Shown here: positions 1 to 33,007 of the stretch, in pieces
Position numbering within the stretch: position 1 is the stretch's first letter
Layout: each line of letters opens with the position of its first letter
Assembly: GCA_035495615.1 (NCBI GenBank)
Contig: DATJFP010000048.1
Span: 1 to 33,007 of the forward strand
Origin: Verrucomicrobiia bacterium
GTDB lineage: Bacteria > Omnitrophota > Omnitrophia > Omnitrophales > Aquincolibacteriaceae
Reading direction: 5' to 3'
DNA: 33,007 bases
The notes under the pieces: model-generated
The model's database searches: none
What the model was told of the DNA's origin: nothing
Seen by the model: the letters and a program-made list of their open reading frames with translations, nothing else
Program-made: the position numbers and the translations under genes

Positions 1-513
1 CAAAGCGGCACGTGGGACGGCGAGAAATGGACTTTCCAGGGCGTTACCGAATATCAGATGGACTCCCAGGGCAAGATCCTCGGCGAGCCCCGCAAATTCC
101 CCGCGAAGACTTATCCGGACCTGAAAGTAACGCCGCGGGACCTGACGAGCTCTTCGAGCGAAAGCACGTTCCTCTCCTACCGCGAGCTCAAGCACAGCGT
201 GCAGAAGCTCAAAGAAAACGGGATCAACGTGGATTCCGAAAAAGTGGAGCTGCACTACCGGCTGGCCGCCCCCTGGCAGGGGCTGGTCATGATGCTTGTG
301 GCCGTGCCGATCCTGGCGCCCACGCGCAACCGCAAGGCCATCGCGGGAAGCATCCTACTCTGCATCGGCCTCGTCTTCATCTACCACGTGATGGGCGCCA
401 TCAGTCTCGCGCTCGGCAAAGCAGGCAAGATTTTTCCCTTCCTCAGCGCCTGGGCCGGCAATATCGTCTTTGCCATCGGCGCGCTCTTCATGCTGGACCG
501 CGCCAACCACTAG
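1..513 (+). CDS. LptF/LptG-family LPS export permease, C-terminal part
   Basis: The gene enters from the left edge, so only its last 170 residues are visible. The family (YjgP/YjgQ) forms the inner-membrane permease of the Lpt machine that moves lipopolysaccharide towards the outer membrane. What is seen fits its C-terminal half: a periplasmic segment ending near residue 90, then three hydrophobic helices (around WQGLVMMLVAVPILAP, the GSILLCIGLVFIYHVMGAI stretch, and NIVFAIGALFML) and a short tail ending at TAG. The reading frame is open back to base 1, so the internal ATG at 58 is not the start. LptF and LptG cannot be told apart from this part alone. The downstream gene converges on it 18 bp away. 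Confidence 0.8.
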   Translation, partial: QSGTWDGEKWTFQGVTEYQMDSQGKILGEPRKFPAKTYPDLKVTPRDLTSSSSESTFLSYRELKHSVQKLKENGINVDSEKVELHYRLAAPWQGLVMMLVAVPILAPTRNRKAIAGSILLCIGLVFIYHVMGAISLALGKAGKIFPFLSAWAGNIVFAIGALFMLDRANH

Positions 514-531
514 ACAATTTCCCCCCCCAAA

Positions 532-849
532 TTATTCGGTTTGAGCCTTGGTGTCCTGAGGCGCGCTCGGGATTTCTTTCCCGTCCGCGGTATGGATGTG
601 CTGCGGCACGACCGGCGTGAGCTTGATCGTCTTGCCTTTCACGTCCGGCGGCACGGGCAAGCGGCCGAGGCCCTGGGACAGGCCTTGGAACTGGCGCTCG
701 ATCTGTTTCTGGCGGGCAGCTTGTTCGGGGGTAACCTTCGTGTGGGAAATTTCGTCCGAGGATGCGGGAGCTTCCTGCGTTTCCGCGGCATGCGCCGCGC
801 CGGCAGCGGCGCAGCAGAGCAGCACGAGGACGAGCAGCCTTTTTTTCAT
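532..849 (-). CDS. Small exported hypothetical protein
   Basis: A 105-residue protein with a clear N-terminal signal peptide: MKKR, a hydrophobic stretch rich in Leu/Val/Ala, then AAHAAE as the likely cleavage site. The mature part is polar and Gln/Pro-rich, with a possible short helix near residues 40-60 (PEQAARQKQIERQFQGL), and no family was recognised. It starts 2 bp after the glgC stop codon, so it is probably co-transcribed with glgC and translated by coupling; no strong ribosome-binding site is visible. Function is unknown. A role in glycogen metabolism is not implied, since the product should leave the cytoplasm. Confidence 0.6.
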   Translation of the reverse strand: MKKRLLVLVLLCCAAAGAAHAAETQEAPASSDEISHTKVTPEQAARQKQIERQFQGLSQGLGRLPVPPDVKGKTIKLTPVVPQHIHTADGKEIPSAPQDTKAQTE

Positions 850-851
850 GG

Positions 852-2114
852 CTAGATCTTCGTGCCGTCTTCGATGACGGCGCCTTTGGGGATGATCACC
901 AGGCCTTCGCGGATGAAATAATTTTTCCCATCCTCTTCCTGGACCCCTTTGTGGTTGGTGATGGTCACGTTGTTCCCGATGCGGACGTTTTTGTCCAGGA
1001 TGCAGTTCTCGATCCGGCAGTTCCTGCCGATGCCCAGCGGGTGCTTGGCCGCGCTTTTGGCCGGCTCGTAAAAGTCATTGCCCATGATCACGCTCTTGCG
1101 AATCACGCTGCCCTCGCGGATGAAAGCGCGGACACCGATGACCGATTCTTCCACGTGCGCCCCGTCGATCATGCAGCCTTCGCTGAGCAGGACGTTGTCG
1201 AGCTGCGAGTTGAAGATGCTGTTGGGCGGAAGAAAGCGCGCGCGTGTGAAAATGCGGCCTTCCTGCGACATGAAATCAAACGGCGGGTTTTTCTTCGTCA
1301 GCTCCAGGTTCGCGTCGAAAAAAGCGCGGATCGTTCCGATGTCGCGCCAGTAATCATCGAACACGTAGCCGTAGACCTGCGACTGCTTGATGGCCTTCGG
1401 GATGATCTCTTTGCCGAAATCCGTTTCATTTCCCGAGAGCAGTTCCGACAGCACCTTGGGCTTGAAGACATAGACGCCCATGGATGCGAGATATAAATCT
1501 TTTTTTGCCGTGAGGTTGAACGCCTCGCGGATATTCTGCGGGATAATGTACGGCGTGATGTTCTCCGTGGGCGCCGGCTTTTCGCGGAAGGCCGTGATGT
1601 GGCCATTCGAGCGGATCTGCATGATGCCAAAGCCGCTCACTTCCCTCTTGCCCACCGGCACCGTGGCCACCGTGACGTCGGCATTACGTTCGGCATGAAA
1701 ATCCAGGATCGCCGTATAGTTCATGCGGTAGAGATGGTCGCCGGACAAAATCAGCACCGCGTCGCTGTTGTCGATATGGTAATGCGGCAGGTGCTTGCGC
1801 ACCGCGTCGGCCGTGCCCTGAAACCAGTCGAGACTCGACGGCGTCTGCTCCGCGGCCAGCAGCTCGATGCTCGTCTGCGTGAAAGGCTCGTACGGATACG
1901 TGCGGTGGATGTGGCGGTGCAGCGAAACCGAATTAAACTGGGTGAGGACGAAGATTCGCTTCAGGCCCGAGTTGAGCGAATTGGAAATGGGAATGTCGAC
2001 GAGACGGTATTTGCCGCCGATCGGAACGGCTGGCTTGGACCGGTAACCGGTCAGAGGAAAAAGGCGCCGGCCTTGGCCGCCTCCCAGAATCAGCGTCGTA
2101 ACTTGTCGGGCCAT
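852..2114 (-). CDS. glgC: Glucose-1-phosphate adenylyltransferase (ADP-glucose pyrophosphorylase)
   Basis: Makes ADP-glucose from glucose-1-phosphate and ATP, the committed step of bacterial glycogen synthesis, in the cytoplasm. Visible signatures are the nucleotide-binding loop LGGGQGRRLFPLT near the N terminus, the stretch KPAVPIGGKYRLVDIPISN, GTADAVRK, the metal-binding region SGDHLYRMNY, and FREKP. A C-terminal left-handed beta-helix is suggested by IGRNCRIENCILDKNVRIG. The length of 420 residues is normal for the family. A GTG lies four codons upstream (2126), but the ribosome-binding GGAG sits between that GTG and the ATG at 2114, so the ATG is preferred. No other glycogen gene is in the window. 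A weak TACAAT -10 element (minus strand, 2146-2151) lies just upstream. Confidence 0.95.
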   Translation of the reverse strand: MARQVTTLILGGGQGRRLFPLTGYRSKPAVPIGGKYRLVDIPISNSLNSGLKRIFVLTQFNSVSLHRHIHRTYPYEPFTQTSIELLAAEQTPSSLDWFQGTADAVRKHLPHYHIDNSDAVLILSGDHLYRMNYTAILDFHAERNADVTVATVPVGKREVSGFGIMQIRSNGHITAFREKPAPTENITPYIIPQNIREAFNLTAKKDLYLASMGVYVFKPKVLSELLSGNETDFGKEIIPKAIKQSQVYGYVFDDYWRDIGTIRAFFDANLELTKKNPPFDFMSQEGRIFTRARFLPPNSIFNSQLDNVLLSEGCMIDGAHVEESVIGVRAFIREGSVIRKSVIMGNDFYEPAKSAAKHPLGIGRNCRIENCILDKNVRIGNNVTITNHKGVQEEDGKNYFIREGLVIIPKGAVIEDGTKI

Positions 2115-2193
2115 CTCAAACTCCACGATTGAAAAACAAGGCCCTATTGTATCTTTTCCGGGAAAAATTAGGAAATGGAATTTCGAAAGGAAA

Positions 2194-2502
2194 TCAGCGG
2201 GAAGGTTTCGGGCGCGTTTCGCTGCGCTGAAAGTGGGTCCACAAAACCTGGCGGAAGGTGTCGTTCTCTTCCATGAGCAGGTCCAGCTTGCGGCGCATCT
2301 TGGCCAGGAACGCGGCCTTCGCGGGATAGCGCTCTTTGTTGACGAAAAGGTCGAGGCGTTTGAGGTAGTCGTCGATCAGGCGGCTATTCTGGCGGATCTG
2401 ATTTTTGATGATGTCGGTCTCGTGGTCGGTGAGCACCGCCAGAGTCTCGTCCAGCAAAGGTTCGGTCTTTTGAGGGAGGTCCGTACCCAGATGAAAAATC
2501 AT
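2194..2502 (-). CDS. Small helical hypothetical protein
   Basis: A 102-residue soluble protein that appears almost wholly alpha-helical and charged, with heptad-like stretches (TDHETDIIKNQIRQN, KMRRKLDLLMEEND). No signal peptide or membrane helix is present and no family was recognised. The ATG at 2502 overlaps the stop codon of the upstream receiver-like gene in an ATGA arrangement and has AAGG eight bases before it. A GTG three codons earlier lies inside that AAGG and is unlikely to be the start. Overlap implies translational coupling, so a physical partnership with the receiver-like protein is plausible but inferred only from position. Confidence 0.6.
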   Translation of the reverse strand: MIFHLGTDLPQKTEPLLDETLAVLTDHETDIIKNQIRQNSRLIDDYLKRLDLFVNKERYPAKAAFLAKMRRKLDLLMEENDTFRQVLWTHFQRSETRPKPSR

Positions 2503-2942
2503 AACGCGCACCTTGCGATTACATCTTCGAGATGATTCAAGAAATCCGTTTTAAAATAAACCCGGTCGCAGCCGGCCCGTTCCGCCATGCCTTTCAAGTC
2601 GGCCTTGTTATTGGAAACGTAACCCATAACAGGCAAACGCTTTAAACTTTCGTCCTGCCGCAGGGTCTGCAGCAGCTGGAACGCTTCCCGCTCGCATTCG
2701 TCCCAGTCGATCAGGACCAGCACCGGCTTCACGGCCTTCATGCCCGCCAGAAGCACCGCGGCTTTGTCCGTGTTCCTCACGCCGAGGTGGCAGCGCTTGG
2801 CGGCCTTGGCGATCTTCGTCGCAACCGCGACGCTCGACAAGAGGCCCATCACCGTTGCTCCGGAGGGAACCAGGCCCGAACCGTACAAGAGTTCGTCGGC
2901 CCGGTCCGCGCTGAAACGAAACTTTTGGCCGGACAGTTTCAA
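2499..2942 (-). CDS. Receiver-like (pseudo-response-regulator) protein
   Basis: A 147-residue protein whose second half reads like a CheY-type receiver fold: a hydrophobic strand ending in acidic residues (PVLVLIDWDECE), a helix, the strand LPVMGYVSNN, and then GCDRVYFKTDF at the position of the family's conserved Lys. The usual phospho-acceptor context is not clean: aspartates occur at IDWD, but the N-terminal acidic pair typical of active receivers is not evident. It may therefore be a degenerate receiver. The N-terminal about 50 residues are not recognisable. The apparent start is a TTG with GGGAG eight bases upstream. No ATG exists upstream in frame, and the next Met is too far inside. 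Confidence 0.55.
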   Translation of the reverse strand: MKLSGQKFRFSADRADELLYGSGLVPSGATVMGLLSSVAVATKIAKAAKRCHLGVRNTDKAAVLLAGMKAVKPVLVLIDWDECEREAFQLLQTLRQDESLKRLPVMGYVSNNKADLKGMAERAGCDRVYFKTDFLNHLEDVIARCAL

Positions 2943-3021
2943 AGACCGCGCTCCCGTCCTTTCTCTTGCGAAACTCTTCTCAAAAATTCCGTAAAAAGAT
3001 TAACCTGATTTTTCCGGAGAA

Positions 3022-4338
3022 TCAAGTTTTGCTTTTTTCCAGTTTTTCGATCACCTGGATTTTCGCCTGCGCGTCCTGCGCGAGCGGCAGAGGAAAACGG
3101 ATCTGCTCGAGCTGCTCGCGCGCCTCTTTCCAGTTTTTGGAGGCGATCAGCGACAAGGCCTTATCGTAAGCCGCGGCCTGTTCCTGCACGCGTTCCGGAA
3201 GAAAACTTTCGGCGAGCTGCTTCTTGGCATCGATGTCCGCGCGCAGCGCGCGCATGTCCGCGACCGCAGGGCGGGAAGGCGTGCGGATGTCCACAAGCGT
3301 GGCAAGAATGTCCTGATCCACTCCCGCGGTGTTGGTATAGTCCGGGGCCGCGCTTTCCTGTGCGGCAAGCTTGTCGAGCTCATCCATGTCCTTTTCGGCT
3401 TTTCCGGCGATGTCGATGGCTTCGGCCCAGGCGCGCGCATTCAATTTTTCACGGAACTGAGCATAGCCGGCGGTAATCGCCTCTTCGCGCGTGCGGAAAT
3501 TCTGTTCCACGATCATTTCGTTCAGGGCGCCGATCTTGGAAAGCGTGTCGTTGATCAGCGGCCGCAGCATGGTGAGCGCCACGCCGCGGTGCTTGCGCAC
3601 GTCCTGGCTGTAGAGCGGAAACGCGAGCGACGCGACCCACAAATCGCGCGCCTTCATCAGGTCACCGGCCAGGAATGCGTCCATGGCCGGAAGGTACGTC
3701 GCCTTGAAAAGCTCTTCGAGCTTTTTGTGATAACTGTGCGGGAACTGAATCTTATAAAAGCGTTCCTGCTCCCCCACCATCTGCTCGAAATTTTCAAGAG
3801 TCCAGGCCTGGGACGGAAGCTTCTCCACGAAGCCGGTCCGGAAAGGCGCGTTGGCGTCCAGGATCTGCTTTTCCTCCGGTGAGAGCTCGCGCTGCGGGTC
3901 CACGCTGGCGCGCGCGGCAAGGACTTGTTCGTCCTGCGGCGTGACCGTTCCGGCCGGGACAGCGGGCGCCGCGGGCGCGCCAGCCGCATTCGCGGGAGCT
4001 TTCGCAGGCTCGGCGATTTGTCCGCTTTCCACGACCAGTGTTTCGCCGGCGGATTTGGACGGGCGCTTCAGAGATTGGAGAACGCCGCCCAGGCGCGGCA
4101 GGAGAAAAACCACCACGGCGATTATAATCGCAATGACGGCAACAGGCTTCAGCCAGGCCAGGGAAAGCGGCGGCCGGGAAGACTCCGGAGAAGCGGGTGC
4201 CTGAGTTTCGAGCGCCGCGTCTTCTTTTTTCTTCACCGACGTGCTCCAGAAACATCCCGGGCATTCGATGATCTCGCGCTCTTCGGCCTGAAAGTTTTTG
4301 CCGCAGTGCGTGCAGTAGTAATCAATCATTTTGGCCAT
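3022..4338 (-). CDS. Zinc-ribbon, single-pass membrane protein of unknown function
   Basis: A 438-residue protein. The N terminus carries a zinc ribbon with CxxC pairs at about residues 9/12 (YYCTHCGKNF) and 26/29 (ECPGC). This is followed by a polar Pro/Ser linker, one membrane helix at about 63-85 (VAVIAIIIAVVVFLLP), and an Ala/Pro-rich linker. The long C-terminal region is helical, with repeated motifs such as EKQILDANAPF and REQLEQIRFPLPLAQ, and may be TPR-like. A cytoplasmic zinc ribbon with an extracytoplasmic helical domain is the simplest topology. The ATG at 4338 has GAGG eight bases upstream. No enzymatic motif was recognised and the function is unknown. Confidence 0.65.
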   Translation of the reverse strand: MAKMIDYYCTHCGKNFQAEEREIIECPGCFWSTSVKKKEDAALETQAPASPESSRPPLSLAWLKPVAVIAIIIAVVVFLLPRLGGVLQSLKRPSKSAGETLVVESGQIAEPAKAPANAAGAPAAPAVPAGTVTPQDEQVLAARASVDPQRELSPEEKQILDANAPFRTGFVEKLPSQAWTLENFEQMVGEQERFYKIQFPHSYHKKLEELFKATYLPAMDAFLAGDLMKARDLWVASLAFPLYSQDVRKHRGVALTMLRPLINDTLSKIGALNEMIVEQNFRTREEAITAGYAQFREKLNARAWAEAIDIAGKAEKDMDELDKLAAQESAAPDYTNTAGVDQDILATLVDIRTPSRPAVADMRALRADIDAKKQLAESFLPERVQEQAAAYDKALSLIASKNWKEAREQLEQIRFPLPLAQDAQAKIQVIEKLEKSKT

Positions 4339-4367
4339 TACGAAAACCTCGTTGTTTGGGATGAGAA

Positions 4368-4646
4368 CTAGGCTGACCTGGAAAAGGCCTGATGAGAAGC
4401 GGCCAGCAAGGCCAGAGTATCCTGAACCGGACTTTTCGCGGCCGCTGCCTCAGCGGAAGCGGATCCGGAATCTTCCCAAAAATCGACGATCGGTCCGGTT
4501 TTTTGTTTCAGGAAATCAGCCGAGGGGAGTAACGGAGAGATTGACCCCGGGAAAGCGAAAGCCGCGGAGGCTCCCGCCGCAAGCGCCAGGAGTGCAGTCA
4601 AAACCGCGAAATGGAACGGCCTGTGGTTCCTTTTCATGGGCGACAT
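4368..4646 (-). CDS. Small exported hypothetical protein
   Basis: About 92 residues, beginning with a basic stretch and a hydrophobic segment (FAVLTALLALAAGASAAFAF) that looks like a signal peptide cleaved after AFA. The remainder is about 60 polar residues without a recognised motif. Two in-frame ATGs (4646 and 4637) are possible, and neither has a strong ribosome-binding site. It lies 29 bp upstream of the zinc-ribbon protein gene on the same strand and is probably co-transcribed with it. Function is unknown, and the call rests on the signal peptide and the compact gene spacing. Confidence 0.5.
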   Translation of the reverse strand: MSPMKRNHRPFHFAVLTALLALAAGASAAFAFPGSISPLLPSADFLKQKTGPIVDFWEDSGSASAEAAAAKSPVQDTLALLAASHQAFSRSA

Positions 4647-4707
4647 GATTATCGTCCCGCCCTGCCGTTCTCTGCAACCTTTTTTTCAAAGGGCCCGGCC
4701 CGGCAAT

Positions 4708-5706
4708 CTATTGCTGGTCGAAGACCTCTTCCCCTGCGCCCGCCTGGTCGTTTTTTTGAGGGATCATGATCTTGGTCCCCGTAAAATGGGTCTCCTCCGC
4801 CGCGTCCTTGCCTGTCAGGATCGCACCGTCCTTGTAATAGTTCCGGGAAATAACGCGCCCGCTCTCATGATAAATGATGCTGGCCCCGTCCAGGATACCC
4901 TTTTTATAAGTCAGCTCGGCCTGGAGCTTCCCGTTCGGAAAATATTTCTTGGTGACACCGTCTTCCCTGCCGCCGTGGAAACTCCATTCCGCGTACAGCT
5001 CGCCGGTCGGATAAAACGTTTTCGTGATGCCGTCCGGCGGGTTCGGCGGCGGCAGCATGGGATCGCGCTTGGGCGCTGAGGAGATCTTCATGTCCTGCTG
5101 GATCTGGTCTTTGCCGCCTTTCAGGAAGGGAGAGTTCGGATCAAAGAGAAAGGCGACCAGGCCGAGAAAGGCCATGAGCCCCAGGAACTGCAGAAAAAGC
5201 TTGAGGCCGCCGGGCTTCTCGTTTTTGCTGCCTTTTTCGTAGACGACTTCGTCGCGCGTGTCTTCTTCGTTGAAGAAATCGCCGCGGCGCTTGACCTTGC
5301 CGGTCTCTTCGTAGATCACGGCTTCGCCCTGCTGCCTGCCGTCCTTAAAGCGGCCTTCTTTTTTGATGATGCCGCTGCTGTAGTAGACCTTGGCCGGCCC
5401 GTGCATGCGTCCATTGGCATAAGGAAGTTCCGACTGGACCGTGCCGTTACGGTAATACGACTTCATCGGGCCGTGCAACTTTCCCTTGCGGTAGATTTCT
5501 TCGATCCAAAGCTCGCCCGTGTCGTAGAACTGCTGGCAGATGCCTTCGATGTTCCCGGACTGATATTCCATCTTGCGCTTGACCGCGCCTGTCTCGTAGT
5601 ATTCGACGGTCGGGCCTTCCTGGATGTTGTCGACGAAGGACATGGTCCGGCGTTTGGCGCCGGAGAGGAAGTATTCTTTTTTGATCGTTTTGACACCCGC
5701 ACTCAT
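4708..5706 (-). CDS. Membrane protein with YwqK/MORN-like repeats on both sides of one helix
   Basis: A 332-residue protein built from repeats of about 20-23 residues of the pattern YY.TG..K....Y..G...G (for example EYYETGAVKRKMEY, SYYRNGTVQSELPY, KYFPNGKLQAELTY, IYHESGRVISRNYY). This is the MORN-variant repeat of YwqK-type proteins. About six copies fill residues 10-155, one membrane helix follows (about 173-192, LFLQFLGLMAFLGLVAFLF), and about three more copies lie at 225-300. These repeats form beta-hairpin solenoids, and in some bacteria the family is annotated as toxin-antitoxin-associated. No toxin gene is adjacent here, so that role is not claimed. The ATG at 5706 has AAGGTG six bases upstream. 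Confidence 0.75.
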   Translation of the reverse strand: MSAGVKTIKKEYFLSGAKRRTMSFVDNIQEGPTVEYYETGAVKRKMEYQSGNIEGICQQFYDTGELWIEEIYRKGKLHGPMKSYYRNGTVQSELPYANGRMHGPAKVYYSSGIIKKEGRFKDGRQQGEAVIYEETGKVKRRGDFFNEEDTRDEVVYEKGSKNEKPGGLKLFLQFLGLMAFLGLVAFLFDPNSPFLKGGKDQIQQDMKISSAPKRDPMLPPPNPPDGITKTFYPTGELYAEWSFHGGREDGVTKKYFPNGKLQAELTYKKGILDGASIIYHESGRVISRNYYKDGAILTGKDAAEETHFTGTKIMIPQKNDQAGAGEEVFDQQ

Positions 5707-5774
5707 AACGCACCTTTGCAGGTTGGGCCGCTAAAGTCCGGGGGAGAAGCGGCTGATAATCGTGATACGTTTTA

Positions 5775-5804
5775 AGTGTACCCGGTAAATAATGGATTTC
5801 CCAA
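5775..5804 (-). promoter_or_regulatory. Candidate promoter for the YwqK-like gene block
   Basis: On the minus strand, TTGGGA (5799-5804) and TACACT (5775-5780) are separated by 18 bp, about 70 bp upstream of the 5706 start. Each hexamer matches the sigma70 consensus at four of six positions. It would serve the minus-strand block running towards glgC. Confidence 0.3.
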
Positions 5805-5848
5805 TCGCGGACCGTTAAGAAAACGTCCGGAAACGGTGAAAATTAACC

Positions 5849-6559
5849 ATGTTTTTATTCCTTAAGCTCTACCTCGCCCATCTCATCGGGGATTTCATCC
5901 TCCAGTTCGAAGAGCTTTACCGCCTGAAAGTGCGCAGCGTGTGGGGGCATTTGCTGCACGTCCTGATCCACGTCCTGGTCTCGCTCATCATCATTTACCC
6001 GTACTGGCACCAGCCTTCGATCTGGTTTTTCATCCTCGGGCTGGGCACCGTGCATTTCATCCAGGACGTGATCAAATACACGACGCAAAAGAAAATTCCG
6101 GCCTACACGTTTCCGCTTTTTGTGATCGACCAGATCTTCCACGGGCTCGTGGTCTCGAGCGTGATGCTGCTCCCGGTAAGCCGCCTCGTGCTGGGCTTCG
6201 ACGGCGCGCCCTGGGACGCCTATTACCGGGAAAGCACGTGGACGCTTTATCTGATCGCCTTTGTGCTGGTGACCTTCGGCGGGAGCTACCTTCTTTATAA
6301 CTTCAGGAAGAATTACATCCCGGGTACGCGCCCCGACCATCTGATCACGCCGTTTGAAATGAGCCACGCTCTCATCGAAAGGCCGCTGATCGCGGGCATT
6401 TTCCTTTTTGGGGATTCGCCCCTCATCTGGCTGTTCGCGCTGCTGGCCGGAATCCCCCGCCTCTTTTTTCCGAAACTGCGCGACCCGCTGGACTTTTCCA
6501 TGAGCTTTTTGTACAGCGCCCTCATCGGGCTGATTTTTAAAACCTGGATCCCCCACTGA
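5849..6559 (+). CDS. DUF3307-type integral membrane protein
   Basis: A 236-residue, strongly hydrophobic protein with about six membrane helices. The N terminus, LAHLIGDFILQ, followed by a His-rich helix (HLLHVLIHVLVSLI) and HFIQDVIKY, matches the conserved His/Asp pattern of the DUF3307 family. The family has no established function. Its conserved polar residues within membrane helices could point to metal binding or catalysis in the membrane, which is inference. The stop codon overlaps the ATG of the downstream GAF-PP2C gene (TGATG), so the two are very likely co-translated. No strong Shine-Dalgarno sequence precedes the ATG. Confidence 0.75.
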   Translation: MFLFLKLYLAHLIGDFILQFEELYRLKVRSVWGHLLHVLIHVLVSLIIIYPYWHQPSIWFFILGLGTVHFIQDVIKYTTQKKIPAYTFPLFVIDQIFHGLVVSSVMLLPVSRLVLGFDGAPWDAYYRESTWTLYLIAFVLVTFGGSYLLYNFRKNYIPGTRPDHLITPFEMSHALIERPLIAGIFLFGDSPLIWLFALLAGIPRLFFPKLRDPLDFSMSFLYSALIGLIFKTWIPH

Positions 6560-7881
6560 TGCCCAAGAAAAAAACGCGCCGCGCCGCCCGGCCGGTGCGG
6601 GCGAAGAAAAAGTCTCCACCCGCCCGGAACAAGGAAGCCGCAAACCTGCGCAAGGTCCTGGCCGTCAACGCCAAGATCAATTCCACGCTGAACCTCGACG
6701 AACTCCTCGGCATCATCATGAAGACCGCCGCGGAAGTCATGCGCACGGAGGCGTCTTCGCTCATGCTTGTCGATGAAGCCACGCAGGAACTCGTCTTCCG
6801 TGTCGCGCTGGGAGAAAAGGGCAAAGACCTGGTGGAAAAATTCCGGCTGAAGATGGGCGAAGGCATTGGCGGCTACGTCGCCAAAACGGGCGAACCGGTC
6901 GTCGTGAACGATCCGGCCGGCGACCCGCGCTTTGCCAAGCGCTTCGACAAGGCCACGGGATTCTCGACCAAGGCCATCCTTTGCGTGCCCATGAAAAACC
7001 GCGACAAAATCATCGGCGTGCTCCAGGCCATCAACCCGATCGGCCGCCCGCGTTTCGAAAAAGACGAGCTGGGACTTTTTGAAGTGTTCGCGGATCAGGC
7101 GTCGCTGTCTGTCGAAAATGCGCGCATGCATTCGGAGCTCGTGCGCCAGGAGCGCGCCAAGCAGGAGCTTGCGATCGCGCACCAGATCCAGCAGAATTTC
7201 CTTCCCGACCTTTCCCAGCAGGGCTTCTCGGCGGACCTCGCGGCCCGCACGCTTCCCGCGCTCATGGTGGGCGGCGATTTTTACGACGTGATCCGCGTGA
7301 GCGATACCAAGACCAGCATCGTGATCGGCGACGTTTCCGGTAAAGGCGTGCCGGCCGCGCTCACCATGGTGCGCGCGATTTCCGAATACCGGTTCCTCGT
7401 GTCGCAGCACTCCTCGCCCGCCGAGCTGCTCCATCACCTGAACGACCGCCTTTGCCAGAATTCGAGCTTCGGCATTTTCGTGACCTTTTTGTGCCTGCTG
7501 CTCGACACGGACCAGAAAAAAATAATCTACAGCTCCGCGGGCCATCACCCCATCCTGATGCGTGAGGCTAAGTCCTCGGAAGCCTCGTTTCTGACGGACG
7601 CAGGCGGCATTCCGCTCGGGCTCATGCCCGGCAGCGTGTATGCCCAGGCCGAACGTTCCGTGGCAAGCGGCGACGCGATGATGCTTTACACGGACGGCGT
7701 GATTGAGGCGCGGGACCGCGCGGGAAAAGAATATGGAGCAGAACGGTTGAAACTTTTCTTGCAGGCCGGCCGTTCAAGCGCGGCCGAGTATTCGGAGAGA
7801 TTGCTGGAAGATTACCGTCAGTTCACTTCAGGCGCGCCGCAGCACGACGACACGACGGTGCTCGCGATCAAGATCCGTTAG
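6559..7881 (+). CDS. GAF-domain PP2C (RsbU/SpoIIE-type) serine phosphatase
   Basis: A 440-residue soluble signalling phosphatase. Domains in order: a basic N-terminal tail (1-28), a GAF sensor domain (about 42-190, with the motif MGEGIGGYVAKTGEPVVVND), a short coiled-coil linker (RQERAKQELAIAHQIQQNFLP), and a PP2C_SIG catalytic domain (about 218-438). The metal-binding motifs are visible: GGDFYDV near 238-244, IGDVSGKGVPAAL near 256, LYTDGVIEARD, and QHDDTTVL near the end. Such enzymes dephosphorylate STAS-domain anti-sigma antagonists in partner-switching pathways. A STAS gene lies 1.2 kb downstream at 9116, which makes it a natural candidate substrate. The 3' end overlaps the convergent histidine kinase gene by 14 bp. 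Confidence 0.93.
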   Translation: MPKKKTRRAARPVRAKKKSPPARNKEAANLRKVLAVNAKINSTLNLDELLGIIMKTAAEVMRTEASSLMLVDEATQELVFRVALGEKGKDLVEKFRLKMGEGIGGYVAKTGEPVVVNDPAGDPRFAKRFDKATGFSTKAILCVPMKNRDKIIGVLQAINPIGRPRFEKDELGLFEVFADQASLSVENARMHSELVRQERAKQELAIAHQIQQNFLPDLSQQGFSADLAARTLPALMVGGDFYDVIRVSDTKTSIVIGDVSGKGVPAALTMVRAISEYRFLVSQHSSPAELLHHLNDRLCQNSSFGIFVTFLCLLLDTDQKKIIYSSAGHHPILMREAKSSEASFLTDAGGIPLGLMPGSVYAQAERSVASGDAMMLYTDGVIEARDRAGKEYGAERLKLFLQAGRSSAAEYSERLLEDYRQFTSGAPQHDDTTVLAIKIR

Positions 7882-9025
7882 GCGCGGAACGCGCGATCTT
7901 GCGGGGCATCGTGAGGATAAACGTCGTGCCCTTTCCCAGCTCGCTTTCGATTTGGATCTCGCCCTGGTGTTTCTTCACCGTGCGGTCAATGATCAAAAGC
8001 CCCAGCCCTGTTCCCTTCTGCCCCTTGGTGGAAAAGAAAGCCTCGAAAAGCCGCGCCTTCACTTCCGCGGTCATGCCGATGCCGTTGTCTTCCACTTTGA
8101 GAACGTAGCGCTCCGCGTCGAGCGGCTCGGCCGTCACGCGCACGGCGGAATCCGCGCGCTTGGGGTCGGTGGCTTCCATGGCGTTTTTGATGAGGTTGAG
8201 CAGCGTCCGGTACACCGCGCGGCGGTCGCAGTCCACCCAATCGAGTTCCGGCGAGGCTTTGAATTCCAGCGCCACGCGAAGATCTTTGGCTTTGTCGAGA
8301 AGCGATTCCTGCAGCTCTTTGAACAGTGCGGCCATGTCCACGCGGTCCAGATCGAGTTCGTAATCTTTGGTGAGGCTCAGCATGTCCATCGTAAAGCCTT
8401 CCAGTTCCTTAAGCGCCTTTTCCATGTTCGCGGCGCCGCGCACGATGAATTCGTCTTTTTTCTTGGCAAGGCCGCGCGCGATGAATTCGTAAGAGAGTTT
8501 CGCCAGCTGCATGATGTTTTTGATTTCATGGATGACCATGCCGGTCGTCTGTCCCACGGCGGCCAGGCGTTCCATGCGCAGATTTTCTTCAAACAGCATG
8601 ATGTTCTTCAAGGCCCCGGCCATCTGGAATCCCAGGCCGACGGCGAGATCCAGGTCCTGCGGCTCGAAAGCCGGCGCCTTTTCGCTTTTGACGAAGGCGG
8701 CCACGCCGAGCGCGCTGTTGCGGGAAAGAAGCGGGAGAAAAATAAACCGGCCGTCGTGGACAGGCTTGCCGCGGCGCAGGACTTCGTCCGCCCTTTTCTC
8801 GAGATCCGCGAGGAATTCCGGGGAAGCCGTGCCGGGATCGGGCACGCGGCTGTCGAGCCAGATGCGGTTCTGGTTGCCAAGGAGGTACAGAAAACCTTCA
8901 TCCGCGGCGATAAATTTAGAAGCGCTTTCGAGGAAAAAGAGGCAAAGCGATTTTCTTTCGAGAAGAGACTGGTAAATTTTGCCGATTTCGTGGGCGGACT
9001 CGAAAACGGCGTCGCGTTCCGTCAT
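7868..9025 (-). CDS. Soluble GAF-domain sensor histidine kinase
   Basis: A 385-residue kinase with no membrane helix. An N-terminal GAF-like region (about 10-140) is followed by a dimerisation helix with the H-box VIHEIKNIMQ (His near 166) and an HATPase domain. The HATPase shows the N-box NLIKNAMEA (near 281), G1 DNGIGM (near 313), FEAFFSTKGQ and GTGLGL (near 338). All motifs needed for kinase activity are present. The frame stays open 27 codons further upstream, but that extension would run through the divergent STAS promoter. The ATG at 9025 has GAAGGG five bases before it and was chosen. No cognate response regulator is adjacent; its partner is unknown. Confidence 0.92.
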   Translation of the reverse strand: MTERDAVFESAHEIGKIYQSLLERKSLCLFFLESASKFIAADEGFLYLLGNQNRIWLDSRVPDPGTASPEFLADLEKRADEVLRRGKPVHDGRFIFLPLLSRNSALGVAAFVKSEKAPAFEPQDLDLAVGLGFQMAGALKNIMLFEENLRMERLAAVGQTTGMVIHEIKNIMQLAKLSYEFIARGLAKKKDEFIVRGAANMEKALKELEGFTMDMLSLTKDYELDLDRVDMAALFKELQESLLDKAKDLRVALEFKASPELDWVDCDRRAVYRTLLNLIKNAMEATDPKRADSAVRVTAEPLDAERYVLKVEDNGIGMTAEVKARLFEAFFSTKGQKGTGLGLLIIDRTVKKHQGEIQIESELGKGTTFILTMPRKIARSAPNGS

Positions 9026-9055
9026 AAAAACCCTTCGGGGGCGGTGGATCGATGC

Positions 9056-9084
9056 TTGTGCAACCGTGGCAAAGCCCCTATAAT
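9056..9084 (+). promoter_or_regulatory. Sigma70-like promoter for the STAS-cyclase operon
   Basis: TTGTGC (9056-9061) and a perfect TATAAT (9079-9084) are separated by 17 bp, predicting transcription from about 9091 and a leader of about 25 bases before the STAS ATG at 9116, which is preceded by AAGG. The promoter sits in the 90-bp divergent gap with the histidine kinase gene. Confidence 0.65.
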
Positions 9085-9115
9085 CTGGCACAAAAGAGGT
9101 TACCACTCAAGGCTC

Positions 9116-9451
9116 ATGAAAATCATACCCGATAAAATACCGTCCGGCATTCCCGTGATGCGCTTCGACGGAGACCTTGATTACCATGCTTCGGCGGATC
9201 TGAGATCCGGCTTAAACAAATTTTTGGAAAGCCCGCACCTGCTCCTGGACCTGGCCAAGGTGGGGTACATGGACAGCTCCGGCATTGCTGTCTTTGTGGA
9301 GCTCTCCCAGAAAATCAAAGCCCACGGCGGTAAAATCGTTTTCTTCAATCTCGCCCCGGCCGTCAAAAGCGTTTTCGAGCTGGCCAAGCTGCATCTGTTT
9401 TTCTCGATCGCGGGCTCGCAGGAAGAGGCCGTAAAAATCGTCTCCGGATGA
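9116..9451 (+). CDS. STAS-domain protein (anti-sigma factor antagonist type)
   Basis: A 111-residue single-domain STAS protein of the SpoIIAA/RsbV type. The signature is LLLDLAKVGYMDSSGIAVF: the Asp-Ser-Ser-Gly at residues 53-56 contains the Ser that is phosphorylated by anti-sigma kinases and dephosphorylated by PP2C enzymes in this family. A start further upstream in the same frame would ignore the promoter at 9056-9084 and was rejected. The stop codon overlaps the ATG of the CHASE2 cyclase (ATGA), so the two are translationally coupled. No anti-sigma kinase of the RsbW type lies in the window, so the binding partner may be encoded elsewhere. A direct link to the cyclase is also possible. 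Confidence 0.9.
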   Translation: MKIIPDKIPSGIPVMRFDGDLDYHASADLRSGLNKFLESPHLLLDLAKVGYMDSSGIAVFVELSQKIKAHGGKIVFFNLAPAVKSVFELAKLHLFFSIAGSQEEAVKIVSG

Positions 9452-11667
9452 TCAAGCGGCTGCTTCCCCATCTCATCCCCGTTTTCCTGCTTTTTCTCGT
9501 CGTCAGCCTTTACTCCCTGATCCCCGAACCGCTGGAGGCGGTACGGCTGCGTTTCTTCGATTTGTTCCAGCAGATGCAGCCGCGGCTTTATGAGCCCGCG
9601 CCCGTGAAGATCATCGACGTGGACGAAGAGTCGCTGGCGCGCCACGGCCAGTGGCCCTGGCCGCGCTCGCTCATCGCGCAGCTCGTCCTTCGTCTCAAGG
9701 AAGAAGGTGCCGAGGTCATCGGCTTCGACGTCCTGTTTCCCGAACCGGACCGGACTTCACCGCGCAACATCGTCCCGCTTTGGCCGGACACGCCTGAAAC
9801 CAGCCGCCTCAAAACCGAAATCGCGAATCTCCCGGACCATGACGAAATTTTTGCCAAAGCCATCGGCGAAGCCAAAGTCGTCTCGTCCTTCAGCCTGCAC
9901 CGTGAAGCCAACAAATCGGAACCCGTCCGCAAAGCCGGTTTTAGTTTTGCGGGCGACATGCCCGGCCAATTCCTGTCGGACTTTCCCGGCGCGGTGACAA
10001 GCCTCCCGGGCATCGAAAAAGCGGCCGCAGGAAACGCGATCGTCAATTATTTTCCGGAATACGACGGCATCATCCGCCGCGTTCCCCTTCTCTTCCAATT
10101 GCGCGGCAATCTTTATCCGCAGCTCGCGCTGGAAGCCACGCGGCTTTTCCTGGGCGCGCCGGGCTACATCGTGAAATCTTCCGGCGGCAGCGGCGAAGCG
10201 AGCTTCGGAAAAAAAACCGGCATCGTGGCGATCAAAGTCGGAAAGCACGTCATTCCGACGGACGCGAAAGGACGGATCTGGCTGTACGACACGGGTTCCA
10301 TTCCGGAACGTTATGTCCCGGCCTGGCGCGTGCTCGACAAAGACATGGGCGATCAAAGCGTGAAAGACTCCATTGTTTTCATCGGGACGAGCGCGATCGG
10401 CCTGAAAGACCTGCGGTCCACGCCGCTTGCGCCGAGCGCGGCCGGCGTGGAGCTTCACGCGCAGATCGCGGAACAAATCCTGCAGGACCGTTACCTTTAC
10501 CGGCCGGACTGGGCGATCGGCGCGGAAGTCTCGTTCATCGTGGCGCTGGGGCTTGTGCTCGTCCTGGTTATGCCGCACCTGGGCGCCGCGGTTTCGGCCG
10601 TCTTGTGCGCCTTCTGCTTTGCCGGAATTTATTATGGCTCCTGGATCGCCTATTCGCAGCATCAGTGGCTGGTGGATCCGCTGATTCCGTCGGTCGCGTG
10701 CCTGGTGATTTATCTTTCCTCGTCGCTCATCCACTTTCTGCAAACGGATTCGGAAAAGCGCCACATCCGCGGCGCGTTCAGCCGCTACCTCGCGCCGGCC
10801 ATCGTGGCGGAACTGGCCAATAATCCGGACCGCCTGCGTCTGGGCGGCGAAATGAAAGAGATGAGCCTTTTGTTCGCGGACATTCGCGGCTTCACCACGC
10901 TTTCCGAGCGCTTCGAGCCCGAAGAGCTCACGCATTTCATGAACCGCTTTCTCACGCCCATGACCGAGATCATCCTGCAGCACAAAGGCACCATCGACAA
11001 ATACATGGGCGACTGCATCATGGCGTTCTGGAACGCGCCGCTCGACGATCCGGAGCACCGCGCGCATGCCTGCCGCGCCGCGCTGGAAATGCAGGCGCAT
11101 CTGGTGAAGTGGAACGCGGAGCTTGAAAAAGAAACAGCGGCCGGCGCCAAAAATTTCGGCGCCGTCAAACTGGGCATCGGCCTCAACACGGGCCGGTGCT
11201 GCGTGGGAAACATGGGCTCGGACCAGCGCTTCGACTATTCGGCCATGGGCGACGCCGTGAACCTGGCTTCGCGCCTGGAAAGCCTTTCACGCAATTACGG
11301 CGTGGAAATTCTGGCGGGAGAGAACACGCGGGACAATCTTCCGGGCTTTTGCTTTCTGGAAGTCGACACCGTGCGCGTCAAAGGCAAGACCAAGCCCGCT
11401 CGCCTCTTCGCGCTTCTCGGAGACGCTTCCCTCGAAAACGCCCCGGGCTTTACGTCCCTGAAATCAAAGCACGCGCAGATGCTCGCGGCCTACCGCAGCC
11501 AGTCCTGGAAAGAAGCGCTCGCCCTGGCCCGGGAACTCAAGGGCATGAAAATTCCGGGCCTCGAGCTGGAAATGCTGTACGCGCTTTATGCTCAGAGGAT
11601 CGAACAGTACGCGGCGGTTTCTCCGGGACAGGATTGGGACGGCGTGACGATCGCGATGTCGAAATAG
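9448..11667 (+). CDS. CHASE2-domain class III adenylate cyclase
   Basis: A 739-residue membrane receptor. Its parts in order are an N-terminal helix (about 7-27), an extracytoplasmic CHASE2 sensor (about 40-340, with IIDVDEESLARHGQWPWPR and GFDVLFPEPDR), three membrane helices (about 355-440), a class III cyclase domain (about 465-645), and a C-terminal extension of about 95 residues. The catalytic motifs are intact: LLFADIRGFTTLSERF (first metal Asp near 477), DKYMGDCIMAFW (second metal Asp near 521), and FDYSAMGDAVNLASRLE with the Asn/Arg of the transition-state site. The pattern fits ATP rather than GTP as substrate. The signal seen by CHASE2 domains is unknown. FecR-type envelope proteins lie immediately downstream on the other strand. 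Confidence 0.93.
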   Translation: MIKRLLPHLIPVFLLFLVVSLYSLIPEPLEAVRLRFFDLFQQMQPRLYEPAPVKIIDVDEESLARHGQWPWPRSLIAQLVLRLKEEGAEVIGFDVLFPEPDRTSPRNIVPLWPDTPETSRLKTEIANLPDHDEIFAKAIGEAKVVSSFSLHREANKSEPVRKAGFSFAGDMPGQFLSDFPGAVTSLPGIEKAAAGNAIVNYFPEYDGIIRRVPLLFQLRGNLYPQLALEATRLFLGAPGYIVKSSGGSGEASFGKKTGIVAIKVGKHVIPTDAKGRIWLYDTGSIPERYVPAWRVLDKDMGDQSVKDSIVFIGTSAIGLKDLRSTPLAPSAAGVELHAQIAEQILQDRYLYRPDWAIGAEVSFIVALGLVLVLVMPHLGAAVSAVLCAFCFAGIYYGSWIAYSQHQWLVDPLIPSVACLVIYLSSSLIHFLQTDSEKRHIRGAFSRYLAPAIVAELANNPDRLRLGGEMKEMSLLFADIRGFTTLSERFEPEELTHFMNRFLTPMTEIILQHKGTIDKYMGDCIMAFWNAPLDDPEHRAHACRAALEMQAHLVKWNAELEKETAAGAKNFGAVKLGIGLNTGRCCVGNMGSDQRFDYSAMGDAVNLASRLESLSRNYGVEILAGENTRDNLPGFCFLEVDTVRVKGKTKPARLFALLGDASLENAPGFTSLKSKHAQMLAAYRSQSWKEALALARELKGMKIPGLELEMLYALYAQRIEQYAAVSPGQDWDGVTIAMSK

Positions 11668-11678
11668 CCGGACGGCTA
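11665..11678. other. Inverted repeat containing both convergent stop codons
   Basis: TAGCC (11665-11669) and GGCTA (11674-11678) form a perfect 5-bp stem around GGAC. The left arm begins with the TAG stop of the cyclase gene. The right arm ends with the CTA that is the stop codon of the minus-strand FecR gene. No T-run follows on either strand, so it would be at most a weak bidirectional 3'-end hairpin. Confidence 0.4.
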
Positions 11679-12947
11679 GATCGAAATCGAAACGCTGGGC
11701 GTGGGTGACGGCTGCACGGAAGTTTCCATGTATTGCTTCCGCAGATCCTCGTTGGCGGCATCGTGGGAAGACTCCCGGATGTCCTTTTCGAGATCCACCG
11801 TCATTTGGTCGATCTGGCGCGTGCTGCTGCTCGTATCAAGAGCATCGGATGAAGCCCGGTAATCTTTCGAGATATCCCCGCTGTCCATCTTGAAGGCTTC
11901 TTCCCCGCCAAGGCCGCCCTCGAAAGAATCTTCCGTGTAATCCGCGCGGGTTTCCGGCATGTCCATCTCTCCAAGCGAAGACGTTCCTGAGTCTTTCATG
12001 TCCGTCGTGGTGTCCGTCATGCGCGTGGAATCCATCGTTTCCGGAGCTTTCATGTCGGTCGTCCTCATGTCGGCCGGGGCCTTCGTCGACGACGCCATGC
12101 TGCCGCTCGAGTCACGGCCGTCCGGCGCCTTGTTGGCGGCCGTCCGTGACGTGTCTTTGGACCCGTCGTCCGCTTTCCGGGTTTCGGCTTTGGTATCGCG
12201 CGCGGATTCACTTTTCGCGCTATCCTGCTGCGGTTCCTTTTTCTCTTCCTGAACCATGAGAGGGCTGATCATCTCCTGGATGCGCTCGGCCGGAAATTCG
12301 AAGGCGGGCGTCGGAGGAACGTTGAGGCCTTCGATCACCGTGCCGTAGCCGGCCTTGGTCACGTCCACACTGACCGTCTCGCCGTCGACTTCATTACTCA
12401 CCGCAATCGCGCCTACATGCTCGCCGGAAGTCGTCTTGTCGCCGGGGCCCAAAAGAAGAATCTCCGAATGAAAGCCGTTCACCTGGCCGCAGAAGATAGT
12501 GCCGCGGATGCCGACGGAACCGGCGGGCAGCTTGATCTCGACGTTCTTCGGATTCTTTTTGCCGATCTTACCCGTGACTTCGCGGAAGGCGCCCGCCAGG
12601 ATGCTTGCCGCGACTTTGCCGTCGTGGGTCTGGGGGTCGTAAACAAATTCATCGATGACGATGCGGCTGTTAGGGCCGATCGTAAAAACGGATTCGTCCA
12701 TCAAAAGGATCTGCAGCTGGCCCTTGTCGTCGGTTCGGACTTCGTCGCCGAGGTAGACGGGCTCGCCGCTCTGGACCACGCGTCCGACCTTTTCCGAGGA
12801 AGCAATCTCGACCGTGCCGCGCGCCGCGGCGATCACGCCCACCTGCGCGGCCGGAGGCAGCGGCGCGTTCATGGACGTCTGGGCAAAGCCCCAGGGCAGG
12901 GCCGCCAGGCCAAGCAAAAGCCCGTAAAAGAGCGTCTTTTTGTTCAT
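11676..12947 (-). CDS. Exported FecR-domain protein with low-complexity tail (paralogue 1)
   Basis: A 423-residue protein. A signal peptide ends near residue 22 (ALPWGFAQ). The FecR domain follows (about 50-160) with GEPVYLGDEVRT, ESVFTIGPNSRIVIDEF, GAFREVTGKI and GSVGIRGTIF. After about residue 235 the sequence becomes a long Asp/Ser/Thr/Lys/Met-rich stretch without predicted fold. FecR domains are best known in periplasmic anti-sigma regulators, but here there is no membrane helix, sigma factor or TonB receptor nearby. This belongs instead to the exported FecR-domain proteins of unknown role. The FecR core is closely similar to the gene at 13097-14503, which indicates duplication. No ribosome-binding site is visible before the ATG. 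Confidence 0.85.
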   Translation of the reverse strand: MNKKTLFYGLLLGLAALPWGFAQTSMNAPLPPAAQVGVIAAARGTVEIASSEKVGRVVQSGEPVYLGDEVRTDDKGQLQILLMDESVFTIGPNSRIVIDEFVYDPQTHDGKVAASILAGAFREVTGKIGKKNPKNVEIKLPAGSVGIRGTIFCGQVNGFHSEILLLGPGDKTTSGEHVGAIAVSNEVDGETVSVDVTKAGYGTVIEGLNVPPTPAFEFPAERIQEMISPLMVQEEKKEPQQDSAKSESARDTKAETRKADDGSKDTSRTAANKAPDGRDSSGSMASSTKAPADMRTTDMKAPETMDSTRMTDTTTDMKDSGTSSLGEMDMPETRADYTEDSFEGGLGGEEAFKMDSGDISKDYRASSDALDTSSSTRQIDQMTVDLEKDIRESSHDAANEDLRKQYMETSVQPSPTPSVSISI

Positions 12948-13096
12948 ATTTAAAAGGTAGTTCTATGCGGGAAGGAAGTCAAAGGCGGGAGCCCGTGGAC
13001 ACAAAGATGATAGAAAGAACACTTTTTAAAGCGCTAGGACCCTATGAAAACCCTTGGGAGAGAAGGCTTAGGAGTTGATGGAGGGGTGAAAAGAGG

Positions 13097-14503
13097 CTAA
13101 CTCTGGCCCGGGACCCGGTCGCCCACGCCGGAACCTTCGACGGTGGAAACGCTTTTGGTCACGGTCACGTCGGCGATGGCCGCCTGGGCCACGTTCCCGG
13201 AAGCATTCGCAAGGACGATCGTCACGTCGGCCGAACAGCCCGTGCAGGGCGTCGGGGCGGTGCTGTCGAGCAGTCCCGAAAAATCGAAGATGCCGTATCC
13301 GGCCAGCCCCTGGTCAAACGGGGTTGTGGGAATGTTGAACTGGAAATTGGTGTTCGAATTAATCGTGCCGGCATGGCCGGTGATTTTCGAGCCGCCGCCG
13401 CCGATCGTACGCGCTCCAAAGTCGATGTTCATGGCAAAAGTAAAATCGCCGTCATCGGTCGTACCGCTGAAGAGATCGCCCGTGAATCCGTATTTGAATT
13501 GGCCGGTTTCGATACGAGACAAATCGTCTATCGAGGTCAGGCCGTCGAGGAGCTCCAAAGAGTCGTCCGCGGCGTCCTGCGTCGCCTTGTCGGACTCCTG
13601 GCTCAAAGCCTCTCCGGTATCGCTGATGACGTCGAAGTCCAGGGCCTGATCCGCGGCGATAAACGTATCCTGGCCCGCCTGCTCCGTGGCTGAACCTTTT
13701 TGGGCCGTTTCAGGAGCCGCGTTCGAAGGCGAAGAACTTTGCGATCCCTGCGAGTCTTTCTCTTCCTGCTGCGGCGGGGGCTGATTCAACGATGTCGTCA
13801 TCTGATTGATTTGCTCATCGCTGAAGCGGTAGGACGGAAGCGGCGCCTGGTTTTCCCCGGGGATTTCGGAACCGAATCCGGACTTGTTCACGATCGACTC
13901 TTTCATCTGGCCGTTCACTTCGTTGCGCACGGCGATCTCCCCTTTCCGGTGCGCGGTATTGTTGTTTTCGCCCGGGCCCAGGAGAAGCAGCGTGGAGTGC
14001 AGACCCTGGACGTTGCCGTAAAGCATGGTGCCGCGGATACCGACCTCACCCGAAGGAAGCTTGACGCCGATTCTCTTGGGATCTTTGTGCGCGATGTTGC
14101 CGGTGACGAGGCGGAACACGCCTTTGAGGATGCGGGCGTCGATTTTACCGTCATGGGTCTTGGGATCATAGACAAATTCGTCGATGACGATGCTGCTGTC
14201 AGGCCCGATGGTGAAAACCGTTTCATCCAGCAGCAGGATCTGGAGCGTCGAGTCCGGCCCCGTGGTCACGGCATCGCCGAGATAAACGGTTTCGCCGCTG
14301 GAAACGATGCGTCCGACTTTGCCGTCCGGCACGATCTCGACTTTCCCTTTCACGACAGCCACGATGCCCACCGCAGGGCCGGCCGGGGCCGGAACCGTTG
14401 CGGGCTGAGGCAGGGCCGTGACGGGTCCGGGAAGGGTCTGGGCGTACAAGGCATGCACCATGAGAAAAGCGGAACAGAGGACGGCGGCGATCTTCAGCTT
14501 CAT
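13097..14503 (-). CDS. Exported FecR-domain protein with C-terminal beta-rich domain (paralogue 2)
   Basis: A 468-residue protein with a signal peptide (AFLMVHALYAQ) and a FecR domain (about 55-165: GETVYLGDAV, IGPDSSIVIDEF, GVFRLVTGNI, VGIRGTMLYG) nearly collinear with the paralogue at 11676. A Gln/Ser/Pro-rich linker (about 240-300) follows. The C-terminal domain (about 330-455) is rich in Gly, Asn and alternating hydrophobics (DGDFTFAMNIDFGARTIGGG). That last part resembles the small beta-barrel lobes seen in TbpB-like surface proteins, a judgement by eye only. There is no lipobox. The gene starts 4 bp after the stop of the TPR/beta-barrel gene, so the two are clearly in one operon. Confidence 0.85.
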   Translation of the reverse strand: MKLKIAAVLCSAFLMVHALYAQTLPGPVTALPQPATVPAPAGPAVGIVAVVKGKVEIVPDGKVGRIVSSGETVYLGDAVTTGPDSTLQILLLDETVFTIGPDSSIVIDEFVYDPKTHDGKIDARILKGVFRLVTGNIAHKDPKRIGVKLPSGEVGIRGTMLYGNVQGLHSTLLLLGPGENNNTAHRKGEIAVRNEVNGQMKESIVNKSGFGSEIPGENQAPLPSYRFSDEQINQMTTSLNQPPPQQEEKDSQGSQSSSPSNAAPETAQKGSATEQAGQDTFIAADQALDFDVISDTGEALSQESDKATQDAADDSLELLDGLTSIDDLSRIETGQFKYGFTGDLFSGTTDDGDFTFAMNIDFGARTIGGGGSKITGHAGTINSNTNFQFNIPTTPFDQGLAGYGIFDFSGLLDSTAPTPCTGCSADVTIVLANASGNVAQAAIADVTVTKSVSTVEGSGVGDRVPGQS

Positions 14504-14507
14504 AAGG

Positions 14508-15947
14508 TCAGAATTCCCATTTCTTCGTCAGCATGCCCTGCATTTTGTTGTTGCGGTAAGTATAGTTGGTAACGTTCGAAAGGGAACGGAAATATTCGTA
14601 GCTGAAGGTCCAGACAATCCCCCTCAGGACGGATGGGAGCAGCTTTCCTATATAAAGGGTTTCCAACGGCACGCCGTACGTCACGCGATAGCGGAGCGTG
14701 CCGTCTTTGCGGATCTGGGAAGCAATGGCCACGTCCGGGTCGGCATACACGTCGCGCGCCAGATCGATCGAGTTGAGGATGAACTGGCCCTTCCACAGGA
14801 GCGTCGTCACGGATTGCCGGATTTGAAGCCGGTCGTAGGCGTTGAAATCCTCGCGCGCGGTTTTATGGCCGTAAAGCAGGCTGGCGCCGTACGAAATACG
14901 GGGGTGAAGAGCATAGCTGAAGCCATTCTCGAGCTCCGTATAAACGCCCGTGCGCTGCGGAGCCGTGGGGTTTTCCGAAATTCCGGAAAAGTTTTGATGC
15001 TCGATCCTCGTGTCAGAAAAAGCGCTGAAGCGGCCGAAGGTCTTGTCGAAATCGAATTCCCCGCCCTGGGTCCTGAGGAAAGTCTCTCGGGAGAGAAAAA
15101 TATTGTTGGCGTAAAAAAGCGGCGTGAAATTCGCCCATTTGCTTTTCAGGTTGGCCCCGAATTCGTATTGCAGCGACTGCAGGTCCAGGGAATCGACATG
15201 CGTCTGCTCCTGCTGGAAATGCGTGAAGGACGCGAAAATCTCGTGGCCCGCCTGGAAACCCAGGTCATGGACCAGGTTGACCTGCGTGACGTTCACGAAA
15301 CTGTTGTCCCTTGTCGCAACGCTCGATCCGGAAACATCCACGGGGACGTTGGTGACAAGCCGCCGCTTTGAGGACGGCGAGGCGTTGCGGTTCGAGTCGG
15401 CTTCAAATCCCACGCTCTGGCGGACACTCACCTTCGTCCGGCGCAGGCGGCGCTTGATGCGCTTGAGATACGTATCCACTTCCTCCCGCATGTCCGGCGG
15501 CAGCTTTTGCTTTTGAAGGGTTTCCAGCTCGCGCCGCGCCTCGGTCCAGTTGTCCAGGCGGTAGAGAACGACCGCGTAAAAAAGCCGGACTTTCTGCAGT
15601 TTGGGATTGATGAGCAGGATGCGCTCGAGCGTGGTCGCAGCCCCGAGAAGATTGCCTTCCTTCACCTGGGACTGCGCGTATTCGAAATTCAGCTTCAGGT
15701 CGTCGGGACTTTTGAGAATGTCCTCGTAGGTGACCTTCTTGACCTTTTCGAGCCCGGCTTGCTTTTTAGATTGTTCGGAAGTGGCTTCGACTGCCTGCTG
15801 GTTCCGCGTTTCGCGGGTGACCACGCCGGTTTCGTTTTCTTCGTTGAGCTGCGAAAAGCCGCGGGCCGGAAGCAGAAAGCAGAATAAAAGCACGAAAAAC
15901 GCGGCCCGGTGATGTTTCAGGACGCTCCAGCGCGATTTTTTTTCCAT
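14508..15947 (-). CDS. Outer-membrane protein with TPR domain and beta-barrel (Slam-like architecture)
   Basis: A 479-residue protein with a signal peptide (FFVLLFCFLLPARGFSQ, cleaved near residue 33). It has a linker, TPR-like helices at about 75-165 (DDLKLNFEYAQSQVKEGN, LFYAVVLYRLDNWTEARRE), and a C-terminal domain of about 300 residues with alternating hydrophobic and aromatic strands, ending in Phe as outer-membrane barrels usually do. The barrel opens with VSVRQSVGFEADSNRNAS, similar to the GYDSNVN-type opening of TPR-barrel proteins such as the surface lipoprotein assembly modifiers (Slam). Slam proteins move surface proteins across the outer membrane. The FecR/beta-domain protein 4 bp downstream is an obvious candidate client. 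The ATG has AAGGGAG just upstream. Confidence 0.75.
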   Translation of the reverse strand: MEKKSRWSVLKHHRAAFFVLLFCFLLPARGFSQLNEENETGVVTRETRNQQAVEATSEQSKKQAGLEKVKKVTYEDILKSPDDLKLNFEYAQSQVKEGNLLGAATTLERILLINPKLQKVRLFYAVVLYRLDNWTEARRELETLQKQKLPPDMREEVDTYLKRIKRRLRRTKVSVRQSVGFEADSNRNASPSSKRRLVTNVPVDVSGSSVATRDNSFVNVTQVNLVHDLGFQAGHEIFASFTHFQQEQTHVDSLDLQSLQYEFGANLKSKWANFTPLFYANNIFLSRETFLRTQGGEFDFDKTFGRFSAFSDTRIEHQNFSGISENPTAPQRTGVYTELENGFSYALHPRISYGASLLYGHKTAREDFNAYDRLQIRQSVTTLLWKGQFILNSIDLARDVYADPDVAIASQIRKDGTLRYRVTYGVPLETLYIGKLLPSVLRGIVWTFSYEYFRSLSNVTNYTYRNNKMQGMLTKKWEF

Positions 15948-16096
15948 GGACTCCCTTGGATCTTGGTTAAAAGTGATCGTGCTGTATTATTTCGGCGCTT
16001 TCCTGCTGCAAATTGAGAGCGTCATGCATCGTCAGGACCGTGAAAAAAAAATCGGCGCTTATTTTTCGAAGGCAAATCGTTTTTTACTTCATAAAC

Positions 16097-16124
16097 ATTT
16101 TAACAAAGCGCGGTTGTTTGTAAA
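16097..16124 (-). promoter_or_regulatory. Candidate promoter for the TPR-barrel/FecR operon
   Basis: On the minus strand, TTTACA (16119-16124) and TAAAAT (16097-16102) are spaced by 16 bp, each matching five of six consensus positions. The predicted transcript starts near 16090, with a leader of about 140 bases before the ATG at 15947. The leader contains a nine-T run (RNA sense) that has no clear hairpin before it. Confidence 0.4.
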
Positions 16125-16178
16125 ATTAAAAACTGTCCTACAAATCTGACGAGGAAAATGATAATATAACGCCTTTCT

Positions 16179-16832
16179 ATGCCGCAAATTTTTCATCCTA
16201 GTTCAAACACTCTCGCGAGGGTCAGCATTTTCGGCGCCGTTTTTTTCCTCGGCGCGCTCGGACTCATCATGTCCGCAGTGATCCGCTCGCCTTACATGAC
16301 GCACGTGGGGGTCGCGCGCGACCAGCCGGTGCCGTTCAGCCACAAGCACCACGTGGAAGGTCTGGGCATCGATTGCAGGTACTGCCATACTTCCGTCGAA
16401 AACTCTTCGTTCGCGGGGCTCCCGCCCGCCAAGACGTGCATGAACTGCCACTCGATCATGTGGAACCAGGCGCCCATCCTCGAGCCGATCCGCGAAAGCT
16501 TCCGCACGGGAAAGCCCGTGGCCTGGACGCGCGTTCACGATTTGCCCGACTTCGTTTATTTCGATCACAGCATCCACGTGGCCAAAGGAGTGGCGTGCGT
16601 GGTCTGCCACGGCCAGGTGAACGAAATGCCCCTCATGTCGCGGGCCAACACCCTGCACATGGAATGGTGCCTTCAATGCCACCGGGCCCCGGAAAATTTC
16701 ATCCGGCCCAAAGAAAAAGTTTTCGACATGCACTGGAAGCCTGAAAATCAGAAGCAGATGGGCCAGCAGCTTGTCGCGGAATATCAGATTCACAAGAACC
16801 AGTTGACCAATTGCAGCGTTTGCCACCGGTAA
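16179..16832 (+). CDS. actA: Alternative complex III subunit ActA, pentahaem cytochrome c
   Basis: A 217-residue membrane-anchored cytochrome. One N-terminal helix (about 15-35) is followed by five CxxCH haem sites: CRYCH, CMNCH, CVVCH, CLQCH and CSVCH. This count and length match ActA, which carries electrons out of alternative complex III towards the terminal oxidase on the outer face of the membrane. The N terminus MPQIFHPSSNTLARVS is typical of the family and supports the ATG at 16179, even though no ribosome-binding sequence lies at the normal distance. It is the first gene of the 12-kb act-cox operon. Upstream DNA is AT-rich. Confidence 0.97.
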   Translation: MPQIFHPSSNTLARVSIFGAVFFLGALGLIMSAVIRSPYMTHVGVARDQPVPFSHKHHVEGLGIDCRYCHTSVENSSFAGLPPAKTCMNCHSIMWNQAPILEPIRESFRTGKPVAWTRVHDLPDFVYFDHSIHVAKGVACVVCHGQVNEMPLMSRANTLHMEWCLQCHRAPENFIRPKEKVFDMHWKPENQKQMGQQLVAEYQIHKNQLTNCSVCHR

Positions 16833-16883
16833 TCCTGGACCCCGAGGGGGGCCGGGATCGCCTTATATATAGAAAGACCCAAC

Positions 16884-19865
16884 ATGGATAAACCGGCCTT
16901 CGACCTGTCGAAAATCCGGCAAAAATTGTCCCAGCTCCGCGGTTCCACGTTCTGGCGCAGCCTGGAAGAAGTTGCCGAGACCAAGGACTTCAAGGAATTC
17001 CTGGAACACGAATACCCGCACGGCGCCGCGGAATTCGACCAGCCGATCGACCGCCGCGAGTTCCTGAAGCTCATGGGCGCGTCGATCCTGATGTCCGGCC
17101 TCGCGGGCTGCAAGCTGCCTTCCCTGGAAAAAATCGTCCCCTACTCCAAGATGCCGGAAGAAATCATCCCCGGAAAACCGCTCTTTTTTGCGACCGGCAT
17201 GCCTTTCAACGGCACGACGCTCGGCCTGCTGGCCGAAAGCCACATGGGCCGGCCCACCAAAGTCGAAGGCAACCCCGGACATCCAGACAGCCTCGGCGCG
17301 ACCGACATCTTCGCGCAGGCATCGGTCCTCGGGCTTTACGATCCGGACCGTTCCAAGGTCGTCTTGAATGCGGGCCGCATCCGCACGTGGGATTCGTTTC
17401 TCGAAGCACTCCAGAAAGAACTCGAGCTCCAGGATTCCAAGCAGGGCGCGGGCCTGCGCGTCCTCACTGAAACGGTCACTTCCCCTACGCTCGCGTTCCA
17501 GCTCCGCAGCCTGCTGCAAAAATACCCGAAAGCCAAATGGCATCAGTACGATCCCGTTTCCCGCGACCATGCGCGAAAAGGCGCGAAGATGGCCTTCGGC
17601 GAATACGGCGACCTGCGTTATGATTTTTCCAAAGCCGACGTCGTGTTTTCGCTGGACGCGGACTTTTTCTCGCGCATTCCGGGCAGCCTGCGTTACGCAC
17701 GCCAGTTCATCGACCGCCGGCGCGATCCCGAGACGGCGAACCTCAACCGCCTTTACGCGGTCGAAAGCACGCCCACGCTGGCCGGCTCCGTCGCGGACCA
17801 CCGCTTTGCCATGCGGGCCTCTTCCATTTCTTTTACCGCGATCCAGCTTGCGCAGGCGCTCGGCCTGGACACGCCCGCCGGCATCGTGTCCAAGGCTCCG
17901 AAGGCGCCTTCCTGGCTTGCCGCCGCGGCCGAAGACCTGCGTGCCCACCGGGGTTCGAGCCTCATTCTGGCGGGAGAAGAACAGCCGCCTTTCGTGCACG
18001 CCCTGGCCCATGCCATGAACCAGGTGCTCGGCAATTTCGGAACGACGGTGCAAATCATCCCGACGGTCGAAGATTATCCGCTGGACCAGGAAGCTTCCCT
18101 GCGGGAACTCGTGAACGATCTCAAGCAAGGCCAGGTGGACCTGCTCGTCATGCTCGGCACCAACCCGGCTTATCACGCGCCCGCGGACCTGGACTTTGCC
18201 GGCGCGCTCAGTAAGGCCGGACGCAGCGTGCATCTGGGCCTTTACCAAGACGAGACCGCGATCCTTTCCCACTGGCACGTTCCCGAAACTCATTATCTCG
18301 AAATGTTCTCCGACGGCCGCGCCAGCGACGGCACGGTCACGATGATCCAGCCGCTGATCGAGCCTTTGTACGCCGGAAAATCCGCGCATGAAATCGTTTC
18401 GGTCCTGCTTGAAGGGCGCCTGAAAAAAGGCTACGACGTCGTCCGCGATTACTGGAAAAGCCAATGGGGCGAGCCCGTTTTCGAAAGCAAGTGGCGCCGC
18501 GCCCTGCACGACGGCTTTGTGGAAGGCAGCGCGTTCCAGGCCCGCGGCAAAAGCGTGAAAACCAGCTTCGCGGCCGAAGACTTCGGCGATTTGCCCGATC
18601 CGTCCATGCTCGGCGGCTTTGAAGTCAATTTTCGTCCCGATCCTTCCATTTGGGACGGCCGCTTCGCCAACAACGGCTGGCTCCAGGAATTGCCCAAGCC
18701 CATGTCCACCCTCACCTGGGACAATGCGGTGATGGTCAGCCCGCGCACGGCCGAGGAAATCGGCCTCGAAACCGGCGGCGTGCTCCAATTCACCCGCGGT
18801 TCGAACGTAGTTCTCGCGCCCGTGTGGGTTTCGCCGGGCCAATCCGACGGCACGTTGACGCTGACGCTGGGATACGGACGCACGCACGGCGGGAAGATCG
18901 CGGAAAAAATCGGCTTCAACGCCTACACCGTGCGCTTTTCGGAAGCTTCGAAAGAGGGCTTCCGCATCGGAAAAACCGGCAAGACTGTGGCGCTTGCCGC
19001 GACGCAGCTCCATCACTCCATGGAAGGCCGCAATCTCGTGAGAGCCGCCACTCAAAAGGAATTCGCCAAGGACCGGGAATTCGCGCAGGATCACGAAACC
19101 GGAAACACTTCGATGTATCCGAAATACGAATACAAAGATTACGCCTGGGGCATGGTCATCAATCTCAATGCCTGCATCGGATGCAATGCCTGCATGGTCG
19201 CCTGCCAGTCGGAGAACAACATCCCTGTCGTCGGCAAGACGCAGGTCCTCAAGGGCCGCGAAATGCACTGGATCCGCGTGGACCGTTATTATGAAGGAAG
19301 CGCCGATGATCCCAAGCTGCACAACCAGCCGGTCACCTGCATGCATTGCGAGAACGCGCCGTGCGAACCGGTCTGCCCTGTCGGCGCGACCACGCATTCC
19401 GAGGAAGGCCTGAACGAGATGGTCTACAACCGCTGCGTGGGCACGCGCTACTGCTCGAACAACTGCCCTTACAAAGTGCGCCGCTTCAACTTCCTGGAAT
19501 ATAATGATTATCATACCGAAACGCTCAAGATGATGCGCAATCCCGACGTGACCGTGCGCGTGCGCGGCGTCATGGAAAAATGCACGTACTGCGTCCAGCG
19601 CATCAACGAAGCGCGCATCACGTCCAAGAAAGAGAACCGCAAAATCAGGGACGGCGAGATCAAAACCGCGTGCCAGGCCGCATGCCCGACGCAGGCCATC
19701 GTCTTCGGCGACATCAACGATAAAGAAAGCCAGGTCGCGGGCCTCAAAAAATCGCCGCTCAATTACGGCCTGCTGACCGAGCTCAACACGGTCCCGAGAA
19801 CGACGTATCTGGCCAAAGTCACCAATCCCAATCCCGCGATTTTGGAGGCCGGCCGTGTCCTCTAG
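16884..19865 (+). CDS. actB: Alternative complex III subunit ActB (molybdopterin-like plus iron-sulfur fusion)
   Basis: A 993-residue exported subunit. A twin-arginine signal ([20 protein letters not shown], Arg57-Arg58) ends in a possible lipobox Cys at 76. Residues up to about 740 resemble a molybdopterin oxidoreductase; in characterised complexes this part holds no molybdenum cofactor. The C-terminal part binds iron-sulfur clusters through [11 protein letters not shown] (about 763), [13 protein letters not shown] (about 819), [11 protein letters not shown] (about 851) and CTYC with CQAACPTQA (about 900-935). It relays electrons from the quinol-oxidising membrane part to haems. The gap from actA is 51 bp, wider than most junctions in this operon, and contains CCCC-GA-GGGG and TATATATA. 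Confidence 0.97.
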
Positions 19866-21249
19866 CCCGAAAAAGAAAAAACCGCTGGAAAAACCGCAGT
19901 TCCTATCGCCCAAGCATACTTACTCGACGGTGACCGACAAGATCAGTTCCATCGTGCTGGACGGCAAGATCCATCCGGGCTGGCTGCTGGGGCTCGGCAT
20001 TTCTTTTTCCGTCCTCATGGTGCTCATGACCGCCCTCACGTGGCTTGTCATCCGCGGCGTCGGCATCTGGGGCATCAACATTCCCGTGGGCTGGGGCTTT
20101 GCCATCATCAATTTCGTGTGGTGGATCGGCATCGGGCACGCGGGCACGCTGATTTCCGCGATCCTGCTGCTTCTCCGCCAGGAGTGGCGCACGTCCATCA
20201 ACCGTTTTGCGGAAGCCATGACGCTTTTTGCCGTGTCCTGCGCAGGCGTCTTTCCGCTCATTCACGTGGGCCGCATTTACAAGGCCTACTGGCTTTTCCC
20301 GTACCCCAATACCATGGGCCTCTGGCCGCAGTTCCGCAGCCCGCTCATGTGGGACGTCTTCGCCGTATCGACTTACGCGACGGTCTCGCTCCTTTTCTGG
20401 TACGTCGGTCTTATTCCCGACCTCGCCACGCTGCGCGACCGCTCGACAAAAAAAATTCCGCGGATTATCTACGGGATCTTTTCCATGGGCTGGCGCGGTT
20501 CGGCCCGGCACTGGTTCCGTTACGAAACCGCTTACCTCCTGCTCGCAGGGATCGCGACGCCGCTGGTCATTTCCGTGCACACGATCGTCGGCCTGGACTT
20601 CGCGGCCTCGATCATCCCGGGCTGGCACACGACGATCTTTCCGCCTTATTTCGTGGCCGGCGCCATCTTCGCGGGCTTTGCCATGGTGCTGGTGCTGGCG
20701 ATCCCGCTGCGCAAATTTTACGGCCTGGAAGATTTCATCACGATCAAGCACATGGACAACATGGCCAAAATCATCCTGGCCACCGGGCTCCTCGTTTCTT
20801 ACGGGTACATGATGGAATGCTTCGGCGCCTGGTACAGCGGCAGCCGTTACGAACAGTTCATGATCCTCAACCGCATGTACGGCCCGTACGCGCCGTTCTA
20901 CTGGGCGCTCATCTTCTGCAACGTCCTGACACCGCAGGTTTTCTGGCTGAAAAAATGCCGCACCAATCAGGTTGTCCTGTTTGTCGTTTCGATCATTGTC
21001 AGCATCGGCATGTGGCTGGAACGATTCGTCATCGTGGTGATCAGCCTTCACCGCGACTTTCTTCCTTCTTCCTGGGGCATGTACTGGGGCACGAAATGGG
21101 ACTGGGCCACGTTCATCGGAACGATGGGCCTCTTCTTCACGCTGCTCTTCCTGTTCATCCGCGTGCTTCCCATGATCGCGATTTCCGAAATGCAGGTACT
21201 CGCCCAGGAAACCAAGGAAGAGCACGAAGAAAAATCAAAGGATCATTAA
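19855..21249 (+). CDS. actC: Alternative complex III subunit ActC (NrfD/PsrC-like quinol-binding membrane subunit)
   Basis: A 464-residue integral membrane protein with about ten helices of the NrfD/PsrC family, including the family-typical stretch [20 protein letters not shown]. It provides a quinol site and probable proton path in alternative complex III and docks under ActB. The start is GTG at 19855, preceded at six bases by GGAGG, and overlaps the end of actB by 11 bp. The sequence begins with a basic, lysine-rich cytoplasmic tail. The C-terminal tail is charged ([13 protein letters not shown]). The length agrees with the family. Confidence 0.96.
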
Positions 21250-21250
21250 A

Positions 21251-21802
21251 ATGTCAGCGGGACCCGAAGTTAAATCCGATTTGTGGGGCATCCTGGCGGA
21301 ATTCGAAACGCCGGAAGCGCTGGTGGAAGCCGCGCGCAAGGTGACGAAAGCGGGTTACAAACGCTTCGACGCGTATTCGCCTTTTCCGATCGAGGGCCTG
21401 CACGAGGCCATGAACTTCCACCGCAACCGCCTGCCGCTTCTTGTCCTGATCGGCGGCATCCTCGGCGGGCTCGCGGGTTTCGGCATGCAGTATTATGCGA
21501 ACGTCTTCAGCTTCCCGCTCAACATCGGCGGCAAGCCCCACAACAGCTGGCCCGCGTTCATCCCGATCACATTCGAGCTCACGATCCTGGGCGCGGCTTT
21601 CGCGGCCGTCTTCGGCATGCTGGCCCTGAACGGCCTGCCCATGCCGTACCACCCGCTCTTTAACGTGGAACGCTTCGCGCTGGCGACGCGCGACCGCTTT
21701 TATCTTTGCATCGAAAGCCGGGACAAGCTCTTCGACCCGGACACGACGAAATCGTTTCTCGAATCCCTGAAACCGCACGGCATTTACGACGTGGACCGCT
21801 GA
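21251..21802 (+). CDS. actD: Alternative complex III subunit ActD (DUF3341)
   Basis: A 183-residue membrane subunit of the DUF3341 family. A cytoplasmic N-terminal domain contains the typical FDAYSPFPIEGLHEAM stretch, and two helices follow (about 58-80 and 95-125). A short C-terminal domain includes RFYLCIESRDKLFD. ActD is a structural subunit packed against ActC in solved complexes and holds no cofactor. The ATG is 1 bp after the actC stop, and the stop codon overlaps the actE start (TGATG). Confidence 0.96.
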   Translation: MSAGPEVKSDLWGILAEFETPEALVEAARKVTKAGYKRFDAYSPFPIEGLHEAMNFHRNRLPLLVLIGGILGGLAGFGMQYYANVFSFPLNIGGKPHNSWPAFIPITFELTILGAAFAAVFGMLALNGLPMPYHPLFNVERFALATRDRFYLCIESRDKLFDPDTTKSFLESLKPHGIYDVDR

Positions 21803-22428
21803 TGCTCAAAAGAAACTCGAAAATTCTGACCGCTCTGCTGATGTTCGCCTTTGCCTTGTCTGGCTGCGGCGACATGGTGGACCAGCCGCGCTATGAGCCG
21901 ATGGAGGCCAGCAATTTTTACGCGGATGGCCGTTCCGCGCGTCCGCTCGTCGAAGGCACGGTGGCGCGCGGCCAGCTGCACGACGACGTGCAGCTTTATA
22001 CCGGCAAAGTGGACGGCAAGCCCGCGGACACGTTTCCCTTTCCCATCGACGAAAAGGTTCTCCTGCGCGGGCAGGAACGTTACAACATCTACTGCTCCGT
22101 GTGCCATGACCGCGCGGGCTACGGCCTGGGCATGGTGGTGCGCCGCGGCTTCAAGCGCCCGCCGTCCTTTCACGAGCAGCGCCTGAAGGACGCGTCTCCG
22201 GGCTATTTCTTCGGCGTCATGACCAATGGTTTCGGCGCCATGTTCGATTACGCGGCCCAGGTCACTCCGGAAGACCGGTGGGCCATTGCCGCTTACATCC
22301 GCGTGCTGCAGGCCAGCCAGGACGTCAGCCTGAACGAAATTCCCGCAGATGCCAAGGCCATGCTGCTGGAGCAGAAAAAAGCCACGGGATTCAGCGTAGG
22401 CACGGGGGGTTATGAACCCAAGCACTGA
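21802..22428 (+). CDS. actE: Alternative complex III subunit ActE, monohaem cytochrome c lipoprotein
   Basis: A 208-residue exported cytochrome with a lipoprotein signal (ALSGC, Cys22) that anchors it to the outer face of the membrane. There is one haem site, CSVCH at 98-102, and a Met-containing region (GVMTNGFGAMFDY) likely to supply the axial ligand. It takes part in electron transfer next to ActA. The ATG at 21802 overlaps the actD stop; the frame is open further upstream but the lipoprotein signal fixes the start. Its end overlaps the start of actF by 17 bp. Confidence 0.96.
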   Translation: MLKRNSKILTALLMFAFALSGCGDMVDQPRYEPMEASNFYADGRSARPLVEGTVARGQLHDDVQLYTGKVDGKPADTFPFPIDEKVLLRGQERYNIYCSVCHDRAGYGLGMVVRRGFKRPPSFHEQRLKDASPGYFFGVMTNGFGAMFDYAAQVTPEDRWAIAAYIRVLQASQDVSLNEIPADAKAMLLEQKKATGFSVGTGGYEPKH

Positions 22429-23590
22429 TCGCATCGCCGTCATCCAAAAAGTCCGTTCCTTCGCGCTCGCCGCGGCGGTCGCGGGCCTGGCCTTGTCCGG
22501 CGTGGGCTTTGTCATGGACCGCCAGGCCTTTGCCCCGTCTTACCTGACGGCGTATCTTTTCTGGATCGGCGTGACGCTCGGATGCCTGCCGCTCATCATG
22601 CTCCATCACCTGACCGACGGCGGCTGGGGCTATCCGATCCGCCGCCTCATGGAAATCATCCTGAAATCGCTGCCGCTCATGGCGCTCCTCTTTTTGCCCG
22701 TGGCCGTGAACCTCAAAGAGCTTTATCTCTGGGCGCGTCCGGAGGCGGTCGCGCATGACGCGCTGCTCCAGCAGAAGCAGCTCTACCTGAATCCTTCTTT
22801 CTTTTACGGCCGTGCGGTTTTCTTTTTCGTGATCTGGGGCCTGTGGGCTTACGGCCTGATCCGCGGCGCGAACGCCTACGAAAAAGACCATTCGCCCAAA
22901 GTGCACGACAAGCTGCAGGTCCTCAGCGGCGCGGGCCTGGTCATGTACGGCCTGACCGTCACGTTTTCCTGCGTGGACTGGTCCATGTCGCTGGAGCCGC
23001 ACTGGTATTCCACAATCTACGGTTTCCTTTTCATGATGGGCCAGACGCTGGCGGGTTTCTCGATCGTGATCATCCTCACGGGCTTTCTTTCCAAAAACAA
23101 AGGCCCACTGTCCCCGGCCGTCACGCCTTCGCGCACGCATGACCTGGGCAAGCTGCTGCTGGCTTTCATCATGCTGTGGGCCTACGTCTGCCTTTCTCAG
23201 TTCATCATCATCTGGTCCGGCAATCTCGCGGAAGAAACGCCCTGGTACCTGCGGCGCCTCTCCCACGGCTGGAATGGCATTGCGATCGCGTTGACCGCGT
23301 TCCACTTTTTCGTGCCGCTCGGCCTGCTCCTCAGCCGCGATCTCAAAAGGAATCTCGCGACGCTGGCGCCGGTGGCGGCTCTCATCGCGGTGATGCGCTA
23401 TGTGGATCTCTTCTGGCTGGTCAAGCCTGTCTTCAACGAAAGCCTTTCTTTCCACTGGCTCGATCTCACGTGCCTTGCCGGCATCGGCGGCCTCTGGCTC
23501 TTTTTTGTGCTGAGCCGCGCCGTCTCCGAGCCTTTGATCATGACCCATGATCCTCTCGAAGGCGCGGAAAAGGAGGCCCATGCACACTGA
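22412..23590 (+). CDS. actF: Alternative complex III subunit ActF (NrfD-like membrane subunit)
   Basis: A 392-residue integral membrane protein with about ten helices, paralogous in fold to ActC and lying beside it in the complex. In the family it is called the second quinone-binding subunit; whether it truly binds quinol is debated. Visible family features include LHHLTDGGWGYPIRR near residue 60 and FSCVDWSMSLEPHWYSTIYG near residue 190. The ATG at 22412 lies two bases after a GGGGGG run inside actE. The stop overlaps the next gene by 11 bp. Confidence 0.95.
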   Translation: MNPSTDRIAVIQKVRSFALAAAVAGLALSGVGFVMDRQAFAPSYLTAYLFWIGVTLGCLPLIMLHHLTDGGWGYPIRRLMEIILKSLPLMALLFLPVAVNLKELYLWARPEAVAHDALLQQKQLYLNPSFFYGRAVFFFVIWGLWAYGLIRGANAYEKDHSPKVHDKLQVLSGAGLVMYGLTVTFSCVDWSMSLEPHWYSTIYGFLFMMGQTLAGFSIVIILTGFLSKNKGPLSPAVTPSRTHDLGKLLLAFIMLWAYVCLSQFIIIWSGNLAEETPWYLRRLSHGWNGIAIALTAFHFFVPLGLLLSRDLKRNLATLAPVAALIAVMRYVDLFWLVKPVFNESLSFHWLDLTCLAGIGGLWLFFVLSRAVSEPLIMTHDPLEGAEKEAHAH

Positions 23591-24005
23591 TCCGCATTCG
23601 ACTTCTTCGAATAAGGAAGGCTACGAAAAACGCGACGCGCAGGTGAAACCCATCCTGATTTTCTGCCTGATCCTGTGCGTGACCGCAGTCGTGGTCCAAG
23701 TCGGCCTCTACGTTTATTACAAGCTTCTGGCGGCCCATGAAACCAAGCAGGACGCGCCCTCGATCTATGTCCGCGACGACCGCTGGCATGCGCCGGATGT
23801 CACGCTGGAAGTGCATCCTTCCCGGGAATACGAACAGATGCGCGAGGAAGAGGAAATCCTGCTGAACAATTACCAATGGCGCGATCCGGAGCATGAGCGG
23901 GTTTCGATTCCCGTGTCCAAGGCCATGGAGATCATGCTGAAGAAAGGTTTTCCCGTGCGCAGCGAAAACGCGGCTCCGCCGCAGCAGGAAAGGACAGCTT
24001 CATGA
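23580..24005 (+). CDS. Small single-pass membrane protein linked to ACIII/oxidase operons
   Basis: A 141-residue protein with a cytoplasmic N terminus of about 25 residues, one membrane helix (about 26-48, ILIFCLILCVTAVVVQVGLYVYY), and an extracytoplasmic region. The last part reads YEQMREEEEILLNNYQWRD and then VSIPVSKAMEIMLKKGFPV. This pattern (R.EE...L..Y.W.D then IP...AM..L...G.P) is, to my knowledge, common in small proteins encoded between actF or SCO1 and the oxidase genes in many phyla, and has no assigned function. The ATG at 23580 has a perfect AGGAGG four bases upstream, the strongest ribosome-binding site in the operon. Its stop overlaps the SCO1 start. Confidence 0.8.
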   Translation: MHTDPHSTSSNKEGYEKRDAQVKPILIFCLILCVTAVVVQVGLYVYYKLLAAHETKQDAPSIYVRDDRWHAPDVTLEVHPSREYEQMREEEEILLNNYQWRDPEHERVSIPVSKAMEIMLKKGFPVRSENAAPPQQERTAS

Positions 24006-24829
24006 AACGTTTCTCCGCCGGCATGAGCGCCGTTCTGATGCTGGCCCTCTGCCTTGCGGCTTTTTCTCCGGCCGCGAAGGCGAATCCCGTCCGCGACCAA
24101 AACAACCGCCTCCAGCGCATCGGCCTGGACCAGCGGCTCGGCAACCAGGTCCCGCTGGATCTCGAATTTACCGACGAAGCCGGCAATCCGGTCCGTCTTG
24201 GCCAGTACTTCACGGGAAAACCCGTACTGCTCCTGCCGGTTTATTACAGCTGCCCCATGCTCTGCACTCTGGTCATGAACGGCGTGGTCAAGGCGCTCCG
24301 CGTCCTGAAATTCGTGCCCGGCCGGGAATTCGAGATCGTGGCCTTCTCCATCAATCCCAAAGATACGCCGGAAACGGCGGCGAAGAAAAAAGACCAGATC
24401 TTCAAGGAATACAAACGCGACGAGGCGCGCGACGGCTGGCATTTCCTGACCGGCAGCGAGGCGTCGAGCCGCGCCCTGGCGCAGGCGGCCGGCTTCCGCT
24501 ATGACTATGACGCCACTTCGGGCGAATACGCGCATGCCGCCGCCATCATGGTCCTCACGCCGGAAGGAAAGCTTTCCCATTATTTCTTCGGCATCGAATA
24601 TTCGCCCCGAGACCTGCGCCTGGCGCTCGTTGAGGCTTCGAAACAAAAAATCGGCGGGCTCGCGGATCAGTTCCTTCTCCTCTGCTTTCATTACGATCCG
24701 TCTTACGGGCGTTACAGCCTCGAAGTCATGAATTTCATCCGGCTCGGCGCGCTGGCCACGGTGCTCGCCCTCGCCTGGTTCGTCACCCGCTCGCTGCGCG
24801 AGGAACGCGCGGCAAGGAGCGGCGCATGA
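24002..24829 (+). CDS. sco1: SCO1/SenC-family copper chaperone for the CuA site
   Basis: A 275-residue exported protein with a thioredoxin-like fold that loads copper into the CuA centre of cytochrome oxidase subunit II. The copper ligands are visible: CPMLC (Cys84 and Cys88, in YYSCPMLCTLV) and His178 in SGEYAHAAAIMVL. A signal sequence occupies about 1-28 (ALCLAAFSPAAKA). An additional C-terminal helix at about 245-267 (IRLGALATVLALAWFV) would anchor the domain to the membrane, as in several SCO proteins of act-cox operons. It is coupled to its neighbours by ATGA overlaps on both sides. The next gene, coxB, is its likely target. Confidence 0.94.
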   Translation: MKRFSAGMSAVLMLALCLAAFSPAAKANPVRDQNNRLQRIGLDQRLGNQVPLDLEFTDEAGNPVRLGQYFTGKPVLLLPVYYSCPMLCTLVMNGVVKALRVLKFVPGREFEIVAFSINPKDTPETAAKKKDQIFKEYKRDEARDGWHFLTGSEASSRALAQAAGFRYDYDATSGEYAHAAAIMVLTPEGKLSHYFFGIEYSPRDLRLALVEASKQKIGGLADQFLLLCFHYDPSYGRYSLEVMNFIRLGALATVLALAWFVTRSLREERAARSGA

Positions 24830-25806
24830 ACCTGCCCACGGTTCCGTTCAGCCCGGTCCAGGCTTCCACGCTCGCAGGCCAGGTCGACCTTCTTTACCTG
24901 TACCTGATCGCGGTCAGCGTGTTTTTCACCTGCGTGATTTTCGCGACCGTTCTCTTTTTCACGCTGAAATACAAGCGCCGCAGCGAAACGGAGCGGCCTG
25001 AAGCCATTCACGGCAACCTGCTCCTGGAAATCACCTGGTCGGCGATTCCTCTCGCGATTGCCATGACGATGTTCACCTGGGGTTCCATCCTTTACTTTAA
25101 GGGCTGGCGCGCGCCGCAGAACGCGGAAGAAATTTTCGTCGTGGGCAAGCAGTGGATGTGGAAAATCCAGCATCCGGAAGGCCGGCGTGAGATCAACGAA
25201 CTGCACGTGCCGGTGGACCACCCCATCCGCCTGAAGATGACTTCCGAAGATGTCATCCACAGTTTTTTTGTTCCCGCGTTCCGCGTTAAAATGGACGTGG
25301 TGCCCGGCCGCTACACGAGCCTGTGGTTCCAACCCACGAAAACGGGGCGTTATCATTTGTTCTGCGCGGAATACTGCGGCACAAAACACTCAGGAATGAT
25401 CGGCTGGGTCACCGTCATGCCGGAAGAGGAATACCAGCAGTGGCTCGAGACCGGAACGGCCATCGCGCCTGTCACGGTTTCCGGCAAAGAACTGTTCCAG
25501 AAGAACCGCTGCAACACCTGCCACCACGCCGAGTCCGGCGCTCTGGGGCCGGACCTGGCCGGCGTTTTCGGGAATCCGGTCCAGCTTGCGGATGGCAGGA
25601 CGGTCACGGCCGACGAAAATTACATCCGCGAATCCATCGTGAAACCGAACGCCAAGATCGTGGCGGGCTACACCCCCATGATGCCTACGTTTCAGGGGCA
25701 GCTGGGCGAAGAAGAAATTTTGCAGATTATTTCTTATCTCAAGAGCCTGAAGGCAGAAACCGGGACGCCGGAAACCGCGGCCCCCCCGGCGTCCCCCGCG
25801 GCCTGA
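24826..25806 (+). CDS. coxB: Cytochrome c oxidase subunit II with fused cytochrome c (caa3 type)
   Basis: A 326-residue subunit with two N-terminal membrane helices (about 22-46 and 65-92), then the CuA domain and a fused cytochrome c. The CuA ligands are all present: His145 (DVIHSFFVP), Cys180 and Cys184 (FCAEYCGTKHSGM), His188 and Met191, with Glu182 between the cysteines. The haem site is CNTCHH at 229-234, with Met285/286 (YTPMMPTFQ) as likely sixth ligand. A Pro/Ala-rich tail ends the protein. The fused haem domain lets the enzyme accept electrons directly from alternative complex III. Its last codons and stop (GCG GCC TGA) are part of the first copy of the repeat array that follows. Confidence 0.96.
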   Translation: MNLPTVPFSPVQASTLAGQVDLLYLYLIAVSVFFTCVIFATVLFFTLKYKRRSETERPEAIHGNLLLEITWSAIPLAIAMTMFTWGSILYFKGWRAPQNAEEIFVVGKQWMWKIQHPEGRREINELHVPVDHPIRLKMTSEDVIHSFFVPAFRVKMDVVPGRYTSLWFQPTKTGRYHLFCAEYCGTKHSGMIGWVTVMPEEEYQQWLETGTAIAPVTVSGKELFQKNRCNTCHHAESGALGPDLAGVFGNPVQLADGRTVTADENYIRESIVKPNAKIVAGYTPMMPTFQGQLGEEEILQIISYLKSLKAETGTPETAAPPASPAA

Positions 25807-25991
25807 GGAGACGGAAGCTGCACGCTTCCGCGATCGTGCCGCAGTCATGAGAGTGCGGCCTGAGGAGACGGGAATGTCAAAGTTCCCGCGATCGTGCCGC
25901 AATCAAGGGATTGCGGCCTGAGGAGACAGGAACTTCAAGTTTCGAAGTTCACACATTGCCGCCGCTCACCGGAGCAGCGGCCCGAGGAGAT
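25798..25991 (+). repeat. Four-copy structured repeat array between coxB and coxA
   Basis: The 15-mer GCGGCCTGAGGAGAC occurs exactly at 25798, 25855 and 25913, and as GCGGCCCGAGGAGAT at 25977 (spacings 57, 58 and 64). Each unit continues with an inner inverted repeat whose sequence changes while pairing is kept: CGGAAGC/GCTTCCG (25812-25830), CGGGAA/TTCCCG (25869-25888) and GAACTTC/GAAGTTC (25930-25950). The junctions form a second hairpin series: GCCGCAGTC/GAGTGCGGC (25838-25859, one mismatch), GCCGCAATC/GATTGCGGC (25896-25917, perfect) and GCCGCCGCT/AGCAGCGGC (25958-25981, one mismatch). CGCGATCGTGCCGC is shared by copies 1 and 2. The TGAGGAGA segment is left unpaired, and in the fourth copy it is the likely coxA ribosome-binding site. 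The array fills the whole intergenic gap. Confidence 0.85.
25984..25990 (+). promoter_or_regulatory. Ribosome-binding site of coxA inside repeat copy 4
   Basis: GAGGAGA at 25984-25990 lies ten bases before the coxA ATG at 26001, slightly longer than ideal. The same heptamer occurs in each upstream repeat copy. In copy 2 it is followed by ATG (25874) opening a 15-codon frame that ends at the TGA of copy 3. Confidence 0.6.
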
Positions 25992-26000
25992 GGGAATTTT

Positions 26001-27611
26001 ATGAGTACACTTGTCAAAAAAATAAAACATTACCTGAATGCTTCGTATGAGCTCCGCTCGTGGTTCGGAACGGTCGACCACAAGCGCATCGCCATCCTGT
26101 ATCTCATCTCCGTGACCCTTTTCTTTTTTGTAGGCGGCTTCTTTGCGGTCATGATCCGCTTGGAGCTTCTGACGCCCGCGGGCGACCTGGTCAGTTCCGA
26201 GACCTACAACAAGCTGTTCACCATGCACGGCATCATCATGATTTTCTTTTTCCTCATTCCCGCCGTGCCCGCGGTGCTGGGGAATTTTTTGATTCCCATC
26301 ATGATCGGCGCCCGCGACATGGCTTTCCCGCGCCTTAATCTCGCAAGCTGGTATTGCTATATCGGCGGCGCCCTTTTCGCAACGGCCGCCATGGTCACCG
26401 GCGGCGTGGATACCGGCTGGACCTTTTACACACCTTACAGCAGCACATATTCGAATGGCGCCGTGGTCCTCACCGCACTCGGGGCGTTTGTCGCGGGATT
26501 TTCGTCCATTCTGACCGGCCTGAATTTCATCGTCACGATCCACAAAATGCGCGCGCCAGGCATGACCTGGTTTCGTCTGCCGCTTTTCATATGGTCCAAT
26601 TACGCGGCCAGTATCATCATGGTGCTTGCCACGCCGGTCCTGGGAGCCGCGATCTTCCTCGTCTTCCTGGAAAGGGCTTTTCACATCGGCATTTTCGACC
26701 CGAATCTCGGAGGCGACCCGGTGCTGTTTCAGCATCTGTTCTGGTTTTATTCGCATCCGGCCGTGTACATCATGATCCTGCCAAGCATGGGTGTCATGAG
26801 CGAGCTTGTCGCCGCCTTCTCGCGCAAGCGCGTCTTCGGCTACGACTTCGTTGCCGGCTCCAGCCTCGCGATCGCCGTGCTGGGTTTCCTGGTTTGGGGC
26901 CACCACATGTTCGTGTCCAGCCAGTCCATGTACGCCGGCTTTGTGTTTTCGTTCCTGAGTTTCCTGGTAGCCATCCCGTCCGCCATCAAGGTGTTTAACT
27001 GGACGGCGACGTTGTACAAGGGTTCCATTTCGCTGCAGACGCCCATGCTTTACGCGCTGGGCTTCATCGGGCTGTTCACCATCGGCGGCCTCACCGGCCT
27101 CTTTCTAGCGTCGCTGGGGCTGGACGTGCACGTTCACGACACTTACTTCATTGTGGCGCATTTCCATTACATCATGGTGGGCGGCGTGGTCATGGGTTAC
27201 CTTGGCGGGCTTCACTACTGGTGGCCGAAAATGACGGGCCGGCTTTATCCGGAATTCTGGGCGCGCATTTCCGCGCTGAACATCTTCATCGGATTCAACC
27301 TGACATTCTTTCCCCAGTTCCTGCTGGGCTACATGGGCATGCCGCGGCGCTATCACGCTTATCCCGAAGAATTCCAGGTGCTGAATGTCATGTCGACCGC
27401 CGGCGCCTCGGTTCTGGCCGTAGGTTATCTGATTCCGATGATCTACATGCTCTGGTCGCTCAAATACGGCAAGAAGGCACCGGCAAACCCGTGGAATGCC
27501 AAGGGCCTGGAATGGACGATCCCGTCGCCGCCGCCCGTCCACAACTTTGACGAAATTCCCGTCGTGACCGAAGAAGCGTATGCTTACGCGGAGGCGCCGC
27601 ACCGTGGCTAA
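26001..27611 (+). CDS. coxA: Cytochrome c oxidase subunit I, A2-type haem-copper oxidase
   Basis: The 536-residue catalytic subunit, about 12 helices, reduces oxygen to water and pumps protons. Haem and copper ligands are present: His76 (TMHGIIM), His252 (FYSHPAVY), His301 and His302 (WGHHMF), His387 and His389 (VAHFHY). Tyr256 is the cross-linked tyrosine position. The usual glutamate of GHPEVY is replaced by Ala, and Tyr250-Ser251 precede the His. This YSHPAVY signature defines the A2 subfamily, as in the Rhodothermus caa3 oxidase. Asp106 ([11 protein letters not shown]) and Lys330 (PSAIKVFNW) mark the D and K proton channels. The ATG at 26001 was chosen because the family N terminus ([13 protein letters not shown]) begins soon after, and upstream codons lie in the repeat array. 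Confidence 0.97.
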
Positions 27612-28251
27612 ACAGACGCACTCCCCGCTCCAGCATCATTTCACGAGCCTCTCGCAGCAATACGCGGCGTCGCAGCTCGGCATGTGGACATTCCTGCTCA
27701 CGGAGCTCCTGTTTTTCGGCGGCCTGTTCCTGTCCTACACGATCTACCGCATGTCGTATCCGCACGGCTTCGCGGCCGCGAGCCATGAACTGGACGTGCG
27801 GCTCGGCTGCATCAACACCATTGTCCTCATCTCGAGCTCGCTGACCATGGCGCTTGCCGTGCGCGCGGGCCACGAAGGAAAAGGCAAGTCCATTACAGGC
27901 TTCCTCGTCCTGACTATGGCGCTCGGCGGCACCTTTCTCGGGATCAAAAGCATCGAATACGCTCATAAGTTCCACGAGCATTTCGTTCCCGGGCCGAATT
28001 TCGCCTTCCCGCATTACGCCTCGCAGGGGCCTGAGCTCTTCTTCTCGCTTTATTTCGCCATGACGGGCCTTCATGCGATTCACATGATCATCGGACTCGT
28101 GGCGCTCGGCGTCGTGGCATGGAAAGCCACGCGGGGGCGTTATACGAAGGAATATTCCACGCCGGTGGAGATGCTGGGGCTTTACTGGCACTTCGTGGAT
28201 ATCGTGTGGATTTTTCTTTTTCCCCTGCTCTACCTTTTGGGGAGGCATTGA
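27604..28251 (+). CDS. coxC: Cytochrome c oxidase subunit III
   Basis: A 215-residue membrane protein with five helices, the short form of subunit III. Typical motifs are [18 protein letters not shown] near residue 27, [10 protein letters not shown] near 120, [21 protein letters not shown] near 145, and [18 protein letters not shown] at the end. It stabilises subunit I and its proton uptake. The start is GTG at 27604, with GGAGG nine bases upstream inside coxA, giving an 8-bp overlap with the coxA stop. No in-frame ATG fits better. Confidence 0.95.
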
Positions 28252-28610
28252 TGTCGCAGCAGGCCGAATCGCTCAAGACTTATATTCTGACGTTCGCGGC
28301 GCTGATGGGGCTCACGCTTCTGACGGTCGCGGCCGCTTCCGTGAATTTCGGATCGCTAAACACCGTGATCGCGCTCGGCATCGCGGGTCTGAAGGCGGGG
28401 CTGGTCCTGTGGTTTTTCATGCACGTCCGGCACAGCACGGCCTTGTCCCGGCTTTTCATCGCCGCCGGCTTTTTCATGTTCGGCATCCTGCTCCTCCTGA
28501 CCCTGAACGATTACATCTCGCGTCCCTGGGACAACTTTCCCCAAGGCGGCGCCTGGATCAAGCCGACCGCCTCGCATTTCGCCGCCAAGATGCCGGCCTC
28601 GCCGGAATAG
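28251..28610 (+). CDS. coxD: Cytochrome c oxidase subunit IV (prokaryotic COX4/CyoD type)
   Basis: A 119-residue protein with three helices (about 10-30, 37-57 and 66-86) and the family stretch GLKAGLVLWFFMHVRHS. This small subunit assists assembly or stability of bacterial haem-copper oxidases. The ATG overlaps the coxC stop by one base, with GGAGG five bases upstream. It is the last gene of the act-cox operon; the gene after it converges after 15 bp, with no obvious terminator hairpin between. Confidence 0.92.
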   Translation: MSQQAESLKTYILTFAALMGLTLLTVAAASVNFGSLNTVIALGIAGLKAGLVLWFFMHVRHSTALSRLFIAAGFFMFGILLLLTLNDYISRPWDNFPQGGAWIKPTASHFAAKMPASPE

Positions 28611-28625
28611 ACGGCCGGAACTTCT

Positions 28626-29744
28626 TCAGGAAGGATTCTTTCCCCGCAGGTCCATGACGTCCTTGTCCCCGGCCGCGTCGCGCCCCATGGCCTTCACGTA
28701 TTCCACCTGGGTCGGATAGGCGAATTCGATCCCTTCTTTTTCGAACGCATCCTTGATCATGAAATTCAGCTGCTGCTGGACGTCCATGTACTTGTTGTAG
28801 TCGGAGCTGAGGAAGAAATAAACGACTTCGACGTCCAGGCTGTAGGCACTGAAGGTTTTGAAATGCGCGCGGTCGAACTTCACGCCCGGCAGGCTTTCGA
28901 TCATTTTCCGGATCATTTCCGGTACTTTTTTCAGCTTGTCCGTGGGCGTCTCATACGTCAATCCGACGGTGAAAGGCACGCGGCGCTGGCTCATCCTCTT
29001 ATAGTTACGGATGCGGCTGGAAGTCAGGTTGGAATTCGAAACCACGATTTGCTCGCCGTCGAGGGAACGGATGCGCGTGGATTTGATGCCGATATGTTCG
29101 ATCTGACCCATGTAATTGTCGAACACGATAAAGTCGCCTTCTTCAAACGGATGGTCGAAGAAAATCACGAAATAATTGAACAGGTCGCCCAGGATGGTCT
29201 GGGCCGCCAGGGCCACGGCGATGCCGCCGATGCCGAGGCCGGCCACGATCGCGGAAACGTTGAAGCCCAAGTTCTCGAAGATGAAGACGCCGCTCATGCC
29301 CCACACCACCAGGCGCAGGCACGTGATAAGACTGGCCGAGAACGGGACGTTTCCCGCCGAAGCTTCCGCCTTGCGCAGCCAGTTGCATTCGAGGATGTAG
29401 ATCATGATCGCCAGGCCCAGACGCGTGAGCTGGATCGTCAGGATGATGATGCAGAAGGCGTTCAGGTATTTTTTGCTGACGTCGTTCAGGGCAAGCTGGT
29501 TCAGGGAAAAATAAAGGACGGCAAGGTAAAGCAGCGGGATCGCCGTCTGCTCGGAAATCGAAACGATGAAGTCGTCGGTTTTGGAAGGCGTCTTCTCCAC
29601 GAACCGTTTCAGCCGCAGGAACACCCCCTTACTCACGATCTGGATGACAAAAAGCCCCACGACCAGGATCGTTACCGCCAGGAGGTAATCCCGCAAGGCA
29701 TTTCCGAGGATCACGGTATCCAAAGCCGAAAAAAAAGAATTCAT
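28626..29744 (-). CDS. MscS-family mechanosensitive ion channel
   Basis: A 372-residue channel of the small-conductance mechanosensitive family, which releases solutes during osmotic downshock. About four N-terminal helices (15-170) precede the pore helix and beta domain. The signature is GLGIGGIAVALAAQTILGDL, then FFDHPFEEGDFIVFDNYMGQIEHIG and STRIRSLDGEQIVVSNSNL. A C-terminal alpha/beta domain follows (RRVPFTVGLTYETPTDKL to about 350). The length exceeds that of E. coli MscS (286) because of an additional N-terminal helix pair, as in YbdG/YnaI-like members. The start at 29744 has AAGGAG upstream. Confidence 0.93.
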   Translation of the reverse strand: MNSFFSALDTVILGNALRDYLLAVTILVVGLFVIQIVSKGVFLRLKRFVEKTPSKTDDFIVSISEQTAIPLLYLAVLYFSLNQLALNDVSKKYLNAFCIIILTIQLTRLGLAIMIYILECNWLRKAEASAGNVPFSASLITCLRLVVWGMSGVFIFENLGFNVSAIVAGLGIGGIAVALAAQTILGDLFNYFVIFFDHPFEEGDFIVFDNYMGQIEHIGIKSTRIRSLDGEQIVVSNSNLTSSRIRNYKRMSQRRVPFTVGLTYETPTDKLKKVPEMIRKMIESLPGVKFDRAHFKTFSAYSLDVEVVYFFLSSDYNKYMDVQQQLNFMIKDAFEKEGIEFAYPTQVEYVKAMGRDAAGDKDVMDLRGKNPS

Positions 29745-29772
29745 GTTCTCTCCTTACGAAGGGGGATGAAGT

Positions 29773-29781
29773 ATTTTACCA
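29773..29781 (-). promoter_or_regulatory. Extended -10 promoter for the MscS gene
   Basis: On the minus strand TGGTAAAAT forms an extended -10 element (TG, one base, TAAAAT), with predicted transcription from about 29766 and a leader of about 22 bases carrying AAGGAG. No good -35 is seen, as is common for extended -10 promoters. Confidence 0.45.
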
Positions 29782-29810
29782 GAGACCGGAAGGTTTGCGC
29801 CGGTTTTGCA

Positions 29811-30824
29811 TTACTCCGGGTGTTGGATCACGCTGGGATCCTGGAGCATGCGAGACAGGAGCCCGGACTCAGGGATGCCGGAAAGCGCATAGCGGCGGCC
29901 CACAATGTTGTTGTTGAAATCCATCTTGTGGTCCGCGGCCGTATTGGTCGCGGAGCCGTTCTCATGCGCGTCCGTCACGACCTTGGCAAAATCCGGTCCG
30001 TATTCGCGCGTCAGCAGGTAGCTCCACAGGATGTGCTTGTACGCGTCTTTGGAGGAGGCCTTCCCCTGGGCGTTCAAGGTCTCGGCTTTTTCCCGCACGT
30101 AATCCTGGATTTCGAAGAGGCGGGGCGCGAGGAACGGATGCTGGGAAAGAAGATCGATTTCCGAAGGCGTCAGCGAATCTCCCAGCACCAGCGCCACGTT
30201 GCGGATGGATCCGGGCTCCATGACCAGACGGGTCTGCGGGCCCGCGGGCTCCGAAAAGAGAACGGCTTCGAACGTTTTGCCTTTGATGGAAAAGGCGCTG
30301 TTGCCGCGGAATTCGAGCTTGCCCGCGATCATCCCCTCATGCACCAGGCTGGAAAAAGCGCGGAACAGTTCCCGGATTTGCTTCCGGGCTATGCCGGGAT
30401 GGACAAGGTCCAGACGAAATTCATAAGACATGTCTCCCGCCAGACGGCCGGGAACGCGCGGGTGCGCGGTGCCCTTTTCAAGCAGGAGCTCGACGCCTTC
30501 CGCTTCGATCCTGCACCTGCCCGTAAAAAAATTCAGGAGCTTGAGTCGGACGCGGTCCGCCTGGAGGCGGAAGACCTTCTCTTCCAGCAGCGAGCCCTTG
30601 CGCAGCGACTTGAAGCGGGCGGAAATCCCGCCCCATTCCACGGCATTCCAGGAAGCAAGCCGCACGCTTTCATAGCGCGGGTCCATGAGCTTGGTGCCGT
30701 ATTTGCCCCCGTTTTCCCTGGCATACTGGAAGATCTTCGAAGAAAACGGCCCAAGCCCCGCTCCCAGCGCGGCATAGAACAGCACAAAACTTATGGAAGC
30801 TCCCAACACGATTTTTCTAAACAT
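29811..30824 (-). CDS. Membrane-anchored two-domain protein (AsmA-like part plus DUF6973-like part)
   Basis: A 337-residue protein with one N-terminal helix or uncleaved signal (about 5-27). Residues 45-200 contain short beta-rich motifs reminiscent of AsmA-like envelope proteins (WNAVEWGGISARFKSL, ADRVRLKLLNFFTGRC, IEAEGVELLLEKG). The C-terminal about 100 residues carry a conserved-looking set of polar residues: DAYKHILWSYLLTREYG, VVTDAHENG and KMDFNNNIVGRRYA. That His-Trp, Asp-Ala-His-Glu, Met-Asp-Asn-Asn-Gly-Arg pattern resembles the DUF6973 family. Both assignments are by eye. The second domain looks enzymatic but its reaction is unknown. Confidence 0.6.
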   Translation of the reverse strand: MFRKIVLGASISFVLFYAALGAGLGPFSSKIFQYARENGGKYGTKLMDPRYESVRLASWNAVEWGGISARFKSLRKGSLLEEKVFRLQADRVRLKLLNFFTGRCRIEAEGVELLLEKGTAHPRVPGRLAGDMSYEFRLDLVHPGIARKQIRELFRAFSSLVHEGMIAGKLEFRGNSAFSIKGKTFEAVLFSEPAGPQTRLVMEPGSIRNVALVLGDSLTPSEIDLLSQHPFLAPRLFEIQDYVREKAETLNAQGKASSKDAYKHILWSYLLTREYGPDFAKVVTDAHENGSATNTAADHKMDFNNNIVGRRYALSGIPESGLLSRMLQDPSVIQHPE

Positions 30825-30856
30825 GGGGCACCGCGGAGTTGGAAATCACGGAAAAA

Positions 30857-30885
30857 ATAGTAGAGAACCCTGGCTTTCGTGTCCA
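30857..30885 (-). promoter_or_regulatory. Candidate promoter for the AsmA-like/DUF6973-like gene
   Basis: On the minus strand, TGGACA (30880-30885) and TACTAT (30857-30862) are separated by 17 bp, matching five and four of six consensus positions. Transcription would begin near 30850, about 25 bases before the ATG at 30824. Confidence 0.45.
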
Positions 30886-31001
30886 GCTAAAATAACGGCC
30901 CCTGCCGGCTTTTTCCTCAGTCCCAATTTTTTTTGTAGGGTGATTACCGATTGCCGGCAAAGCACTTACGCGTTATTCTGTGAGGCGTCCGGAAACCGGC
31001 C

Positions 31002-31030
31002 TTGATTTCCCTGGCAATTTGATGTATATA
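31002..31030 (+). promoter_or_regulatory. Candidate promoter for the desaturase gene
   Basis: TTGATT (31002-31007) and TATATA (31025-31030) are separated by 17 bp, giving a leader of about 40 bases before the ATG at 31077. Each hexamer matches four of six consensus positions. Confidence 0.4.
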
Positions 31031-31076
31031 CACTTATTGAGCAGTGCGGTGCGGGATGGCCCGCGGAAAGGTCCTG

Positions 31077-32150
31077 ATGAATACAGTCGAATCGGAACAA
31101 AAAAATGCTGTTTTTTCAGGAGGATACGGAACGGCTTCGGCGGCCCTCCCCCTGCCAGTCGAAGCTTCTTCCGAGATCCTCGCGATTCAGGACTTCCAGC
31201 GGCGCCATCCCGGCCTTTTTCAAAAAGACGACCGGAAACTTTTCTGCCACCTGGGCCTGGTGTTCGGGCTCATGGCCGCGCTTTTTGCGGTGATCGTCCT
31301 CATCCCTTCGCTCGCGGCCAGGATCCCGGCAAGCCTCCTGCTCTCGCTCCTTTATTTTTCCCTGATCAACGTGACGATCCACCATCATCATACGCATCGC
31401 AACGCGGCGCAAAGCCCGGCCGCGAAAAAATTCCTGGACCTTCTTTATATGGCCGTGCTTCCGAACGCCGCCCGGAGAAGGCCCCGCTATGTCAAAGTCC
31501 ATCTGAGCCATCATGCGGATGTTTTCGAACCCACGGACGTCGACCACCTTTACGGCGCAGAACGCTTCTTGAAAATGCGCCGCAATCTCTGGACGCGCCT
31601 TCTTTATTTCCTGGAACTCAGCTTTGTCGGCGCCCACGTGCCGGGATGGGAAGAAGACCAGTACATGAACGAAACCCCGCGGGACGAATGGAACCTTGCG
31701 GATTACCGGATCGTCAAAGCCAAGGAAAAAAACAAAGCGGTCATTACCGCAGCGATTCAAGGGGTGCTTTTGTGCGCCTGTCTCCAGGTTTTGCCCTGGT
31801 TTGCCTGGGGATGGGCGCTCCCCATGCTCCTGGTGAAAAACTGGGCCCATTTCCTGGGTCAGTTCCAGCATTATGATCCCCGTTTCCTGCAGCCCGGCGC
31901 GCCGCGCTGGAAGCGGACCCTTTCTTTTGAGGTTCCCGGATGGTTCAATAATCTCATGGCCGGCGAAATCAAAGGCCATCACGTGCACCACCTTTTCCCG
32001 TCGCTTCCTTATTACAACATGGAAGAGGCCTGCAAGATCCTCGCGCAAGATCCGGAAGCCTCGCGGTTCCTGGTCATGGCCGGGAAAGATTTCTGGACGG
32101 GAGAAAGGAACGGATCATGGGACAGGAATACTGCGAATTCGGCAGCATGA
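31077..32150 (+). CDS. Membrane fatty acid desaturase
   Basis: A 357-residue integral membrane di-iron enzyme that introduces double bonds into acyl chains using oxygen. The three histidine boxes are present: HHHHTH (about 102-107), HLSHH (about 142-146) and HHVHHLFPSLPYY near the end. Helices lie at about 57-78, 85-101 and 220-255. The enzyme needs molecular oxygen, in keeping with the aerobic oxidase operon upstream. The ATG at 31077 has AAGG six bases upstream; an upstream start at 31044 lacks such a site. The exact acyl position or substrate cannot be read from the sequence, and a carotenoid or sphingolipid substrate is not excluded. Confidence 0.88.
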   Translation: MNTVESEQKNAVFSGGYGTASAALPLPVEASSEILAIQDFQRRHPGLFQKDDRKLFCHLGLVFGLMAALFAVIVLIPSLAARIPASLLLSLLYFSLINVTIHHHHTHRNAAQSPAAKKFLDLLYMAVLPNAARRRPRYVKVHLSHHADVFEPTDVDHLYGAERFLKMRRNLWTRLLYFLELSFVGAHVPGWEEDQYMNETPRDEWNLADYRIVKAKEKNKAVITAAIQGVLLCACLQVLPWFAWGWALPMLLVKNWAHFLGQFQHYDPRFLQPGAPRWKRTLSFEVPGWFNNLMAGEIKGHHVHHLFPSLPYYNMEEACKILAQDPEASRFLVMAGKDFWTGERNGSWDRNTANSAA

Positions 32151-32365
32151 CGTTCGGCAAGTGGCTGCGCTGTTCGGCCTGCCTTCATACGAAAGCCGGG
32201 CTTCTGCTGGTGGCGGCGGGAAATCTTCTTCTCTGGAAGGGCATTCCGGGATTGCCGGATCCCGTGCTCTGGGGAAAAGGCCTGCTTGCCGCCGGCATCT
32301 TGCTTCTGGTTTATAGCCTGGCGAAAGACCTTCTGGTTATTGCTCGTCGGCGTAAGCGCGCTTGA
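32117..32365 (+). CDS. Small two-helix membrane protein
   Basis: An 82-residue protein that overlaps the end of the desaturase gene by 34 bp. It has two hydrophobic helices (about 27-42 and 52-74), a Cys pair in LRCSAC before the first, and a basic C-terminal tail (ARRRKRA). AAGGA lies upstream of the ATG. No family was recognised. The long overlap and absence of a strong motif make the call moderate. Its 3' end overlaps the convergent gene at 32337 by 29 bp. Confidence 0.5.
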   Translation: MGQEYCEFGSMTFGKWLRCSACLHTKAGLLLVAAGNLLLWKGIPGLPDPVLWGKGLLAAGILLLVYSLAKDLLVIARRRKRA

Positions 32366-32591
32366 CCTCGGGAGGCAGCGTCTCTTCCGCCCGAACGTCC
32401 CCGGTGTCTTCTTCCCCGGCCTGCTCCATGTCGGCCATCGGCAGGTTCTTGGCCTCTTCGGTATCCGTATAACCCGTCCAATCGTCACTGAAGTGAACGT
32501 CTTTGGGTTCTTCTTCGGCGGATACCCGGTGGGAAAAGAAAACAAGCGCCGCAGCCATCGCGATAAGGATCCACATCTTCCGTGAGTTCAT
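32337..32591 (-). CDS. Small acidic exported protein
   Basis: An 84-residue protein with a signal peptide (MWILIAMAAALVFFSHRVSA, cleaved near residue 25). The mature part of about 59 residues is very acidic, rich in Glu and Asp, and has no recognised fold. Its ATG overlaps the stop of the SGNH-like gene upstream (ATGA), so it is translationally coupled to it. Function is unknown; a link to cell-surface polysaccharide modification would be only by association. Confidence 0.55.
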   Translation of the reverse strand: MNSRKMWILIAMAAALVFFSHRVSAEEEPKDVHFSDDWTGYTDTEEAKNLPMADMEQAGEEDTGDVRAEETLPPEVKRAYADEQ

Positions 32592-33007
32592 ACCGCAATA
32601 TTACCTCCTGAGTTTTCCGAAATAAAGCCGTTTTTACGCAGCTCCCCGTAAACGGCCTGCGCCGCGAGCGCTGCGCCCTGCGCGGAATAGTGGCCGTCTC
32701 CCGGAAGAAACAGCGCGCCGCGCAAGGGACTGGCGGCAAATGCCGGCCCCAAATCAAAAGTGGCAATGCCCTTTTCCTTCAGCGCCGCGGCGAGCTTTTC
32801 CTTCAAGCCCCTCTCCCGGACCGTCTGCGGATGGAAGACCACGGCGAAAGCAATACCCCTTTCGCGGCAAAGGTCCCGGGCCTTTTCGATCACGCGAAAA
32901 AAAACCTCGAAGGCGCGGCTGTCCATGTCGAGGTCCGCAGACGGCTGCGGCCCTGAACTTTCCTGTTTGAGCCCGCGGAGTGCCCGTCTTGCCATGAAGC
33001 GAAAAAC
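32588..33007 (-). CDS. SGNH-hydrolase-like protein (AlgX/AlgJ-like), C-terminal part
   Basis: The gene runs off the right edge, and the frame is open to the last base, leaving about 139 C-terminal residues. A Rossmann-like alternation (GIAFAVVFHPQT, then GIATFDLGPAF) ends in the motif FLPGDGHYSAQGAALAAQAVYGEL. There the Asp and His of GDGHYS sit where SGNH enzymes place their catalytic Asp-His pair, as in AlgX/AlgJ-type O-acetyltransferases of exopolysaccharides. The Ser-containing N-terminal block lies outside the window, so activity cannot be judged. The Met at 32995 is probably internal. Confidence 0.6.
   Translation of the reverse strand, partial: VFRFMARRALRGLKQESSGPQPSADLDMDSRAFEVFFRVIEKARDLCRERGIAFAVVFHPQTVRERGLKEKLAAALKEKGIATFDLGPAFAASPLRGALFLPGDGHYSAQGAALAAQAVYGELRKNGFISENSGGNIAV

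Follow-up and report, generated by a model that had tools for sequence, protein, structure and literature searches.

Genes for FecR-domain proteins accompany genes for CHASE2 receptors across phyla, in 18 different gene orders and with every type of cytoplasmic output. This output-independent pairing, which is new, points to FecR proteins as the possible input of the CHASE2 sensor. We lean towards the reading that the locus described here, from an uncultured Omnitrophota bacterium, exemplifies an envelope-to-cytoplasm module of wide distribution, in which FecR is read by CHASE2 and an outer-membrane barrel handles one of the two FecR proteins (FecR2).

Genes of the locus

The window, i.e. the whole analysed stretch of 33,007 nucleotides, contains the following features:

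6559..7881, plus strand: GAF-SpoIIE (PP2C) phosphatase (SpoIIE 1.1e-47, GAF 5.8e-22)
7868..9025, minus strand: GAF-HATPase histidine kinase (HATPase_c 2.2e-25); the ORF extends to 9106, with the likely ATG at 9025
9116..9451, plus strand: STAS-domain protein of the anti-sigma-factor-antagonist type (Pfam STAS 1.4e-19; NCBIfam ant_ant_sig)
9448..11667, plus strand: CHASE2 adenylate cyclase, 739 aa (Pfam CHASE2 1.1e-56, Guanylate_cyc 1.1e-22)
9496..10557, plus strand: CHASE2 sensor domain of the cyclase (Pfam CHASE2)
11676..12947, minus strand: FecR1, exported FecR-domain protein adjoining the cyclase (Pfam FecR 1.2e-9)
13097..14503, minus strand: FecR2, exported FecR-domain protein adjoining the barrel (Pfam FecR 1.8e-7)
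14508..15947, minus strand: protein with TPR domain and predicted 14-stranded outer-membrane barrel, Slam/T11SS-like (TPR_19 1.1e-7; AlphaFold model)

Profile matches in Pfam and NCBIfam together with AlphaFold confirmed all five genes of the original prediction (STAS, CHASE2 cyclase, two FecR proteins, and TPR/barrel), and the adjacent PP2C phosphatase and histidine kinase are likewise present, as judged by their SpoIIE/GAF and HATPase_c matches. The two FecR genes are indeed convergent to the cyclase gene, with a gap of 8 bp, and the barrel gene lies 4 bp upstream of FecR2 on the same strand. In line with the earlier statement, the window ORFs scanned contained neither a sigma-factor nor a TonB-receptor family, and no phosphodiesterase family either. 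An Rfam search of the window gave no matches, and a scan of the window for promoters and terminators remained at chance level.

The STAS protein reached 66 bits with the NCBIfam model ant_ant_sig (cut-off 53), and a comparison of start codons favored the ATG at 9116 over 9056 as its start. As the STAS and cyclase genes overlap by ATGA (9448-9451), they likely form an operon, which would have the common promoter that had been proposed. The histidine kinase gene is divergent from STAS. Orthologs of the kinase were found at the Omnitrophota loci L015, L020, L026, and L028, and those of the phosphatase at L010-L012, L015, L016, L020, L026, and L028. Phosphatase, kinase, and STAS are kept at the locus mainly in one Omnitrophota family (f1) and are mostly missing elsewhere, and their proposed role as cytoplasmic modulators is therefore weakly supported.

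Hydropathy predicts that the cyclase consists of a transmembrane helix (7-25), an extracytoplasmic CHASE2 domain of ~330 aa, three C-terminal transmembrane helices, and a class III cyclase domain; of the four helices, the third was assigned by visual inspection. The CHASE2 domain scored 192.7 bits in Pfam (cut-off 26.3), and a sequence-profile search found no solved CHASE2 structure. Alignment with the PDB relative CyaB (3r5g, 3.6e-32) showed that the catalytic residues are intact, namely the metal-binding D478/D522, the adenine-specifying K518, and N605/R609, with Ser598 at the position of a CyaB threonine. The enzyme is predicted to produce cAMP. The genome encodes two cNMP-binding proteins, one of which is CRP-like.

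Pairing of FecR with CHASE2 across outputs and phyla

A neighborhood survey, set in advance as the refutation test, revealed a strong association that extends beyond this genome and across phyla. The density of FecR genes within 3 kb of a CHASE2 gene was 40 to 90 times that at greater distances: 60 per 411 kb versus 1 per 604 kb in Omnitrophota (Fisher 7e-24), and 47 per 406 kb versus 2 per 704 kb in named genomes (Fisher 3e-19). All 11 plasmid neighborhoods examined had FecR beside CHASE2. Divergent FecR calls were independently confirmed by Pfam FecR in 30 of 33 cases. FecR was near CHASE2 at 67 of 88 testable loci of the cyclase type, 8 of 13 of the GGDEF type, 5 of 7 of the histidine kinase type, and 11 of 19 of the SpoIIE type; as it accompanies CHASE2 with every output, the link follows the sensor. 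Passive synteny is made less likely by the 18 gene orders, and 21 loci have both genes in one direction ('F> C>'). The remaining 21 of the 88 cyclase-type loci, mostly in Alphaproteobacteria, have no FecR within 3 kb, and CHASE2 may therefore also work without an adjacent FecR.

The set of barrel, FecR, and CHASE2 cyclase occurs in Omnitrophota, Elusimicrobiota, Alphaproteobacteria, and one myxobacterium. All testable Omnitrophota barrels are directly flanked by a FecR gene. Two Omnitrophota barrel-FecR pairs (L186, L187) have no CHASE2 nearby on the contig, which counts against the module reading. Comparison of tree distances gave 0.86 for barrel-FecR, 0.72 for FecR-CHASE2, and 0.65 for FecR-cyclase, an order that is suggestive only; FecR-CHASE2 exceeded FecR-cyclase in only 90% of bootstraps. 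Fusions of FecR with CHASE2 or with the barrel were found at none of the surveyed loci. An insertion of FecR in CHASE2 was considered for the long CHASE2 matches at L070-L075 (1.3-1.7 kb) and rejected, as the extra sequence is not FecR.

It is also conceivable that FecR and barrel are outputs, with a CHASE2 cyclase that senses something else and cAMP that controls the neighboring FecR/barrel surface structure. In S. meliloti, the cAMP regulator Clr has the FecR gene smc02177 among its targets (PMC5498481), in line with this arrangement, and a regulator gene beside its own target would likewise yield tight neighborhoods. However, CHASE2 receptors with a phosphatase, diguanylate cyclase, or kinase output keep the pairing as well, and at the 21 'F> C>' loci the regulator and its supposed target are possibly co-transcribed. 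Moreover, no CRP-like palindrome with up to two mismatches was found near the FecR and barrel genes, so that no CRP site could be assigned to their operon, with the reservation that the motif may not be that of the host. We therefore regard FecR as an output of CHASE2 as unlikely.

Partial versions of such clusters have already been published, and the locus is thus not unprecedented. In Campylobacterota, a cluster of CHASE2 cyclase, FecR outer-membrane protein, TPR protein, and phosphodiesterase has been described, for which a common pathway and horizontal transfer were proposed (PMC9239204). The window shares with it the combination of CHASE2 cyclase, FecR, and TPR genes, but has two FecR paralogues, STAS, SpoIIE, and histidine kinase neighbors, and no detected phosphodiesterase family; furthermore, its TPR protein has a predicted 14-strand barrel, the counterpart being described as a TPR protein. 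A CHASE2-kinase with FecR has been published for Burkholderia and Pseudomonas (PMC5192318). There, the PA4035-type BiofilmReg operon, which occurs in Burkholderia and its relatives, also has an exported FecR protein beside a CHASE2 receptor, but with a PAS-histidine kinase output and a response regulator, a LysM-containing FecR, and no described barrel (PMC5192318). The CHASE2 cyclase CyaK of S. meliloti has an overlapping FecR gene directly upstream (L098), but this FecR protein comprises ~1200 aa, and no barrel was found nearby.

The FecR proteins and the TPR/barrel protein

Both FecR proteins have a Sec-type signal peptide, which reads MNKKTLFYGLLLGLAALPWGFAQ in FecR1, and no other membrane segment. 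The long, low-complexity tail of FecR1 is probably disordered, whereas FecR2 is predicted to consist of the FecR domain (pLDDT ~80-95), a linker, and a C-terminal beta-rich domain (341-462, eight predicted strands, low confidence). The top fold match of FecR2 was the PupR CSSD (6ovk), which indicates a likeness to FecIRA cell-surface signaling. However, the window proteins have no anti-sigma domain and no transmembrane anchor, and no ECF sigma factor or TonB receptor partners were found in the ORFs scanned; the two proteins thus do not fit the FecR anti-sigma regulator type. A further match was the antifreeze-adhesin anchoring domain 5ix9, to which the first half of the modeled FecR domain fits with an rmsd of 1.0 A across 63 columns and a TMt of 0.78, with a weak match also by sequence (E 0.0014). 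This predicted fold resemblance to an adhesin anchoring domain is new. The NCBIfam model retention_LapA, which stands for the LapA-type retention module, touched 8 of 16 FecR proteins at 23-26 bits, but all of these matches were under the curated cut-off of 50, and no RTX adhesin was seen.

The AlphaFold model of the barrel protein (mean pLDDT 84) has TPR helices and 14 transmembrane strands, and this N-terminal TPR plus 14-strand barrel arrangement, next to an exported protein whose C-terminus forms a predicted beta domain, resembles the Slam/type 11 secretion system (DUF560/SlipAM). The window protein itself had no match to Pfam SlipAM (PF04575), but its ortholog at L031 exceeded the cut-off (25.8 versus 22), 9 of 20 relatives matched at E<=0.1 (best 1.3e-9), and relatives also matched TPR_Slam. 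The predicted fold thus bears out the Slam-like nature that had been proposed, and Pfam does so only via relatives; this likeness, as modeled, is new. In addition to the missing SlipAM match, the locus differs from Slam systems in that FecR2 is not a lipoprotein.

The barrel may handle or export FecR, and FecR2 is a possible export substrate. FecR tails are longer beside a barrel (median 294 versus 103 aa, p 7e-6), and the FecR C-termini at L095, L118, and L138 matched slam_lipo weakly and below cut-off (1e-8 to 6e-6). A TbpB-like barrel is not established for the C-terminus of FecR2, which gave an hhalign probability of 0.4% with Slam-cargo-like C-termini and fold matches to fHbp/TbpB at E>=0.1; the lack of profile similarity counts against the module reading.

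The best fold match of the barrel was BcsC, with PelBC among the first matches, and NCBIfam BcsC was weakly touched. These matches would fit a polysaccharide exporter of the BcsC/PelB type with the FecR proteins as assembly factors and the cyclase regulating or monitoring export. This is quite improbable, as no polysaccharide synthase genes were found among the window ORFs scanned, the barrel has 14 predicted strands, its relatives match SlipAM and TPR_Slam, and the model for Slam-dependent lipoproteins is weakly matched by barrel-adjoining FecR proteins in some of the alphaproteobacteria. Chance neighborhood or inherited synteny without function, for which inertia within the one Omnitrophota family with conserved order could speak, is practically dismissed by the 40- to 90-fold enrichment in several phyla, 18 orders, and four output types.

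A proposed module for envelope-to-cytoplasm signaling

According to the favored module reading, FecR-domain proteins would be exported to the periplasm, and the outer-membrane TPR barrel of the Slam/T11SS-like type would receive the longer one or let it pass through. The CHASE2 ectodomain in the periplasm would then read the FecR domain, whether free or bound at the barrel, and would set the activity of whichever cytoplasmic output is attached, here the class III adenylate cyclase, and cAMP would act via the CRP-type protein of the genome. Contact between FecR and CHASE2, and FecR as the input rather than the output of CHASE2, are what we infer from the survey. Gene order as such cannot reveal contact or direction.

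A more general version, which we hold only tentatively and think somewhat unlikely, would make CHASE2 a general FecR receptor, with LapA-retention-related FecR folds reporting the state of outer-membrane or surface export to CHASE2, which would drive cAMP, c-di-GMP, phosphorelay, or partner switching as interchangeable outputs. As FecR would here be the substrate of the T11SS-like barrel, secretion itself would be the signal.

CHASE2 receptors are common, and to our knowledge no ligand is known for them, nor is there an agreed function for soluble FecR-domain proteins outside iron signaling. The FecR-CHASE2 pairing across outputs, orders, and phyla provides one testable hypothesis for both domains. 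If true, it would tie a T11SS-like barrel to second-messenger signaling, a connection absent from the T11SS survey papers searched, in which FecR, CHASE2, and cyclase are unmentioned.

The locus and its surroundings

The host genome comprises 3.16 Mb, its nearest named relatives are Omnitrophota, and contig 48, which is the window, carries the following genes:

6559-7881, +, GAF-SpoIIE phosphatase
7868-9106, -, GAF-HATPase kinase (probable start 9025)
9116-9451, +, STAS protein (overlaps the CHASE2 cyclase gene by ATGA)
9448-11667, +, CHASE2 adenylate cyclase
11676-12947, -, FecR1 (convergent with the cyclase gene)
13097-14503, -, FecR2 (convergent with the cyclase gene)
14508-15947, -, TPR/barrel protein (convergent with the cyclase gene)
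16179-28610, alternative complex III genes (cytochrome c7, ActB-like, NrfD, ActD, cytochrome c), then SCO1 and a cytochrome c oxidase set

The STAS, CHASE2, cyclase, FecR, and TPR_19 matches of the window proteins exceeded the family cut-offs. By annotation, the operon at 16179-28610 is unrelated to the locus; it encodes an aerobic respiratory chain, here in a member of the Omnitrophota. The window also encodes a MORN-repeat protein (4708-5706, -) and an MscS-type channel adjoining a DUF6973 protein (28626-30824, -).

The cyclase has the CHASE2-type topology, in which a large ectodomain lies between a single N-terminal helix and C-terminal helices, and its metal-binding, adenine-specifying, and transition-state residues are all present at the aligned positions. 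Plasmid-encoded CyaD1 without the CHASE2 domain caused constitutive cAMP production in S. meliloti (PMC5498481), in keeping with a regulatory role of CHASE2 in restraining the cyclase. In the compared cyclases L070-L075 (ORFs of 756-900 aa), the CHASE2 domain is extended by an internal segment of about 100-270 aa, which was rejected as a FecR candidate as its sequence is not FecR.

FecR genes in CHASE2 neighborhoods

The original prediction, in which FecR proteins are sensed by CHASE2, called for an association beyond this genome, and this was found in neighborhoods picked without regard to FecR. Around 77 CHASE2 loci fetched from a search of 285 Omnitrophota genomes, 60 FecR ORFs lay in the 411 kb within 3 kb of CHASE2 versus 1 in the 604 kb further away. 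The 80 named genomes gave 47 in 406 kb versus 2 in 704 kb, and all 11 plasmid records had FecR within 3 kb. Fisher tests gave 7e-24 (Omnitrophota) and 3e-19 (named genomes), values that overstate independence because the loci share ancestry. Among 33 of the more divergent FecR calls, 30 matched PF04773 at E<=0.01. The 18 gene orders and 11 switches of FecR presence on the tree show that these loci have been reassembled repeatedly. Of the four CHASE2 genes that this genome carries, three lie within 3 kb of a FecR-like gene, with weak Pfam support for that of L050 and no Pfam FecR match at E 0.01 for that of L051.

Numerous alphaproteobacterial CHASE2 cyclases have no FecR or barrel within reach (L101-L180, e.g. 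L103, L114, L117, L121, L141, L150, L166, L173); close relatives of these do have such neighbors. CHASE2 cyclase and FecR genes also lie within NHLP-type bacteriocin export clusters of an Ensifer (L090) and a Shinella plasmid (L095); these clusters contain a cyclic-nucleotide-binding protein as well and add a further FecR-CHASE2 case beside an export system.

The barrel and the FecR proteins

The TPR/barrel protein had been called Slam-like. Its high-confidence model, with TPR helices and 14 transmembrane strands, agrees with this, and its ortholog L031 passed the cut-off of SlipAM, the Pfam model of the Slam/T11SS barrel, but the window protein itself did not reach the model. SlipAM matched 9 of 20 relatives at E<=0.1, and a fold search returned general barrels, e.g. 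BcsC, PelBC, and OmpG. A search that started from the barrel gene placed it in 18 of 285 Omnitrophota genomes; FecR directly adjoins all copies with a flank present on the contig, and two copies are without CHASE2 nearby. Two T11SS survey papers make no mention of FecR, CHASE2, or cyclases.

FecR1 and FecR2 each have a signal peptide and no further membrane helix. FecR tails are longer beside a barrel (median 294 aa) than otherwise (103 aa; p 7e-6), and in some alphaproteobacterial loci the tail of the barrel-adjoining FecR weakly matched the Slam-dependent surface lipoprotein model (L095, 1e-8; L118, 1.6e-6; L138, 5.6e-6; none reaching the curated cut-off). The window-type FecR2 tail is predicted, at low confidence, to be beta-rich with 8 strands, and profile comparison showed no demonstrable kinship to the Slam-cargo-like tails. 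Taken together, T11SS-like export of FecR2 is a plausible proposal.

As expected, the FecR domain model matched the PupR cell-surface-signaling domain (6ovk). A further match, at 1.0 A over 63 columns, was 5ix9, a part of an antifreeze adhesin labeled "cell surface anchoring domain"; it resembles the first half of the FecR2 domain (residues 39-110, window 14174-14389). A single-sequence search with FecR retrieved 5ix9 again, weakly (E 0.0014), and the fold and sequence matches to 5ix9 are a hint of kinship between FecR and LapA-type retention domains. Of 16 FecR proteins, 8 matched the LapA retention-module family below cut-off. From these matches we infer that FecR may serve a surface protein as its periplasmic retention or plug element.

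Outputs and relation to known systems

The original prediction had cAMP as the signal. FecR was near CHASE2 with cyclase (67/88 testable loci), GGDEF (8/13), histidine kinase (5/7), and SpoIIE phosphatase outputs (11/19). The most economical interpretation ties FecR to the CHASE2 ectodomain rather than to cAMP. In 65 cyclase loci, tree-distance correlations were 0.86 for barrel-FecR (31 loci), 0.72 for FecR-CHASE2, 0.65 for FecR-cyclase, and 0.54 for barrel-cyclase, and the partial correlation of FecR was higher with CHASE2 than with the cyclase in 90% of bootstraps; this order fits the ectodomain link but is only suggestive, as the domains are of unequal length and rate. The literature searched, of incomplete coverage, contained no statement of output-independent FecR-CHASE2 pairing. 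The Burkholderia BiofilmReg operon, a two-gene pair in P. aeruginosa (PMC5192318), likewise combines FecR and CHASE2, but its FecR carries LysM and its CHASE2 output is a kinase; in magnetotactic bacteria, a CHASE2 cyclase follows mtxA (PMC4439547).

The phosphatase, kinase, and STAS genes, the first two proposed as modulators, recur at the locus within the Omnitrophota family f1 but are rare elsewhere, and their share in the mechanism is uncertain.

The locus is real and functionally linked. It is one variant of a cluster type that has been published in part, and the proposed sensing model is reasonable in outline, with putative direction and contacts. Small FecR genes (about 150-190 aa) directly adjoin CHASE2-GGDEF diguanylate cyclases in L041, L042, L057, L060, L066, L067, and L088, indicating that in Omnitrophota this FecR-CHASE2 pair feeds into c-di-GMP as well. 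Direct CHASE2-SpoIIE phosphatase fusions with STAS genes close by (L052, L056, L064, L065, L082, L085, L086, L089) represent an envelope-sensing route into partner switching.
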